DNA of 55,576 nt from a virus. The translations under genes and the position numbers were made by a program. The notes beneath the pieces are model-generated. The model was not told the origin of the DNA. It did no database searches and saw nothing but the letters and a program-made list of their open reading frames with translations. Where the stretch lies: positions 1 to 55,576 of the IMG/VR virus record IMGVR_UViG_3300025601_000022; one strand, 5' to 3'. Positions 1-55,576 of the stretch are shown one piece after another; position 1 is the stretch's first letter, and each line of letters starts with the position of its first letter.

Positions 1-92
1 GTGCCCAGAGAATAATAAAGCGCAGGCGTTCGGATTAATCACAACCGAAGGATCGGCATGTAGTAGGTGCCGCCTATGTGTGTTCGGCAAGG

Positions 93-143
93 CTGACATA
101 GTATTCAGCGCGACTAAAAAATAGTTTAGGCAGAGGGACTGCC
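93..143 (+). promoter_or_regulatory. Promoter with 5'-terminal hairpin leader for the 165-407 gene
   Basis: A -35-like CTGACA (93-98) and -10-like TAAAAA (115-120) are 16 nt apart. A hairpin GGCAG-AGGGA-CTGCC (129-143) starts about where transcription would begin. This is weaker than the other promoters here, but the same layout recurs at twelve more sites in the window. Confidence 0.45.
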
Positions 144-164
144 ACCAAATGACGGGAGTACGAA

Positions 165-407
165 ATGAAAGTAAAAGATTTAATTCAGCAACTTAACGAC
201 CACTACAAACCGGAGGACGATATCTTCTTGATTTCTTGGGACAAGACCTTCGGAGCCGGTATGACAGAAGACGGCGTGCTAAGCGATGAGCAATGGGAAA
301 CCGCTGTTGCACTTATGGAGTTTAGAGAGCACAGAGATATGGAAAACGTAAACGGAGAGATGACAGAACTAATCCGTGAGAGAGTAAACGAAGCACTAGA
401 GGACTGA
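165..407 (+). CDS. Small acidic hypothetical protein
   Basis: The product has 80 residues, is acidic, and has no signal peptide or membrane segment. The start MKVKDLIQQL followed by a PEDD-type segment is typical of small phage proteins of unknown role. GGGAG at 154-158 lies seven bases before the ATG, supporting this start. It is the first gene of the small-gene block and is followed by the first copy of the CTTAGTAGCA repeat. No function can be assigned. Confidence 0.75.
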   Translation: MKVKDLIQQLNDHYKPEDDIFLISWDKTFGAGMTEDGVLSDEQWETAVALMEFREHRDMENVNGEMTELIRERVNEALED

Positions 408-436
408 GATGTTTCTTAGTAGCACGAGTTAGAAGG

Positions 437-521
437 TTGACAACCGCCAGAAAAAATGTAATAATAGAACTTGTACGGCGAGGGTATGCGACCCCTAACG
501 ACTCGCTCCTTCGCCGTACAA
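437..521 (+). promoter_or_regulatory. Promoter followed by structured 5' leader (11-bp closing stem)
   Basis: TTGACA (437-442) and TAATAA (459-464) are 16 nt apart. The predicted transcript begins at a perfect 11-bp stem, TTGTACGGCGA (471-481) with TCGCCGTACAA (511-521), enclosing 29 nt that include a GGGT/ACCC inner stem. It leads into the gene at 556. Confidence 0.7.
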
Positions 522-555
522 CCAAATGACATTACACTAAGACGGGAGCAAGACA

Positions 556-1050
556 ATGGGTTTAGATCAGTACTTGAGAGTAAGTAAGAACTTCGGCTCG
601 TATATCAACGACACCGAATCCGCTTCATACGACGCAATTATGGCGGCGGCAGGGCTGGATAAGATCGGTAATTCGAACAGCAAATATGTCACAGTAGAAG
701 TAACCGCACTCTACTGGCGCAAGGCAAACGCGATCCACGGCTGGTTTGTCAACGAACTGGCAGGCGGCGAGGACGAGTGCCAAGTAATTCCGGTAACCCG
801 TGAAAATATAACTACGTTGCGCGATCTTTGCGTAGACGCTATGAGTGTTCCAGCAGGTATGTCTCTTGATACTCATGCGCGTACGGTGCTTCCCCCATCC
901 GATGGGTTCTTCTTCGGTGGGTCAGAAATTGACGATTACTATATTCAAGATCTGAAGGACACAATCGAAGGTATAGACCGTATCCTCGAAGAACTTCCAG
1001 AAACCGGCGAGGGCTGGGACTGGAGTTTGACATATCAAGCATCGTGGTGA
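556..1050 (+). CDS. Conserved phage protein of the MGLDQYL / YWRKANAIHGWF family
   Basis: The product has 164 residues, soluble. Its motifs match a family common in phages of many bacteria: MGLDQYL at the N-terminus, YWRKANAIHGWFV near residues 53-65, LPPSDGFFFGG near residue 112 and DDYYIQDL near residue 125. The role of that family is not known to me. The gene has its own promoter and long hairpin leader, and GGGAG lies just upstream of the ATG. Another promoter starts seven bases after its stop, so it is probably monocistronic. Confidence 0.85.
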   Translation: MGLDQYLRVSKNFGSYINDTESASYDAIMAAAGLDKIGNSNSKYVTVEVTALYWRKANAIHGWFVNELAGGEDECQVIPVTRENITTLRDLCVDAMSVPAGMSLDTHARTVLPPSDGFFFGGSEIDDYYIQDLKDTIEGIDRILEELPETGEGWDWSLTYQASW

Positions 1051-1056
1051 CACGGC

Positions 1057-1123
1057 TTGACAACGGGCAACCGATTCGGTAGCCTCTAATCTTGTTGGTA
1101 GAGAACCCCCCTTCTCCCAACAA
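1057..1123 (+). promoter_or_regulatory. Promoter with 5'-terminal hairpin
   Basis: TTGACA (1057-1062), 17 nt, TAGCCT (1080-1085). A 7-bp stem TTGTTGG (1092-1098) / CCAACAA (1117-1123) starts at the expected transcription start. It drives the 47-residue gene at 1230 through a second hairpin. Confidence 0.7.
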
Positions 1124-1124
1124 C

Positions 1125-1164
1125 GAGTCCCGTCAGAGTTCTCCCCCGTCCTCTGGCGGGACTC
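1125..1164 (+). terminator. 14-bp stem-loop in leader, terminator or attenuator
   Basis: GAGTCCCGTCAGAG (1125-1138) pairs with CTCTGGCGGGACTC (1151-1164), with one G-U pair and a 12-nt loop, followed by a weak T-rich stretch. It lies between the promoter at 1057 and the next gene, so it could attenuate that gene rather than end the previous one. Confidence 0.55.
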
Positions 1165-1229
1165 ACCTTTCTTAGTAGCACGAAAAAACAAACGACAAAA
1201 CGACAAAAACTAGAAACCAGGAGTAGACA

Positions 1230-1373
1230 ATGCCAATCTTTATCGAAGTTGAAGACACGGACGGCACGATCTTCGAGTGGGTAACAGACAGCGAAACTTT
1301 AGACAAATTGCGCGGCCATCTTGGAAAACCGCAAAATGTCTACTCTTTAGTAGCAAGTGATCTCGCGGCTTGA
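1230..1373 (+). CDS. 47-residue hypothetical protein
   Basis: A complete short frame, MPIFIEVEDT to SDLAA. CAGGAG lies just upstream of the ATG. The product is small and acidic. The CTTAGTAGCA repeat falls inside the frame and encodes Leu-Val-Ala. Its stop TGA overlaps the -35 box of the next promoter. It is too short for family assignment. Frame integrity, ribosome binding site and own promoter support it as a gene. Confidence 0.6.
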   Translation: MPIFIEVEDTDGTIFEWVTDSETLDKLRGHLGKPQNVYSLVASDLAA

Positions 1374-1398
1374 CCGCGTGAAAGTAAACCTCTATAAT
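1370..1398 (+). promoter_or_regulatory. Strong promoter
   Basis: TTGACC (1370-1375), 17 nt, perfect TATAAT (1393-1398). It drives 1430-2322. Confidence 0.8.
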
Positions 1399-1429
1399 AG
1401 GTAAACACCTACAAGAGATGGAGAACAAA

Positions 1430-2092
1430 ATGCCAAACTGGGTTCATAACAGCCTAAACATTACCGGAGACAAAGAGCAGATCACGCGCCTAGTCGCGCA
1501 GGTATCTGCCCCCTACACCACAAAAGGTTCTGAGTGGGCAGACGGCAAGATGATTGCGGTAGATGCCGTAGTCACAGATCAAGATTTCTCATTCTGGAAT
1601 ATCTCACGGCCTGAAGGCGAGGACTTGGGTAAGTACAACGAGTCTATGGAAGGTCGCGCAGGCGCACATCCGTTCTGGTACGGCTGGAACAACACCCACT
1701 GGAATACTAAGTGGGAAGCCTGTGATGCTACAAGTGAAGTAACTCACGGAGAGAAGGAGAGTCAGGCTTCCTACCACTTCCAAACGGCGTGGAGTCCACC
1801 AACTATCGTACTTGCTAAGTTGGCAGAGCAATACCCAACGCTAAACATGACACTCTTCTGGGAAGAAGAGCAGGGTTTCGGTGAGGACTTAGAGATTACG
1901 GGCGGGGAGATTGTCGTCAATGATTCGTGGGATATCCCAGAGACACATGAGGACACAATGAAACGGCGCGACTACTGCTATTGCGAAGATGCAGAAGATC
2001 AAGATGATATTCCGTTTGATGATTGCCCGACTAAGTTTGATCCGAATATGATAATTGACAAAAACGAAATAGAAATGGAGGCACTAATATGA
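1430..2092 (+). CDS. YubB/DUF1281-like ferredoxin-fold protein
   Basis: The product has 220 residues. MPNWVHNSLNITG at the start and the later WNTHWNTKWEA, FQTAWSPP and FWEEEQGFGEDLE segments match the pattern of the YubB/DUF1281 family found on phages and plasmids, whose role is unclear. The ATG at 1430 is preferred over one four codons upstream because family members begin MPNW and GGAG lies at the right distance. The acidic C-terminus is an extension. The last codons overlap the next gene as ATGA, indicating translational coupling. Confidence 0.8.
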   Translation: MPNWVHNSLNITGDKEQITRLVAQVSAPYTTKGSEWADGKMIAVDAVVTDQDFSFWNISRPEGEDLGKYNESMEGRAGAHPFWYGWNNTHWNTKWEACDATSEVTHGEKESQASYHFQTAWSPPTIVLAKLAEQYPTLNMTLFWEEEQGFGEDLEITGGEIVVNDSWDIPETHEDTMKRRDYCYCEDAEDQDDIPFDDCPTKFDPNMIIDKNEIEMEALI

Positions 2093-2322
2093 GTAACGTG
2101 ACATCACTTACTTACTTCGCAACTGACGGGAACTACGGGAATGCAGGAGGTCTCACCGTTGTAGATACGTCTGCATGGACAGACCTTGACTTCGAGTTGC
2201 TAGATGGCGTGACAGATGAGTTGCGCCCTACTGCCGGTCGAACGATCTCCGATTGGATTGAGGGTGGTCGAACAGATGACTACAATACTTACTTCCAGAA
2301 ATTGGGAATAGATATTCCTTAG
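2089..2322 (+). CDS. Small hypothetical protein coupled to the YubB-like gene
   Basis: The product has 77 residues, acidic and aromatic-rich, with no membrane segment. The start overlaps the upstream stop (ATGA), so it is probably translated by coupling. Its TAG stop is supplied by a CTTAGTAGCA repeat copy. No family is recognised. Confidence 0.75.
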   Translation: MSNVTSLTYFATDGNYGNAGGLTVVDTSAWTDLDFELLDGVTDELRPTAGRTISDWIEGGRTDDYNTYFQKLGIDIP

Positions 2323-2341
2323 TAGCACGATTTATATGATC

Positions 2342-2363
2342 GTCCCTGCCGTGAGGTGGGGAC
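2342..2363 (+). terminator. Terminator hairpin
   Basis: GTCCCTGCC-GTGA-GGTGGGGAC forms a 9-bp stem with two wobble pairs, followed by TTTCGTATTT. It ends the 1430-2322 operon. Confidence 0.7.
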
Positions 2364-2426
2364 TTTCGTATTTAGTAGCAAAGTTGCGTATCTACTTAGT
2401 AGCAACACGCAAACTTCGATATAGAT

Positions 2427-2455
2427 TTGACAAGTACTCGAATAACCTGTAAGTT
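2427..2455 (+). promoter_or_regulatory. Promoter
   Basis: TTGACA (2427-2432), 17 nt, TAAGTT (2450-2455). Two copies of the CTTAGTAGCA repeat lie just upstream. It drives 2501 and probably the AAA+ gene. Confidence 0.75.
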
Positions 2456-2500
2456 TGCTCTTGTAAGGAAAACACCTACTAAACGACAGAAGGAAATAAA

Positions 2501-2992
2501 ATGGACGTTACTAAGTCAGTTCAGGGGATCGCCGTTTATGGCGAGTTTGTACGCCCCGGCACCACCACGCAGGTTATTGTTACTCCTGACGGACGCAACA
2601 CAGCAGGCGACAAGGTTCAGATGCACATTGTGCGCCGAACAATCAGCCTATCTACACCACGCAAGCAATGGCGTTTCAGCACACTATCTACCACTGACCC
2701 AATTACAACCTACGCAGGGTCAAACGTAGACGCTCTAAAAGAGATCTACTGCGACAATCGCATGAGGTACGCCTCGTCATTGTTCGAGCAACTGGCACGC
2801 GGAGATTGGTTCTTAGTAGCAGATCCAATTCTGGTTGAGGTCTCCAAAATGGATATGGATCATATCTCCATAAACAAGACACCTACCAAATTGCTTTATC
2901 GCATCACGCAATCCCGTCTAATGATTCCGGGATATCCAACTGACGTTGTAAATGAAGAAATAACCACAACACCTACACTTGCCACTATTTAG
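2501..2992 (+). CDS. Hypothetical protein upstream of the AAA+ ATPase
   Basis: The product has 163 residues, predicted soluble, without recognisable motifs. GAAGGAAA precedes the ATG. One repeat copy is read in frame (Leu-Val-Ala near residue 105), and another provides the TAG stop. The next gene starts 25 bases downstream, so it is probably cotranscribed with the ATPase and may belong to the same pathway; that is inference from position only. Confidence 0.75.
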   Translation: MDVTKSVQGIAVYGEFVRPGTTTQVIVTPDGRNTAGDKVQMHIVRRTISLSTPRKQWRFSTLSTTDPITTYAGSNVDALKEIYCDNRMRYASSLFEQLARGDWFLVADPILVEVSKMDMDHISINKTPTKLLYRITQSRLMIPGYPTDVVNEEITTTPTLATI

Positions 2993-3017
2993 TAGCAACG
3001 AGCCGAAGGATAAAAAA

Positions 3018-4058
3018 ATGTTATCAGAAAAGTTTGCAAATATCGGATCAGTCTCAGAGCCAACAAAGTTCTGGAGCATGGTTGTCGAAGTCGCTGCACA
3101 AATGGACGTACCAGAGTCTGCTATGAAATTGTCATCAGAGGTATTGCCACAGGGTCGGTACGTCGAACGTGCTGCAAATGGGACACGCAAGCCAAAGACT
3201 CCAAAGGCACTTCCCACCGTTGAGTCATTAGATGCAGATACCGAATATCTGCGACCTAATGGAATGATCTATCACACCCGCGAATGGGGAGAGCATGGAG
3301 ATGTCGCTGCCCTACGCAAGGCGCGTGAAGTTACGGCGCAAGCCTTCACAGAAAGTTCCGGCTCTCCAATGTTCTCGCTGCTCTACGGCGCACCCGGCTG
3401 CGGAAAGACTGCACTAGTTGAGGCTGCTTTCGGTGATAATATCTACACGATCTTGGGGACTGGCGATACCGAAGTGGCAGACATGATCGGTGGATATATT
3501 CAGACACCTAGTGGTGGCTTCGAGTGGTTGGACGGCGATCTCTTAAAGGCTGCCGAAACTGGTGGAGTCTACTTCATAGATGAGGTCGGACTCATTGATC
3601 CGAAGGTTCTCTCCATTGTGTACGGACTCATGGACGGACGGCGCGAGATCACTGTCACCGCAAACCCAGAGCGAGGCACAGTCAAGGCTCACCCAGAGTT
3701 CTATGTAATCGCTGCTACTAACCCAAACGCACCCGGCGTTCGGTTGTCAGAGGCTTTGCTGTCGCGGTTCACTATTCAGGCAGAGATGACAACAGATTGG
3801 AGTCTGTCACGCAAACTAGGCGTAAGCACCACTATGGTGACGGCTGCACAGAATCTAGCCAAGAAGCAAGCGAGCCACGAAGTTTCATGGTCTCCACAAA
3901 TGCGCGAACTACTGGCCTTCCGCGATATATCCGTATCGTTCGGAGTCCCGTTCGCCATATCAAACCTACTCGCTGCTGCACCCGAAATTGACCGCCCAGT
4001 CGTCGCTGACGTACTGACGCGAGCGTTCGGTAGTGAGTGCAAGCCTGCCAAGATCTAA
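3018..4058 (+). CDS. MoxR/CobS-like AAA+ ATPase
   Basis: The product has 346 residues. Walker A GAPGCGKT is at 124-131, Walker B VYFIDEV at 184-190, and a sensor-1 type IAATNPN at 231-237; RLSEALLSRF follows. This is the pattern of the MoxR/CobS branch of AAA+ proteins, which remodel partner proteins together with a von Willebrand A protein. The partner is the next gene. The ATG at 3018 has GAAGGA eight bases upstream and is preferred over an in-frame TTG at 2979 that would overlap the previous gene. The substrate is unknown. Confidence 0.88.
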   Translation: MLSEKFANIGSVSEPTKFWSMVVEVAAQMDVPESAMKLSSEVLPQGRYVERAANGTRKPKTPKALPTVESLDADTEYLRPNGMIYHTREWGEHGDVAALRKAREVTAQAFTESSGSPMFSLLYGAPGCGKTALVEAAFGDNIYTILGTGDTEVADMIGGYIQTPSGGFEWLDGDLLKAAETGGVYFIDEVGLIDPKVLSIVYGLMDGRREITVTANPERGTVKAHPEFYVIAATNPNAPGVRLSEALLSRFTIQAEMTTDWSLSRKLGVSTTMVTAAQNLAKKQASHEVSWSPQMRELLAFRDISVSFGVPFAISNLLAAAPEIDRPVVADVLTRAFGSECKPAKI

Positions 4059-4077
4059 TCCTTCGATCTGGCAGATC

Positions 4078-4107
4078 GGGGGAGTCGGTGTAGGTGCTGA
4101 CTCCCCC
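4078..4107 (+). terminator. Perfect 9-bp terminator-like hairpin
   Basis: GGGGGAGTC (4078-4086) pairs with GACTCCCCC (4099-4107), followed by CCTTCCATTCTT. It may reduce rather than abolish transcription into the VWA gene, since no clear promoter lies downstream. Confidence 0.65.
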
Positions 4108-4177
4108 ACCCTTCCATTCTTAGTAGCATGGTGATACGCTTTCCATAAGTAATCGGACACTAAACAAAGGACACAAA

Positions 4178-5989
4178 ATGGGACACTACAAAATTGACGG
4201 AACACGCGCAGAGATGACAGACCCTAAGTGGTTGAGAGTTGGCAGTCAGGTTGGCGCACTCGCAAATGAGTGGTCAGATCGGTCAGACATTATTGCCTAC
4301 GTTGGATCTGGTGCTGGTGGAGAAGCCCCTGCATGTTTCATACCTGCAAGCGCAGAGGTTGAGGTGAACGTAGACGTTGCTTTCGGTTATGGCGTAGAGC
4401 CTGCCGACATTGACTTGACTACGCGGTCAGGACGCTACGAGTTTCCACGCGCTGTCGGTGCGATCTTGCACGAAGCCTTTCATGCAAAGTTCTCAAAGTG
4501 GGATCTACTAGAGGCACGAAAAGATCTAAAGAAAGATGAGTTTGAGGCTTTGATGCTGCTAGAGGAAAGTCGGATCGAAGCACACGGTATTCGGTCGAAT
4601 CCAAAAGCAAAGCCTTTCCTTGAGACTTGCGCTATGGAAATTGTTATCGCAGACGCTGGCGAACAGTTTGCAGAGATGAGTAGCACAGAGAAGGCTGCCC
4701 TACTGGTCGCATTAGTTTGGGCGCGTGTTGATCTTGGGATTCTAAAGTTTCGAGATGTCGCAAAAGTTACGGACTTGATTGACGAATACTTAGGGCTAGA
4801 TGTGATTGCAGAGTTGCGCGATCTTGCTACTAAGGCACAGAGGCATGGCTATCATTATGACGCTACCGATATGTACCCGATTGCGATTGAGTGGGCAAAG
4901 ATTGTGCGCGAGGTAGCAGAGGAAAAAGGCGAAGGTTCCCCGGACTCTGGCGAAGGCAAAGGCGAAGGCGAAGGCGAAGGCGAAGGCGAAGGCGAAGGCA
5001 ACGAGTTTATGGAAGATCTTATGGACGCATTAAACGAGGCTGCCGACAACGTATCCGTTAGTAACAGTGACTCACTTGGCGACGCGGAGACAATGGAAAA
5101 GTATGAAGAAGTTGTCAAAGAAAAGTCAGACAAATCCAAAGAGAGAAAAGATGCCAAAGAAATGGCGAGCAAAATCTTTGGATCTGGTACGGCAGAAGTT
5201 GTTGGAGCCGGAACATTCTCTACGTTGAAAGAGACCCGAAATCCACGGTCAGATGAACGGATCGCTGCAACAATTATTGCTACTAAGTTGGAGAAGGCAA
5301 AGTACCGCGACCGTGATGTGACCAAGGTGTCAAGCATTACTCCACCCGGACGGCTTCGCGCACGAACAGCGGTTCAAGGTGCTGCCATGAAATCGCGCGG
5401 AGTGATGACACAACCAGAGGCATGGCGCAAGAAGGTTCGCAAACAAACGGACGAACCCACATTGACTATCGGAGTCATGGTGGATATCTCCGGCTCAATG
5501 GGCGACGCTATGGAGCCAATGGCAACTACGGCATATGTCTTGAGCGAGGCTGCCGTCCGTGTTCAGGGCAAGGCTGCAATGGTCTACTACGGCAACACGG
5601 TATTCCCCACACTTCGACCCGGCGAGCGCATGGATCAGGTCAAGGTCTATACCGCTTCCGACGCAACCGAAAAGTTTAATGACGCTTTCCTTGCTCTTGA
5701 CGGTTCGATCAACCTGCTAAACGGCGAGGGTGCAAGACTGCTGGTAGTTGTTAGTGACGGTCACTATGTCAGGGACGAGGCGGTCGCTGCCCAACGCTGG
5801 GTCAAGCGGTGCGCTGAACAGGGCGTGGCGGTTGTATGGCTACCGTTTGACGAAGGTTCAACGGCTAGGGCATTGGCTGGTGACAACGCGGTCGTACTAT
5901 CCGGCAGGTTTAGCCCAACGGCTGCTGCCGACAAGATCGGTGCTGCATGTGAAAAAGCGATCTCAAGCGCAACGGCGCGCAAGATGTAG
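4178..5989 (+). CDS. Metallopeptidase-like and von Willebrand A domain protein (CobT-like)
   Basis: The product has 603 residues. The N-terminal third holds a zincin-like HEAFH (98-102) followed by an LLEESRIEAH segment (about 127-136), as in the putative metallopeptidase domain fused to VWA proteins. Residues 250-275 are a Gly-Glu tract encoded by GGCGAA repeats. A charged linker follows. The C-terminal VWA domain (about 428-590) has the MIDAS motif DISGS at 436-440. Together with the ATPase just upstream it forms a MoxR-VWA pair, a chaperone-like module that remodels metal-dependent or multi-subunit complexes. Its target in a phage is unknown. AAAGGACAC precedes the ATG. Confidence 0.87.
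   Translation: MGHYKIDGTRAEMTDPKWLRVGSQVGALANEWSDRSDIIAYVGSGAGGEAPACFIPASAEVEVNVDVAFGYGVEPADIDLTTRSGRYEFPRAVGAILHEAFHAKFSKWDLLEARKDLKKDEFEALMLLEESRIEAHGIRSNPKAKPFLETCAMEIVIADAGEQFAEMSSTEKAALLVALVWARVDLGILKFRDVAKVTDLIDEYLGLDVIAELRDLATKAQRHGYHYDATDMYPIAIEWAKIVREVAEEKGEGSPDSGEGKGEGEGEGEGEGEGNEFMEDLMDALNEAADNVSVSNSDSLGDAETMEKYEEVVKEKSDKSKERKDAKEMASKIFGSGTAEVVGAGTFSTLKETRNPRSDERIAATIIATKLEKAKYRDRDVTKVSSITPPGRLRARTAVQGAAMKSRGVMTQPEAWRKKVRKQTDEPTLTIGVMVDISGSMGDAMEPMATTAYVLSEAAVRVQGKAAMVYYGNTVFPTLRPGERMDQVKVYTASDATEKFNDAFLALDGSINLLNGEGARLLVVVSDGHYVRDEAVAAQRWVKRCAEQGVAVVWLPFDEGSTARALAGDNAVVLSGRFSPTAAADKIGAACEKAISSATARKM
4925..5000 (+). repeat. GGCGAA hexanucleotide tandem tract inside the VWA gene
   Basis: About ten in-frame GGCGAA/GGCAAA units encode a Gly-Glu/Lys linker. 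Slippage would change linker length without a frameshift. Confidence 0.85.
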
Positions 5990-6041
5990 CGCGTGCTACT
6001 AAGAAGGTTGTCCCCTTCGTGTCCGGCACGCGCACAAAGTC

Positions 6042-6067
6042 ACCCCCCATGTTTAGGCGTGGGGGGT
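6042..6067 (+). terminator. Intrinsic terminator
   Basis: ACCCCCC and GGGGGGT pair around a CATGTTTAGGCGT loop, followed by TTGACTTG. Inverted copies of the decamer repeat flank it (5994 and 6083). Confidence 0.75.
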
Positions 6068-6124
6068 TTGACTTGTCTGACGTTAGTAGCACGACACGGC
6101 GCGCGATCAAGTTTCGATAACGGC

Positions 6125-6176
6125 TTGCATGTTGGACTCTACTTTGCTAAACTGAACACATCACGGACAGCCCGTG
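6125..6176 (+). promoter_or_regulatory. Promoter with 5'-terminal hairpin
   Basis: TTGCAT (6125-6130), 17 nt, TAAACT (6148-6153). Hairpin CACGG-ACAGC-CCGTG (6162-6176) begins at the expected transcription start. It drives the gene at 6197. Confidence 0.8.
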
Positions 6177-6196
6177 GTGATGAGCAAGGAGTCCAC

Positions 6197-6589
6197 ATGG
6201 CTATACGCAAAACGAACAAGGGAACCGTATCGGTATCCCATAAGGGCGCGCTGGTTGCAACCGGCGAGGTAGCCGAAGCAGTAGCAGTAATCAGCAACAT
6301 GCGTGCTACTAAGAAGCAATGCACGAACAAAGAAAAGACCGCCAAGGATCTAGTGGAGCAGGCTGCTGGGAACCGCGCTCGAATTATCCTCAATGAGGAC
6401 GGGGACGTAATTTGCGAGATCATCAAAGTTGTTGCCGAAACAACTAAACTTGATGACTTCATCATCGAACTAGAACGGCTGTACCCAAAAGAGTGGGCGG
6501 TACTCATGGACTCCGACCCCAGGGCGATCGAACTGACCAAGGTCGCTGCTACTAAAGAGGGAGTGAGTTACAGAGTTATGCCGAAGTAA
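6197..6589 (+). CDS. 130-residue paralogue A (GTVSVSH family)
   Basis: The product has 130 residues, soluble, with mixed charge. Its paralogue of exactly the same length lies at 10149-10541: both begin with a KTNKGTVSVSH segment, share MRATK near residue 35, RARxILN and a C-terminal VMPK/VLPK, and differ mainly between these blocks. AAGGAG precedes the ATG. Two copies of the decamer are read in frame as Ala-Thr-Lys. Both genes carry the same kind of promoter and hairpin leader, pointing to duplication of the whole cassette. No function is known. Confidence 0.82.
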   Translation: MAIRKTNKGTVSVSHKGALVATGEVAEAVAVISNMRATKKQCTNKEKTAKDLVEQAAGNRARIILNEDGDVICEIIKVVAETTKLDDFIIELERLYPKEWAVLMDSDPRAIELTKVAATKEGVSYRVMPK

Positions 6590-6596
6590 TCGGAGC

Positions 6597-6627
6597 GTGA
6601 GGGGATCCCCAATCGGGATCCTCTCAC
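6597..6627 (+). terminator. 13-bp stem-loop after paralogue A
   Basis: GTGAGGGGATCCC and GGGATCCTCTCAC pair around CAATC with one wobble pair. There is no T tract, so termination may be partial or bidirectional. Confidence 0.6.
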
Positions 6628-6666
6628 AATCGGTTAGTAGCACGACACGGCGCGCAGGGGGCAGGC

Positions 6667-6694
6667 TTGCATTGTCGGTCAGAACTGATAAACT
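6667..6694 (+). promoter_or_regulatory. Promoter
   Basis: TTGCAT (6667-6672), 16 nt containing GTCGGTCAG, TAAACT (6689-6694). A repeat copy and the same CACGACACGGCGCGC sequence seen at 6091 lie upstream. Confidence 0.75.
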
Positions 6695-6722
6695 GGACAC
6701 ACCACCTACGAAAGGACACCAG

Positions 6723-6956
6723 ATGACAACAATCTTGAATCCACAAAGCAGTCGGATACGGTTATTCGTTTCCATGCAAGCACTGGACATGTATCTAAAG
6801 AGCAACGGGGCGATGGAACTCACTCGCAACGGATCACGAAACGCGGTTGCGATTATCGAGGAAGCAACCGGCAAGACATACAAGCGGTCAATGAAAGGCA
6901 AGCGCGAAGCACTAACGGACGTTAAGGACTTGCTGGGCGAGGGGATATCATCATGA
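6723..6956 (+). CDS. Small basic hypothetical protein
   Basis: The product has 77 residues, basic in the second half (KTYKRSMKGKRE), possibly nucleic-acid binding. GAAAGGACACCAG precedes the ATG, the same type of site used by other genes here. Its stop overlaps the next start (ATGA). No family is recognised. Confidence 0.75.
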   Translation: MTTILNPQSSRIRLFVSMQALDMYLKSNGAMELTRNGSRNAVAIIEEATGKTYKRSMKGKREALTDVKDLLGEGISS

Positions 6957-7342
6957 GTCGCAGGTACGAAACAACAAAGACCGACCTAGACAACTATCGG
7001 TTAATCACGGACAAAGTGCGCGAGGATCTGCGCGAGGAGTTTGGTTTAGTTGCTACTAAGTATGACGGCGTAGAGGTGCTAACAATTAGAGGAGACCTAG
7101 GCGTATGCACAGAGTGCCTACGGAAAGACCGCGCAGAATCTGAAACAGACGTCTCCACAGTCGTCTACAACTTGATTGTGCCGGTGCAAGAGGATCACGG
7201 CGTGGACTGGACAGAAGGCGAGACAGTCTGTGATGAGTGCGGTGAGATTAGTTGGTGTTCAACAATGGACGAACTTGATGAGTCCAACCGTCAAGATGCA
7301 GGCGAGGCGCGCTACGAACAGATGAAAGATGAGGGGTGGTGA
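6953..7342 (+). CDS. Two-CxxC zinc-ribbon-like protein
   Basis: The product has 129 residues, acidic. CTEC and CDEC pairs about 45 residues apart suggest a zinc ribbon. The start is coupled by ATGA overlap to the upstream gene, and the stop overlaps a GTG start downstream. One decamer copy is read as Ala-Thr-Lys. The role is unknown; regulatory or host-protein binding is possible but not shown. Confidence 0.75.
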   Translation: MSRRYETTKTDLDNYRLITDKVREDLREEFGLVATKYDGVEVLTIRGDLGVCTECLRKDRAESETDVSTVVYNLIVPVQEDHGVDWTEGETVCDECGEISWCSTMDELDESNRQDAGEARYEQMKDEGW

Positions 7343-7473
7343 ACACGGTGACTCTCACGGAGAAGGGAGAAAACGTGCTACTAAGAGTATGGGCAACCGT
7401 CAAGCTGACGGGCGCGATAGGTGGGATCCTTGCGATCATGTTGGTTGCAGGCGCGATAGAAGTGGGTGGTTGA
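7339..7473 (+). CDS. 44-residue single-span membrane protein
   Basis: The frame starts at GTG 7339, overlapping the upstream TGA, and ends two bases before the next gene. Residues about 22-42 (LTGAIGGILAIMLVAGAIEV) form one hydrophobic span after a charged N-terminus. A second in-frame GTG at 7348 could be the true start. It fills the space between two coupled genes exactly. The decamer here is read Val-Leu-Leu-Arg. Confidence 0.55.
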   Translation: MNTVTLTEKGENVLLRVWATVKLTGAIGGILAIMLVAGAIEVGG

Positions 7474-7474
7474 A

Positions 7475-7747
7475 ATGAACGGATATGCAGTTGCTACTAA
7501 GAGAGTGAACTTCGAGATCGAGAACGGATCCGAAGTCTGGGAGATCATGATGCAGGTCATGAGTGACGGAATGACGTTTGTATTCGCAGAAACAGAATAT
7601 GAATCGCCATTCGGAGTACAGCGCGACATTCACGACGGACTGGACTTCGATACCGCGCCGACAGTTGCAGACATTCTGATGCGGATAGACGCGGAGCGCG
7701 AGAATCTATGGGATCAAGAGCAAGAGAAATCCCAAGCACCTGATTAG
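7475..7747 (+). CDS. Acidic hypothetical protein
   Basis: The product has 90 residues, acidic, without a membrane segment or motif I recognise. ATG at 7475 follows the upstream stop by one base. A decamer copy near the start is read Ala-Thr-Lys, and another gives the TAG stop, so the gene is bracketed by the repeat in opposite orientations. Confidence 0.72.
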   Translation: MNGYAVATKRVNFEIENGSEVWEIMMQVMSDGMTFVFAETEYESPFGVQRDIHDGLDFDTAPTVADILMRIDAERENLWDQEQEKSQAPD

Positions 7748-7757
7748 TAGCACGACA

Positions 7758-7779
7758 GGGGAAGGAGAAATCCTTCCCC
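7758..7779 (+). terminator. Perfect 9-bp hairpin with GAAA tetraloop
   Basis: GGGGAAGGA-GAAA-TCCTTCCCC. It ends the 6723-7747 operon. The palindrome at 7796 and a T tract lie just downstream. Confidence 0.75.
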
Positions 7780-7795
7780 GTTGCGCCGGTCGCTC

Positions 7796-7813
7796 AGAAA
7801 AAATGTTTTTTCT
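7796..7813. repeat. AGAAAAAATGTTTTTTCT inverted repeat, copy 1
   Basis: 8-bp arms around TG, followed 11 bases on by a run of nine T. It lies 31 bases upstream of a -35 box. It could be a bidirectional terminator or an operator. Confidence 0.8.
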
Positions 7814-7843
7814 GGACAGACCTTTCTTTTTTTTTGCTTAGGC

Positions 7844-7872
7844 TTGCACTTAGTGTCGAGTTCGCGTATTCT
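7844..7872 (+). promoter_or_regulatory. Promoter with the decamer at the transcription start
   Basis: TTGCAC (7844-7849), 17 nt, TATTCT (7867-7872). CTTAGTAGCA directly follows the -10 box and would span +1. Confidence 0.8.
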
Positions 7873-7914
7873 CTTAGTAGCACAAACAATCACCTACAAC
7901 GAAGGAGAGACATC

Positions 7915-8220
7915 ATGGCACTAAGTTACGCGGGCATTAAGGGCAAGATCTCCGAGCGCGAAATCTTTACCGGCAACAGCATGACTGCCGAGTACGTCCA
8001 GAATGAATACGCCTCATTAGGGCGACTCCCAACCCATGACGCAAGCGTCCTACGCGCCGACATTCAACGCGCAAAAGACAATGCTGACAGCGTTTATGTA
8101 ATCTATTCGTATGCCACGCCGATTGCATGGGCATACGGTGACACGGTGCGCGTACCAGAGGTTAAGTACAGCGTTACCACGTCGAAGCAACAGAGTCTAG
8201 TGCGCGGATACCTAAGGTAG
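7915..8220 (+). CDS. 101-residue hypothetical protein
   Basis: The product has 101 residues, soluble, without known motifs; several Tyr cluster near residues 66-75. GAAGGAGAG precedes ATG 7915, clearly the start. It is first in a two-gene unit with the small basic gene at 8230. Confidence 0.75.
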   Translation: MALSYAGIKGKISEREIFTGNSMTAEYVQNEYASLGRLPTHDASVLRADIQRAKDNADSVYVIYSYATPIAWAYGDTVRVPEVKYSVTTSKQQSLVRGYLR

Positions 8221-8229
8221 ACTTGCATC

Positions 8230-8403
8230 ATGGCTAATCGTGCTACTAAGAAGGACAGGGGGCGCACCTTGTACGGGGTAGGTGCGCCCGGAAACTTCGC
8301 GCTCAATACTCACGCGCCACGCTTTGCCGACAGGCGCACGAAACGAAACAGATCACGCGCCGAAATCGAGCGCAAAGCAGTTAATGAGTCTAAGTCTAGT
8401 TAG
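8230..8403 (+). CDS. 57-residue highly basic protein
   Basis: The frame runs MANRATKKDR to VNESKSS. It is rich in Arg and Lys, with a GAPGNFALNTHAPRF core followed by a basic tail, a pattern I recall from small actinophage proteins. It may bind nucleic acid. The decamer is read Ala-Thr-Lys at residues 5-7, and a second copy supplies the TAG stop. AAGGTAG lies 10 bases upstream. Confidence 0.68.
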   Translation: MANRATKKDRGRTLYGVGAPGNFALNTHAPRFADRRTKRNRSRAEIERKAVNESKSS

Positions 8404-8415
8404 TAGCAGGCAGTC

Positions 8416-8467
8416 TTGCACTTGTCAGAGAGTACTGATACGCTGGATACATACCGCAAAGCGCGGT
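8416..8467 (+). promoter_or_regulatory. Promoter with 5'-terminal hairpin
   Basis: TTGCAC (8416-8421), 17 nt, TACGCT (8439-8444). Hairpin ACCGC-AAAGC-GCGGT (8453-8467) starts at the expected +1. Confidence 0.8.
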
Positions 8468-8485
8468 CAAGATAGGGGACATCAG

Positions 8486-8686
8486 ATGAGCATCACTCAA
8501 GCACAGAACACGGCGATTGTTTCCGCTGGTTTCACGGTAACTAATTTCAAGAGTCCTGCCATAATGTGCGCGACTCAGCCACTGGAAACATTTAGCGCAC
8601 CTGACTGGCACTCACTCGCTCTTTACGCGATAAAGTTTCAACTGTGCGAGTGCGAGAACCACCAACCAATTACATTGTGCTACTAA
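8486..8686 (+). CDS. 66-residue hypothetical protein
   Basis: The product has 66 residues with CEC near the C-terminus. The start follows GATAGGGGACATCAG, a Shine-Dalgarno block repeated before other small genes. The stop TAA lies inside a decamer copy read Cys-Tyr-stop, and the same copy leads into the next ribosome binding site. Confidence 0.7.
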   Translation: MSITQAQNTAIVSAGFTVTNFKSPAIMCATQPLETFSAPDWHSLALYAIKFQLCECENHQPITLCY

Positions 8687-8700
8687 GAAAGAGGGACATC

Positions 8701-8946
8701 ATGAGCATAAAATTTTCTGAGACAGAATATGCAGTTTGCCTAGATTGCGTCATGTCTGCTGCTGGATACGACGCGCACGAATTAGGCTGTGAGCCAGAGC
8801 ATGAGCCACTGTCAAAGTTTGCAGGCGATACGACCACCACAATTATTCCGACAAACACGGATCTGGGTTTCTCGAATAAGGGCTGCCAAGGTTGCGAGGA
8901 CAAACTAGCAGGCAATCGCTACGCGATAACGCTGCTAGATATTTAA
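8701..8946 (+). CDS. Cys-rich zinc-binding-type small protein
   Basis: The product has 81 residues with CLDC near residues 12-15, a CEPEHEP segment near 30 and CQGC near 62, suggesting one zinc site. The ribosome binding site is GAAAGAGGGACATC directly after the decamer. No named family is recognised. Confidence 0.72.
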   Translation: MSIKFSETEYAVCLDCVMSAAGYDAHELGCEPEHEPLSKFAGDTTTTIIPTNTDLGFSNKGCQGCEDKLAGNRYAITLLDI

Positions 8947-8974
8947 TCATGCTACTAAGAGAAGGGGAAACGAA

Positions 8975-9178
8975 ATGACTTGCCTACAAGACCACACGGA
9001 CAAATGTAAGGGAACAGTGGAATACCGCGAATCTCTGTCAGGTACGGGTGTAGAGATTGCAAGATGCGAGAATCACTGGGGCGAAGCACTAGAGCGCGAC
9101 GAGCAGATCAGACTACGTTATCCACGCAACGCGCCAAGTGACTTTGATCCTTCGTACGCTGGTGAGTCATGGGAGTGA
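8975..9178 (+). CDS. Small zinc-finger-like protein
   Basis: The product has 67 residues. C3, H7, C11, C31 and H34 could form a metal site. The GTVEYRESLSGTG ... RCENHWGEAL ... YAGESWE pattern is familiar from actinobacterial phages and hosts. AAGAGAAGGGGAAACG, continuous with a decamer copy, is the ribosome binding site. It is the last gene of the 8486-9178 unit. Confidence 0.75.
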   Translation: MTCLQDHTDKCKGTVEYRESLSGTGVEIARCENHWGEALERDEQIRLRYPRNAPSDFDPSYAGESWE

Positions 9179-9213
9179 ACGAAATTATTAAGTAGCAGGA
9201 GAAAGTTGCGACC

Positions 9214-9231
9214 AGAAAAAATGTTTTTTCT
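9214..9231. repeat. AGAAAAAATGTTTTTTCT inverted repeat, copy 2
   Basis: Identical to copy 1, 25 bases upstream of a -35 box. Confidence 0.8.
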
Positions 9232-9255
9232 GAAGTGCCAAGTTATTCGCCAGAC

Positions 9256-9284
9256 TTGCATAATCACTAAAGTTAATGTATTCT
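9256..9284 (+). promoter_or_regulatory. Promoter with the decamer at the transcription start
   Basis: TTGCAT (9256-9261), 17 nt, TATTCT (9279-9284), directly followed by CTTAGTAGCACAAA as at 7873. Confidence 0.8.
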
Positions 9285-9338
9285 CTTAGTAGCACAAAAT
9301 GATCAGCGAAATACGCGGATCGAAAGGGGCGGGGAGAT

Positions 9339-9548
9339 ATGCCAAAGCAAGGGACAGTCACAGTAGTTTCAGTCCGACCATTCTGTGACTTTGGGTGCGG
9401 ATCAGAAGCAAAGATTGACGGGCGCACGACTATGGGTGCGTGGGCGAACATGTGCCTAGATCATTGGATCTCATACGGCTGCGGGAAATTGGGCGTGGGG
9501 CACGGTCAAAAGTTAGCACTTGCCCCTAAGAATGAAGGGGGCGAGTGA
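9339..9548 (+). CDS. Small Cys/His protein of the DGRT-GAWANMC family
   Basis: The product has 69 residues. Two N-terminal Cys (CDFGC), then DGRTTMGAWANMC, an H and GCGKLGVGHGQKL form a pattern common in small actinophage proteins, probably zinc binding. GGGGCGGGGAG precedes the ATG. The role is unknown. Confidence 0.75.
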   Translation: MPKQGTVTVVSVRPFCDFGCGSEAKIDGRTTMGAWANMCLDHWISYGCGKLGVGHGQKLALAPKNEGGE

Positions 9549-9549
9549 T

Positions 9550-9888
9550 ATGGCATTCGACATGAGTCTGGACTACGCCAATGGGACATGTTTACAGGGG
9601 CGCATAGACATAACTAGAGCGCGTATCGAAGAGGTGTTTGGCGCACCTCTGTACGACAGCACCGACAATGACGAAAAAGTCATGACAGAGTGGGGCATCA
9701 TGTTTGATGATGGAACATGCGCGACTATCTATGACTGGAAACGCTACGAAATGGGCGCGGTTGGATTCCATGAAGTTTATGACTGGCACATAGGTGGAAC
9801 TAGCCATGATGCTATGGATAAGGTTACAGCGGTGCTACTAAAGAGAGGGGGTGAGCGAGATGACTGGAGTTACATTAACAATTCATGA
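9550..9888 (+). CDS. Conserved small phage protein (EVFG / IYDWK / WHIGG family)
   Basis: The product has 112 residues. EVFGAPLYDSTDNDEKVMTEW, TIYDWKRYE and DWHIGGTSHDAM form an arrangement familiar in actinophages, function unknown. The start ATG 9550 follows the upstream stop by one base. The decamer near the C-terminus is read Val-Leu-Leu-Lys. Its last 29 bases overlap the next start. Confidence 0.75.
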   Translation: MAFDMSLDYANGTCLQGRIDITRARIEEVFGAPLYDSTDNDEKVMTEWGIMFDDGTCATIYDWKRYEMGAVGFHEVYDWHIGGTSHDAMDKVTAVLLKRGGERDDWSYINNS

Positions 9889-10024
9889 TCAGGCTAAGGG
9901 GATTGCTCCGACACAAACTTTCACGTTTGAGTGCCATAGTCCCAAAAGACTGGCAGAGATTGTTCAGGGCACGTTCGACAACATGCCAGAGAGTGCGCGG
10001 ATTACGCAGATTTATGTGGACTAA
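9860..10024 (+). CDS. 54-residue hypothetical protein
   Basis: The frame runs MTGVTLTIHD to ITQIYVD, overlapping the upstream gene by 29 bases. GAGAGGGGGTGAGCGAG is a strong ribosome binding site. The decamer copy just upstream sits at the usual position before the Shine-Dalgarno. No family is recognised. Confidence 0.62.
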   Translation: MTGVTLTIHDQAKGIAPTQTFTFECHSPKRLAEIVQGTFDNMPESARITQIYVD

Positions 10025-10077
10025 TTAGATCTACTTAGTAGCACGACAAACACGCGGAACCTAATTTAGGTTTAGGC

Positions 10078-10129
10078 TTGCACATGTCAGTCACTTAGTG
10101 TATTGTTCTACTTATACGGAAAGCCCGTA
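10078..10129 (+). promoter_or_regulatory. Promoter with 5'-terminal hairpin
   Basis: TTGCAC (10078-10083), 17 nt with GTCAGTCA, TATTGT (10101-10106). Hairpin TACGG-AAAGC-CCGTA (10115-10129) begins at the expected +1. It is equivalent to the leader of paralogue A. Confidence 0.82.
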
Positions 10130-10148
10130 CAAAAGTGAAGGGGTCAAG

Positions 10149-10541
10149 ATGACTATCAAAAAGACAAACAAGGGCACGGTTAGCGTTTCGCACCGTGGCG
10201 CAGTAGTGGCAGACAGCGCACTTATCGCTGCTATCGCTCAAGTGAGTAACATGCGTGCTACTAAGAGAGAGTGCACTAAGGCTGAGGACGCTGCCAAGGT
10301 TGCAATCAAAGTTGCCACGGGAGATCGTGCGCGCCTTATCCTCAATGTCGAGGGAGACATCATCTGTGAAGTCAAAGAAGTTGCAACAACTAGCGTGAGC
10401 GTAGATGGGTTTCTCGAAGCACTAGAGGGACTCTACCCCGACATCTGGGCAACGCTCATGGACAGAGATCCCAAAGCAGTTGAGACCGCTAAGACCGCTG
10501 CTACCAAGCATGACACCTACCTTAAGGTGTTGCCTAAGTAA
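10149..10541 (+). CDS. 130-residue paralogue B (GTVSVSH family)
   Basis: The product has 130 residues, the paralogue of 6197-6589. It is conserved at KKTNKGTVSVSH, NMRATK, RARLILN, DIICEV, and the C-terminal ATKH...LPK. AAGGGGTCAAG precedes the ATG. A decamer copy is read Ala-Thr-Lys at the same position as in paralogue A. Divergence between the two is well above noise, so the duplication is not recent. Function unknown. Confidence 0.82.
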   Translation: MTIKKTNKGTVSVSHRGAVVADSALIAAIAQVSNMRATKRECTKAEDAAKVAIKVATGDRARLILNVEGDIICEVKEVATTSVSVDGFLEALEGLYPDIWATLMDRDPKAVETAKTAATKHDTYLKVLPK

Positions 10542-10550
10542 TTAGGACTC

Positions 10551-10577
10551 GGAGAGGGGGACACGCGCCCCCTCTCC
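10551..10577 (+). terminator. Perfect 10-bp stem-loop
   Basis: GGAGAGGGGG (10551-10560) and CCCCCTCTCC (10568-10577), without a T tract. It lies between paralogue B and the micro-gene at 10613. Confidence 0.6.
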
Positions 10578-10612
10578 ACACCATAACAGTGTGCTACTAA
10601 GAGAGAGACATC

Positions 10613-10723
10613 ATGACAACAGACAAAGCAAAGACGATTACAGGGGTAGTCCTATCCTTGGCCATAGTTGGGACGCTGATAGGCATGGTTATGTCCATGC
10701 AAAGTCACGGACTACTTTGGTAG
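10613..10723 (+). CDS. 36-residue single-span membrane micro-protein
   Basis: The frame runs MTTDKAKTIT to SHGLLW with one hydrophobic span (about residues 10-27). AAGAGAGAGACATC, continuous with a decamer copy, is the ribosome binding site; the TAG stop lies in a variant decamer (TTGGTAGCA). The double use of the repeat is the same as at 8701 and 11886. Confidence 0.58.
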   Translation: MTTDKAKTITGVVLSLAIVGTLIGMVMSMQSHGLLW

Positions 10724-10739
10724 CACGCGAAAAATAGAG

Positions 10740-10765
10740 GGGAGTCGCGGAGATTCGTGGCTCCC
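10740..10765 (+). terminator. 7-bp terminator hairpin
   Basis: GGGAGTC and GGCTCCC pair with a 12-nt loop, then GTTTAGTTTC. Confidence 0.6.
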
Positions 10766-10783
10766 GTTTAGTTTCGAGGAACC

Positions 10784-10801
10784 AGAAAAAATGTTTTTTC
10801 T
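10784..10801. repeat. AGAAAAAATGTTTTTTCT inverted repeat, copy 3
   Basis: Same 18-mer, 25 bases upstream of the next -35 box. Confidence 0.8.
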
Positions 10802-10825
10802 GACATCCCCGCCGCGCGGTCAGAC

Positions 10826-10880
10826 TTGACAGATAATTATTTTCATGATGTAATTTATCTATCACTCCAAGGGGGGTGAT
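10826..10880 (+). promoter_or_regulatory. Promoter with hairpin that contains a Shine-Dalgarno
   Basis: TTGACA (10826-10831), 17 nt, TGTAAT (10849-10854). The 8-bp stem ATCACTCC (10861-10868) / GGGGTGAT (10873-10880) with AAGG loop starts near +1 and buries the GGGGTGAT site that precedes the upstream ATG at 10883. Confidence 0.75.
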
Positions 10881-10897
10881 CAATGAAAGGACACAGC

Positions 10898-11272
10898 ATG
10901 AGGGCATTGACAGTGAACGCAGAGACATTAGAAACAACTCTGATTGACCTGCCACGCGAGGGCGGGCTGGCACAATTACAGCGCGAGGTCGGCGGATATA
11001 TCGAAGCGGTACGGTTAGAAGAGTTTGATTTCTATCTCAATGAAGAGGGCAAGATGATTGGCCTACCTCTCAATGAAGTGGGCACGCTGCTTTGGGAGAG
11101 CGTATATGGTCAGACCGACGTGATCATGGGTAATATCGTTGTCGTAGGTAAGCCTGATGATGAGGGCTACGAAACAGAGTTAAGTTTAGAGAGCGCGCAA
11201 GAGATTCAGAATATCGCCATTACGTTGCAAGTCACGCGGTTTGGTAATGCGCTTATGGCGCGCGGTAACTAA
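10898..11272 (+). CDS. DUF3846-like protein
   Basis: The product has 124 residues. GGYIEAV, FDFYLNEEGKMIGLPLNEV and DVIMGNIVVVGKPDDEG match the DUF3846 pattern seen in many phages and actinobacteria, function unknown. ATG 10898 has a free AAAGGACACAGC site; ATG 10883 in the same frame (129 residues) has a stronger site that lies inside the leader hairpin. Both starts may be used under different conditions. Confidence 0.8.
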   Translation: MRALTVNAETLETTLIDLPREGGLAQLQREVGGYIEAVRLEEFDFYLNEEGKMIGLPLNEVGTLLWESVYGQTDVIMGNIVVVGKPDDEGYETELSLESAQEIQNIAITLQVTRFGNALMARGN

Positions 11273-11282
11273 TCCTAGTCAA

Positions 11283-11315
11283 GGGGAGAGAGTGCATGTC
11301 TGACATTCTCTCCCC
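11283..11315 (+). terminator. 9-bp terminator-like hairpin
   Basis: GGGGAGAGA (11283-11291) and TCTCTCCCC (11307-11315), followed by CTACACTTTAG. Confidence 0.65.
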
Positions 11316-11322
11316 CTACACT

Positions 11323-11349
11323 TTAGTAGCACGATTTATATGCTACTAA
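11323..11349. repeat. Inverted pair of decamer copies forming a 9-bp hairpin
   Basis: TTAGTAGCA (11323-11331) and TGCTACTAA (11341-11349) face each other across a 9-nt AT-rich loop. Confidence 0.85.
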
Positions 11350-11376
11350 GAAAGACACGCAAAGATTGCTCTCAGT

Positions 11377-11405
11377 TTGCATATGTCAGTGCATTGTGAT
11401 ATTGT
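11377..11405 (+). promoter_or_regulatory. Promoter
   Basis: TTGCAT (11377-11382), 17 nt starting ATGTCAGTG, TATTGT (11400-11405). It is closely related to the one at 10078. Confidence 0.78.
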
Positions 11406-11441
11406 TACACCACAAGCACAAACGAGCGAGAGGGGCACAAA

Positions 11442-11624
11442 ATGAGGTTCATGCCAGATAGCGCGATACTCGGAACCATAGGCCACGCAAAGCGTCGCTC
11501 AGCAAAGAGTAAGGCTCGCGCACGTCGCGCATCACGCAACCAACGCCCATTGACAGGCGTGGACATCATTGGCGGTATCGCCCTCATGTTCGGATTCATA
11601 TTGTTCGTAGCACTATTCGTTTAA
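11442..11624 (+). CDS. 60-residue basic single-span membrane protein
   Basis: The basic N-terminal half (AKRRSAKSKARARRASRNQR) is followed by one hydrophobic span in the last 20 residues. The positive-inside rule puts the N-terminus in the cytoplasm. CGAGAGGGGCAC precedes the ATG. It heads a run of four micro-genes. Confidence 0.68.
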   Translation: MRFMPDSAILGTIGHAKRRSAKSKARARRASRNQRPLTGVDIIGGIALMFGFILFVALFV

Positions 11625-11650
11625 TCGTGCTACTAAGAGAAGGGGAGATC

Positions 11651-11767
11651 ATGACAACACAGACACAGACACTTTGCAAGGATTGCAATATGTATCCTGC
11701 GATTCAGATTCAGCCGGAATACACAGAGCGTTGCCGGCACTGCCACAATAAATTGTGGAAGAAATAA
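11651..11767 (+). CDS. 38-residue zinc-ribbon micro-protein
   Basis: MTTQTQTLCKDCNMYP ends in ERCRHCHNKLWKK. The two CxxC pairs form a minimal zinc ribbon. AAGAGAAGGGGAGATC, continuous with the decamer at 11628, is the ribosome binding site. Confidence 0.65.
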   Translation: MTTQTQTLCKDCNMYPAIQIQPEYTERCRHCHNKLWKK

Positions 11768-11769
11768 TC

Positions 11770-11883
11770 ATGCTACTAAGAGGGAGCACGATTGCGTTTA
11801 AGTGCGTAGAGTGTTTGCGGACGTGGACAGTATTTGATGACGCTCAAGAATGGGCGTATGGTCACGATTGCGAAGGGGGGTGA
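11770..11883 (+). CDS. 37-residue zinc-binding micro-protein
   Basis: CVEC and HDC residues suggest a zinc site. The only ATG (11770) overlaps the decamer, read Met-Leu-Leu-Arg. At this site the decamer and its purine tail normally act as ribosome binding site, so a non-ATG start near 11790 (ATT or TTG) is also possible. It is followed closely by the GTG-started gene at 11886. Confidence 0.5.
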   Translation: MLLRGSTIAFKCVECLRTWTVFDDAQEWAYGHDCEGG

Positions 11884-11885
11884 TC

Positions 11886-11966
11886 GTGGAGATAGCCCAA
11901 GCGGTACTTGCGGGGATTCTAATGGGATTCGGCGCGGGGATCATATTCATTCGACGATGCTACTAA
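11886..11966 (+). CDS. 26-residue membrane micro-protein
   Basis: GTG start after AAGGGGGGTGATC, a strong Shine-Dalgarno inside the previous gene's end. The product is one hydrophobic span ending IIFIRRCY. The TAA stop is inside a decamer copy. It is very short; the strong ribosome binding site and exact fit between neighbours are the evidence. Confidence 0.5.
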   Translation: MEIAQAVLAGILMGFGAGIIFIRRCY

Positions 11967-11997
11967 GAGAGAGAGACAGGCAAAATGTGTGTTTGAC

Positions 11998-12047
11998 TTG
12001 CAATTGTCAGATGACTAATGTAGACTAAAGACATGCCAACACGGGCA
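11998..12047 (+). promoter_or_regulatory. Promoter with 5'-terminal hairpin
   Basis: TTGCAA (11998-12003), 17 nt with TTGTCAGATGAC, TAGACT (12021-12026). Hairpin TGCC-AACACG-GGCA (12034-12047) lies at the expected +1. Confidence 0.78.
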
Positions 12048-12064
12048 CAGAGATAGGGGACATC

Positions 12065-12190
12065 ATGGCACCGGCTCAAGATTACGTGGAGACCTGCGGA
12101 TACTGCACCAATGAGTATCTTTACTCAAACCTACGCACCAATAATGAGGGGGACGCAATTTGCCCCCCCTGTCGGAAAGAGGGGGAGTGA
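12065..12190 (+). CDS. 41-residue zinc-ribbon micro-protein
   Basis: CGYC and CPPC pairs 20 residues apart make a zinc ribbon. The start follows GATAGGGGACATC exactly. It is cotranscribed with the gene at 12247. Confidence 0.66.
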   Translation: MAPAQDYVETCGYCTNEYLYSNLRTNNEGDAICPPCRKEGE

Positions 12191-12246
12191 GCGAGATGAT
12201 TTATGTTCCCATTATTCATGCTACTAAGAGAGAGAGTGACAAAGAG

Positions 12247-12519
12247 ATGACAACACCATTGATATTTATCACAGATCCTGGACATGGTTGGTTAGAGGTA
12301 GACTTAGCAGAATTCCCAGAAGCATTTGATTGTGGGACAGGATACGGATACATAGACGAAGCGCGCGGAAAGATATACCTCGAAGAGGATACAGAGCTTT
12401 GGGCATTCTTGAAGACTCACCCAGAGATTAACGACCGCATTACAGAGAAGGTGTGGGCAGACAGAGACGCACCATTGCGAAACCTGCCAAGGAACGAGGC
12501 CAGACTTGTGAGGGCGTAG
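12247..12519 (+). CDS. Small acidic protein of the DPGHGWLEV family
   Basis: The product has 90 residues. FITDPGHGWLEVD and GYGYIDEARGKIYLEED form a pattern recurring in actinophages, role unknown. Family members start close to this motif, so ATG 12247 is chosen. An in-frame ATG at 12196 would add 17 residues and would read a decamer copy as Ala-Thr-Lys. Confidence 0.72.
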   Translation: MTTPLIFITDPGHGWLEVDLAEFPEAFDCGTGYGYIDEARGKIYLEEDTELWAFLKTHPEINDRITEKVWADRDAPLRNLPRNEARLVRA

Positions 12520-12533
12520 GTATTAGTAGCGAG

Positions 12534-12557
12534 GGGGCGTGGCGAGAGTCGCGCCCC
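12534..12557 (+). terminator. GC-rich stem-loop
   Basis: GGGGC and GCCCC close a hairpin with an inner GCGA/TCGC stem. It lies after the 12065-12519 operon. Confidence 0.55.
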
Positions 12558-12574
12558 TAAGTTGCCGCCAGCTT

Positions 12575-12592
12575 AGAAAAAATGTTTTTTCT
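12575..12592. repeat. AGAAAAAATGTTTTTTCT inverted repeat, copy 4
   Basis: Same 18-mer, 25 bases upstream of the next -35 box, the spacing also seen at copies 2 and 3. Confidence 0.8.
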
Positions 12593-12616
12593 GAGAGCCA
12601 CGATACGCGGTCAGAT

Positions 12617-12645
12617 TTGCAATTAAATATATTGTAAAGTAAAGT
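12617..12645 (+). promoter_or_regulatory. Promoter
   Basis: TTGCAA (12617-12622), 17 nt AT-rich, TAAAGT (12640-12645). Confidence 0.7.
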
Positions 12646-12721
12646 AAGGTAAAGTTAAATAGACAGCCACGCAGGTGCTCGCCACCTACGCTACTAAGAG
12701 ATAGAGGGAATACTAATAATA

Positions 12722-13297
12722 ATGAAAACTAAACGAAAGTCTTATCTACCAGTAGAGGTAGCAGACGCCTTTAATAAGATCTCAGGTGAACCACAATCTT
12801 TGCGAGACTCCTACATGCTACGTCTAGTAATGAATGGATGGACGCATAACTCTGTTGCAGTCGCTGCTGGAGATCTCTCACGTGAGCGAGTACGTCAGTG
12901 CGTGCATCCAAGTGTTTCTGACACTAATCCTTATTGGGACTATGTAACTACTCATGGCATTGACTCTCTCCCAGTCCCAGACTTACCAGATCGCATTGAA
13001 AAGCCTAGGGCTGCCCCAAGACCTATGCCTAGTGACGAAACTCTGGCACGACTAAGAGAACTAAAGCCACTCGCTGCGGAGGTACGATTTAATCACAGCC
13101 ACAACAGAGCAGAGGCTGAAGAGTATGTCGGGTTAATTTGGCACGCGCATACCGTAGAAGGCGTAAGTGTGTACCGTTTAGGAAAGTTGCTAGACGTGCT
13201 GCCTTGCGGTATCGAGAGTCGTCTAGTGCGTTATGGGTACAAGAAAACCAATGGTGGATCTGAAGCCTTTAGTCCGATTAAGTATCGGAAAGTCTAA
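12722..13297 (+). CDS. Two-HTH DNA-binding protein, paralogue of 19532-20050
   Basis: The product has 191 residues. A helix-turn-helix-like segment (about 28-60: RLVMNGWTHNSVAVAAGDLS) is followed by a Pro-rich linker (about 90-110), a helical LRELKPLAAEVR block and a second HTH-like segment (about 145-175: GVSVYRLGKLLDVL). The same order of HTH, Pro linker, LRELxxL helix and C-terminal HTH occurs at 19532. It is probably a sequence-specific DNA-binding protein. It has its own promoter with a palindrome upstream, so autoregulation is possible. Confidence 0.72.
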   Translation: MKTKRKSYLPVEVADAFNKISGEPQSLRDSYMLRLVMNGWTHNSVAVAAGDLSRERVRQCVHPSVSDTNPYWDYVTTHGIDSLPVPDLPDRIEKPRAAPRPMPSDETLARLRELKPLAAEVRFNHSHNRAEAEEYVGLIWHAHTVEGVSVYRLGKLLDVLPCGIESRLVRYGYKKTNGGSEAFSPIKYRKV

Positions 13298-13321
13298 GAT
13301 CATATTGTGTAGTGAAGTGGA

Positions 13322-13341
13322 GTGCTACTAAGTAGTAGCAC
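13322..13341. repeat. Perfect 20-bp palindrome made of two decamer copies
   Basis: GTGCTACTAAGTAGTAGCAC is formed by fused opposite copies, ten bases before the tRNA. Confidence 0.88.
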
Positions 13342-13350
13342 GACACTCAC

Positions 13351-13423
13351 GCCCTCGTAGTTCAACGGACAGAATAACCGGCTTCTACCCGGTAGGTTGG
13401 GGGTTCGATTCCCTCCGAGGGCA
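13351..13423 (+). tRNA. tRNA-Arg (anticodon TCT)
   Basis: Full cloverleaf: acceptor GCCCTCG/CGAGGGC, D stem GTTC/GAAT, anticodon stem ACCGG/CCGGT with loop CTTCTAC (anticodon TCT, reads AGA and AGG), and T stem with TTCGATT loop. The discriminator is A and CCA is not encoded. AGA codons are frequent in the virion genes downstream, so the tRNA may supplement a host poor in this tRNA. Confidence 0.93.
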
Positions 13424-13426
13424 CAC

Positions 13427-13455
13427 TTGACAAACAAAGTAATGTCATATATTAT
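13427..13455 (+). promoter_or_regulatory. Strong promoter directly after the tRNA
   Basis: TTGACA (13427-13432), 17 nt, TATTAT (13450-13455). Confidence 0.8.
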
Positions 13456-13507
13456 TGTACTAACAACACAACAACTAAGGAGTGAGTCACATGATTTAAG
13501 TAAAGGA

Positions 13508-13576
13508 GTGAGGGTGGGGATACTCCAAAACCGCCAGCCAAAGGGACATAATCCCCTAGGCACAGAACACAGATAG
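13508..13576 (+). CDS. Possible 22-residue leader peptide
   Basis: A GTG-started frame after AAAGGA, ending within an orphan GATAGGGGAC block. It lies in a 200-nt leader between a strong promoter and the gene at 13660. It may be a leader peptide or chance. Confidence 0.2.
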   Translation: MRVGILQNRQPKGHNPLGTEHR

Positions 13577-13593
13577 GGGACAATAAGTTCACG

Positions 13594-13626
13594 GTAGTGG
13601 GAGGTGCAGAAGAACCCTCCCTCTAC
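13594..13626 (+). terminator. Stem-loop in the leader of the 13660 gene
   Basis: GTAGTGGGAGG and CCTCCCTCTAC pair at 10 of 11 positions. It follows an orphan Shine-Dalgarno block and precedes a variant decamer. There is no T tract. Confidence 0.5.
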
Positions 13627-13659
13627 TGCTTGCTACTAACTACAAGAAGGGGTAAGACA

Positions 13660-13947
13660 ATGAGACTTCAAATGAACAGCGCAGAAGAGTTAGGACTCAT
13701 GCTCAGTCAAGATGAGGTAAGCGTACTTGCTACGGCATTAGGTGGGCTGCTAAGCACACTAAACCATGAGATCGAAGAGATCGGAGATACCGCAAAGGAA
13801 GATCAAAGTAATCTTATGATGATGCTCTCCATGAAAATGGATACGGAGATAATGTTTCTCAGTCTTTGGACGGCTCTAGGATTGGGCGAGGAAAAACTTG
13901 CCATGCTACTAAAGACAACACAGATAGGTGAGGGGGAGAGTGAGTGA
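13660..13947 (+). CDS. 95-residue Met/Leu-rich hypothetical protein
   Basis: The product is mostly helical by composition (many Leu, Met, Glu), without a clear membrane span or motif. GAAGGGGTAAG precedes the ATG. A decamer copy near the C-terminus is read Met-Leu-Leu-Lys. It is first of a three-gene run, the next start lying one base after its stop. Confidence 0.72.
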   Translation: MRLQMNSAEELGLMLSQDEVSVLATALGGLLSTLNHEIEEIGDTAKEDQSNLMMMLSMKMDTEIMFLSLWTALGLGEEKLAMLLKTTQIGEGESE

Positions 13948-13948
13948 A

Positions 13949-14116
13949 ATGAGAAAGTTTAATAAAGAAAATTATGGTGAAGACTTCTACGGTGTAATAA
14001 CCCACTGTGAGGTGAGGGTTAATTGGATCAACTGCCCTCTCCATAACAAAACAGGTTGCAAGGGAACGGTTTGTGCGATTTGTAGAGTAACCGACTTCGA
14101 TTGTGAAGGTGAGTGA
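13949..14116 (+). CDS. 55-residue zinc-binding small protein
   Basis: The Cys pattern HCEV, NCPLHNKTGC and VCAIC points to one or two zinc sites. GGGGGAGAGTGAG precedes the ATG. It lies one base after the upstream stop and is probably translationally coupled. Confidence 0.66.
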   Translation: MRKFNKENYGEDFYGVITHCEVRVNWINCPLHNKTGCKGTVCAICRVTDFDCEGE

Positions 14117-14117
14117 A

Positions 14118-14339
14118 ATGGTAGATCGCATAGAAAGTACGAAAACGGTCATGTTTGTAGGTGACTACTTTGCGCTGACAACTACGGTCATACTAGATGA
14201 GGGGCTACGTTACGAGGACGAAGAGGACGAGGACTTTGCCATAAGGATTGCCACCGTATTCCTATCAGAGCATTACGGGTTTGATGACATAGATGAAAAG
14301 TCCAATCAGATAGGTATCGTGGACGAGGACATGCCATAG
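14118..14339 (+). CDS. 73-residue acidic protein
   Basis: Strongly acidic (EDEEDEDF) with no motif I recognise. ATG 14118 follows GAAGGTGAG; an in-frame GTG at 14103 inside the upstream gene is less likely. Confidence 0.66.
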   Translation: MVDRIESTKTVMFVGDYFALTTTVILDEGLRYEDEEDEDFAIRIATVFLSEHYGFDDIDEKSNQIGIVDEDMP

Positions 14340-14351
14340 ATGCGGTACACT

Positions 14352-14379
14352 TTGACTTCTAAGTAGTAGCATGTAATCC
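14352..14379 (+). promoter_or_regulatory. Promoter leading into a terminator
   Basis: TTGACT (14352-14357), 16 nt that include a decamer copy, TAATCC (14374-14379). The first feature downstream is a strong terminator at 14422, not a gene. Confidence 0.5.
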
Positions 14380-14421
14380 CCTTTCCGTGCTCCTTAGATG
14401 TGGGAACCCCTTACCCACGAA

Positions 14422-14454
14422 GGCTGGCCTCTGGATACTTCCCAGAGGTCAGCC
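14422..14454 (+). terminator. Strong intrinsic terminator
   Basis: GGCTGGCCTCTGG and CCAGAGGTCAGCC form 13 bp with one wobble pair, followed by GTCTTTATT. A GTGGG/CCCAC hairpin (14400-14419) lies just before. Confidence 0.85.
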
Positions 14455-14478
14455 GTCTTTATTGTGGATGTGGAGCTG

Positions 14479-14496
14479 AGAAAAAACGTTTTTTCT
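14479..14496. repeat. AGAAAAAACGTTTTTTCT perfect palindrome, copy 5
   Basis: This copy has CG in the centre, making it a complete palindrome. It lies just upstream of the gene at 14526. Confidence 0.82.
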
Positions 14497-14525
14497 ATGA
14501 TACAGATTGGATGTACGCTATTCAC

Positions 14526-14786
14526 ATGTCTAACATCGAGATCGTTCAGAGTTCCTTTCACAGTAATGGTCACGCTGCCCCCTTCTACGCGGCAATAGTC
14601 GATGACCCAGACACAGGAGAAACAAAGATCGTCATTATGTTCGATGAGCCTGAATACACAGCCGTACTATCGTTGGATGCGCTACTTAATGACGAGGACA
14701 TTTCTCATGACAAGCATAATTCGAGAGGAGATATCTACGATTCTAAGTTGAGAGATGTTTTGTGGTATCCGGAGTCCGGGTCATAG
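14526..14786 (+). CDS. Small phage protein of the SSFHxNG-APF family
   Basis: The product has 86 residues. SSFHSNGHAAPFYAAIV, TAVLSLDALL and NSRGDIYDSKLRDVL match a pattern I recall from actinophages (FHRNGVxGxPFH ... NSWRGDxF), function unknown. ATG 14526 fits family length; ATG 14511 in frame is an alternative. The next gene starts one base after its stop. Confidence 0.7.
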   Translation: MSNIEIVQSSFHSNGHAAPFYAAIVDDPDTGETKIVIMFDEPEYTAVLSLDALLNDEDISHDKHNSRGDIYDSKLRDVLWYPESGS

Positions 14787-14787
14787 G

Positions 14788-15345
14788 GTGACAACCATTA
14801 TTGGAGTTCAAGGATCTTCATGGGCTGTTATGGGCGCTGACTCACAGGTGAGTGAGGAGTCAAAAAAATTTCGATTGCCATCATCGTTTAGTAAGTTGAT
14901 TTCTAATGGTGAGTTTCTCATAGGGACAGCAGGAGATGTTCGCGCCGTCAATATTCTTACCCATACATTCGTGCCACCGATTGTAGGGAAGATCCCAGAT
15001 GAGGGGCTGGATAAGTTTATGGTATCCCGTTTTGTTCCTGCTCTCAAAGTTTGCTTTGATAATAATTTCTATGGCAAAGACAACGAGCATGACTCAGTAT
15101 TTATTGTTGCAGTTCGCGGGGTGTTATATGAAGTAGGGGGAGGCTATGAATGTATTCGAGATGATACGGGGTTATATTCGGTAGGTAGTGGATCCTCATA
15201 CGCATTAGGCGCGTTGCATGTCTTAAACAAGAAGCCCAGGACATTAAGCGGTGCTAAGGTTATGATCAAAGAGGCATTGCAAGCGGCAAGCAGATACGAT
15301 ACAGGTACATCGGATCCAGTTACTATTATCGTACAAAGATATTAG
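14788..15345 (+). CDS. HslV/proteasome beta-like Ntn hydrolase
   Basis: The product has 185 residues from GTG 14788. After removal of the initiator the N-terminus is TTIIGVQ, as in HslV (TTIVSV). Numbered from that Thr, Asp17 (GADS) is exact, Lys35 is close to the catalytic Lys33, and a GSGSSYALGAL segment matches the conserved GSG-A turn. These are the marks of the threonine-protease Ntn fold. Family length is about 170-230. No ATPase partner such as HslU is nearby, although a MoxR ATPase lies 11 kb upstream. It may be a self-compartmentalised peptidase or act on host proteins; that is inference. The TAG stop is in a decamer copy. Confidence 0.82.
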   Translation: MTTIIGVQGSSWAVMGADSQVSEESKKFRLPSSFSKLISNGEFLIGTAGDVRAVNILTHTFVPPIVGKIPDEGLDKFMVSRFVPALKVCFDNNFYGKDNEHDSVFIVAVRGVLYEVGGGYECIRDDTGLYSVGSGSSYALGALHVLNKKPRTLSGAKVMIKEALQAASRYDTGTSDPVTIIVQRY

Positions 15346-15357
15346 TAGCAGTCTCGG

Positions 15358-15492
15358 TTACTTGCCGTTGCGTTTGGTTGGCCTGAGGCAAACAATCTCC
15401 AAGAATATGCTCAGGATCGCTGCGCCTAGCGCAAAGGCTCCCAAACCTATTCCTACGGTTATTGCGTAGTCCCATGTCATGTGACCTATCAT
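15358..15492 (-). CDS. 44-residue membrane protein on the minus strand
   Basis: The complete minus-strand frame MIGHMTWDYA to LRPTKRNGK has one long hydrophobic span (about 10-35) and a basic C-terminus. It fills a 245-base gap between plus genes. An in-frame ATG four codons in, after an ATAGGTC, may be the true start. A TATACT box lies just upstream of the first ATG. Confidence 0.45.
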   Translation of the reverse strand: MIGHMTWDYAITVGIGLGAFALGAAILSIFLEIVCLRPTKRNGK

Positions 15493-15589
15493 GACAGGAG
15501 TATATGACACTTTAAGCGTGGTGCGCTAGGTATTATCGTTTGGATAGTGTAGGATAGTGCTAACACAACGACAACACATAGGGGACACC

Positions 15590-15742
15590 ATGAAAGATGT
15601 ACGATTGACACTCAGAGGCAAGATTGTATTGGCTATGGCATTGCTAGGGCTAGTGAGTGCTGCTATCTACGCCGTTACACCAGAGGAATGCAGGTCGGGC
15701 GAGAGTCGTCAAAGTGCCTACTGTGCGGAATATCTACGCTAG
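15590..15742 (+). CDS. 50-residue membrane-anchored protein
   Basis: The N-terminal hydrophobic span (about 10-28) is followed by TPEECRSGESRQSAYCAEYL with two Cys that could form a disulphide if exported. The pattern is familiar from actinophages. ATAGGGGACACC precedes the ATG. Confidence 0.68.
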   Translation: MKDVRLTLRGKIVLAMALLGLVSAAIYAVTPEECRSGESRQSAYCAEYLR

Positions 15743-15751
15743 GATGAGATC

Positions 15752-15904
15752 ATGATGAAGCGTATAGTTTGGGCTGCCGTAGTTTCGGCATTGCTCGCCG
15801 TTGTATCTGTCGTCCTTGCGGTGCTAGGACATGAGTCAGAGTCTATTGCATTTGGTATGGCTGCCGTAGTGTCTGCAATTCTCTCCAATAGGGAACGCGT
15901 ATAA
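15752..15904 (+). CDS. 50-residue two-span membrane protein
   Basis: MMKRIVWAAV to SNRERV has two hydrophobic segments (about 5-27 and 31-45). It starts nine bases after the previous stop with GATGAGATC upstream. It may act together with its membrane neighbour. No family is recognised. Confidence 0.6.
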   Translation: MMKRIVWAAVVSALLAVVSVVLAVLGHESESIAFGMAAVVSAILSNRERV

Positions 15905-15920
15905 CGCTTATACTAATCTC

Positions 15921-16331
15921 ATGACTGATGCCCCGACACCTAATGAAAGCCCTAAGCCTGCCCCTACGCCCTTAAATGTAGTGCCAGCTAGTAAGAGTGA
16001 TGGTGAGAGTGTTGTCGCTCCTAAGCCCGTTCCTGCCCCGCCTAAGCCCGTTGCGGTAGTGTCCTCGATTGGATCCGTGGATGTTGTAGTGGGATCACTT
16101 GTATATCAAGCACGCGCCCTTCGAAGTATTAGCGTGGCAGTCGTGCAAGATAGATTGACAGAGTTAGGCTACGGGGATGCGCGTGGAGATCTCCGTGGAT
16201 GGCTATCTGATGGGACAGTAAAGGCTCTGTCAGCGTTTCAGAGTGCATCAGGACTGTTGGTAACAGGTATAGCCGATATGGACACCGTTAAGGCTCTGCT
16301 CAAAGATACAGGGGCAACCGTAACCGATTAG
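15921..16331 (+). CDS. Pro-rich protein with C-terminal peptidoglycan-binding domain
   Basis: The product has 136 residues. Residues 1-50 are Pro/Ala/Lys-rich. Residues about 72-132 match the PG_binding_1 fold (VVQDRLTELGYGDARGDLRG ... GTVKALSAFQSASGLLVTGIADMDTVKALL). No catalytic domain is attached, so it may bind the cell wall rather than cut it. There is no signal peptide. Confidence 0.78.
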   Translation: MTDAPTPNESPKPAPTPLNVVPASKSDGESVVAPKPVPAPPKPVAVVSSIGSVDVVVGSLVYQARALRSISVAVVQDRLTELGYGDARGDLRGWLSDGTVKALSAFQSASGLLVTGIADMDTVKALLKDTGATVTD

Positions 16332-16350
16332 TATTAGTAGCACTATAAGT

Positions 16351-16383
16351 GAAAGCCCCCCATGTTTGAGATGAGGGGCTTTC
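16351..16383. terminator. Bidirectional terminator between convergent genes
   Basis: GAAAGCCCC (16351-16359) and GGGGCTTTC (16375-16383). It serves the plus-strand gene ending at 16331 and the minus-strand gene ending at 16396. Its loop shares CATGTTT with the terminator at 6042. Confidence 0.8.
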
Positions 16384-16395
16384 CTAGTTGCTGAT

Positions 16396-16518
16396 TTATT
16401 CGACCAGATCCGCGTAGCAGATGAAGCACACTAGGTGCTTGCCAAAGTATCGGCTACTTGCTGACCCACATAGGGTGCATGTCTCGGTCTCGGTCTCGGT
16501 CTTGATCTCGGTTGTCAT
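16396..16518 (-). CDS. 40-residue zinc-ribbon micro-protein
   Basis: MTTEIKTETETETC, then CTLC and CFIC pairs make a zinc ribbon. AAGGGGCAAGAC precedes the ATG. It has its own promoter and hairpin leader, the first of five single-gene minus-strand cassettes. It was too short for standard length cut-offs but is well supported by signals. Confidence 0.68.
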   Translation of the reverse strand: MTTEIKTETETETCTLCGSASSRYFGKHLVCFICYADLVE

Positions 16519-16534
16519 GTCTTGCCCCTTGTCT

Positions 16535-16587
16535 TGCACCCCCTTGGTGCATGGCTTGAGTGTAGCGTAGCCCTAATCTGATGTCAA
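16535..16587 (-). promoter_or_regulatory. Minus-strand promoter with 5'-terminal hairpin
   Basis: On the minus strand: TTGACA (16587-16582), 17 nt, TACACT (16564-16559), then hairpin TGCACC-AAGGG-GGTGCA (16551-16535) at the expected +1. Confidence 0.8.
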
Positions 16588-16605
16588 GTTAGGGGATACA
16601 TGAGT

Positions 16606-16633
16606 GAGCCCCCCACCTTGCGGTGAGGGGCTT
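16606..16633 (-). terminator. Terminator of the 16644 gene
   Basis: GAGCCCC and GGGGCTT with an inner CACC/GGTG stem. The core CCCACCTTGCGGT is shared with the terminators at 17753 and 18071. Confidence 0.75.
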
Positions 16634-16643
16634 CACTTGATGT

Positions 16644-16880
16644 CTAGGAGGTCTCACACTCCCACTCCAACGTCAAGCCCTCCATTAGTTGCATACCCTC
16701 TGAGACCCCGTTACACCAGCGGATAGCGGGGTAACTCTTGTCAAAGTGCTTCCACATGAATGGCTGACCCCAGTTGTTCCCGTACCCCTTACGCTCACCG
16801 TTAGCATCTATCTCCCATGCGTATCGTCCACTATTCGCAACGGCCTCTTCCCATGTAACGGGCTTAAGATTTTGACTCAT
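16644..16880 (-). CDS. 78-residue hypothetical protein
   Basis: MSQNLKPVTWEEAV begins after GATAGGGGAATATCAA, the conserved ribosome binding block. It is Trp-rich (six or more Trp) and soluble, with no family recognised. It is a single-gene cassette with its own promoter and terminator. Confidence 0.72.
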   Translation of the reverse strand: MSQNLKPVTWEEAVANSGRYAWEIDANGERKGYGNNWGQPFMWKHFDKSYPAIRWCNGVSEGMQLMEGLTLEWECETS

Positions 16881-16901
16881 TTGATATTCCCCTATCTGTG
16901 C

Positions 16902-16952
16902 GCCCCGAGTTGGGCATAGCCTGACAGTACAGCAAAGTGCAGGGTAATGCAA
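16902..16952 (-). promoter_or_regulatory. Minus-strand promoter with 5'-terminal hairpin
   Basis: TTGCAT (16952-16947), 17 nt, TACTGT (16929-16924), then TGCCC-AACTCG-GGGCG (16916-16902) at the expected +1. Confidence 0.75.
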
Positions 16953-16982
16953 TACCTACGCGGAATTAGTTTCGGCGTGTCT

Positions 16983-17088
16983 ACTCGCGCTCACGAGCTC
17001 ACGCCTACGCGCTCACGCGCTCACGCCTACGCGCTCACGCGCTCACGCGCTCACGCTCACGCCTACGCGCCTACGCGCCTACGGCTCA
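16983..17088. repeat. CTCACGCG / CCTACGCG interspersed tandem repeat
   Basis: About a dozen GC-rich 8-mers of two types, CTCACGCG and CCTACGCG, alternate over roughly 100 bases between two minus-strand cassettes. No reading frame runs through it. Confidence 0.85.
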
Positions 17089-17095
17089 CGCAAAA

Positions 17096-17121
17096 GCCCC
17101 CCACCCGTGAGGGTGAGGGGC
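17096..17121 (-). terminator. Terminator of the DUF6011-like gene
   Basis: On the minus strand GCCCC and GGGGC enclose ACCC-TCAC-GGGT, followed by TTTT. Confidence 0.8.
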
Positions 17122-17135
17122 GCTAGGCAAGAGGA

Positions 17136-17630
17136 CTACACGCGCCCCCCACATACGGGGCCAATACCGGCAGCCACGCTAACGGGATTAGTTAGCATGG
17201 CAGCGCATACGCAACAAAAACCGAACTCCACGCCCCACGCCTTAGCCTCGGCCAATGTCATACGATCCTCGGCGGTGAGTGTGCGAATAGCACCGGCAGC
17301 GTAAACAAATTGAGCGTTACCTTCAGCCAACATATCGAGACGCTTCGCGTATAGGTTGCCAGACTCGCGTGACTTGACCACACGGAATATGTCCCCGTTC
17401 ACGCGGTACATACCCACTTCGAGAGGCGCGGTCGGCGCGACAACGATCTTAGGCGCTTGCAATAACAGATTAATGCTACGCGAGGCCAGATCCTTATCTA
17501 GTGTTCCAGACTCAATGCGCGACAGTAGTGCTACGCGAATTTCGGCCAACTCGGTGCGTGTGTTGAGTAGGTGCGTAAGGTATGAAACTTGACGCTCTGT
17601 GGCGGGTGAGATTGTCGCGGTCATGGTCAT
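17136..17630 (-). CDS. DUF6011-like protein with C-terminal Cys cluster
   Basis: The product has 164 residues. SPATERQVSYLTHLL at the N-terminus, a GMYRVNGDIFRVV strand region near 73-85, and a C-terminal FGFCCVCAAML ... SVAAGIGPVCGGR match the DUF6011 pattern, a probable metal-binding module found in actinophages and hosts. AAAGGGGACATC precedes the first ATG; a second ATG two codons later is possible. Function unknown. Confidence 0.8.
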   Translation of the reverse strand: MTMTATISPATERQVSYLTHLLNTRTELAEIRVALLSRIESGTLDKDLASRSINLLLQAPKIVVAPTAPLEVGMYRVNGDIFRVVKSRESGNLYAKRLDMLAEGNAQFVYAAGAIRTLTAEDRMTLAEAKAWGVEFGFCCVCAAMLTNPVSVAAGIGPVCGGRV

Positions 17631-17647
17631 GATGTCCCCTTTTTTTG

Positions 17648-17700
17648 TGGAGCCCCTTGCTCCATGTCTTAAGTATTACATAGTACTGAAAGTATGTCAA
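17648..17700 (-). promoter_or_regulatory. Minus-strand promoter with 5'-terminal hairpin
   Basis: TTGACA (17700-17695), 16 nt, TAATAC (17678-17673), hairpin TGGAGC-AAGGG-GCTCCA (17664-17648). Positions 17648-17684 are identical to 18013-18049. Confidence 0.82.
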
Positions 17701-17752
17701 GTCCAAACGGATAGTTATTTATTTCAGCGTGTCGCGCGCTTGCGGATATGAA

Positions 17753-17782
17753 AGAGCCCCCCACCTTGCGGTAGGGGGCTCT
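17753..17782 (-). terminator. Terminator of the 17795 gene
   Basis: 9-bp AGAGCCCCC/GGGGGCTCT stem with inner ACC/GGT and TTGC loop. Identical over 30 bases to 18071-18100. Confidence 0.85.
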
Positions 17783-17794
17783 CAAAGTCTTGAC

Positions 17795-17989
17795 CTAAAC
17801 CGCGTGGCGCGTATAGGTTCGACGTTCGGGAGTGTCCCAGACGATATAGTCATGATCAAGGTGTCCACAATTGGAGCACCACGCTAGGCCACCCTTGATG
17901 ACACCGATTGAAACTATGCGCTCGAATGACTCTGCGCGTTCGGCAACATCACAGTGGAGCAATACGGTTGCTCTGATTTTCTTTGACAT
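17795..17989 (-). CDS. 64-residue Cys-containing hypothetical protein
   Basis: CSNCGHLDHD near residue 38 with an earlier HCD suggests a zinc site. GAGAGGGGATCCC precedes the ATG. The cassette is flanked by promoter and terminator sequences that are exact copies of those next door, so the gene body may be exchanged by recombination in the flanks. Confidence 0.72.
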   Translation of the reverse strand: MSKKIRATVLLHCDVAERAESFERIVSIGVIKGGLAWCSNCGHLDHDYIVWDTPERRTYTRHAV

Positions 17990-18012
17990 GGGATCCCCTC
18001 TCAGGAGATGTA

Positions 18013-18065
18013 TGGAGCCCCTTGCTCCATGTCTTAAGTATTACATAGTGCGGTTATATTGTCAA
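18013..18065 (-). promoter_or_regulatory. Minus-strand promoter with 5'-terminal hairpin
   Basis: TTGACA (18065-18060), 16 nt, TAATAC (18043-18038), hairpin TGGAGC-AAGGG-GCTCCA (18029-18013). Confidence 0.82.
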
Positions 18066-18070
18066 GTGGA

Positions 18071-18100
18071 AGAGCCCCCCACCTTGCGGTAGGGGGCTCT
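18071..18100 (-). terminator. Terminator of the 18116 gene
   Basis: Exact 30-base copy of the terminator at 17753-17782. Confidence 0.85.
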
Positions 18101-18115
18101 GTTGGAGATTAGGGG

Positions 18116-18367
18116 TTATCTCCCCTCATCTAAGAATGTAATGTGCGGGTATGTGAGTGCGGTAGTTGGAGTTGGATCGCTCGTTACTTGGAGATATACC
18201 GCGCTGACCTTGGCTTGATCACATGTTGCGAGTAGCGCGGTGAGTTTGCGGTCTCCGTAGGTTGCGTTGAACTCACCAGACCAGGTGAACCCATCTGTGA
18301 AAGTAATGACTACACCAGAGATGCGGTCTCCTAATAAAGCCTTGCGATCTGCTAATACGGTATTCAT
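18116..18367 (-). CDS. 83-residue hypothetical protein
   Basis: MNTVLADRKALLGDRISGVV follows GATAGGGGATATC. The product is soluble and beta-rich by composition, without a recognised motif. It is the first cassette of the minus block; its promoter borders the non-coding region. Confidence 0.72.
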   Translation of the reverse strand: MNTVLADRKALLGDRISGVVITFTDGFTWSGEFNATYGDRKLTALLATCDQAKVSAVYLQVTSDPTPTTALTYPHITFLDEGR

Positions 18368-18383
18368 GATATCCCCTATCTTT

Positions 18384-18436
18384 TGCCGCCCCTTGCGACA
18401 TGACATAAGAATATACTATGCGGATGCGGTTGTCAA
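18384..18436 (-). promoter_or_regulatory. Minus-strand promoter with 5'-terminal hairpin
   Basis: TTGACA (18436-18431), 17 nt, TATTCT (18413-18408), hairpin TGTCGC-AAGGG-GCGGCA (18400-18384). Confidence 0.8.
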
Positions 18437-18668
18437 TTCTAGATGAATTAAAGCATTTATGTATACAAGAATATATTATTTCATGCGGATGCGGTTAATG
18501 TTTGGGGGGCTAGTCCTGCCCAATTGCCTGCCATGAGATGCGGATGCGGTTAATGGATTGGCTTAGCCATAGGTCATAGGCCATAGGCACTAGGCCATAA
18601 GAGGGATGCGGTCAATGTAGGCGCGTTGCCTTAGGTAACTACATGTCAGGGTCATGCGGATGCGGTGA
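18418..18668. repeat. Five dispersed ATGCGGATGCGG copies
   Basis: Copies start near 18418, 18483, 18538, 18605 (half copy) and 18654. The first is part of a working promoter. The second keeps an AGAATATATTAT box at a similar distance, so the others look like decayed promoter duplicates. Confidence 0.75.
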
Positions 18669-18706
18669 GTCGGTTATGGACGGCTAGGGGGCTGCCCCCC
18701 ACCCCC

Positions 18707-18802
18707 TAGTAGTAGGTAGTAGGTAGTAGGTAGTAGGCCAGATGGGTCAGATGTAGGTATGTATGTATGTATGTATGTATGTATGTATGTATGTATGTAT
18801 GT
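18707..18802. repeat. TAGTAGG and GTAT microsatellite arrays
   Basis: Four to five TAGTAGG units (18707-18738) are followed by about eleven GTAT units (18757-18802). Confidence 0.9.
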
Positions 18803-19160
18803 CAGATGTATGTATGTTTGATGTATATCTGTCAGATGTATGTATGTTTGATGTATATACATAATTTGATGTCTGTCAGTTTGTTTGTCAATTTGTCAAT
18901 GTCTATCTGTCAATGTCTATCTGTCAATGTCTGTCAGTTTGTTTGTCAGTTTGTTTGTCAGTTTGTTTGATGTCTGTCAATGTCTGTCAGTTTGTTTGAT
19001 GTCTGTCAGTTTGATGTCTGTCAGTTTGATGTCTCTCATTTGATTGTCAGATGATTGTCAGATGATTGTCTGTCAGTTTGTTTGTCTGTCAGTTTGTTTG
19101 ATGTCTGTCAATCTGTTAGTGCTCATTTGTTTGCCTGCCAATTTGCCTGTCAATTTGTGA
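18803..19160. repeat. Degenerate GTCTGTCAGTTTGTTT array
   Basis: More than a dozen irregular units built from TGTCAGTTTGTT, TGTCAATG and TTTGATGTC on the plus strand. They are strongly strand-asymmetric (G/T rich against C/A rich) with no open frame of natural composition. Confidence 0.85.
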
Positions 19161-19531
19161 TCACATAATTTAACGGTCATCGGTTGATCGGTTGTCTCAG
19201 AGATATTTCATGGTCGGATAGGCATGTTGTCTCAGACGCCAAAGATTTCGGATCCGTCCGGATTTCGGACGAAAGTTTAGGAAACGTTTTTGGAGAGTGC
19301 CCAATGTACCCGGAGCCAACTCAGCAACCAAATTCAAATAAAGTTAATGTTCATACTTTCTCCTCTTCGTCCAATAAAGTAGCCACCCCCACCCCCCTCT
19401 AAAAAACGCTTCGTAATTTTGGAAAAATTTTTAAAAAACTTAAACGTTTAAGCTTCACACTTTCAACAATCGTACAAGATCTGTCCGACTTTAGTGCTGT
19501 ACGTTAATTAAAAATACGGTAGAGTGCTTTT

Positions 19532-20050
19532 ATGCGTTTCGACTCCCATTTGCCTCAAGATGAGGTCCGTTTTCTTGAGGCTCTTCCCATCCCCGAGATG
19601 CACTCTCGTCTTGCGGCATTGCATCATAACGGTTGGTCTTTTGCAGCCCTTGGGCGTTCACTAAACCCTGAGAAAGCAAAGACTACAGTCCATTACTGGG
19701 TTCGTAATGCTCCTACCCCCACCCCTCAGCGCAGGGCCATTCCTCAAGCGCCGAATCATTCGCTCTTTCATGCAGTTCCTACCCTACGCACTCCTCAAGC
19801 GCGCTCGATTGCACCTAAAGTACCGCCAGATCTGCGCCCTCACCTGCGAGAACTCGCACAATTATCCCGTAGATACCGAGCGCGAACCCCAGGTAACTCG
19901 GTTACCGCTCAGGCGAACCAAGAACTCACCCGTTTAGCTGTTCAGTTGCACTCTTACGGGGTACCTACCTCCGATATTGCAGCGGCAGCGGGTATTACCT
20001 ATCGAGCGGTAGCACGGCGCATCTCACTTCACGCTAAAAAGGACAAATAA
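19532..20050 (+). CDS. Two-HTH DNA-binding protein, possible small terminase or regulator
   Basis: The product has 172 residues. An N-terminal HTH (about 33-62: NGWSFAALGRSLNPEKAKTT), a Pro-rich linker (about 65-100), a helical block and a C-terminal HTH (about 140-165: YGVPTSDIAAAAGITYRAVA) repeat the layout of 12722-13297. Its place first in the virion operon would suit a small terminase, but no large terminase follows, so a regulator is as likely. The stop overlaps the next start. Confidence 0.7.
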   Translation: MRFDSHLPQDEVRFLEALPIPEMHSRLAALHHNGWSFAALGRSLNPEKAKTTVHYWVRNAPTPTPQRRAIPQAPNHSLFHAVPTLRTPQARSIAPKVPPDLRPHLRELAQLSRRYRARTPGNSVTAQANQELTRLAVQLHSYGVPTSDIAAAAGITYRAVARRISLHAKKDK

Positions 20051-20394
20051 TGACTCCCAAGCGGCAATATCGTACCGAATCTGGTACTTTTGAGGCATCT
20101 GAGCTTGCTATTCTGGTCTGGATGAACCCCGACCGCGACAATAAGCCACAATCGAGGCTACTTATGACGCTTACTGATCGTTTGAGCCCTCATCCGATGG
20201 CATTTCCACTAAAAACCTTGCAAAATACCCCTGAATTCGCATCCTGCCCCCTTGCAACCCCCGAAACGCTCGCAGATCTGCTTGTCGCTTCTACTCCAAC
20301 AACTCCAATCATCATTTTACTACCTATTGCACAGGATCAACTCGGGTGGACTGACTTTTATATCCCTACAAAATACACGGATGCCCCTAAATGA
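20050..20394 (+). CDS. Hypothetical protein 114 aa
   Basis: Soluble with a Pro/Thr-rich middle and an alternating hydrophobic PIIILLPIAQ segment. Both ends overlap neighbours (TAATG upstream, ATGA downstream), so three genes are coupled. No family is recognised. Confidence 0.75.
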   Translation: MTPKRQYRTESGTFEASELAILVWMNPDRDNKPQSRLLMTLTDRLSPHPMAFPLKTLQNTPEFASCPLATPETLADLLVASTPTTPIIILLPIAQDQLGWTDFYIPTKYTDAPK

Positions 20395-20756
20395 TCAAAA
20401 AACTAGACCTTTTTCCTGCGGTTATCCTTGTAGCACCCCCCGAATCGCTGTCTGACTACACAAAATTGATCTTTTTTCAAGATAAACCCAAAGAAACGCG
20501 CAGAGTAGACAGATGCAGGGTATCTATTCTAAACTCAACAATATATGTTGTAGTAGACACTCCTGAAGGATTTAGCATCATTTTTAAGGAAAAACTGGCT
20601 GATTACAACAAATCAGACGCCCAACACAACGCAATCACCGTTTCTGGGAAGATTCTTGCTTTTCGCAAGGACGAAAACTGCGGCTGCGGTTCACGATTGC
20701 GGAGCTGGTCTCCATTTGGAAAACAAGTTACATCTAATAACGACCCACAGGAGTAG
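20391..20756 (+). CDS. Small protein with C-terminal CGCGSRLRSW motif
   Basis: The product has 121 residues. The C-terminal NCGCGSRLRSWSPFGK motif recurs in small proteins next to actinophage portal genes; its role is unknown. The N-terminal part is beta-rich. The start is coupled to the upstream gene. Confidence 0.75.
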   Translation: MIKKLDLFPAVILVAPPESLSDYTKLIFFQDKPKETRRVDRCRVSILNSTIYVVVDTPEGFSIIFKEKLADYNKSDAQHNAITVSGKILAFRKDENCGCGSRLRSWSPFGKQVTSNNDPQE

Positions 20757-20761
20757 ACACT

Positions 20762-21043
20762 ATGCAAAGTCTTATCACGAGCGCACTTGCCACATATCGA
20801 CTGACTCGTCTCATCACTACCGATGAAATTACAGCACCAATCCGCGACCGTATCTGGGAAACGCACCCCCCAGAGACATCCCGTCTCGGGTATCTCATTA
20901 CGTGCGACTGGTGTAGCAGCGTTTATGCGGCATCAGCACTTCAATTATCCCGTATGATTGCGCCTAGAACAACTACCGCTGTCGAGATGGTTCTAGCTCT
21001 CTCTGCAGCGGCAGCACTACTAGCCGCACATTCGGACAGCTGA
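20762..21043 (+). CDS. DUF1360-like membrane protein
   Basis: The product has 93 residues. LATYRLTRLITTDEITAPIRDRI followed by YLITCDWCSSVYAA matches the DUF1360 pattern. There is a hydrophobic C-terminal segment. CAGGAG lies near the start. Found beside head genes in actinophages, function unknown. Confidence 0.8.
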   Translation: MQSLITSALATYRLTRLITTDEITAPIRDRIWETHPPETSRLGYLITCDWCSSVYAASALQLSRMIAPRTTTAVEMVLALSAAAALLAAHSDS

Positions 21044-21077
21044 CCGTATGTACCGCAACCGTATGACAGGAGTGTAA

Positions 21078-22838
21078 GTGGGCATTTTTAGTAGGGACTC
21101 TAATGAACCATCTACTAGCAAAGAACTTCTTCCGTCAACATTCCTTTCCCCTGGTGTAAATACAGCTAAGTCTGCACCCTACGGAGCTCCTCGCACGCTT
21201 ACGGCTGCTGCTGCTCAAGTAAAGATTAATGACAAGGGCGAGTTCGATCAATTCCGTATGCGTCGCTCTGCCGCCTCGAGCGCATGGCAATCTGAAGCCT
21301 GGGAATATTACGATGCTATTGGCGAAATCAAATACGCATTTAATCTTGTTGCATCCGTTGTCTCTCGCATTCGTATGTATGCCGCAGTTGTTGAAGATCC
21401 AGCGGAGGCTCCATCTCCTGTATCTCGCTCCGAAAAAATTGATCAGCGTCTTGCTGCTGCTGCCGAACGTGCACTAGAACGTTTAGATTCTGCTTACGGA
21501 GGTCAAGCGGGCCTACTTAAAGACGCAGCTCTTAATCTTTCTGTCACTGGAGAGTGCTATCTGGTTCAGATGCCCGCACGCATCGGGACAGGACTTCCTG
21601 AGAGCTGGGACATCAGATCTACAGATGAACTGATGACAGATGCTCGAGGTAATTTTATTGTTGTAGGCCGACGTGAACAAGCACCCGGAGGTAACTCAGG
21701 CTCCGCTTCTTCCGCGATGGGAAGCCCAATATCGCTAGGCGAAAGATCTTTCGTCGGGCGTATCTGGCGTTCACATCCTCGCTACTCAGATGAAGCCGAT
21801 TCGAGTTTGCGTGGTCTATTAGACATGTGTGCGGAATTACTTTTGCTTAACCGTACCTTCCGCGCCACTGCTCGTAGCCGTCTTAATGCCGGTGCGCTTT
21901 ATCTCCCTGACGGTCTTTCTGTCGCTGCTCAAGGTGATGGAGATTTCCCTCTGGACTCTGACGTTGACGTTGACCCCTCTGCCTTTACTGCTGAAGAAGC
22001 AGAAGACGAGTTTGAAGAACAACTTATTGATGCAATGACTACACCTATTAGAGATGAGGAATCCGCTAGTGCCGTTGTGCCGCTTATCATCCGAGGCCCT
22101 GCAGAACTTGGGGACGCTATCAAGCAGTTTAAATTTGAAAGATCGTTCGACCCAGCTCTTGCACAGCGTGCTGATCGCGTCCTCGAACGTATTCTTCAGG
22201 GTCTTGATGTACCGAAAGATGTAATAACAGGTCTTGCTAACGTCAAATACTCAAACGCCGTACAAATTGACGAGTCTCTTTACAAGGCGCACATCGAACC
22301 ACTCATGCTGCTTCTTGTTGACTCGTTCACAGTTGTCTACCTTCGACCATACTTAATTGCGAACGGATTTTCCGCAGAAGATGTCAGTAAGGTTGTTGTT
22401 TGGTTTGATCCTTCACAGGTGTCTACTCGCAATGACCGCGCTGCTGATGCAGATTCAGGTTTTGATCGTAATGCTATTTCTTACAGTTCCTGGAGACGCG
22501 CACACGGATTCTCTGAAGCAGATGCACCTGAAGGTACCGAAATTGCGCTTCGCATGATGATTGAGCGTGGACAAATTCTTCCAGAAACTGTAGAAGCCAT
22601 GCTCGGGTCTATTGCCCCTGAGATAATGAACTCCGTACGTGAGGCACAACAGGCATCCAGTATTGCTCCTGTCCCACCTGAGGTGCAGCAAGCCCTTGCA
22701 AACGCAACTGAAACTCCAGATGGTGAGCCTGCATCAGAAACTCCGGATGATTCCCCCGCCGAAGCAGCACCCCCCGCAGGACCGGAAGCAACCCAACCGA
22801 CTGAGACCCCCGCCGGTCTTTTTGAGCCAGGACAGTAG
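21078..22838 (+). CDS. Portal protein
   Basis: The product has 586 residues from GTG 21078 (CAGGAG upstream). YYDAIGEIKYAFNLVASVVSRI, a central core with WDIRSTDEL and LRGLLDMCAELLLLNRT, and FERSFDPALAQRADRVLERILQGLDVPKDVITG followed by KYSNAVQIDESLYKAHIEP form the portal signature of tailed phages. The C-terminus is Pro/Glu-rich. It forms the dodecameric DNA gate of the head. Position ahead of protease and capsid genes agrees. Confidence 0.85.
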   Translation: MGIFSRDSNEPSTSKELLPSTFLSPGVNTAKSAPYGAPRTLTAAAAQVKINDKGEFDQFRMRRSAASSAWQSEAWEYYDAIGEIKYAFNLVASVVSRIRMYAAVVEDPAEAPSPVSRSEKIDQRLAAAAERALERLDSAYGGQAGLLKDAALNLSVTGECYLVQMPARIGTGLPESWDIRSTDELMTDARGNFIVVGRREQAPGGNSGSASSAMGSPISLGERSFVGRIWRSHPRYSDEADSSLRGLLDMCAELLLLNRTFRATARSRLNAGALYLPDGLSVAAQGDGDFPLDSDVDVDPSAFTAEEAEDEFEEQLIDAMTTPIRDEESASAVVPLIIRGPAELGDAIKQFKFERSFDPALAQRADRVLERILQGLDVPKDVITGLANVKYSNAVQIDESLYKAHIEPLMLLLVDSFTVVYLRPYLIANGFSAEDVSKVVVWFDPSQVSTRNDRAADADSGFDRNAISYSSWRRAHGFSEADAPEGTEIALRMMIERGQILPETVEAMLGSIAPEIMNSVREAQQASSIAPVPPEVQQALANATETPDGEPASETPDDSPAEAAPPAGPEATQPTETPAGLFEPGQ

Positions 22839-22849
22839 AAAGAAATAAC

Positions 22850-23311
22850 ATGACAGTAAATAAGCCGGAGCTAGTTAATATCCTCGCTACTCTACTTAGC
22901 GATTATGTTGTCATTAAGTATGTCTTCCACGGCGCGCATTGGAATGTCGTAGGACAAGACTTCTCTCAGTATCACGAAATGTTTGCTACGTTCTATGAGG
23001 ATGCAGAAGAAGCAATTGATATTATTGGTGAAGATATTCGTAAACTTGGATCCCCTACCCCCGCTTCGCTCTCTGACTTCCTACGACTTACTACCATTCC
23101 AGAGGTACCTAGCGGAGCCTCCGTACAAGAACTTCTTAAGTCCTGCTACGAGGCTAACGAGCTCATCCTTTCTGACATTAATGATGCTTTTGCTCAAGCA
23201 AATTCGGACAACGAGCAGGGAATTGCTGATGACCTTGCAGCCAGAGATTCAGCGCATAAAAAGTTTCGCTGGATGATGAAGGCTTCTCTTGATCCAAAGT
23301 ACGGATACTAA
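22850..23311 (+). CDS. Dps/ferritin-like protein
   Basis: The product has 153 residues, close to the Dps length. FHGAHWNVVGQDFSQYHEMFATFYEDAEEAIDIIGEDIRKLG carries the ferroxidase-type His, His and acidic residues in the Dps spacing. Dps oxidises Fe(II) with peroxide and can coat DNA. The gene sits between portal and head genes, so the protein may be a virion component or protect DNA during infection; the latter is inference. The usual basic N-terminal tail is missing. Confidence 0.85.
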   Translation: MTVNKPELVNILATLLSDYVVIKYVFHGAHWNVVGQDFSQYHEMFATFYEDAEEAIDIIGEDIRKLGSPTPASLSDFLRLTTIPEVPSGASVQELLKSCYEANELILSDINDAFAQANSDNEQGIADDLAARDSAHKKFRWMMKASLDPKYGY

Positions 23312-23313
23312 AT

Positions 23314-24357
23314 ATGACAACACAATCGTCAAAGAACTGGGTACAAGTAAAGGTAGTGCAAGAATATTTGCCTTCCGAGACTTTGGTGTCTCCCGATACG
23401 ATTGTTGCTGCTGCAAGCGAGCCTGCTCCTAAAGAAGATCAGATCAAGGGCTCAGACACAAATAAAAAAGACTCTGCTAGTGGCGAAGGAAAGATTTCTT
23501 TTGGAGCTCGTACCGAGACTGCTATCAAAAACAAAGTAGAAGAACACAATAAAAAGGCTCCTAAGGGACGTAAAGCTACTCTTTCTATGCTTAAAGCGGT
23601 TTATCGCAGGGGGGCTGGAGCATTCTCTACCAGTCACCGACCAGGAATGTCCAGAGACCAGTGGGCTATGGCGCGCGTTAACGCCTATTTAAAGCTTCTT
23701 AAGTCTGGTAAGCCATCAAACTCTGCGTACACAACTGATAACGATCTTTTACCTGCATCACACCCCAAGAGCAGCAAGAAGTCCAATTCAGCGCTTACCG
23801 CCAGCGGATTGGTACCTGAAGAGCGTGATTTAGCAGATGCAATTCTTTCTGTAGTAGAAAAGCACGGAAAGTTTAACGAAGACGCTACAGGAGTCTGGGC
23901 CGGATATACTCCTGCCGATAAAAATACAGATGCAGGCATCGGGGTTATTTGCGCCAACTGCGTGTTTTATCAAGGTGGAGCAGATTGCGCAATCATTAGT
24001 CTCCCTGTCGAGCCCAATGGGAAGTGCCGACTAGCGATTCTACCTGACGGAGTCGTAACTGCAAAAAAGAATACTCAGGACATAGAGCTAGAACTAGTTT
24101 CTTTTACAGCCGAAAATGAACTTGCTCTTAACGATTTAAAAGAAAATACATTTTCTACTGCTCAAGGTGCAATTACGTATCTTACAGAACTTTCCGGTCT
24201 CGGATACGAAGCCGAGTATGCAATAAAAGCTTCCTGGATGCGAGCAGTAAAAGAAAGTCAAGATCCATATTTACGTGCACGAGAGCTGGCAATTACTACG
24301 TATAATAGTCAAGATGCAGATTTGCTCCCTAAGAAAACAGAAAGTGCGGAACTGTGA
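23314..24357 (+). CDS. Head-module protein with RRGAGAFSTSHRPG and Cys-cluster modules
   Basis: The product has 347 residues. Residues about 70-135 hold RRGAGAFSTSHRPGMSRDQW, ARVNAYLKLL and DNDLLPASHPKSSKK, a short module common in large phages and also in other large DNA viruses. A Cys cluster follows (CANCVFYQGGADC ... GKC, about 213-238), probably metal binding. The DLLP-HP-SSKK stretch is repeated in the giant protein next door. The stop overlaps the next GTG start. Confidence 0.72.
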   Translation: MTTQSSKNWVQVKVVQEYLPSETLVSPDTIVAAASEPAPKEDQIKGSDTNKKDSASGEGKISFGARTETAIKNKVEEHNKKAPKGRKATLSMLKAVYRRGAGAFSTSHRPGMSRDQWAMARVNAYLKLLKSGKPSNSAYTTDNDLLPASHPKSSKKSNSALTASGLVPEERDLADAILSVVEKHGKFNEDATGVWAGYTPADKNTDAGIGVICANCVFYQGGADCAIISLPVEPNGKCRLAILPDGVVTAKKNTQDIELELVSFTAENELALNDLKENTFSTAQGAITYLTELSGLGYEAEYAIKASWMRAVKESQDPYLRARELAITTYNSQDADLLPKKTESAEL

Positions 24358-27300
24358 TTAACAACCTCACTAACAAGCAGCTAGCAAAGGTTACAGCCTC
24401 TGCTATCACTCTTGTTGCTAGTGCCAACAAAGAAACTCAAATATATCGGCGCGTTAGCCCGAGATCTGCAGTAGAGATTCTTGCTCGGTCACTAGAGAAA
24501 ACTGCCAAACTTCCGTTCTCTATCCGTGAGTATCTCGCCATACGCGATGTATCTGACTTTGTGCTTGTCTCTCAGAAGAACAAAACAAACCTTGCAAAAC
24601 GTCGTAACACAGATCTTCTTCCAATATGCCACCCGTCATCTAGCAAGAAGCACGCAATGACGGCTAGCGCTTTGCGTATTGAGCGTGGACGTTGGATCGC
24701 AGCTGACCCTAGAATTACTGACACAGAAGCTCAAGCGATGATTGCATCTGCATTTAGCTCTGCCCCGTTCTCTCCTGAAGAGTCTTACTACATTACGCGC
24801 CTTACCGCCCTCCCACAGGGTTCCGTCCCTCTTACGGCAATTATCGCTGCCTTTGGTGATGGAAACTCTACGGCGGCTCGTTCTGCTCGAGCTCGTATGC
24901 AGCGTCGTGACCGCAAAGGTCGCTTTGCGTGGATGGGTGGGGGCATGTCCACTATTGTTCGTCGTAGAGACGGATCTACTCGTAAACTTAGCGGTAGAAC
25001 AATTGCTCAGGGTGTTGGAGCGGATGACACTTTCGATCTAGAAACTCCTGACGGTCGATTGCTCAGAGTTCCTGCCGGAAGCTCTGAAGCAAGTAAGGCT
25101 TACCTGCGGGGAGAAGACTCTCCTGACGGATTCTCGGTTGCTGAAGTTGGTGCGATTGATAGAAAAGATGCAGTAGATGAAGATCAAATTCTTGAGGTAG
25201 AGTTCCCTAATCTTTTCCGTAAGGACGGTTCTTACACAGGAGCTGGTACTAAATACACCGACGATGCCTATGACGTTATTAAATTAGATCCAAATAATGA
25301 TGACGACTTTGAAGCACTCCCAGACGAACTTGTTCAAAGAAAGCCTGACGGCTCCTTCCCTATTGATTTAGATAAGCCTGTATTTATTCTAAATAGAGAT
25401 ACTGGTCAGCGTGGCGGTACCGATCTAGGCCAGTTCCAAAACTGGGCAGACACTCAGGGCATGATTAATGTAGATGAAATTGTTCGAGACAAAGAAGAAG
25501 GCCGCGAGTCTGACGCTATTGCTGTTCTCGATCAAGAAACATACAACAGACTGTACGACACCGTAGGTGACAGGGATCCTTATGAGGTCCTCCAAGAAAT
25601 TCAAAAAGAGTCTTCGGGTCAAGAAGACAGGGCCCCCCTTAACGATAAGAGTCAAGCTTTTAATTTTGTTGACCCAACGGGTGCAAATTTTGTAGATGAT
25701 GATTTTACATACGAGCCTAAAGGTCGTACTGATCAAGACTCTACCGACTATACCGATGATCCTTCAGTACTGGCTAACTCTTTTTCTGAAGAAGAATTAA
25801 CAAGCGCACTAAAAGAAGCCGTTACTCCTGCAGAGCCCACAGAAAATTCAGAAGACCTAGACGCCCTTGACTTTGGGCCTCCAGGAGATGGAGATCTCTC
25901 CTTTAATGACGGGGATGAAAAAGTTCCCGCTCAAGCGTTGTATGACGCGCTAAAAGAACAAGGCACTGACGCGCAAAATAAACTTGCAGAGATTTATGAC
26001 GAACTACCTGAATCAAGCACTACGAATGTTTCTGACCTAGAAAAAGCTCGCGCTGAAGGACCAAAAGCTACCCTAGTAGAAGAAGTTGCTCGTACTCCTA
26101 AGGCTGTGCTCCCCACACCAGAAGAAGTTCCTGAAGAAGAAGCACCCTTGGCTTCAAAATATGAAAATCTTCCTCCACTCTTTGATGGACTTTCTGATGA
26201 TGAAAAAGCAGAAATTCTTGACGGCAAAGACTACAGTAAGTATCTTCCAAAGAATCCAGACAAAGATGTTCCAGAAGGATTCCAGCCAGTATTTCCAGAA
26301 CCTTTTGAAAATGTTGATGAAAACCCAGACTTTGACCCTATAAATCTTGCTAACACGAATGACGCGGTCGATCTTAAAGAGGCTCTTGCTGAAGGACTTA
26401 GTCCTGACGCAGAACGGCCAGGTTATGGGACTGTAGGACGTACTGATGAAGACGGTGAAGAATCTTTTACTACTGCTCCTCTCGCTGCTATTCGAGATGC
26501 TCTTCAAATGCAGGGCGAAGATGCAGATAAGCTTATTGATGATGTCTACAAAAAAGATGAGGACACAAGCTCTTCTGATGCTGCAGATGCCCTAGACGAT
26601 CTACTTGGAGATCTTGATGACGCAGACGCAGACACTCAAGACCTGTCAACTGAACCAACCACTAGGACAGTAACTGCTCCTAACGGGAAAGACTACACAG
26701 TCAGCACTCGTAAAAATGAAGATGGAACTGTTGACCTAGTTCTTTCAGACTCTGAAGGCAGAGAATTTGTTGAAAGCTCGGGAGATGAAGAAGAGCTACA
26801 AGAACTAAACGGTCAAGCAGAGCAGTACGCGCAGTCCATTGAAGACGGCGACGAAGCCGGGCAAGCATTAACTGAGATAATTGACGATGAAGATATCTCA
26901 GACGTTCCAGAAGATGTCACTCCAGAAGATCAAGTAGATGATGTTGTTGATGATGTAGTAGAGCCAGAAAAAACTGAAAGGGAGAAGGCTCTTGAAAATC
27001 CTCCTGGAGATATTCCTGCCGTAGGATCTCCAACAGGTGAACCGTCAGTTCAAGGAACCATAAAACTTCGTGCTGGTAAGTTGAGAGTTGGAGACTGGGT
27101 ACTTGGTGCGGATAATAAATGGCATAAAATTGTTTCTAGTAAAAAATTTCCTTCTTTTAGGGATAAAGAAATAGCACGGGAAAATAGAGTACCGGCAAAA
27201 AAATCTGTAACTCTGCTTACATTAGACGATGGAACAACAATTTCTAGCGGGTTGGGCGACACTAGAACGGAGGAATTTTATGACGTATCTACCCCTCCTC

Positions 27301-30300
27301 AGGACTCAAATGTTTCTGTAATAGATCTCCGAAATGGGGAATTTTTCTATAAAGGTATTTACTTTAAGAAAGTTTATGGAACTTATCGGGTAGTTAACTA
27401 CGGTCCCAAGCTAGGACAAACGGACACTATTGAAGAAATGGTTGAAAAGATTGATGCGGCAGAAGGCGTTGAAGCAGATCAACCATCTACGCCCACTACT
27501 CCTACTATTCCCACTCCCACTCCCACTCCCACTCCCACTCCTACTCCTACTATTCCTACGCCCACTACTCCTATTCCCCCCAGCCCTAAACCTCCTCGAG
27601 TTCCTTTAATTCCTTCTGTAACTCCAGAAGATGAAGAAGGTATCCCCTCTAGAGAGCCTGGAAAAGATTTTACTCCAGCATACGTTGACTACCTAAAAAA
27701 TACTGATCCTCGGGATTTTACTCGAGAAGAGATAGATGACTACGGACAGCTTCTTAAGTCACTCTCTCGCGCAGAGAAAAAAGAACTTAGAAGAAAAAAT
27801 AAAAAAGCTTTCCTATCTATGATGGGTCTACGGGCTGGTCAAGACCTACCTCAAAACTCTAAATTCGACGGAGAGCGTACTCAAGATGAAGCATCCGAAC
27901 CTTCTTCTACTCCTACAAATGCAACTGATGAAGAAGTAGCCGAAGCAGAAGAGTCTGGTGAAGGTACAACTAAGCCTAAGCCCGCAGAAGGAAAACGTCG
28001 TCGTCAGCTCGTGCCTGCGCAAGATTTTTTCTACGTAGATGCAACTGGAAAAATTAGACCAGTAAAATTCACTCTCGAATATGTTAATCATCTTTTTACT
28101 ACTGACCCAAAAAATCTTACTGATCAAGAACTCAGAGATCTTATGACAATGATCAGTCAAATTCCCGAAAAAGATGCTAAACAATATAGCAAGAAAAAAG
28201 AAAAGGCTCAACAAGAATACCTTGACAGGACTTTTGGGAAAACTACAGAACCTATCACTAGGTACCCAGGGGACAGGTACTTTTCCGATGGGGAAGAGCC
28301 AACTCCTTCTGAAGAAGATTCAGACATTGATGCAGGCGTCTTCACTCCAGGCGATACTACTCCGTCAAAACCAAAGCCAGTAGAACGCCCACTCCCAGGA
28401 GAGAAGAGAAAGCAAAACTTAAACCGTAGAGCACGAAATCTTCTTAAAGAGACAGAAGACTCACTCAATAAATTACTTGACTACGGTATGCCTGATAATT
28501 TTTATCCAAACTTGCCTCAAAAAGATAGAGAAGATCTTTTCAATAAAAGATTGTCCGAACTTGAAGAAACTCTTGAGGATTTGCGTACGTCTCTTCGTAA
28601 GTACATTAAAACTAAAGACTCTAGTCAAGACAATTTAACTGCCCTTGAAGAGATTGCTGCAAAGATTGACCTTGCTCGTAGGCAACTTAATCGTCTCGAG
28701 CAGGGAGGCTTTAAAGGAGATGTATCTGAAAAAGATCGTGACTCAAGTCTTGTCTCCACGCAAAAGACTCTTGACGACATGTCTGATTGGATTGAAGATG
28801 CTATTGATCCAGCGTGGTCCCCGGAAAGTTCTTCTTCCACTACAGAAACACCTTCTAGCTCTTCAGCTCCTGACGAGTCGTCTGACTGGCTCGACCTTGA
28901 CTTTGGGCCTTCAATATATAAAGACTCCTCATCTTTACCTAAAAACAAAGATGCTGAATTAGCAGCAGACTTTTTAGATGACTTTAACGCCAGACTGAAA
29001 ACTTTAGCTCTAGAAAAACGCACTGCTGCAAGAGCAAAAGAGTACGAAACTATTCTTTTTGAAAATGTTCCAGAAAAAAATCTAGAAGACTCTGTATCAA
29101 GAAAAATTATTAATGATGCAATGGCTCAAGCAGCGCTTGCTGATGCGTGGGAAGAAGACCACGAAGATGAAAAGTTTAATCAATTTAGGGCAATAGAAGC
29201 AGAGCTAGACTACAACACTATTCTTAATAAAGAGTATTTAGTTGGTCAAATAACAAAGCTAAGAGATCTTCTTCGTAATGGAGGAGACTCAGAAGAAATT
29301 GCTTACACAGCTAATAGTCTCACTCCTATTTTTAATCCGAAAAACCCTGACCCAATTATTGACGAAAATCCTCTTGTAAAGATTCTTCGCAGTAAACCAG
29401 AAGTTTCTGAACTTATTCGCAAGGGCCTTGAGGCTCGCGGCGTATCAATAGATGAGTCCGACAAGGTAGAAACTTTTAAGCCAAAAACTCGTGCTCCTAG
29501 AGCTCCTAAGCCAGCAACTGAAACTCCTACACCTGAAAAGAAGCCTATAAAGCCTAAAGCTCCTAAAGTAAAAGAAAAAACTGATGACGATGATGACGAT
29601 GATGATGATGATGATGATGATTCTGGTCCAATACAGAAAGATGAAGGATCTTTTGCAGTAGATATTGAGCCTGGATCACCTCTTCCTGAGGATGACTATG
29701 ACTACTCAGAAGAAAGCTTCCCACCAACAGAAGAGCAAGTAAACATTATAACCGCGATTATGACTAGAGCAAGTACTACTGTACGAGCTCTTGCAGGCTC
29801 AGGAAAAACCAGCACCATAAGAATAGCTGCAAGAAGAATACTTAAAGAGCGTCCTAACGATAGAATTCTTTACATTGCCTTCAACAGATCCATCAACGCT
29901 GAGGCTGTTGCTGTGATGCCAGGGAATGTTACGTCTCGTACAGCAGACTCCCTTGCGCATAAAGATATGAAGAGTCGTCCTAACTGGAAATTTATGACGG
30001 AAAGATTAAACGCTTCTAGCAATAAAGAGTACAGAGACACAGTTATATATAAATCAGAACTTATTTCTGACCACTTTGAGGTAAAAAACTACTATCCAAA
30101 AGATGGCGGAGAGCCTGTTGGATTTACTGATGTTGTGAAAACAGCTCAAGAAGCTATAAAAGAGTTTGCTATTAGTGCTGACGAAAAAATTCTTCCTAAG
30201 CATTTTAAGGAAATGGATCCTGATAACGTTCCTAAAGAATTTGTAGATCTTGCAGAGCGCATGTGGGCAGATAAAACAAATCCTGATGGAGTTCTACAAG

Positions 30301-33300
30301 TAAACCACGAAGATATTCTTAAGCAATTTACTTTGCTTAAACCTAATATGCGTCTTGAAGGAGGAAATACTCCTCCATTTGATATTATTTTTATGGATGA
30401 GGCTCAGGATATTAACCCTGTTCTTGCTAAATTTTTGGATGATCAAGAAGTACAAATTGTTATGGTGGGTGATAGCAATCAAAGTATTTATGGCTTCCGA
30501 GGAGCTACAGACGAACTAGACAGAGTTGTGTCAAGTTACGACCTACCACTAACTAAATCTTTCCGTTTTGGTACGGAAATTGCAGGTACTGCAAATAGAT
30601 TTTTATCTCTGCTAAAGTCTCCTTTTAGAATTGATGCTGCTGGACCTTCTGGTAAAGTTGTAAAGCCTGGAACAATGGTGGATCCTGATGCAATTCTCAC
30701 AAGAACTACTATAGGTAAAGTTGTTTCAGTAATTCAAGAGCTTGCAAAAGATAGAAGAGTTGCTATGGATGAGAACTCTCGAAACGATTTTATTTCCCTA
30801 GTATCCTCCGCTAGAGCACTTAGATTTAACGACTCTAAAAATGTTCTTCATCCAGACCTTAGAAGCTATAGCTCTTGGGAAGAGGCTCTTCTATCTGTCG
30901 CAGAAGGGAAAGCTGGACCTAGACTAACTCAACTTTTTATCTACTTACAGAGTAAGAAACAGTCAGCAGAATTAGATGATTTAATTAAGCAAGTTAAGTT
31001 TCCTTACGTTGAAGGTCTTACAGCTGGAACATTTATTCCTAACTTTACGGAAGAAGACATAGTAAATCCTGATGGTCCTGACAAGTCTTCAGTAGTTATT
31101 CACAACACCCCTGAATATCAAATGTTTTACTCTAGAGAAAAACTTGCGGAGCACGAAGCAGAACGACGTGCTGTAAAAGAAAGAAATAAAGCTATTAAAG
31201 CTGGATGGGAGCCAACAAAAAAACTTCCCGCTAGGTTGCGAAGCACCTCAAACCCAGAAAAAGTTGCGGAGAGAGATGCGCTACGAGAAGCTATAACAGA
31301 AGAAAATAAAATTATTAAAGCTGGCCGAAAGAAAGTTGAAAAACTTCCTACCAAGCTAAGAAAAACACAGGCGCAAAAGCCAATTAATATTTCGACTAGA
31401 AAAAATGAAGATGGATCCATAGATGTGTACTTATATGGAAACATTCTTACTGGAGATACTAGAGGAAAATACTTATACGACATGAGACGTATAGGATTTA
31501 AAGGTGTCCCAGAAGAGTACGGTCCCGAAAACAGTCCTATACCTCTTAATATTCAAAACAATAAAACAAAAGCAACAAAAGTAAATTTTGTTGACGATGA
31601 AAATGGAACTGCTGCTCAGAATGCCGTTGCAGCACTAAACGACTTAAAAGCTTCTTGGCAGGGAGTTCCTCCTGAAGACATAGATGTAACTATTATTACT
31701 GCTCACGTAGCTAAAGGACTTGAGTTTGACAGAGTCCAGATTAGTGATGACTTCCTTGGTGAAAGATACTCACCAAAGACTGACCCAGACACGGGAGAAA
31801 CTATTCTCCCAGACCTTGAAGAACTTCGTCTTGGTTATGTAGCTGTAACTCGATCAAAAAAAGAACTGGATCCCGGCGGTCTAAGCTGGATCTTCAATGT
31901 TACAAAAGAAGAAGAACCAGTAGAAGATATTTACAGTGCTACAAAAGAATTAATAATAGATTCTGACACTTCTGATATATCCCCTAGTTTTGGGTCAGCG
32001 CTACAAGCAATATCTGTAAACCCTGATTTCTACCTAAGTAAAAACCCTGAAACTTCAGTAAAACTTCTTGAAGCTAAGAAAAAACTTCCTGGCGCGGATG
32101 TAGAAGAACTTGATAAGATTATTAATCTTGTACGAGCTCAAGCGGCACCTAAAGCTCCTAAGCTTTCCGAAAAAGAAAAAGAAGCAAAAGAAAAAGAATC
32201 TATTGAAGAGCTTAATGAGACACTTCCTGAAGCAGAAAGAGTTTCATCACCATCTTCAGAAATTTTTCAGAGTCAAATATCCAGCTCTCCAGATAAAAAT
32301 GTTGCAAAGATTGAAGAGAGTCTTGCAAAGAAAAATCTAGGTGGCGGAAGATGGCAAACCTGGAGTAAAGATGTTGAAGAGTCAGACGGTACTGTAACTC
32401 GATATGAAGTAATTATTCAGAAAAATAAAAATAACACCTTTTCCGTTGTGCATCGCAGTTACACGGTAGGTGACCCAAAAAATGAAAGTAAAGGAAAGTT
32501 TAAGAATGAAGTAAGAATTCATTCTTACCCCGCAAGTCACTCATTTGAACTTTTACAGACACAAACTAGAGACGCTTTAGGAAATCTTAGTCTGTCTCAA
32601 AGCCAGGCTCCAAGGACTAAAGAAGGTCAGAAAAAAGCTGTAGTTGATCTTTTCAATAGCCGTAGAGCTTTTGAAAGTCCTCAGGATGTTACTGATAATC
32701 CAGCGGCAACCCATATAACTGCAGATGGAGTTACTGAAATTTTTGGCGGAGAAAGAATCTACGACCATGTACGTGGCCGCTGGGGTACAGTAATTAAGAC
32801 CATAGATGTGTATGGTGACTACAAATACACAGATTACCTAGATTGGCAGCCTGACGGAGAGGCCGCTACTAGAGGACCCGCTAAAAACTTTTTCGTGGTT
32901 GATCCTAATACGGGCGCTTGGACTCCTTCAAAAGGAGTTAGTATTCCTTCTTTCTACAGAGCCACAGGTCAAGTTCCTGTGTCCCCACCTCTAGAGGGCT
33001 ACTCAAATCCTCCGAGGGCTACAGCATTTAAAAAAGACCTAATTGAAAGGCCAGAAATTAAAGAAAGGCGTCGAAAGGCTGCAGAAAGAGCTGCCAAAGA
33101 CGCTAATAGGCCCGGAAATGAAGACAATGGCGACGACAATCCTCCGTCCGGAGGTGGCGGAACTCCAGTAACACCAACAACCCCTTCTTCGAGCTCTCCA
33201 TCAACTAATACCTCCCCAGAAACAGATGAAGAAATAGCGGCCCAAGTTCTTGATGATCTCTTAAATGGTTTAGGCGAAGACACATCTGCTGGCGGTGACG

Positions 33301-35666
33301 ACACTATGTTGTCAGGTGGCTGGACTAGGGCTGATAAAAGTCAGTTTTTTGGAAAAGTTGAGCAAGCTTACTACAACCAGATGAGGAAGCTTTGGGATTC
33401 CGTTGGGTACAACAAACAATTAGCAGATACTGTTGAAAGACAGGTTCGTCCTCTCCTAGATTCACAAATAAAAAGTGGAGAAATAACCGAACAAGAAGCT
33501 TACGACCAGCTTGGACTTTCTACAGAGCTACGAACGGACGAGAGGGTTCAGGTACGTTTAAAAGAATTTATGCTAGATAAGATTGGAAGTCCTTCAAAAA
33601 TATACAAAAGCAATAGAGGAAGCACTATTGCAGTTAGTGCAAGAGGAGTCTCTGACGAACAGATTACTTATTTTATGAACGCGGTTGATCAACTTGAGTC
33701 CGTAATCTCAAAACCTGGCATGGTGTATGTCATAAGTAATAAAGTAGGAGCGGACGGCGTTTTGGGGGCTACACTTGCCTCTGACCATATAATGATGATC
33801 AGACCGTCAATAATTGTCCCCGGAGATGACATAGCTGTGGGAATGAATCATCAAAATTGGATGAATGAGAGGCGTGCAAAAAAAGACAAAGTACGAGCAC
33901 CATCACCTCTAGATCCAAATAACCTTCCTTCAGGTAAAGCTGATAGATATAGAGCGCAGTTTGACGCTGCTTTAGCCAAGACTTCTATCTCAGGGCTGCT
34001 TGGAGTTATGGCCCATGAAATGGGACATGCAATTGATGATCTGTTCTCAACTGATTTTACAGGGTCTATTGATGAAACACCTAAAGGACCGAGAGACATG
34101 TACAAAAAGCAGAATCCTAAAGGATATCAAGCTCTAAATGCTTATCAAAAATCTTCAGGTTCTGGTACATATTCAAATCAAGATCTAGTAGAAGCATTTG
34201 CAGAAGGATTTAGTTCTTGGTTTGTCCAGGGAGGCTCCCCTACATCAAAAGAAGTTCAAGATCTCGCTGAAGCTTATGGATGGAATGAGAGATACCCCGA
34301 CATTGTAAAAATTAACACAAGACCAGAAAATTATAAAGCAAGGAATACTTTTTCCGATTTAAAAGCCCTTGAGTCTAATGTAGATCTATCCTACCGAGGA
34401 TATCATCAGGCTCCAGGAAAAAACGATGACAATGCAAATGCAAGTGATTTAGAGTCTATGCTTCCGGATTTTTACTCCCGTCCAGATATCTATAAAACAG
34501 GTGACACTGCATCAGATAATGAATCACTCAAAGTTTTACAGGAAGTAAAAGGAAATCCTGACGCTATAGTAACGGTATATCGTGCTGCTCCAGAAGGTTC
34601 TAATATCAATCCTGGCGATTGGGTATCTTTAAGCCCCACCTACGCCGAAACTCATGGTTACGGTGAGACTGACGACAAAAATATGCCTGTAATATCTAAA
34701 AAAGTAAGAGCAGGAGACTTGTTTAGCGAAGGTAATAGCATAAATGAGTTCGGTTGGGATCCTGAATCCTTCGACATCGAGCCAATGAGGGGAATGTCTA
34801 CTAAGGGAGCAAACCCTGAAGTTTTTTCTTCTACAAATCAGCTTCTTCCTGGTGTAGCCGTACTTAGACTAGATGATCTTCCTGACTCAGCAAAGAAAAG
34901 AATTGATACATACATTCAAAAAAATAATGTAAATATTGATGGAATGGCAGACGCAATGCTTGGCGCTCTCTCAAACACGGCTGCTGTTAATATTGGAAGA
35001 AATTGGTATAAAGATGAAATGCAAACTGGTGCTAGAAATCTAGCAGAAAAAACTGGATATCCAGAGGATGTAGTAACTGCTGTAGTAGCCATTACTTCTG
35101 CTCAAAACAGGTGGAGTACCTCTAGCGGGGGAAGGCCAAACCTTGAGACAGCAGAAAAGTTTATTCAAGCTCATAAAGATGGATTATTTGATAATGCCAC
35201 GTCTATTGAAGAAATTAGAAAAGTAGATATTGGATATATGATGGGTAATGGTTTTGGATGGAATGTTGTTCGACTTCTCAATGGAGATATTTCTATAGAT
35301 CAAGCTGTTAGTGGATCTAAAAGACGTTCTTTTTATAATAACGGGGTAGATCCCGAAAACTCAGGTCATATAACAATTGATTCGTGGATGGGAGCGTTCC
35401 TTGCTCAAAACTCGTCAGTAAAACCAGAAGACGTAGCAGCAGCTATTTCTAGAACACAAACTCCTCAATATCTTTCTGTTCTTGGGTTAAATGCCACCCC
35501 TGCCTATCTTCTAATCTCTGAAGCAACTATGAGAGCGCATCAGAGAGCAATTAAGCTAGGCTATGTAGAAGACACATGGATGCCGCACCAGACGCAAGCG
35601 ACAGCATGGGAAGCACTTAGGTTAGGAATGCTAGGACCGATCCCAGAGGAGATATTTAATGACTAA
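24354..35666 (+). CDS. Giant 3770-residue polyvalent protein: helicase, zincin, ADP-ribosyltransferase-like and C-terminal domains
   Basis: Order by approximate residue: DLLPICHPSSSKK (87); RDRKGRF (186); long acidic low-complexity stretches; Hint-like LRVGDWVLG beta region without an obvious Cys nucleophile (905-1020); Thr-Pro linker (1045-1080); Asp run (1745); UvrD/Rep-type SF1 helicase with Walker A AGSGKTST (1814), DEAQD (2017), GDSNQSIYGFRG (2040), late motifs TAHVAKGLEFD and YVAVTRSK (2450-2505) and a tandem-repeat insert (2260-2345); zincin HEMGH (3221) with later EAFAEGF; ADP-ribosyltransferase-like YRAAP, GDWVSLSP and EFGWDP (3403-3470); and a C-terminal 240-residue domain resembling the DUF7178 type. 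This matches phage polyvalent proteins, thought to be packaged and injected. GTG start overlaps the upstream TGA. Confidence 0.85.
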   Translation: MINNLTNKQLAKVTASAITLVASANKETQIYRRVSPRSAVEILARSLEKTAKLPFSIREYLAIRDVSDFVLVSQKNKTNLAKRRNTDLLPICHPSSSKKHAMTASALRIERGRWIAADPRITDTEAQAMIASAFSSAPFSPEESYYITRLTALPQGSVPLTAIIAAFGDGNSTAARSARARMQRRDRKGRFAWMGGGMSTIVRRRDGSTRKLSGRTIAQGVGADDTFDLETPDGRLLRVPAGSSEASKAYLRGEDSPDGFSVAEVGAIDRKDAVDEDQILEVEFPNLFRKDGSYTGAGTKYTDDAYDVIKLDPNNDDDFEALPDELVQRKPDGSFPIDLDKPVFILNRDTGQRGGTDLGQFQNWADTQGMINVDEIVRDKEEGRESDAIAVLDQETYNRLYDTVGDRDPYEVLQEIQKESSGQEDRAPLNDKSQAFNFVDPTGANFVDDDFTYEPKGRTDQDSTDYTDDPSVLANSFSEEELTSALKEAVTPAEPTENSEDLDALDFGPPGDGDLSFNDGDEKVPAQALYDALKEQGTDAQNKLAEIYDELPESSTTNVSDLEKARAEGPKATLVEEVARTPKAVLPTPEEVPEEEAPLASKYENLPPLFDGLSDDEKAEILDGKDYSKYLPKNPDKDVPEGFQPVFPEPFENVDENPDFDPINLANTNDAVDLKEALAEGLSPDAERPGYGTVGRTDEDGEESFTTAPLAAIRDALQMQGEDADKLIDDVYKKDEDTSSSDAADALDDLLGDLDDADADTQDLSTEPTTRTVTAPNGKDYTVSTRKNEDGTVDLVLSDSEGREFVESSGDEEELQELNGQAEQYAQSIEDGDEAGQALTEIIDDEDISDVPEDVTPEDQVDDVVDDVVEPEKTEREKALENPPGDIPAVGSPTGEPSVQGTIKLRAGKLRVGDWVLGADNKWHKIVSSKKFPSFRDKEIARENRVPAKKSVTLLTLDDGTTISSGLGDTRTEEFYDVSTPPQDSNVSVIDLRNGEFFYKGIYFKKVYGTYRVVNYGPKLGQTDTIEEMVEKIDAAEGVEADQPSTPTTPTIPTPTPTPTPTPTPTIPTPTTPIPPSPKPPRVPLIPSVTPEDEEGIPSREPGKDFTPAYVDYLKNTDPRDFTREEIDDYGQLLKSLSRAEKKELRRKNKKAFLSMMGLRAGQDLPQNSKFDGERTQDEASEPSSTPTNATDEEVAEAEESGEGTTKPKPAEGKRRRQLVPAQDFFYVDATGKIRPVKFTLEYVNHLFTTDPKNLTDQELRDLMTMISQIPEKDAKQYSKKKEKAQQEYLDRTFGKTTEPITRYPGDRYFSDGEEPTPSEEDSDIDAGVFTPGDTTPSKPKPVERPLPGEKRKQNLNRRARNLLKETEDSLNKLLDYGMPDNFYPNLPQKDREDLFNKRLSELEETLEDLRTSLRKYIKTKDSSQDNLTALEEIAAKIDLARRQLNRLEQGGFKGDVSEKDRDSSLVSTQKTLDDMSDWIEDAIDPAWSPESSSSTTETPSSSSAPDESSDWLDLDFGPSIYKDSSSLPKNKDAELAADFLDDFNARLKTLALEKRTAARAKEYETILFENVPEKNLEDSVSRKIINDAMAQAALADAWEEDHEDEKFNQFRAIEAELDYNTILNKEYLVGQITKLRDLLRNGGDSEEIAYTANSLTPIFNPKNPDPIIDENPLVKILRSKPEVSELIRKGLEARGVSIDESDKVETFKPKTRAPRAPKPATETPTPEKKPIKPKAPKVKEKTDDDDDDDDDDDDDSGPIQKDEGSFAVDIEPGSPLPEDDYDYSEESFPPTEEQVNIITAIMTRASTTVRALAGSGKTSTIRIAARRILKERPNDRILYIAFNRSINAEAVAVMPGNVTSRTADSLAHKDMKSRPNWKFMTERLNASSNKEYRDTVIYKSELISDHFEVKNYYPKDGGEPVGFTDVVKTAQEAIKEFAISADEKILPKHFKEMDPDNVPKEFVDLAERMWADKTNPDGVLQVNHEDILKQFTLLKPNMRLEGGNTPPFDIIFMDEAQDINPVLAKFLDDQEVQIVMVGDSNQSIYGFRGATDELDRVVSSYDLPLTKSFRFGTEIAGTANRFLSLLKSPFRIDAAGPSGKVVKPGTMVDPDAILTRTTIGKVVSVIQELAKDRRVAMDENSRNDFISLVSSARALRFNDSKNVLHPDLRSYSSWEEALLSVAEGKAGPRLTQLFIYLQSKKQSAELDDLIKQVKFPYVEGLTAGTFIPNFTEEDIVNPDGPDKSSVVIHNTPEYQMFYSREKLAEHEAERRAVKERNKAIKAGWEPTKKLPARLRSTSNPEKVAERDALREAITEENKIIKAGRKKVEKLPTKLRKTQAQKPINISTRKNEDGSIDVYLYGNILTGDTRGKYLYDMRRIGFKGVPEEYGPENSPIPLNIQNNKTKATKVNFVDDENGTAAQNAVAALNDLKASWQGVPPEDIDVTIITAHVAKGLEFDRVQISDDFLGERYSPKTDPDTGETILPDLEELRLGYVAVTRSKKELDPGGLSWIFNVTKEEEPVEDIYSATKELIIDSDTSDISPSFGSALQAISVNPDFYLSKNPETSVKLLEAKKKLPGADVEELDKIINLVRAQAAPKAPKLSEKEKEAKEKESIEELNETLPEAERVSSPSSEIFQSQISSSPDKNVAKIEESLAKKNLGGGRWQTWSKDVEESDGTVTRYEVIIQKNKNNTFSVVHRSYTVGDPKNESKGKFKNEVRIHSYPASHSFELLQTQTRDALGNLSLSQSQAPRTKEGQKKAVVDLFNSRRAFESPQDVTDNPAATHITADGVTEIFGGERIYDHVRGRWGTVIKTIDVYGDYKYTDYLDWQPDGEAATRGPAKNFFVVDPNTGAWTPSKGVSIPSFYRATGQVPVSPPLEGYSNPPRATAFKKDLIERPEIKERRRKAAERAAKDANRPGNEDNGDDNPPSGGGGTPVTPTTPSSSSPSTNTSPETDEEIAAQVLDDLLNGLGEDTSAGGDDTMLSGGWTRADKSQFFGKVEQAYYNQMRKLWDSVGYNKQLADTVERQVRPLLDSQIKSGEITEQEAYDQLGLSTELRTDERVQVRLKEFMLDKIGSPSKIYKSNRGSTIAVSARGVSDEQITYFMNAVDQLESVISKPGMVYVISNKVGADGVLGATLASDHIMMIRPSIIVPGDDIAVGMNHQNWMNERRAKKDKVRAPSPLDPNNLPSGKADRYRAQFDAALAKTSISGLLGVMAHEMGHAIDDLFSTDFTGSIDETPKGPRDMYKKQNPKGYQALNAYQKSSGSGTYSNQDLVEAFAEGFSSWFVQGGSPTSKEVQDLAEAYGWNERYPDIVKINTRPENYKARNTFSDLKALESNVDLSYRGYHQAPGKNDDNANASDLESMLPDFYSRPDIYKTGDTASDNESLKVLQEVKGNPDAIVTVYRAAPEGSNINPGDWVSLSPTYAETHGYGETDDKNMPVISKKVRAGDLFSEGNSINEFGWDPESFDIEPMRGMSTKGANPEVFSSTNQLLPGVAVLRLDDLPDSAKKRIDTYIQKNNVNIDGMADAMLGALSNTAAVNIGRNWYKDEMQTGARNLAEKTGYPEDVVTAVVAITSAQNRWSTSSGGRPNLETAEKFIQAHKDGLFDNATSIEEIRKVDIGYMMGNGFGWNVVRLLNGDISIDQAVSGSKRRSFYNNGVDPENSGHITIDSWMGAFLAQNSSVKPEDVAAAISRTQTPQYLSVLGLNATPAYLLISEATMRAHQRAIKLGYVEDTWMPHQTQATAWEALRLGMLGPIPEEIFND

Positions 35667-35937
35667 AATGATTGAAGTATTTGCTGGACCAAAAGAAATT
35701 GAAATTTCAAACGCTCAGTTGGATGCTGAAGCAATAAAAGATACTCCATATCAAGGAGCCTTGCCCTCCGCTGAGCGCACTTCTGGAATTAAATTTGCAC
35801 ATGAAAATTCTGCTGCCTGGGCCCTTCTCTCTAATAGTATAGCACAAGAGGAGTATCTAGCCTTAAAAAATGCCGTTGCGGAAAGAGTTGGAATTTTTCA
35901 AGAAAAGACGCCTGAATTGGAGGAAAATGATGAGTAA
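35659..35937 (+). CDS. 92-residue hypothetical protein
   Basis: Acidic and soluble. The start overlaps the end of the giant gene by eight bases with GAGGAG upstream; an in-frame ATG at 35668 is an alternative. No family is recognised. It is coupled to the next gene by overlap. Confidence 0.72.
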   Translation: MTKMIEVFAGPKEIEISNAQLDAEAIKDTPYQGALPSAERTSGIKFAHENSAAWALLSNSIAQEEYLALKNAVAERVGIFQEKTPELEENDE

Positions 35938-36172
35938 TTTTAATCCGGTAATTTATCGTACTGTTGATGGCCCTGTACGGGGTCCTATGGTTGATGCACC
36001 TGCTGATATTATTGTTGAGCAAGTAGGTAGAGGCAACATTGACGCTTGGAGAGCTCTTTTACAGAATATAGGTTCTTCTGAAGAAGAGTTCATTAACGAA
36101 GTTGCTGAGGCTGTTAAGAAAGATCTTGATGACTTTATTGCAAAGAAAAACTCTTCTAAGGCGGTAGAGTAG
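35930..36172 (+). CDS. 80-residue hypothetical protein
   Basis: MSNFNPVIYRTVDGPVRGP, then a helical acidic C-terminal half. GGAGG at 35919 fits ATG 35930 (or 35927). No family is recognised. Confidence 0.72.
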   Translation: MSNFNPVIYRTVDGPVRGPMVDAPADIIVEQVGRGNIDAWRALLQNIGSSEEEFINEVAEAVKKDLDDFIAKKNSSKAVE

Positions 36173-36176
36173 CAAC

Positions 36177-36920
36177 ATGGCTGATGTAAAAAAAGACTTT
36201 AAAGCGGAACGAGCAGGCTCTATGGCACTGCATGTACTTGCAAAAGATGATCAACCTCTTGAATTGATTCTAGATTGGCATGGAGTCGGGCAATTTTTTA
36301 GAATAGATGGTGGTTGGTCTTTAGAACCTAAGGACTCAGATAATTTAGATGATTCTAAAATTGTTTACATTAATCCTGAAAGATCAATAGAATTTATTGA
36401 TAAATGGGATACTGAAGACTCAGAGTTAGACACTGACTACGTTGCGTACACTGCCACCAGAGAGCAATTAGTCACAATGTACCCAGAATATGCTAACGCC
36501 TCAGAGGTTGAAAATGCTGTTGTAGCGGCTGGAAACTTTACTTGCCCCCCTGCAACTCAGGATATAATGATTAATCTGGAAAACAGAAATAAGGCCATTA
36601 AAAGTGCTGGTTATGGTCCTCTTAATCCAGATAGGCCAAATGTTGATTTCTGGGAGGAAAAAGCCGAACTCTGGAGCACTACGGTTGATGAAGCTAAAAG
36701 CTCTAGATGTGGTAACTGCGCAGTATTTATTCGTACTCCCGAGATGCTCGACTGTCTTGACTCAGGTCTGACGCAGGAAGGCAGCAAGGAAGCTTGGGAC
36801 GCTATAGATGCAGGAACTCTTGGATATTGCGAAGCGTTTGACTTTAAATGTGCAGCAGGAAGAACATGTGTTGCCTGGGTCGCTGGCGGTCCAGTCACCG
36901 GAAAAGACAAGGATAACTAA
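36177..36920 (+). CDS. Cys-rich head-module protein
   Basis: The product has 247 residues. A C-terminal cluster RCGNCAVF, MLDCLDSG, GYCEAFDFKC and RTCVAWVAGGP (about 178-240) has seven Cys in a metal- or iron-sulfur-binding arrangement familiar from phage head modules. The N-terminal half is acidic. It lies directly before the protease polyprotein. Confidence 0.7.
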   Translation: MADVKKDFKAERAGSMALHVLAKDDQPLELILDWHGVGQFFRIDGGWSLEPKDSDNLDDSKIVYINPERSIEFIDKWDTEDSELDTDYVAYTATREQLVTMYPEYANASEVENAVVAAGNFTCPPATQDIMINLENRNKAIKSAGYGPLNPDRPNVDFWEEKAELWSTTVDEAKSSRCGNCAVFIRTPEMLDCLDSGLTQEGSKEAWDAIDAGTLGYCEAFDFKCAAGRTCVAWVAGGPVTGKDKDN

Positions 36921-36921
36921 T

Positions 36922-39900
36922 ATGCAGTTTGCAGGAAGAAGCGGGACAAGAGTTCTTTTTTCGTCTGACAATAAATCAGCGATAATTGATGAAGAGCTTA
37001 ATTATGTCCTATCTATTGACTATACCCCCGTGCTTGCTTCTTCTTATGTTTGGTCTCAAACAGATTTTAAGCCCAGCGTCCAATCTGAGGACCTTGCGAT
37101 GGCTGCTCTTACAGAATTAGATATTTCTGTTTTTTCTTCCTCGGAACGTATGCACACGATCCCTAAGTCTGTCCAAGAAGAAGCCAAACGTGCTATCGAG
37201 TGGCGTAAAGAATTTAAGCGAGGTGGCACTCCTATCGGTCTAAGCAGTGCTCGCACTCTTGCAAAGGGTGGACAAATCGGCATTAAAAAAATTCGTCACG
37301 TTGCCAAATACTTTCCTCGTCATGAAGTAGATAAAAAGGGTAAAGGCTATAAGCCTGCAGATAAAGAATACCCGTCTAATGGTCGTATTGCTTGGGCGCT
37401 CTGGGGCGGTGACGCTGCGCAGAAGTGGTCATCCTCAATTGTTGATCGTGAGAATAAAAAAGAAAACTCTTCTCTTGTTGCATCTCATGGCTACTATGAC
37501 TTTGAAGACCCTAAAACTGTAGATTTTTCAGGGTTTGACTCGCCAGCTGTGAAATATATGGCTCGTGTACGACTTGATGGGTCAGGCATAGACAGATTAT
37601 ATGCAGTAAAACCCTGTGGAACTGTTCTTGTATGGGATGACGGCTCTTGGAACGACCTAGGACACGTAGACCATGACATTAAAACCTACGATAAAACTCT
37701 AGACGATCCTTACGACACTGTAGATAAAATGCACGTCCCACTGGACCCGGAGGCTGCTGTTACTGTAGCCGCTCTATTCGATGCTGACCCATTCTCTGTC
37801 CGGTCTTTAGATGAAGTAGCTCCAGAAGAAACTGCAGTATATGATCTTGCTCGCTTTGAAATGGATTTTTCTATTGTAGATGCAATCGTAGCTGCCCCTG
37901 GGTTTAAAACTAATCAGGACGGTGACTATACACCAGAAGAACGCTCTGAAAAAGCTACAGCCCAGATGAGAGATGGTCTAGGAAGATTTGCTGTTACTGG
38001 TTCTCGAGTCATTATCGGTAAAAACCCTAACTATAAGGGTGAAATTGTTTCTCAGGACGGGGGGGCTCAAACAGTAAAAATTAAACTCGATGACGGTAAA
38101 TATATTGATATCGCTGCAAATCAAACTCAGCAGGAAGATACTTTTAATCCTATTGAACAGGGCAGAGAACAGCCTGCCGGGGGCGGATCACTTTTTGACT
38201 CTAATCCGATAGATACGTCTGGAATTATTGGAGAACCTCGAACTCCTATTGGGTTCGCTGCTCAAATACCGGGAACTCTCCCCCCTCTCTCTAGAGAGTC
38301 TTTAGCTACTATGCTAAACGACTTTCCTGCATGGGTTTCTTCTCAACGGCTATCAGATAAACCTGTAGAAGCTCAAACTGTTGTAGGCCTTCAAAAAGCA
38401 GATTACTGGTACAAAAAACCAGACTACAACTGGAGCAAACTTCCAAACGCTATGAATAATCCGATGCTACGAGACTTCCTAGAGAATCCAAAAAATAGAG
38501 GATGGTACGCATCAGATATTAGAATGCCAGATCAGTTAGAAGCGACTAAAAGCTATGAAGATGTGTATAGAACTCCAAAAGCACGCGCTCAAAAAGATGC
38601 CTTAATCTATGAATCTAATAGTAAGTATTCATACAGTAAGCAAATATCTAATGGAAAAACTACTGTATCTTCTAAATACAGTAAAAACTCCATTATTGCT
38701 GCAGCAGAGAATCAATCTACTGAAACAGGTGCATACGAAAACCCTCGTCAGTCGGATGTAGCTCCTATCTATATGGCAGTTGTTGCGGATGATGATGCAC
38801 AAGCTGTTATGAATCTTATTGCTCTAGTGCCAAAAGGTCCGGGTACTACTGCTCCTATGACATTTAAACGGGACCCAGGCCAATGGGTTGCAGATGAAAG
38901 TATCCTTAAAGATCTTAATAGTCCTACACCTCCTCCTGTAGTTGTTCTAGATAACAAAGCTTTAGAGGATGTCATAACGCAAATTGATGGCCCTGCTGTT
39001 GCTGCTCAGAAAAAAATTGACGCAATGGATGGTACACAAGAGACGACTACTGCTTCAGGGTTTTCTGGCGGCCCTAACGAAAAACATTTGAGAAGATTTT
39101 GGATTCAAGGAAAAGGATCTTCAAAAGTCCGTTGGGGCTCTTCCGGAGACATGGAAAGATGTATTGAAAAAATGTCTATACATCTTGGCCCGAGAGCACA
39201 GGCTTTTTGCGCCACTTTAAAAAAGGATGCAGTCGGCTCTTGGGAATCTTCTTTGACTGCTAGTGCACTCCCTTCCGAGGAAGCCGTTCTCGATTTTATT
39301 GCTATGCGCAGCCAGCGAAGAGAAGCAAAAAATAGAATTCTTGCCAGTGCTTCTTCATACATAGTGAGTGAAGGCGAAGAAGGAGCAGAGTTTTATATCC
39401 CTTTGGTTATCCCTGAAGAAGTCGAATCCGGCGATGGACGTATCTTTGTTTCAGACGCTATAACTATAAGAGAGCTGCCTCTTCCCCTTCTTTGGCAAAT
39501 AAAAACTGGAGAAGGTCATAACGGATCTGTAGTTGTTGGGAAAATTGTTCGCATGGAGAGAACTGAAGAAGGCATAGGTAATGCCTATGGATTTTTTGAC
39601 AAAGGGATTTATGGAAAAGAAGCTGAAAGACTGGTAAAAAACGGATTTATTCGTGGAGTTTCTGCCGATTTAGATCAATTTGAAGCTGATGAAGAGGCCC
39701 CAGAAGAAGGAACTGACGAAGAAGGAAAAATTTCAAGCGGTAAAATAAAGATTAGGAAAGCAAGAGTTATGGCAGTAACTATTGTCCCTAAGCCTGCGTT
39801 CCAAGAATGTAAAATTAAAGTGCTCGAAACAATGAAAAATCAGGAGGACATAGTGGTTCCGGACGGTGTATATGTCGATGACTTAGACGCTATTGAAGCA

Positions 39901-41712
39901 TCTGCGCTTGTCGCTTGTGGAATTGTGGCGGGAGTAATTCCTACCACTCCCCCTGCAACGTGGTTCAATAACCCTGCATTGAAAGAGGCAACCCCTCTGA
40001 CAGTAGACGATGATGGTCGAGTTTTTGGCCACATTGCTGCATGGCATGTTGACCATATTGGAATGTCTTTTGGGACCAGACCTCCTCGAAGTAGAAGCAA
40101 ATATGCTTACTTCCATACCGGAGTCGTTCGTACCGAGGAAGGTAACGATGTCCCGGTTGGTCAACTAACTTTAGCTGGTGGCCATGCTTCTCTTGAAGCG
40201 TCAGCTCAGGAAGCCGTTCGTCACTACGACGACACCGCTTCGTCTATTGCAGATGTTCATGCAGGTGAAGACTCCTACGGAATTTGGGTAGCAGGGGCCC
40301 TACGTCCAGGCACATCTCCTGAGCAAGTCCGAGCTCTTCGTGCCTCTGCTCCTTCAGGTGACTGGCGTCCTATTAAGGGACAGCTTGAATTAGTTGCTGT
40401 ATGTCAAGTAAATGTTCCTGGATTCCCAATTGCCCGTGCTCGTGTTGCATCCGGCCAAGTCATGGCCCTCGTCGCGGCAGGTGCCAACACCTTGGCTCGA
40501 ATGAAGAGTGATCCCGTAACTGATCTAAAAAACCGTATCTCTAAATTAGAAGAGAAAGAAAATGCTCCTTTAGTGGCAGCAATGGAGTCTGCTAGATCTA
40601 AGGTTCTTGCTGTAAAAGCTGAAGAATTAGCTGCAAAAATGGGCAAAACCAAGAAAGAAATTGAAAAAGACTCTGACTACATGGTTTACGGAATAGATGA
40701 CGGTAACCCTGAAGAAGAGCTTGCAATTGTTTCACGCAGAATGCGTAAGCGTTTGGCTCAGGAAGGTAAAGCACTTCCTGACGGCTCATTCCCTATCAGA
40801 AATATAAACGACCTCAAAAATGCTATTCAATCATACGGTAGAGCAAAAGTTGGCAGCAAAGCTATGGTTCGTAGACATATTGTAAAAAGAGCTAGGGCAC
40901 TTAAACAGAGGGACATTGTCCCTCGAGAGTGGAAGGAAGCAGCGCTACTTGACTCTGTAGATAATATTCCTGACGAAGGAATTCTTGCAGCAGCAGATGA
41001 TCCGTGCTGGGAGGGCTACGTCATGATTGGGATGAAAACTCTCGATGGCAAAGAGGTTCCCAATTGCGTACCTAAAGATTCTGCAGTCCACGAGGTAGAT
41101 GAAGAAGATGATCTCCCAAAAGCACAGAGAGAGAGTAACAAAGAAAGTCTTACTCTCTCGAACGACATTCTTAGAGAAAGAATAAGAATTGTTGAGTCTA
41201 TGGTTGCTGCCGGTGGAGCCGACAGAAATCGTGGGAATGCTGAAAGTCTTCGTCGATACTGGACTCGCGGTGCAGGTGCATTAAAGATTCGCTGGGGAAC
41301 TCCTGGAGATTGGACTCGGTGCGTTCGATACCTGTCTAAGTACATGGGTGTTCGGGCAAAAGGCTACTGCCAATTGCGTCATAAAGAAGCAACTGGTGTA
41401 TATACCGGAAGCAAACTTAACCCAGGAAAACGCCGTGGTCGCAACAATAGTATCTTTTCTGCTTTTTCTGAGGCAGAATTTGGAATTTTTGAATCACTTT
41501 ATGGTGACCCAGAAGATTACACTACAAAAGTCTCTAACTCTGATTTAGAAATTCCTATGGAAGAGATTATGGCTCAGACTGACGATCTCTATGACAGCCA
41601 ATGGAACCCCCCTAAAGTTGTAGTTGTACTTATCAAAAAATGTGGATATTCTCCAGAAGGAGCTAGTCCAATAGTTGATGACTATAAGGATAATGACTAT
41701 GATAACAATTAG
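36922..41712 (+). CDS. 1596-residue capsid maturation protease polyprotein
   Basis: Modules by approximate residue: LAKGGQIGIKKIRHVAKYF ... WALWGGDAA (95-170); QMRDGLGRFAVTG (348); LRRFWIQGKG-RWG module, copy 1 (721-775); S78-like prohead protease (817-973) with His866 in GEGHNGS and Ser914 in GVSADL; a GRVFGHIAAWHVDHIG ... GIWVAGALRPGTS ... GDWRPIKGQLELVAV region (987-1190); RKRLAQEGKALPDGSFPIRN with RRHIVKRARAL (1272-1335); PCWEGYVMIGMKTLDG (1362); LRRYWTRGAG-RWG module, copy 2 (1442-1497). The true ATG is 36922, just after the upstream stop with AAGGA before it. The protease would cleave head proteins during maturation. Confidence 0.85.
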   Translation: MQFAGRSGTRVLFSSDNKSAIIDEELNYVLSIDYTPVLASSYVWSQTDFKPSVQSEDLAMAALTELDISVFSSSERMHTIPKSVQEEAKRAIEWRKEFKRGGTPIGLSSARTLAKGGQIGIKKIRHVAKYFPRHEVDKKGKGYKPADKEYPSNGRIAWALWGGDAAQKWSSSIVDRENKKENSSLVASHGYYDFEDPKTVDFSGFDSPAVKYMARVRLDGSGIDRLYAVKPCGTVLVWDDGSWNDLGHVDHDIKTYDKTLDDPYDTVDKMHVPLDPEAAVTVAALFDADPFSVRSLDEVAPEETAVYDLARFEMDFSIVDAIVAAPGFKTNQDGDYTPEERSEKATAQMRDGLGRFAVTGSRVIIGKNPNYKGEIVSQDGGAQTVKIKLDDGKYIDIAANQTQQEDTFNPIEQGREQPAGGGSLFDSNPIDTSGIIGEPRTPIGFAAQIPGTLPPLSRESLATMLNDFPAWVSSQRLSDKPVEAQTVVGLQKADYWYKKPDYNWSKLPNAMNNPMLRDFLENPKNRGWYASDIRMPDQLEATKSYEDVYRTPKARAQKDALIYESNSKYSYSKQISNGKTTVSSKYSKNSIIAAAENQSTETGAYENPRQSDVAPIYMAVVADDDAQAVMNLIALVPKGPGTTAPMTFKRDPGQWVADESILKDLNSPTPPPVVVLDNKALEDVITQIDGPAVAAQKKIDAMDGTQETTTASGFSGGPNEKHLRRFWIQGKGSSKVRWGSSGDMERCIEKMSIHLGPRAQAFCATLKKDAVGSWESSLTASALPSEEAVLDFIAMRSQRREAKNRILASASSYIVSEGEEGAEFYIPLVIPEEVESGDGRIFVSDAITIRELPLPLLWQIKTGEGHNGSVVVGKIVRMERTEEGIGNAYGFFDKGIYGKEAERLVKNGFIRGVSADLDQFEADEEAPEEGTDEEGKISSGKIKIRKARVMAVTIVPKPAFQECKIKVLETMKNQEDIVVPDGVYVDDLDAIEASALVACGIVAGVIPTTPPATWFNNPALKEATPLTVDDDGRVFGHIAAWHVDHIGMSFGTRPPRSRSKYAYFHTGVVRTEEGNDVPVGQLTLAGGHASLEASAQEAVRHYDDTASSIADVHAGEDSYGIWVAGALRPGTSPEQVRALRASAPSGDWRPIKGQLELVAVCQVNVPGFPIARARVASGQVMALVAAGANTLARMKSDPVTDLKNRISKLEEKENAPLVAAMESARSKVLAVKAEELAAKMGKTKKEIEKDSDYMVYGIDDGNPEEELAIVSRRMRKRLAQEGKALPDGSFPIRNINDLKNAIQSYGRAKVGSKAMVRRHIVKRARALKQRDIVPREWKEAALLDSVDNIPDEGILAAADDPCWEGYVMIGMKTLDGKEVPNCVPKDSAVHEVDEEDDLPKAQRESNKESLTLSNDILRERIRIVESMVAAGGADRNRGNAESLRRYWTRGAGALKIRWGTPGDWTRCVRYLSKYMGVRAKGYCQLRHKEATGVYTGSKLNPGKRRGRNNSIFSAFSEAEFGIFESLYGDPEDYTTKVSNSDLEIPMEEIMAQTDDLYDSQWNPPKVVVVLIKKCGYSPEGASPIVDDYKDNDYDNN

Positions 41713-41733
41713 TTTTTTAATAAAGGATGACAA

Positions 41734-42444
41734 ATGAAAATATACCCTGAAAACTACGATTTTACTCAAAAAGAAATAGATAATATGACTGCAGAAGAGC
41801 AAGATTTTTATAGTCCTCTGCCTGAAAATGACACCAATGGTCCTCCTGACGAAGCATATGATGAGTCCCCAGACGAACGAATGTTAGATGACAATCTTGA
41901 ACCTGGTGTAGAGCAGAAATACCGCTTTGAAGGCGGTAAATTTACGCCTGACACTCAGCCGAGAGATGCTGCAGGTCGTTTTCGGACAGTTTTAGCTCGA
42001 CTTAAGATTGATTTAGGCGCTGTGGGATCAGATAGAGCGCTTGAAAAGATTACAGAAGTTGAAAATTTTGACTTTACAGGAAACTACAGCGAGGCAGCTA
42101 AAGCTGCTGGAGATCTGATAGATATTATAGATCGACTTGATACAAAGGCACTTAACCCAGATTCTATCAGTAATGTTAGAGAAAGTAGTAGAGAGCTAGG
42201 AAAAACTATTGCTAATCTTCCGTTTGCATTTGGCGAAGACTCTAAGAAAATTAGATTTTCAGACGTTCCCCCGGCTCTTAGGGATCTTATCGAAGACATG
42301 ATTACTAGAGTTGAAGCAAAAATTGGTCCAGAAGATGCTGCTATTGCTACTAAAGAAATAAAATCTTTTATGTCTGGTCAAGAATTTTATAGTCAATCTG
42401 ACATCTCTTCTCAGATGGCAAAGCTACTTCGGTTGCTTACCTAA
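41734..42444 (+). CDS. 236-residue head-module protein with RDAAGRF motif
   Basis: An acidic N-terminus with YDFTQKEID, then TPDTQPRDAAGRFRTVLARLK at about 69-90, then a helical region. The RDxxGRF motif is shared with the two polyproteins upstream. It may be a scaffold or capsid-interacting protein; not proven. AAAGGATGAC precedes the ATG. Confidence 0.68.
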   Translation: MKIYPENYDFTQKEIDNMTAEEQDFYSPLPENDTNGPPDEAYDESPDERMLDDNLEPGVEQKYRFEGGKFTPDTQPRDAAGRFRTVLARLKIDLGAVGSDRALEKITEVENFDFTGNYSEAAKAAGDLIDIIDRLDTKALNPDSISNVRESSRELGKTIANLPFAFGEDSKKIRFSDVPPALRDLIEDMITRVEAKIGPEDAAIATKEIKSFMSGQEFYSQSDISSQMAKLLRLLT

Positions 42445-42485
42445 AAACCAAAAAAATCGTACAACTAGGCATACAAAAAGCACTG

Positions 42486-42600
42486 TACAATTTGTTACTA
42501 GGTGGAGTGCCTCCACGCCTCGTGCGTCTCGGAGTCCCTCGGCCCGACCGATCAGCATGGACTGAGAAAGCCTCAGACCCCACGACTGCCCTGGAGGGAC
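42486..42600 (+). promoter_or_regulatory. Structured leader of the major capsid gene
   Basis: TACAAT (42486-42491) resembles a -10 box, but no good -35 box is present. Hairpins GTGGAG-TGC-CTCCAC (42502-42516) and CTGAG-AAAGC-CTCAG (42562-42576) follow, then GGAGGGACA before the GTG. It is the longest gap in the head module. Confidence 0.45.
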
Positions 42601-42601
42601 A

Positions 42602-44659
42602 GTGGACCGTATAAAAGAACAGCTAGATCAGCTGGCGGAGCTTGGCGACGAAGATGTCGCTTCACTTCAGTCAGAGATCATTGGTGAATTTGAATCGGTC
42701 GAGACTCAAGATCCCACTCCACAGACAGTTGACGCTATGACGTCGCTTGCCGACATGCTTGACACCGTTCGCGGTGAAGTTAAGCGCCGCGAGGTTTTGG
42801 CAGCAGAGCTTGCTCAAAGAGCATCCGAAGCTGCTAGTCGTGTGTACGGTCAAGACGGCGGTCCTATGGAGGACATGGAAGATGGTATGGAAGATGGTAT
42901 GGAAGAGGAGGACAAGTCAATGACAGAAGCAGCAATGCCTATGGATGATGAAGTCTCCGACGATATGCCTTCCGATGAAGCCCCAATGGAAGATGAAATG
43001 CCAATGGAAGACGAGGCAGCTGTCGAAGTTGAGGTTGAAGAAGAAGAAATGCCTGAAATGAAATCTGAATCCGATGAGGACGAAGAAAAAATGGAAATGT
43101 CTACCACATCCGAAGCGTCAACCGCTGTAGAAGAGACCGTAGAGCTCTCGACAGAAGAAGTTACACCCGAGACCGTCACTGAGGCATCCGCCGAGGAGAC
43201 TGTTGTCGCTGCAGCTGAAGAACAAACTGCAGATACAACACCTGCCGAAGCGGAACTTTCTGCTAAGGAAGAAACAGCTTCAACTGATGCCGAAGTAAAT
43301 GCTGAGGCCGCAGTGCAAGAAACATCCCAAGAAGACCCAACCCCAATTATGGAGGCACCCGTGACCGCCGCTGCAGAAAACGCAGATAACCTCGATATCG
43401 AGGCCCCGGCTGACCGTCGTCCTGTTGTTCAGGCTGCTGCCGCTCCCGTGGCGATCACGGCGGGCGCTGACATCCCTGGATACACCGCTGGCAGCCCACT
43501 GAATGATATGAACGCTGTTGCTGAGGCAATGGCAAAGCGACTTCACGCGCTTAGGCGTGTGAATGGTGGAGATGGAGAACAACATATCGTTGCTTCTGTC
43601 ACCACATCCTTTCCAGAGGGTCGCACTCTCGGCACAGACGCCGAATCCAACTGGAACAAGATCCAGAACGTCGTTGGCCCAGAAGCCCTCGTCGCCGCTG
43701 GTGGACATCAAGCACCATTCGAGGTTCGCTACGACATCTTCGGTTTCGGTACCACAAACCGTCCCGTTCGTGACGCACTTCCTCGTTTCCAGGCCGACCG
43801 TGGCGGTATTCGCTACATCGTGCCTCCGGTGCTGACAAGCTATGACAATGCCGTCGGTGTATGGACCTCAGCAAATGATGCTGCAGGAAGTCCAGACCCA
43901 GCAGCAAAGAATAGCTTGACCGTGACTGCTGCTCAGGAAGTTACCGTCGCTACTGACGCTGTAACTCTGCAGATGCAGTTTGGTAACCTCGCAACTCGTG
44001 CATACCCAGAACTGATTGCTCGTCACAACGAGCTTGGTCTGATTCAGCACGCTCGTGAGTCAGAGCAGTATCTGCTCAGCAAGATTGCAGCCGGTTCGAC
44101 GGCAGTAACAACCGCAAGCCTTATTGGTTTCGGTCGGGACTTCCTCGTTCAGCTCAGTCGTGCTGCAACAGCGTATCGTTCGCGCCACCGCCTCGAAGCA
44201 GATGCTCCTCTGCGTGTCATTGTTCCTGCATGGATCAAGGATGCAATGGTTGCTGACCTCACCCTGTCAATGCCAGGTGACAGCACCATGAATGCTTACG
44301 GAGAAATTGAAGGCTACATGTCCTCACGCGGGATTGTAGCTAGCTATTCACTCGATCAAAACGTGTACGGTGTTCAGAATTCAGGAACTCTCAATGAGTT
44401 TGCTGACTCGTTCACTTGGTACATGTTTGCTGAAGGAACCTTCGTGTTCCTTGATGGCGGTACTCTGGATCTCGGAATTATTCGGGATTCAACCCTCACC
44501 GGAACCAACGATTACAAGATGTTCGTTGAAACCTTTGAAGGTGTCGCTAAGGTCGGTATCGAGGCACTTGTAGTTACAAGCACTATTAGTGTGAACGGTG
44601 TGGCTGCTGCCCTCCGCGATACCACTGGTGGAGCAACTGCAACGGCAATTGAATACTAA
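42602..44659 (+). CDS. Major capsid protein with acidic N-terminal scaffold-like region
   Basis: The product has 685 residues from GTG 42602 (GGAGGG upstream). Residues 1-85 are helical, about 85-255 strongly acidic (Glu/Asp/Met rich), and about 285-685 form the HK97-type capsid domain, with DNAVGVWTSANDA, QMQFGNLATRAYPELIARHNELGLIQHARESEQYL and LRVIVPAWIKDAM. The layout suggests a delta-like scaffold fused to the shell protein and removed by the upstream protease, as in HK97; the cleavage site is not identified. Confidence 0.87.
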   Translation: MDRIKEQLDQLAELGDEDVASLQSEIIGEFESVETQDPTPQTVDAMTSLADMLDTVRGEVKRREVLAAELAQRASEAASRVYGQDGGPMEDMEDGMEDGMEEEDKSMTEAAMPMDDEVSDDMPSDEAPMEDEMPMEDEAAVEVEVEEEEMPEMKSESDEDEEKMEMSTTSEASTAVEETVELSTEEVTPETVTEASAEETVVAAAEEQTADTTPAEAELSAKEETASTDAEVNAEAAVQETSQEDPTPIMEAPVTAAAENADNLDIEAPADRRPVVQAAAAPVAITAGADIPGYTAGSPLNDMNAVAEAMAKRLHALRRVNGGDGEQHIVASVTTSFPEGRTLGTDAESNWNKIQNVVGPEALVAAGGHQAPFEVRYDIFGFGTTNRPVRDALPRFQADRGGIRYIVPPVLTSYDNAVGVWTSANDAAGSPDPAAKNSLTVTAAQEVTVATDAVTLQMQFGNLATRAYPELIARHNELGLIQHARESEQYLLSKIAAGSTAVTTASLIGFGRDFLVQLSRAATAYRSRHRLEADAPLRVIVPAWIKDAMVADLTLSMPGDSTMNAYGEIEGYMSSRGIVASYSLDQNVYGVQNSGTLNEFADSFTWYMFAEGTFVFLDGGTLDLGIIRDSTLTGTNDYKMFVETFEGVAKVGIEALVVTSTISVNGVAAALRDTTGGATATAIEY

Positions 44660-44718
44660 GCTAAAACAGTAATTAATAACAACTAGGCCGTTCAGAAGCC
44701 CCGAGAGGAATAAAAAAG

Positions 44719-45594
44719 ATGGCATTTCAAGGAGCGTTTTTACCTCCAGAACTGACACCTGCCTCTTGCGGGCTTCTGAGCGTTGCCGACGTTGAGAAGC
44801 ACACAGGTCGGGAGTATGACGAGCGTTGGGTTCGTGGTTTTGACTATGAATTTGACACTCTTCCTACAGTCCGGTTGCTCTCTGTCGATGATGATGTAGT
44901 CACTGGCGGGGAGCTTTACGATGGTACGAGAAGTACTCGGTATCTCCCATACACCCCATTTTTTATTGAAGTAGAAGATTTTAGATCAGCATTTGACCTT
45001 CCCGGTGAAGATCGGTTCAAGAGGGTAAAAAAGCAACTAGAAGCTGCAACACAAAAAGCTACCGAAACAGAGTTGTGGAGCGGAAAAACTGCTTTAGGAA
45101 ACTCTAATGACAATTTATTCTTAAGCAAAGAAGGCTCTGCAACCTTGGCAGCAACTGGTGCGTTTCCACCAAATGTTGCTCTTATGTATTTAGAACAGGC
45201 GATATCAAACTCCCCTACGGGAGAGAGTGCAACAATCCACTTGACAAGAGACGTTGCCTCATATCTAAACAATGCCATTCTAGACACAGACCCATCAGAA
45301 AAAGGTTTACATCTAACTACTCGGATGGGAACTCGTGTTGTTATTGGTTCTGGGTACTCTGGAAGTGGCCCTATCGGGGCAGCGGGAGCGGCAGCAAGTC
45401 CTACAAATAAATGGATGTACGCGACCAGCAGGGTTCAAGTCCATTTAGGTAAAGTTGAAGTAGTAAACGACAATTTAGGTCAAGGAGTCAATGCTACTAT
45501 TAACGACATGAGAATCAAGGCTTTCCGCCCTGCAGCGGTCTACTTTGATCCCAGCATCCATTACACCGTCAGAGTGACTCTACCCACCTCGTAA
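44719..45594 (+). CDS. Second head protein, possibly HK97-fold
   Basis: The product has 291 residues. FIEVEDFRSAFDLPGEDRFKRVKKQLEAATQKATETELWSG, an HLTRDVASYL strand region and MYATSRVQVHLGKVEV near the C-terminus look like a capsid-type fold, but identity with the major capsid protein is not obvious. It may be a minor capsid or vertex protein. GAGAGGAAT precedes the ATG. Confidence 0.6.
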   Translation: MAFQGAFLPPELTPASCGLLSVADVEKHTGREYDERWVRGFDYEFDTLPTVRLLSVDDDVVTGGELYDGTRSTRYLPYTPFFIEVEDFRSAFDLPGEDRFKRVKKQLEAATQKATETELWSGKTALGNSNDNLFLSKEGSATLAATGAFPPNVALMYLEQAISNSPTGESATIHLTRDVASYLNNAILDTDPSEKGLHLTTRMGTRVVIGSGYSGSGPIGAAGAAASPTNKWMYATSRVQVHLGKVEVVNDNLGQGVNATINDMRIKAFRPAAVYFDPSIHYTVRVTLPTS

Positions 45595-45633
45595 CATTAA
45601 CTAACGTAAGAAATACTAAAGGAGAAAAAAGGA

Positions 45634-46677
45634 ATGGCCACTCAGGATTACGCGGCTAGCGTTCAAGGTGTGGCGATCCGAGTCACCAGACTGGACGCTG
45701 CTGGAAACTTGCTCAATGAAGCAGGAGATAGCTACACTACTACAGCATTTATGCGAACATCTTTTACCCCTGAATATGAAGAGGGCGACGAAGTTGTTGA
45801 AAAATCTGCGGACGGCACTGTGTGCGTGTCCTACAAGGCTCCCGATACCATGAAACGAATTACAATGGAACTTGCCATTTGTGAGCCAGATACAGAACTG
45901 ACTGCACTTATCTCAGGTGGATTGCTGCTTCGTAAAAACTTTGGAACATTTGCATCGCCTGAAAATAAGAGCATTGGTTGGGCAGCACCATCTGTTGGAG
46001 ATGACCCCACAGGAAATGGTGTCGCTCTAGAATGTTGGTCATTTGCTGTCAAAGATGGTCGTCGTTCTGCATCACTTCCATACTTTCACTGGGTGTTTCC
46101 CTACTGCCGCCTGCGTCAATCAGGCGATCGTGTGATTGAAAACGGAATGCTTGCAACTACGTTCGAGGGCTATGGCCTAGGTAACAATCTGTTTGCAGAC
46201 GGTCTTGATGGCCGCTGGGAGTTCCCTGTAGCCACCGAGCGCTCGTACTCATATGCTCGTACAACATATGCTCCTTCTGGGCTTAAAGGCTTCTATACAT
46301 GGCACAAGGATCTTGCTGCTTCTGTCTCGAACAAGTCTTTGACATCCAATATTGCAACTCTTACCACATCTTCTCCCCACACATATGCTGTAGGACAGAA
46401 AATTGTTGTCGCTGATGTTGACGCAACATTCAATGGTACACACACCATCACTGCAGTACCGTCTGCAACACAGATTAGATTTGCTAAGACAGCAAGTGAT
46501 GTTGTATCAACTGCAGTGTCACCTGCAGGTACCGTGGTCAGAAGCAAAGGATACGCAGCCGTAACAGACATTGATGGTTCACTTACTGAAAACTTCAACG
46601 TTCCAGGTAACGAAACGTATAACGACGAGTTGGATATTGACTTCATTGTTCCATCCGTTGAGGATCCAGTAGCATAA
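45634..46677 (+). CDS. Major tail (tube) protein with an inserted domain
   Basis: The product has 347 residues. The N-terminal three fifths (VQGVAIRVTRLDAAGNLL ... SFTPEYEEGDEVVEK ... YFHWVFPYCRLRQSGDRVIENG ... FEGYGLGNN) fit an actinophage tail tube subunit. Residues about 235-295 are a small beta domain (NIATLTTSSPHTYAVGQKIV ... TFNGTHTI) also found seven times in the distal tail protein. It probably sits on the outside of the tube. AAAGGAGAAAAAAGGA precedes the ATG. Confidence 0.8.
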   Translation: MATQDYAASVQGVAIRVTRLDAAGNLLNEAGDSYTTTAFMRTSFTPEYEEGDEVVEKSADGTVCVSYKAPDTMKRITMELAICEPDTELTALISGGLLLRKNFGTFASPENKSIGWAAPSVGDDPTGNGVALECWSFAVKDGRRSASLPYFHWVFPYCRLRQSGDRVIENGMLATTFEGYGLGNNLFADGLDGRWEFPVATERSYSYARTTYAPSGLKGFYTWHKDLAASVSNKSLTSNIATLTTSSPHTYAVGQKIVVADVDATFNGTHTITAVPSATQIRFAKTASDVVSTAVSPAGTVVRSKGYAAVTDIDGSLTENFNVPGNETYNDELDIDFIVPSVEDPVA

Positions 46678-46689
46678 TTCTAAAAAAGA

Positions 46690-46750
46690 GGGGCGAGTTG
46701 ACGTCCGCTAGTGGTTACACTGTTAGGCGGAACGTTACTCGCTCCTTTTT
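46690..46750 (+). terminator. Large intrinsic terminator after the tail tube gene
   Basis: GGGGCGAGT (46690-46698) and ACTCGCTCC (46737-46745), with further ACGT and CCGC/GCGG pairs inside, followed by TTTTT. It probably lowers expression of the genes downstream relative to capsid and tube. Confidence 0.82.
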
Positions 46751-46767
46751 AGATATCGAGGTATATT

Positions 46768-47907
46768 GTGAGTAATCTATGGACTACCGTAGAAGATCTT
46801 GGAGATTTCTCCGAGTCTGACTATGCCTATGATGCTTGCAAAACTGCTTCAAGCATTTTGTGGGCACTCTCTGGTCGAAAATTTAGTGGGGTAACCACGG
46901 TTACAGAACGATATGTATCTCAATTTGATCCTTATTTTAGTACTTCTGGTGCTGGATTTAAGTTTTTTCCTACTCTTGTTGGCGGGGAGACTCAAAACAT
47001 TCCAGTAGGAAGAGATCTTGCTGTCTACGGTAATGACTACCTAGGAGATGGAACTTCTTCTCGTTCACGAGTGCGTCTTAGGGGTCGTAAGGTTATCAAG
47101 GTCCACTGTGTAAGAAATAACGTCGGTGCGATTGTAGACCCTAAAACGTATTATTTAGCAGATCATTCGACTGTTTATGGCGCTCCAGGGTCCAATTGGA
47201 CAGCATTCAACGTTGAGATCACATATTCGTATGGAACACCTCCTCCCTCTTCTGGCAGAGCTGCTGCCCGACTTTTAGCAACAGAGCTAGTGAAAATGTA
47301 CGAAGGAGATGCCACCTGCGCTCTCCCTCAGAGAGTCACGAGTGTTTCTCGTCAGGGAGTAAGTTATACAATTCTAGATAGTCAAGACTTTCTTGATGAC
47401 ATGCGTACAGGGGTATACGCGGTAGATCTGTTTCTTAAGTCTGTTAACCCTGATAAGGCCAGAGCTAGAGCTAGAGTCTTTAGTCCCGACACTCCTAGGG
47501 CCAGAAGGATCACTCCTAAAGCTCCTGCTATTCCTCTCAGCTCATTTGACTTGTACGTTACACCTGAAGGTGGAGCGGTTCTGATCTATCTAGATGAAAT
47601 TGGCGGAGACTTTTTACTAGAAGACTCTTCTTGGACAATTAGTGCTCATGTGTCTGACTGGTCTAATGAGAAAATAGTACAACTTGTTGATGCTACAGAC
47701 CTGGATATAGTAGACGGCACTATACGAGTATCTGCCTCTTATTCAGACATTTCAAATATCATTGGTGCCAGAGATCCAGGAGTGTTGGATATTTATGCAA
47801 CACGTCCAAGTCTAGGCAACCCTGAAATTGATGAAATTATTAATTTAGTCTCCAGCAACGTGCTTTTCCAGCTGGGAGAACGAGTACTACCCATATATAC
47901 TGCATAA
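46768..47907 (+). CDS. Head-tail adaptor/connector protein
   Basis: The product has 379 residues from a GTG start. LGDFSESDYAYDACKTASSILWALSGRKFSG and CVRNNVGAIVDPKTYYLAD, then a helical region with ARLLATELVKMYEG, resemble connector proteins of actinophages. The C-terminal 120 residues are an extra beta-rich part. GATATCGAGG lies upstream. Confidence 0.75.
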   Translation: MSNLWTTVEDLGDFSESDYAYDACKTASSILWALSGRKFSGVTTVTERYVSQFDPYFSTSGAGFKFFPTLVGGETQNIPVGRDLAVYGNDYLGDGTSSRSRVRLRGRKVIKVHCVRNNVGAIVDPKTYYLADHSTVYGAPGSNWTAFNVEITYSYGTPPPSSGRAAARLLATELVKMYEGDATCALPQRVTSVSRQGVSYTILDSQDFLDDMRTGVYAVDLFLKSVNPDKARARARVFSPDTPRARRITPKAPAIPLSSFDLYVTPEGGAVLIYLDEIGGDFLLEDSSWTISAHVSDWSNEKIVQLVDATDLDIVDGTIRVSASYSDISNIIGARDPGVLDIYATRPSLGNPEIDEIINLVSSNVLFQLGERVLPIYTA

Positions 47908-47925
47908 AGACGAATTGGAGATGTT

Positions 47926-48435
47926 GTGACTACAAATAGAGACTTATCAAATGTTTCTGAGGATGCAAAAGCCCTTGCAGAGTACCTACAACAGATTTTA
48001 GACAAAACAGTTAATATTTTTGACAGCTACAGTCTTCCTTTGCCAGACAGAAGATACTGGACAATGGCGGATCCTGTCGTAGATTGTGAACAGTTAGTAG
48101 TGTCATTTATTCAAATGTATATTGGTGCTCCTGGGGATGAAGCTACTATGCCTAGACGTTGTATGGACCCTCGCACCGCTACTGTACACATTCAAATTGC
48201 TCGTCAAGTCCCTGTTGTTGGTCCTAGCGGTTCAGCCCCTTCTGCAGCCGTTATTCAAGAAAACTCTCAACTACAAGCATACGACGCTTGGGCCATGATA
48301 CAGAGTGCCGCTGAGTTAGATGCTTGGGAGACATCTGGGGGTTTTGGTCTAGGTGTTATTGCCACCGTAGAGACTTCAGAGCCTGAAGGCGGGTATCAGA
48401 GCACTACATTGACCATTACATCGGCGGTGCCATAA
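47926..48435 (+). CDS. Head-tail connector or tail terminator protein
   Basis: The product has 169 residues from a GTG start, preceded by TTGGAG. CEQLVVSFIQMYIG, then VHIQIARQVPVVG and a helical QAYDAWAMIQSAAELDAW segment, resemble the small connector or terminator proteins between adaptor and HK97-gp10-like genes. The exact role is uncertain. The stop overlaps the next start. Confidence 0.65.
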   Translation: MTTNRDLSNVSEDAKALAEYLQQILDKTVNIFDSYSLPLPDRRYWTMADPVVDCEQLVVSFIQMYIGAPGDEATMPRRCMDPRTATVHIQIARQVPVVGPSGSAPSAAVIQENSQLQAYDAWAMIQSAAELDAWETSGGFGLGVIATVETSEPEGGYQSTTLTITSAVP

Positions 48436-48821
48436 TGGTAAATATTGTATTCAGAGAGCCAGTACTTTCTAAATTTTTAGACTCCCCTTCCGGAGAAGTA
48501 GGAAAATATCTTTCCAAAAAAGGTACACAGATTGTCGCTCTTGCTAAGGGACAAGTAGGAGTACGAAGTGGAGCTTTAAGATCTTCTATTCATATGAGGC
48601 ATCTTAGGGACTCAAGGGGTCAATATATTAAAGTAGGGTCCTCAAAAAAATATGCTCGATTGCATCATGAAGGCAGTCGTCCACACATGATTTACCCAAG
48701 AAAAGCAAAAATGCTCAGATTTGTTAGTAGAGGTCAGGTGGTGTATGCGAACTCCGTTCGGCACCCTGGGACCAAAGCAAACAAGTATCTTACGGATCCC
48801 ATGCGTAAGATAGTACGGTAA
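48435..48821 (+). CDS. HK97 gp10-like neck protein
   Basis: The product has 128 residues. VGVRSGALRSSI, VGSSKKYARLHHEGSRPHMI, a PRKAKMLRF strand and a VRHPGTKANKYL C-terminal motif match the HK97 gp10 family, a head-tail joining protein. Confidence 0.83.
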   Translation: MVNIVFREPVLSKFLDSPSGEVGKYLSKKGTQIVALAKGQVGVRSGALRSSIHMRHLRDSRGQYIKVGSSKKYARLHHEGSRPHMIYPRKAKMLRFVSRGQVVYANSVRHPGTKANKYLTDPMRKIVR

Positions 48822-48869
48822 AATAAAGGTAGACCTAGACAAGGTCAACGACACACGAAGGAAGAGAAT

Positions 48870-49223
48870 ATGACATCTAGATTCAAGGATTTTGGCGAAG
48901 ATAGTGGAGTCAATAAGGCCCCACTTTCATTTAAGCTTTATGGAGAAGAGTTTCACTGCGTTCCCGCAATTCAAGGAAGAGTTCTTTTAGACCTCGTTAG
49001 GAAAGCATCTGATGAAAATGATCCCGGTGCTGCTGCAGAAGTAGTAGATGAGTTTTTTAAGAAAACACTTAATGTAGAAAGTTATGAACGATTTGCTGCA
49101 TTGACAAGCGATTCAGAAAAAATTGTCACAGTTGAAACACTGAGTGAAATTACTGGATGGCTGGTATCAGAGTACTCGGAACGCCCTACGAAGGGGCCAG
49201 AAGTCTCCTCCAATGGGGAGTAG
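48870..49223 (+). CDS. Tail assembly chaperone, short form (gpG-like)
   Basis: The product has 117 residues. FKLYGEEFHCVPAIQGRVLLDLVRKA and a helical C-terminus fit the first tail chaperone. Genes of this position usually make a second, longer form by frameshift; the next frame is open in -1 from 49136. GGAAGAG precedes the ATG. Confidence 0.82.
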   Translation: MTSRFKDFGEDSGVNKAPLSFKLYGEEFHCVPAIQGRVLLDLVRKASDENDPGAAAEVVDEFFKKTLNVESYERFAALTSDSEKIVTVETLSEITGWLVSEYSERPTKGPEVSSNGE

Positions 49224-49618
49224 ATCTTTGGCCCTATGTGAATGGTAAAGCACTTATGAGTGGAATAAGACTTGAAAGCTTAGATGCTTCTGACATGGTT
49301 GATGTTCTTCATTTTATGTTTGAAGAAGATCTGTACGCTGCTACTGGAGAAGAAGCAATTCATAAGTCTAAAATCAGAACCACTCTTTATCGGGAGTTCT
49401 ATAAAAAAGAATATGACTATACAGTAGATGATAGCTCTAATAATTCTTATAGCGCAGATGGATCACTCTTACCCCCTTTAGATGATGAGTTTGGTCTAGA
49501 ACCATTTAACCCTGATAACCCAGTAAAACCAAAAACAAAAGCATTTGTTCCAACAACTAAATTCAGTCCAAACTCTGCTCTACCTTTTGGTAGAGACGTA
49601 GATGCTCCACTCGGTTAG
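49157..49618 (+). CDS. Tail assembly chaperone, frameshift extension (gpT-like)
   Basis: The -1 frame is open from 49136 to 49618 and overlaps the end of the upstream gene. The best slip site is AAG-GGG-CCA at 49191-49199, where tRNA-Gly could move back on the GGGG run, giving ...PTKG-ARSLLQWGVDLWPYVNG. No good ribosome binding site precedes the internal ATG 49157, so expression as a fusion 48870-49618 (about 249 residues) is more likely. The long, acidic, Pro-rich tail is usual for this family. Confidence 0.75.
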   Translation: MAGIRVLGTPYEGARSLLQWGVDLWPYVNGKALMSGIRLESLDASDMVDVLHFMFEEDLYAATGEEAIHKSKIRTTLYREFYKKEYDYTVDDSSNNSYSADGSLLPPLDDEFGLEPFNPDNPVKPKTKAFVPTTKFSPNSALPFGRDVDAPLG

Positions 49619-49631
49619 GAGGTGATGGCGC

Positions 49632-52600
49632 GTGGCAGTTGTAGGTGATGCATACATTGTTGTACGCGCCATTACCAACCAAGTAAAAGACGACATTAAG
49701 CGCGGATTTGACGGAGCTGATCGAGAGGGTGGAAAAGCCGGTGATGATGCCGGTAAGTCTTTTTCTAAAGGATTTAAAAAATCTATGGGAAGGGGAGGTG
49801 GCGGCGGCGGCGGAGGAATGTTCTCCTCGCTCAGGAGAGATGCAGATCAAGCTAAAATTAAATTTGATCGACTTATTAATACGGGGTACATACTTGGTCC
49901 TGTATTAGCTGGTCTTATTTCTATAGCAACTGGACTAGCTGGAGGTCTGTTTGCATTAGGTTCGCAAGCTGCTGCTGCTGGCCCATCACTTTTAGCTCTT
50001 CTCAATGTATTTTCATCTTTAGCTCAAGCGGGAGGGGTTCTAAAGGTAGCATTTAGTGGTATTGGAGATGCACTAGGAGCAGCAAGTCAAACTTCTGGTG
50101 GCGCTGCTCAAAATATGAGTAAGCAGATTGAAGCTGCTGAAAAAAGAATTGATAATGCTAAAAAAAGAGTTCTTACTGTTCAAAAACAAAATGAGAGAGC
50201 AACACTATCTGCTCGTAAGCAGCAAGAAGATGCAGATAAAGCATATCAAGACAGTATAAACAATCAAACAAAAGCTGCCGAAAGAGTAGTTGAAGCTGAA
50301 AAAAATATTCTTAAGGCTCAAGAAGAAACAACAAAAGCTCGAGAAGAAGCAATTGAAGCAATTCAACAACTCGGATTTGCCTTAGAAGACGCAGTTCTGT
50401 CTGAGCAACGTGCCGTGCTTAACTTTGAAGATGCCAGAGAAGCTCTCGCTAAAGTACAAAATCTTCCACCTAATAACCGAGCTCGACGGGAAGCAGAGCT
50501 TGCTTTTGCTGAAGCAGATTTAAAGCTTCGTAAAGCAAAAGACAACACACTAGACACTCAAAAAGAAGTAGACGACTCGGTTAAAAAGGGTGTTGAAGGT
50601 TCTGATCGAGTAGTGTCCGCTATTGAAAATGAGACAGATGCTAAAAAAGCTCTCGCTAATGCTCAAGAAGGTGTTGAACAAGCTGCTATAGCTGTTACAG
50701 AAGCTATACAAGGTCAGGCAGATGCTACAAATAATTTGACTGCAACTGTTGAAGAGAATAAAGCTCGCATGGCAGAAGCAAAAGAGTCACTTTTAGACGC
50801 TAAAGATGCTTTAAAAGACTTAAAAAGTGAGACAGGGGGCGCTAGTGGTGGTGTAGACAAGTTTGCAGAAGCTATGGCAAAACTTTCTCCTAATGCTCAA
50901 GGCTTTGTTCGAGAACTTATCAGCATAAAAGAAGAATTTAAAGAAGTTAAACTTGCTACTCAAGAAGCACTCTTTGGCACCTTAACAAAAGATGTTAGCA
51001 AACTAGCGGATGTGTGGTTTCCTAAGCTAAAAGCACTTATGCCAGACACTGCTACTGAAATCGGCAAAGTAGCTACTAAGCTCACAAACGTTCTTACTGA
51101 GAGCGGAAATATTGGGCAAATTGAAAACATCTGGAAAAGCAACGATGTACTTATTAGCAGTTTTGGTGGGGCTACCGCAAACTTAGTAGATATTTTTATT
51201 GATCTTATGGAAGCTGCTGCCCCCCTTGCTGAAGAATTCGCCGCTTGGATCGAAACACTTACGGGTGGTTGGAAAGAGACCGTAAATGCTGATAGAGAAT
51301 CAGGAAAACTTTCAAAAACTTTAACAGATTCTGCGGGGGTTGCTAAAGTTCTTGCTGGAGTTTTTGGAGATTTATTCGCAACTATCGGGAATATTGGAAA
51401 AGCAGCCGCCGGTCCAGGATCAGGCGGAGAAATGCTTCTTAATATGCTCAAAAAGGTTACAGGTAAATGGAAAGAGTTTACTGGAAGTGAAGAGGGACAA
51501 GCAAGACTAGAAAAATTTTTTATAGGTATTGTCCCTCTTGTCTCTGAAGTTGGTGGGCTTATTGCCGATATCGGTAAAGCTTTTTTTGAGTTGACGGAAA
51601 GCAGCGCTAATGCTGAAGGCGGAGACCCTACTGCAAAATTTGTTGAATCGCTGAGAAATGTTGTTGCAATTTTTGCAGAAATAGGTCCAGATCTAGTAGG
51701 GGTGCTCCCTACAATTGGTGAAGGCTTTGAGGCAGCTGCGCAGGCCATCGTTAACCTTACCAGCGGTGGCGCTCTTGAAGCATTCTTTGGCTTTTTGACA
51801 AAGTTTGCAGAGTTTGCAGAAGACATTACAGGAAGTCCCGTATTTCAAAAAATCTTTGCTATCGTGGCCCCGGCTTTTGCACTGAGTCGCGCGTTCTCTC
51901 TTGTTTTTAAGTTTGCTCGTTTTCTATTCTTAGGTGCAATCATAGGAAACATTACAAAGTTTGCCGGAGCCTTTTCAGCTTTAAAAAGTGCAGTGAGTGC
52001 TGTCCTTTTCAATATTAAATTACTCTTTTTTACTTTTGGAACAGGTCCAGTACTTTTATTTACAGCCGTTATTATTGGTCTTGTTGCAGCGTTTGTCGCA
52101 ATGTGGAATGAATCAGAGATTTTTCGTGAAGCAATAAAGGACCTAATCGACAATGTTATACAAAGAGCAATTGAAATTTTTGAAAGACTAAAGGCTAAAG
52201 TAGAAGAAGCTTTGAAACCTCTTGGTGGAACATCTGGTGTAGTTGACAAGCTTAAGGTAGCTTTTAAATTTCTTGGTGACATCATAGGTAAGTATATTAT
52301 TCCGCTCTTCGAGGGAGGACTAAAAAATGCACTTGATATAATTGGTGCAATTTTTGGAACAATTATTGACACTATTGGTAAATTTATTGCTGCTTTTATG
52401 AGAATCTTTAATGGTATTAAAGAGGGGGATATTAGTGAAATTTTTGCTGGTATCGTTGATGCAATTATTGCGCCATTTAGTGCCTTAATAGGCAACCTAG
52501 TAGATCTTTTCACCCGAATTTGGGACAATGTCATCTCTGCCGTAAAAAAAGTTCTCGGTATCGCCAGTCCTTCGCAAGTATTTACAGACATTGCTACAGC

Positions 52601-53456
52601 AATTTTTGATGCCATTATTGGTGTAATTACTTTTCTACCTGAAAAATTCTTAGAGTTCTTCACTACTATGTGGACTAATGTCACTGATTTTGTCACAAAT
52701 ACTATAGGCCCTGAGCTAGTAAAACTTCCAGGAAGAATAACAGGGTGGATTTCGGGCCTCTGGGATGAATTTTTAAAGAGGTTAGAAGTTATCTGGGGTA
52801 GAATTGTTTCCTTTATAGATATAGCCGGAAAAGTTGGACTATTTATTTTAGGTCTTCCAGGTAAGTTTGGTAAATGGCTAAGAGGGATTTGGGATACTTT
52901 CTATGAATTTCTTACCGGGCCAGACGGTCCTTGGGAGAAAGTTAAAGCTTTCTTTGGCGATAATGGCCCGATAGCAAAATTCGTTAGAGCCATTCCGGGA
53001 GCTGTAAAGGATTGGCTTGATGGCCTATGGGACCCAATGGTAACTGGAATTAAAGCTGCTTGGGGCTTAGTAAAAGACTTTTGGAACACTTCTATTGGTG
53101 GAAAAACAGTCGGACTTGATTTTCCAGATTGGATAAGTAGGGTTCCAGGTTTTTCTTGGGTGCCAAAAGAATTTAAATTTACTATCCCTAAACTGTTAGC
53201 TGACGGGGGTGTAGTTTCTGCTAGTAGAGGAGGGACTCTAGCAGTTATTGGCGAAGGAGGACGGTCTGAGCGAGTAGAGCCTCTTGATCCGGACGGGCTA
53301 TCTAAACGAGACAAAGCAATGATTACTCTTCTATCTGGCGGGAGTGCAGGAGGAGCTACAATTAACGTGTATCCTTCCGAGGGAATGGACGAAAGAGAAT
53401 TGGCACAAAAGGTGTCACGAGAACTAGCATTTATGATGCGTAGAGGAACTCTGTAA
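49632..53456 (+). CDS. Tape measure protein
   Basis: The product has 1274 residues from GTG with a perfect GGAGGTGAT upstream. A Gly-rich and basic N-terminus (about 35-65), hydrophobic segments near 85-130, a long Ala/Lys/Glu coiled coil (about 165-400), several hydrophobic segments between 690 and 1000, and a C-terminal GGVVSASRGGTLAVIGEGG motif are typical. Using about 1.5 angstrom per residue from the family, the tail would be near 190 nm long. It is the scaffold for tail assembly, and its hydrophobic parts may enter the membrane at infection. Confidence 0.92.
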   Translation: MAVVGDAYIVVRAITNQVKDDIKRGFDGADREGGKAGDDAGKSFSKGFKKSMGRGGGGGGGGMFSSLRRDADQAKIKFDRLINTGYILGPVLAGLISIATGLAGGLFALGSQAAAAGPSLLALLNVFSSLAQAGGVLKVAFSGIGDALGAASQTSGGAAQNMSKQIEAAEKRIDNAKKRVLTVQKQNERATLSARKQQEDADKAYQDSINNQTKAAERVVEAEKNILKAQEETTKAREEAIEAIQQLGFALEDAVLSEQRAVLNFEDAREALAKVQNLPPNNRARREAELAFAEADLKLRKAKDNTLDTQKEVDDSVKKGVEGSDRVVSAIENETDAKKALANAQEGVEQAAIAVTEAIQGQADATNNLTATVEENKARMAEAKESLLDAKDALKDLKSETGGASGGVDKFAEAMAKLSPNAQGFVRELISIKEEFKEVKLATQEALFGTLTKDVSKLADVWFPKLKALMPDTATEIGKVATKLTNVLTESGNIGQIENIWKSNDVLISSFGGATANLVDIFIDLMEAAAPLAEEFAAWIETLTGGWKETVNADRESGKLSKTLTDSAGVAKVLAGVFGDLFATIGNIGKAAAGPGSGGEMLLNMLKKVTGKWKEFTGSEEGQARLEKFFIGIVPLVSEVGGLIADIGKAFFELTESSANAEGGDPTAKFVESLRNVVAIFAEIGPDLVGVLPTIGEGFEAAAQAIVNLTSGGALEAFFGFLTKFAEFAEDITGSPVFQKIFAIVAPAFALSRAFSLVFKFARFLFLGAIIGNITKFAGAFSALKSAVSAVLFNIKLLFFTFGTGPVLLFTAVIIGLVAAFVAMWNESEIFREAIKDLIDNVIQRAIEIFERLKAKVEEALKPLGGTSGVVDKLKVAFKFLGDIIGKYIIPLFEGGLKNALDIIGAIFGTIIDTIGKFIAAFMRIFNGIKEGDISEIFAGIVDAIIAPFSALIGNLVDLFTRIWDNVISAVKKVLGIASPSQVFTDIATAIFDAIIGVITFLPEKFLEFFTTMWTNVTDFVTNTIGPELVKLPGRITGWISGLWDEFLKRLEVIWGRIVSFIDIAGKVGLFILGLPGKFGKWLRGIWDTFYEFLTGPDGPWEKVKAFFGDNGPIAKFVRAIPGAVKDWLDGLWDPMVTGIKAAWGLVKDFWNTSIGGKTVGLDFPDWISRVPGFSWVPKEFKFTIPKLLADGGVVSASRGGTLAVIGEGGRSERVEPLDPDGLSKRDKAMITLLSGGSAGGATINVYPSEGMDERELAQKVSRELAFMMRRGTL

Positions 53457-55576
53457 TGGCTACTGAAGAACAGCTACAGCGCGGAATAGAGCAAGCACGA
53501 GAAAACGCTATCGTTAATAAGTCTCTTACAAATGTAAAGCAGCCTAAGTTTACTAACCTTAAACTTCAAAGAGACATAATTCTTGGGGACTTTATTTTTA
53601 ACACTATTGATGATTATGGTGTTGTATGGGTCATTACAGATATTGATGGGTGGTGGACTCCACCTGAAGCAGATATGCCAGAAATCCCTCGAGGTTATGG
53701 CGACGGATCCTACGACGTACAAGGCAGATATGTAGCCAGATCACTTAACTTAAAAGGTGTATTTCTCACTCCCGACTCTTCTTTGGTTGAAGCCGCCCGA
53801 GATCGACTAACCGCTGCTACTGATCTTGTCTATCGAGGTACTTGGCTGCTAGCGGGAACTGACCCTATTCGCGCATCTTTCGTTCGACTCTCAAGCGGTC
53901 CAAAGATAGCTACAGTAAATGCAAGAGGCCGTACCGAATTTGAGATCCCGCTAAGGGCACCAGACCCTATCAAATATGCGTGGAACGATTCTCAACCTGA
54001 CGGCTACGAGACAATAGAAATCTCTGCACTTAAGTATGGAGATACTCTTTCTGGTTCCGGAATTGTCAATAATATTGGAAACTATAAAGTCCCTGCAATC
54101 TTAGAAGTTAGCGGTCCTGTAGTCGCGCCAGCAACAATCTACAATAGAACTACAGATGAACTTATCATTCTGACTACTGGTTTTGGTGGGTCACTTAGTG
54201 CAAGAATTGAAAATGTTCAGCTTTCGTTTGATCAAAATATTCTCGAAGATATGGCAACAATTACAACAAGAAATCCTCATGGATTCTCTGTAGGAAGCGA
54301 GATCACTGTTTCAGGAGTTAATGAAACATTTGATGGGACGTATACAATCAGAAGTATCCCTACAGAAACTACTTTTAAGTACTCGAGACTGCCCAGGGTT
54401 TCTGACATCAAACAAGTTTTGTATCGTTCATTAATCAGCAATATTGCTAAAATTGAAACAACTACAAATCATGGATTCTCTATTGGAAATGAAATTCTTA
54501 TTTCTAATGTAGACAGCGTATTTGATGGTACGTACAGTATTACATCTATTCCTAATTTGACATCATTCACTTATCAAACAACACGAGTCCCCGTTGCTCC
54601 TGTTACAGGTAAAATTCTTGTTTCTAATATTGCAACTCTTACCACATCTGCTCCTCACGGATTTCTTGTCGGAGAGCAAGTAAATATTTTGGGAGTAGAT
54701 GATATTAATTTCAATGGAGTTTACGTTATTTCTTCCGTATCTTCTGACGGATTAAAATTTAGTTATGCAAAAAGTAGAACAAACTCTAAAACTATTCTAA
54801 CATCTGTAATTGCTTCTTTGCAAGCAACAATTACTACGTCAGGTAGTCACGGATTTTCTGTAGGTGAGCAAGTAAATATCACCGATATGTCTCAGGCATA
54901 CGGAGGATCTTTTACTGTTAGTGCACTTCCCACCCTAAACTCTTTTACATTTTTTAGAGACAGATCCACTAAAAGCTCGGTAATATCTAAGGCAATTGCA
55001 TCTGCCGTTGCTACTCTCACAACATCAACTCCGCACGGGGTACTGCCTGGGGAAAAGATTATTGTAAAAGACTCCAATGTTGGATCACCTGCAGTATTTA
55101 ATGGAGAGTTTACCGTAATATCTACTCCAAGTAGTACTGCTCTATCCTATAACAGATCAGGAATAGAAAACATTATTCCTACAGTAGTTTCAGGTGGGTC
55201 GATTTCTCCTAGCTCTAGATGGATCGTTAGAAAAAATTTAATTGGAAGCGTTGCCACACTTACTACGCTAAGTGCACACGGGATTCTTGTGGGCGAGTCT
55301 GTTCAAATAAATAATGTTGATGCTACATTCAACGGTGCATACCAGGTTACTGCTGTGTCGCAAAATACTTTTAGTTTCACGAAGGCTTCTGCTAACGTAT
55401 CAGACTCTTCTACAGCGATTGCCATTGTAAACATTGAAAGATCTGGAACTACTGCAACTATTACTACAGGGGGTAATCATGGATTCCCTTCTGGAAGCGA
55501 ATTATTAATAGGAAATATAGCAATCTCTTCACTTAATGGGTATTACACTGTCACTGTTCCTGCTGCAAATCAGTTG
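53456..55576 (+). CDS. Distal tail protein with seven repeat domains (partial)
   Basis: The ATG overlaps the tape measure stop (TAATG), and the frame runs off the window end, so over 700 residues are present. The first 230 residues (DIDGWWTPPEADMPEIPRG, YVARSLNLKGVFL, GRTEFEIPLRAPDP) fit a distal tail/Dit-type protein. Seven copies of a domain of about 50 residues then follow in units of about 60-65 residues (TITT-NPHGFSVGxEIxIxGV-xTFxGTYTI-S-P), from about 54250 to the end. The same domain interrupts the tail tube protein. Confidence 0.8.
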   Translation, partial: MATEEQLQRGIEQARENAIVNKSLTNVKQPKFTNLKLQRDIILGDFIFNTIDDYGVVWVITDIDGWWTPPEADMPEIPRGYGDGSYDVQGRYVARSLNLKGVFLTPDSSLVEAARDRLTAATDLVYRGTWLLAGTDPIRASFVRLSSGPKIATVNARGRTEFEIPLRAPDPIKYAWNDSQPDGYETIEISALKYGDTLSGSGIVNNIGNYKVPAILEVSGPVVAPATIYNRTTDELIILTTGFGGSLSARIENVQLSFDQNILEDMATITTRNPHGFSVGSEITVSGVNETFDGTYTIRSIPTETTFKYSRLPRVSDIKQVLYRSLISNIAKIETTTNHGFSIGNEILISNVDSVFDGTYSITSIPNLTSFTYQTTRVPVAPVTGKILVSNIATLTTSAPHGFLVGEQVNILGVDDINFNGVYVISSVSSDGLKFSYAKSRTNSKTILTSVIASLQATITTSGSHGFSVGEQVNITDMSQAYGGSFTVSALPTLNSFTFFRDRSTKSSVISKAIASAVATLTTSTPHGVLPGEKIIVKDSNVGSPAVFNGEFTVISTPSSTALSYNRSGIENIIPTVVSGGSISPSSRWIVRKNLIGSVATLTTLSAHGILVGESVQINNVDATFNGAYQVTAVSQNTFSFTKASANVSDSSTAIAIVNIERSGTTATITTGGNHGFPSGSELLIGNIAISSLNGYYTVTVPAANQL

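What the first reader, a model, noticed from the sequence alone, without database searches (positions are those of the whole stretch)
45634..55576. One small beta domain interrupts the tail tube and repeats seven times in the distal tail protein
The tail tube insert and copies in the distal protein share the pattern TxTT-xHxxxxGxxxxxxxV-xxFxGTxxIxxxP. At DNA level 24 bases are identical between 46348-46371 and 54626-54649, suggesting recent copying or gene conversion. Such surface domains may bind host carbohydrate and vary by copy number.
Basis: partly seen in the sequence, partly recalled or inferred. Interest (0 to 1): 0.65.

Follow-up and report, generated by a model that had tools for sequence, protein, structure and literature searches.

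The report
One barrel module decorates phage tail
A freshwater-type actinobacterial phage carries the same small sugar-binding-like barrel once on every tail-tube subunit and seven times in a row on its tail-tip protein, and in related phages this barrel comes apart into halves that appear to join two separate tail-tip proteins together.

Summary
A profile built only from six Dit copies finds the major tail protein (MTP) insert at E=8e-19 and nothing else in six frames. The 'distal protein' is the distal tail protein Dit. Identical contigs show it is 866 aa with seven copies inserted in its C-terminal domain; the window ends inside copy 7. The MTP copy does not break the tube fold. It sits between the tube core and a conserved C-terminal tail, where relatives carry 0-4 copies; Dit carries 0, 1, 6, 7 or 8. 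The fold is a six-stranded barrel like the endosialidase and E1-FCCH barrels, not Ig. Recent copying or gene conversion is not supported: copies are orthologous by position across phages, and copy number is clade-stable. Best reading: an 'evolved' MTP/Dit decoration that probably gives multivalent glycan contact (binding untested). Unexpected in relatives: the barrel occurs as nested half-domains. In nine phages the Dit-like protein has exactly five unpaired first halves and the next protein five second halves; in eight of these that next protein also ends in Dit's last strand. This suggests a split Dit zipped together by half-domains (one exception, L254).

The parts
45634..46677 (+). Major tail (tube) protein, 347 aa; tube core ~aa 1-223, inserted barrel domain, conserved C-terminal tail ~aa 308-347
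   Evidence: phrog_792 E=9.7e-18; full-length homologues in A3Wally, Cece, Pumpernickel and others, several annotated major tail protein
46297..46548 (+). Inserted beta-barrel domain of the MTP (aa 222-305 by the model; profile core aa 236-285 = nt 46339-46488)
   Evidence: AlphaFold2 pLDDT 91-97 over most of the stretch; Dit-only profile E=8e-19; absent in 271-272-aa relatives
53456..55576 (+). Distal tail protein (Dit), open at the contig end; the complete protein is 866 aa on identical contigs
   Evidence: phrog_5577 minor tail protein; PF22768 SPP1_Dit in homologues; Foldseek to SPP1 Dit 2x8k, p2, 80alpha Dit prob 1.00; 100% identity to L010-L012 over 12,121 nt
54236..54388 (+). Dit barrel copy 1
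   Evidence: profile hit aa 265-315 of ORF 53444-55576
54428..54580 (+). Dit barrel copy 2
   Evidence: profile hit
54614..54772 (+). Dit barrel copy 3 (carries the 24-nt match to the MTP insert)
   Evidence: profile hit; 24-nt run
54806..54958 (+). Dit barrel copy 4
   Evidence: profile hit
54992..55156 (+). Dit barrel copy 5
   Evidence: profile hit
55235..55384 (+). Dit barrel copy 6
   Evidence: profile hit
55436..55576 (+). Dit barrel copy 7, truncated by the end of the contig
   Evidence: profile hit; complete in L010-L012
49632..53456 (+). Tape measure protein (context; no copies of the module)
   Evidence: phrog_4197 E=3.8e-72
46768..47907 (+). Head-tail adaptor (context; no copy here, one copy in 454-474-aa proteins at this relative position in some relatives)
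   Evidence: phrog_783 E=4.1e-39; extra single-copy ORFs at -6.0 to -6.4 kb of Dit

Best explanation
The element is one mobile protein module of about 62-75 aa: a six-stranded beta-barrel of the endosialidase-barrel / E1-FCCH type. It is used as an accessory surface domain on a siphovirus tail. One copy is inserted after the tube core of every MTP subunit, so it would stud the tube in rings of six. Seven copies are inserted in tandem in a loop of the galectin-like C-terminal domain of Dit, making an 'evolved Dit' whose array projects at the tail tip. Shown: homology, placement, copy-number differences, predicted fold. Inferred: surface exposure, and that the barrels make weak multivalent contacts with host cell-surface glycan, spread over tube, Dit and (in relatives and in the next gene) Tal-like and adaptor proteins.
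For: One family in both proteins. Dit identity. Insertion sites shown by relatives lacking the domain: MTP 271-272 aa, Dit 310-336 aa without it, 388-400 aa with one copy, 775-795 with six, 854-882 with seven, 956 with eight. Fold: confident AF2 models of both with the same strand pattern. The MTP model matches E1 FCCH-containing chains and phage endosialidases K1F/phi92 at probability 1.00 and a BFVD baseplate wedge subunit at 0.9 A over 78 columns. Repeats hit PF16190 E1_FCCH (10 of 32) and PF12195 End_beta_barrel (6 of 32), weakly. The profile hits phi92 endosialidase over the whole domain, E=0.018. The K1F barrel is a polysialic-acid binding site and host-discrimination hotspot (PMC12632334). 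Recognised CBM_4_9 domains occur on Dit of sister phages. Precedent: CBMs on MTP, Dit and neck in 936 phages with measured binding (PMC6669499); an evolved Dit restores adsorption (PMC10688798).
Against: No binding experiment; no conserved sugar-site residues were tested. The most conserved residues (H23, G42 of alignment A3) look structural. The FCCH relatives in E1 are not known as sugar binders (own knowledge), so fold similarity alone does not give the function. The tube core of the MTP model is poor (pLDDT ~25-58), so orientation on the tube is not modelled. Nested and split arrays in relatives fit a structural rod at least as well as a lectin.
Confidence: 0.55

Rival explanations
1. Structural rod or scaffold: the barrels are spacers that build rigid arms and staple tail-tip proteins together; sugar binding is not their job. 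In relatives the module is split into halves that pair within or between chains.
For: Nested ((...)) arrays in MTP, the protein after Dit, and a large tip protein. Split Dit with 5 unpaired first halves and 5 second halves on the next protein in 9 phages. Copy number clade-stable, as expected for architecture.
Against: The single copy on the MTP is an isolated decoration with no partner. Some MTPs and Dits lack it altogether, so it is dispensable for assembly in those phages.
Confidence: 0.32
2. The MTP insert and Dit copy 3 result from recent copying or ongoing gene conversion.
For: 24 identical bases and 81% identity over 57 nt. It is the longest within-genome match among 38 phages; 1 of 1,406 cross-genome pairs reaches 24 nt, and that one involves a near-identical MTP.
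Against: Codon identity is unremarkable (z=1.9, 8th of 289). All 29 MTP copies cluster with MTP copies and Dit copies cluster by position. Mean within- and cross-genome matches are about equal.
Confidence: 0.03
3. Fast copy-number variation tunes host range (phase-variation-like).
For: Copy number 0-8 in Dit, 0-4 in MTP.
Against: Copies at different positions are only ~30-40% identical to one another, with little DNA repeat to recombine. Among Dits >90% identical in the core, only 2 of 42 pairs differ. 6-, 7- and 8-copy Dits form one clade.
Confidence: 0.05
4. Ordinary Ig-like surface domains as in lambda gpV or T5 pb6.
For: Same position logic: C-terminal decoration of the tube protein.
Against: Six-stranded barrel; best matches are the E1 FCCH and endosialidase barrels, no Ig hit among the top matches of the MTP model; no Ig model among leading Pfam hits.
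Confidence: 0.02

Closest known systems
CBM-decorated 936-group lactococcal siphophages: MTP TpeX, evolved Dit, neck passage structure (PMC6669499)
   Same: One kind of accessory surface domain on MTP and Dit of the same virion; optional between close relatives; [quoted passage not shown]
   Different: Unrelated domain (BppA-type CBM there, small six-stranded barrel here); the MTP copy here is inside the reading frame before a conserved C-terminal tail, with no frameshift; Dit has a seven-copy tandem array; relatives infect actinobacteria
Endosialidase beta-barrel domain (PF12195; K1F endoNF 3GVJ/3JU4/1V0E, phi92 4HIZ)
   Same: Fold by Foldseek (prob 1.00, 95-99 columns), weak but full-length sequence similarity, H-G-x(3)-G-D-type motif
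   Different: There a single barrel in an enzyme tailspike; here no enzyme domain, many copies, structural tail proteins
E1 ubiquitin-activating enzyme FCCH domain (PF16190)
   Same: Fold and weak profile match
   Different: Cellular enzyme domain with a different role; below Pfam cut-off where the cut-off was shown
SPP1-type Dit (2X8K; PF22768)
   Same: Core fold of the distal protein, C-terminal galectin-like domain, position after the tape measure
   Different: Array inserted inside the C-terminal domain; in nine relatives the next protein carries matching half-domains, and in eight of them also the domain's last strand

Membership tests
Evolved Dit | Dit core with SPP1_Dit-type fold | tested here: met
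   Foldseek SPP1, p2, 80alpha, Douge prob 1.00; PF22768 in homologues
Evolved Dit | Extra domain inserted in a Dit loop, absent in classical Dits | tested here: met
   310-336-aa Dits lack it, 388-956-aa Dits carry 1-8 copies at the same point
Evolved Dit | Inserted domain is a carbohydrate-binding module that binds host | not testable with these tools
   only fold similarity to a polySia-binding barrel
PF12195 End_beta_barrel | Sequence match above Pfam cut-off | tested here: inconclusive
   6 of 32 copies match weakly, best E=0.0029; bit scores against the cut-off were not shown for these members; no hit for the window's own proteins
PF16190 E1_FCCH | Sequence match above Pfam cut-off | tested here: not met
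   A3Wally Dit-like protein 20.8 bits against cut-off 29.5; 10 of 32 copies match, best E=1.6e-4; no hit for the window's own proteins
Six-stranded FCCH/endosialidase-like barrel (fold class) | Same fold by structure comparison | tested here: met
   predicted models, not experimental
Ig-like phage decoration domain | Ig sandwich fold | tested here: not met
Split Dit (proposed here, relatives only) | Last Dit strand on another protein and equal numbers of half-domains | tested here: met
   nine loci with array totals 7/7 or 8/8; last strand at the end of the next protein in eight of nine; exceptions: L254 has no partner found, L255 lacks the terminal strand motif

The most novel reading that the evidence does not exclude
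The barrel's first half (strands 1-3) and second half (strands 4-6) need not be adjacent. Copies insert into copies, giving nested arrays that run out as first halves and return as second halves. In Microbacterium phages and related metagenomic phages the chain is cut, so Dit carries the outgoing halves and the next tail protein carries five returning halves plus, in most, Dit's own last strand. Two proteins would thus be zipped together by five shared barrels.
Probability: 0.6. Interest if true: 0.75.

Novelty: new variant of a known kind. Interest (0 to 1): 0.56.

Why it matters
It extends the 'decorated virion' idea (the same accessory domain on tube, Dit and other tail proteins) from dairy phages to a large group of actinobacterial phages seen in metagenomes, with a different domain and an unusually long Dit array. 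If the split, nested reading is right, it is a new way to join two tail proteins: complementary half-domains, plus donation of a terminal strand to Dit. That is directly testable by structure prediction of the pair or by co-expression, and it would change how phage tail-tip genes are annotated (the final part of Dit would lie in a protein annotated 'minor tail protein').

Tried and rejected
Gene conversion / recent copy: three tests, not supported. Ig fold: rejected. Fast copy-number variation: rejected by tree and pair counts. Host genome search with the MTP alignment: none of 29 candidate stretches in genome contigs encodes a relative, so no host is assigned from that. NCBIfam: nothing useful. 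Dit alignment against PDB sequences: no hits; only the fold search worked. Literature search for FCCH in phage tails and for split or nested Dit: nothing relevant; the library holds only open-licence papers. Zagie, Count and Streptomyces phage proteins similar to the N-part of the split partner share only that part; a half-domain scan of Zagie was negative.

Full report
What is there. The window is a whole IMG/VR virus record of 55,576 bases, a fragment of a tailed phage. Its MTP is 63-68% identical over its whole length to those of ~190-kb Microbacterium phages (A3Wally, Pumpernickel, Zooman, Big4, Cece) and 70% identical over residues 1-248 to the freshwater phage DSL-LC01. MTP is 45634-46677, the tape measure 49632-53456, and an open ORF starts at 53456. 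The open ORF contains seven copies of a ~62-aa unit and the MTP contains one. A profile built only from the six complete Dit copies finds, in six frames of the window, only those two ORFs; the MTP copy scores 61 bits, E=8e-19.

The distal protein is Dit. Homologues carry PF22768. The AF2 model of the full-length protein matches SPP1, p2, 80alpha and Douge baseplate (Dit) chains with probability 1.00. Three contigs are 100% identical to the window over 12,121 bases and continue. They show an 866-aa protein with seven copies followed by ~75 aa and the remainder of the Dit C-terminal domain ending ...VYYRSGWLS. The array therefore interrupts the galectin-like C-terminal domain.

Insertion sites and copy number. 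Among 70 distinct complete Dits from IMG/VR and DSL-LC01, the array has 0 (13), 1 (19), 6 (21), 7 (16) or 8 (1) copies. Among distinct MTPs, 134 have one copy, 12 none detected and 8 two to four. The shortest MTPs with a C-terminal tail (271-272 aa) pass directly from the tube core ...GFYTW to the tail ...YNVPGxxxxN...EDP, so the insertion point is exact and lies outside the tube core. Copy number is a clade property: 13 parsimony changes against 39 for shuffled labels; among Dits more than 90% identical in the core, 2 of 42 pairs differ. Copies also occur in a 454-474-aa protein at the adaptor position, in the protein after Dit, and in other genes of relatives, and more distantly in cyanophage baseplate and fibre proteins.

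No recent copying. The longest within-genome MTP-Dit matches average 11.3 nt in 38 phages, against 10.9 for mismatched genomes; the window's 24 is the top within-genome value. At shared amino acids, MTP insert and Dit copy 3 use the same codon at 14 of 26 sites against 9.5 expected, z=1.9, 8th of 289 comparisons. All 29 MTP copies have an MTP copy of another phage as nearest relative, and Dit copies are nearest to the same position in other phages in nearly all cases (D1 32/32, D2 31/32, D3 32/32, D6 31/32), never to a copy in the same genome. The 24-base run is a conserved peptide (NIATLTTS) with matching codons. I read it as chance within a conserved motif; a short ancient tract cannot be excluded.

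Fold. In the MTP model the inserted domain has pLDDT 91-97, while the tube core is poorly modelled at about 25-58. The Dit model has ~90 over the repeats. Both show the same strand order, a long first strand then strands of ~6, 5, 5 and 5 and a long last strand. Foldseek of the MTP model gives E1 enzymes and phage endosialidases (3GVJ, 3JU4, 4HIZ, 1V0E) at probability 1.00, with E-values only about 0.001-0.05, probably because most of the query is the poor core. BFVD gives a baseplate wedge subunit at 0.9 A over 78 columns and a 1307-aa protein, the length of the A3Wally and H2-phage gp98, at 1.0 A. Independently by sequence, 10 of 32 copies match PF16190 (E1 FCCH) and 6 match PF12195 (endosialidase barrel), weakly; phi92 endosialidase is the best PDB sequence hit, E=0.018 over the whole domain. 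It is a small barrel, not an Ig sandwich.

How it most likely works. In K1F the homologous-looking barrel is one of three polysialic-acid sites, and its loops discriminate hosts (PMC12632334). [quoted passage not shown]). Transferring an evolved Dit restores infectivity and adsorption (PMC10688798). Sister phages here carry recognised CBM_4_9 domains on Dit. I therefore favour weak multivalent glycan contact by barrels along the tube and at the tip. Shown: homology, position, predicted fold. Inferred: exposure and sugar binding.

The unexpected part, in relatives. In the Microbacterium phages the unit comes apart into a first half A (strands 1-3) and a second half B (strands 4-6). Profiles trained without these phages (false-positive rate 0.01-0.03 per shuffled protein) read, after the Dit core, 8 A and 3 B, or 7 A and 2 B, and in the next protein five B: A3Wally, H2 phage, Big4, L253, L255 8/3+5; Zooman, Pumpernickel, Cece, L252 7/2+5 (L252 and L255 each have one extra weak B; for the one in L252 the iterated scan places it at residue 113, far from the array; Cece may be 8/3 by the full profile). 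Unmatched A equals B on the partner, five each, although upstream counts vary. In eight of the nine, the partner protein, not the Dit-like protein, ends in the last Dit strand (xxVRFRSGWSG-like), while the Dit-like protein runs from ...FAPGxNxIEFFD straight into the A array. An unsplit relative, L066, has a 1,698-aa Dit with a different long insertion before that same last strand. Single-chain nested arrays occur elsewhere: () in the protein after Dit of L057, L061 and L069, also L056 and L062 with an extra weak leading hit; ()(in the L235 MTP; and five- or six-deep in the third tip protein.

Limits. L254 has the five B halves and the RSGW end, but no Dit or A array was found on its 18.7-kb contig. 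In L255 the partner is 2,106 aa and lacks the RSGW end. Phages in this set are related, so nine loci are fewer independent events. Lowering the cut-off to 0 bits breaks the equality in several phages, but there false positives rise to 0.17-0.26 per protein. No complex was modelled. No host was assigned for the window phage; the genome collection gave no hit.

Noticed in passing
L003:12394-18569 (also L251, L250, L249, L005, L004, L252, L253, L255): Dit appears split over two genes: nested half-domain array, with the last Dit strand at the C-terminus of the next 'minor tail protein' (in all but L255).
   Followed up: partly
L092 against window 41935-48437 and 53561-54007: A contig 95.7% identical to the window through MTP and adaptor genes but carrying a Dit only ~56% identical with six copies so far (open end): a mosaic exchange of the tail-tip block.
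   Followed up: partly
L058, L076, L062 (Dit genes): Sister Dits carry a CBM_4_9 domain before the Dit core.
   Followed up: no
L066:9926-15019: 1,698-aa Dit with a long unidentified insertion just before the last Dit strand.
   Followed up: no
window 17648-18040: Direct repeat of at least 30 bases (TGGAGCCCCTTGCTCCATGTCTTAAGTATT) about 365 bases apart in a region with few long + strand ORFs; also (AAGGCG)n at 4959 and a 22-base-period repeat at 16997.
   Followed up: no
window 36808-41712: 1,634-aa ORF matching both portal (phrog_859) and head maturation protease (phrog_18402) families over overlapping parts.
   Followed up: no
window 24354-35666: 3,770-aa ORF upstream of the head genes, not identified here.
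   Followed up: no
window 42602-44659: 685-aa ORF at the position of the capsid gene of relatives, with a long acidic Met/Glu-rich N-terminal region (MEDGMEDGMEEEDKS...).
   Followed up: no
L180, L181, L220, L222, L233, L221, L173/L174 (MTP genes): 422-524-aa MTPs with two to four or nested barrel-like inserts at the same point.
   Followed up: partly
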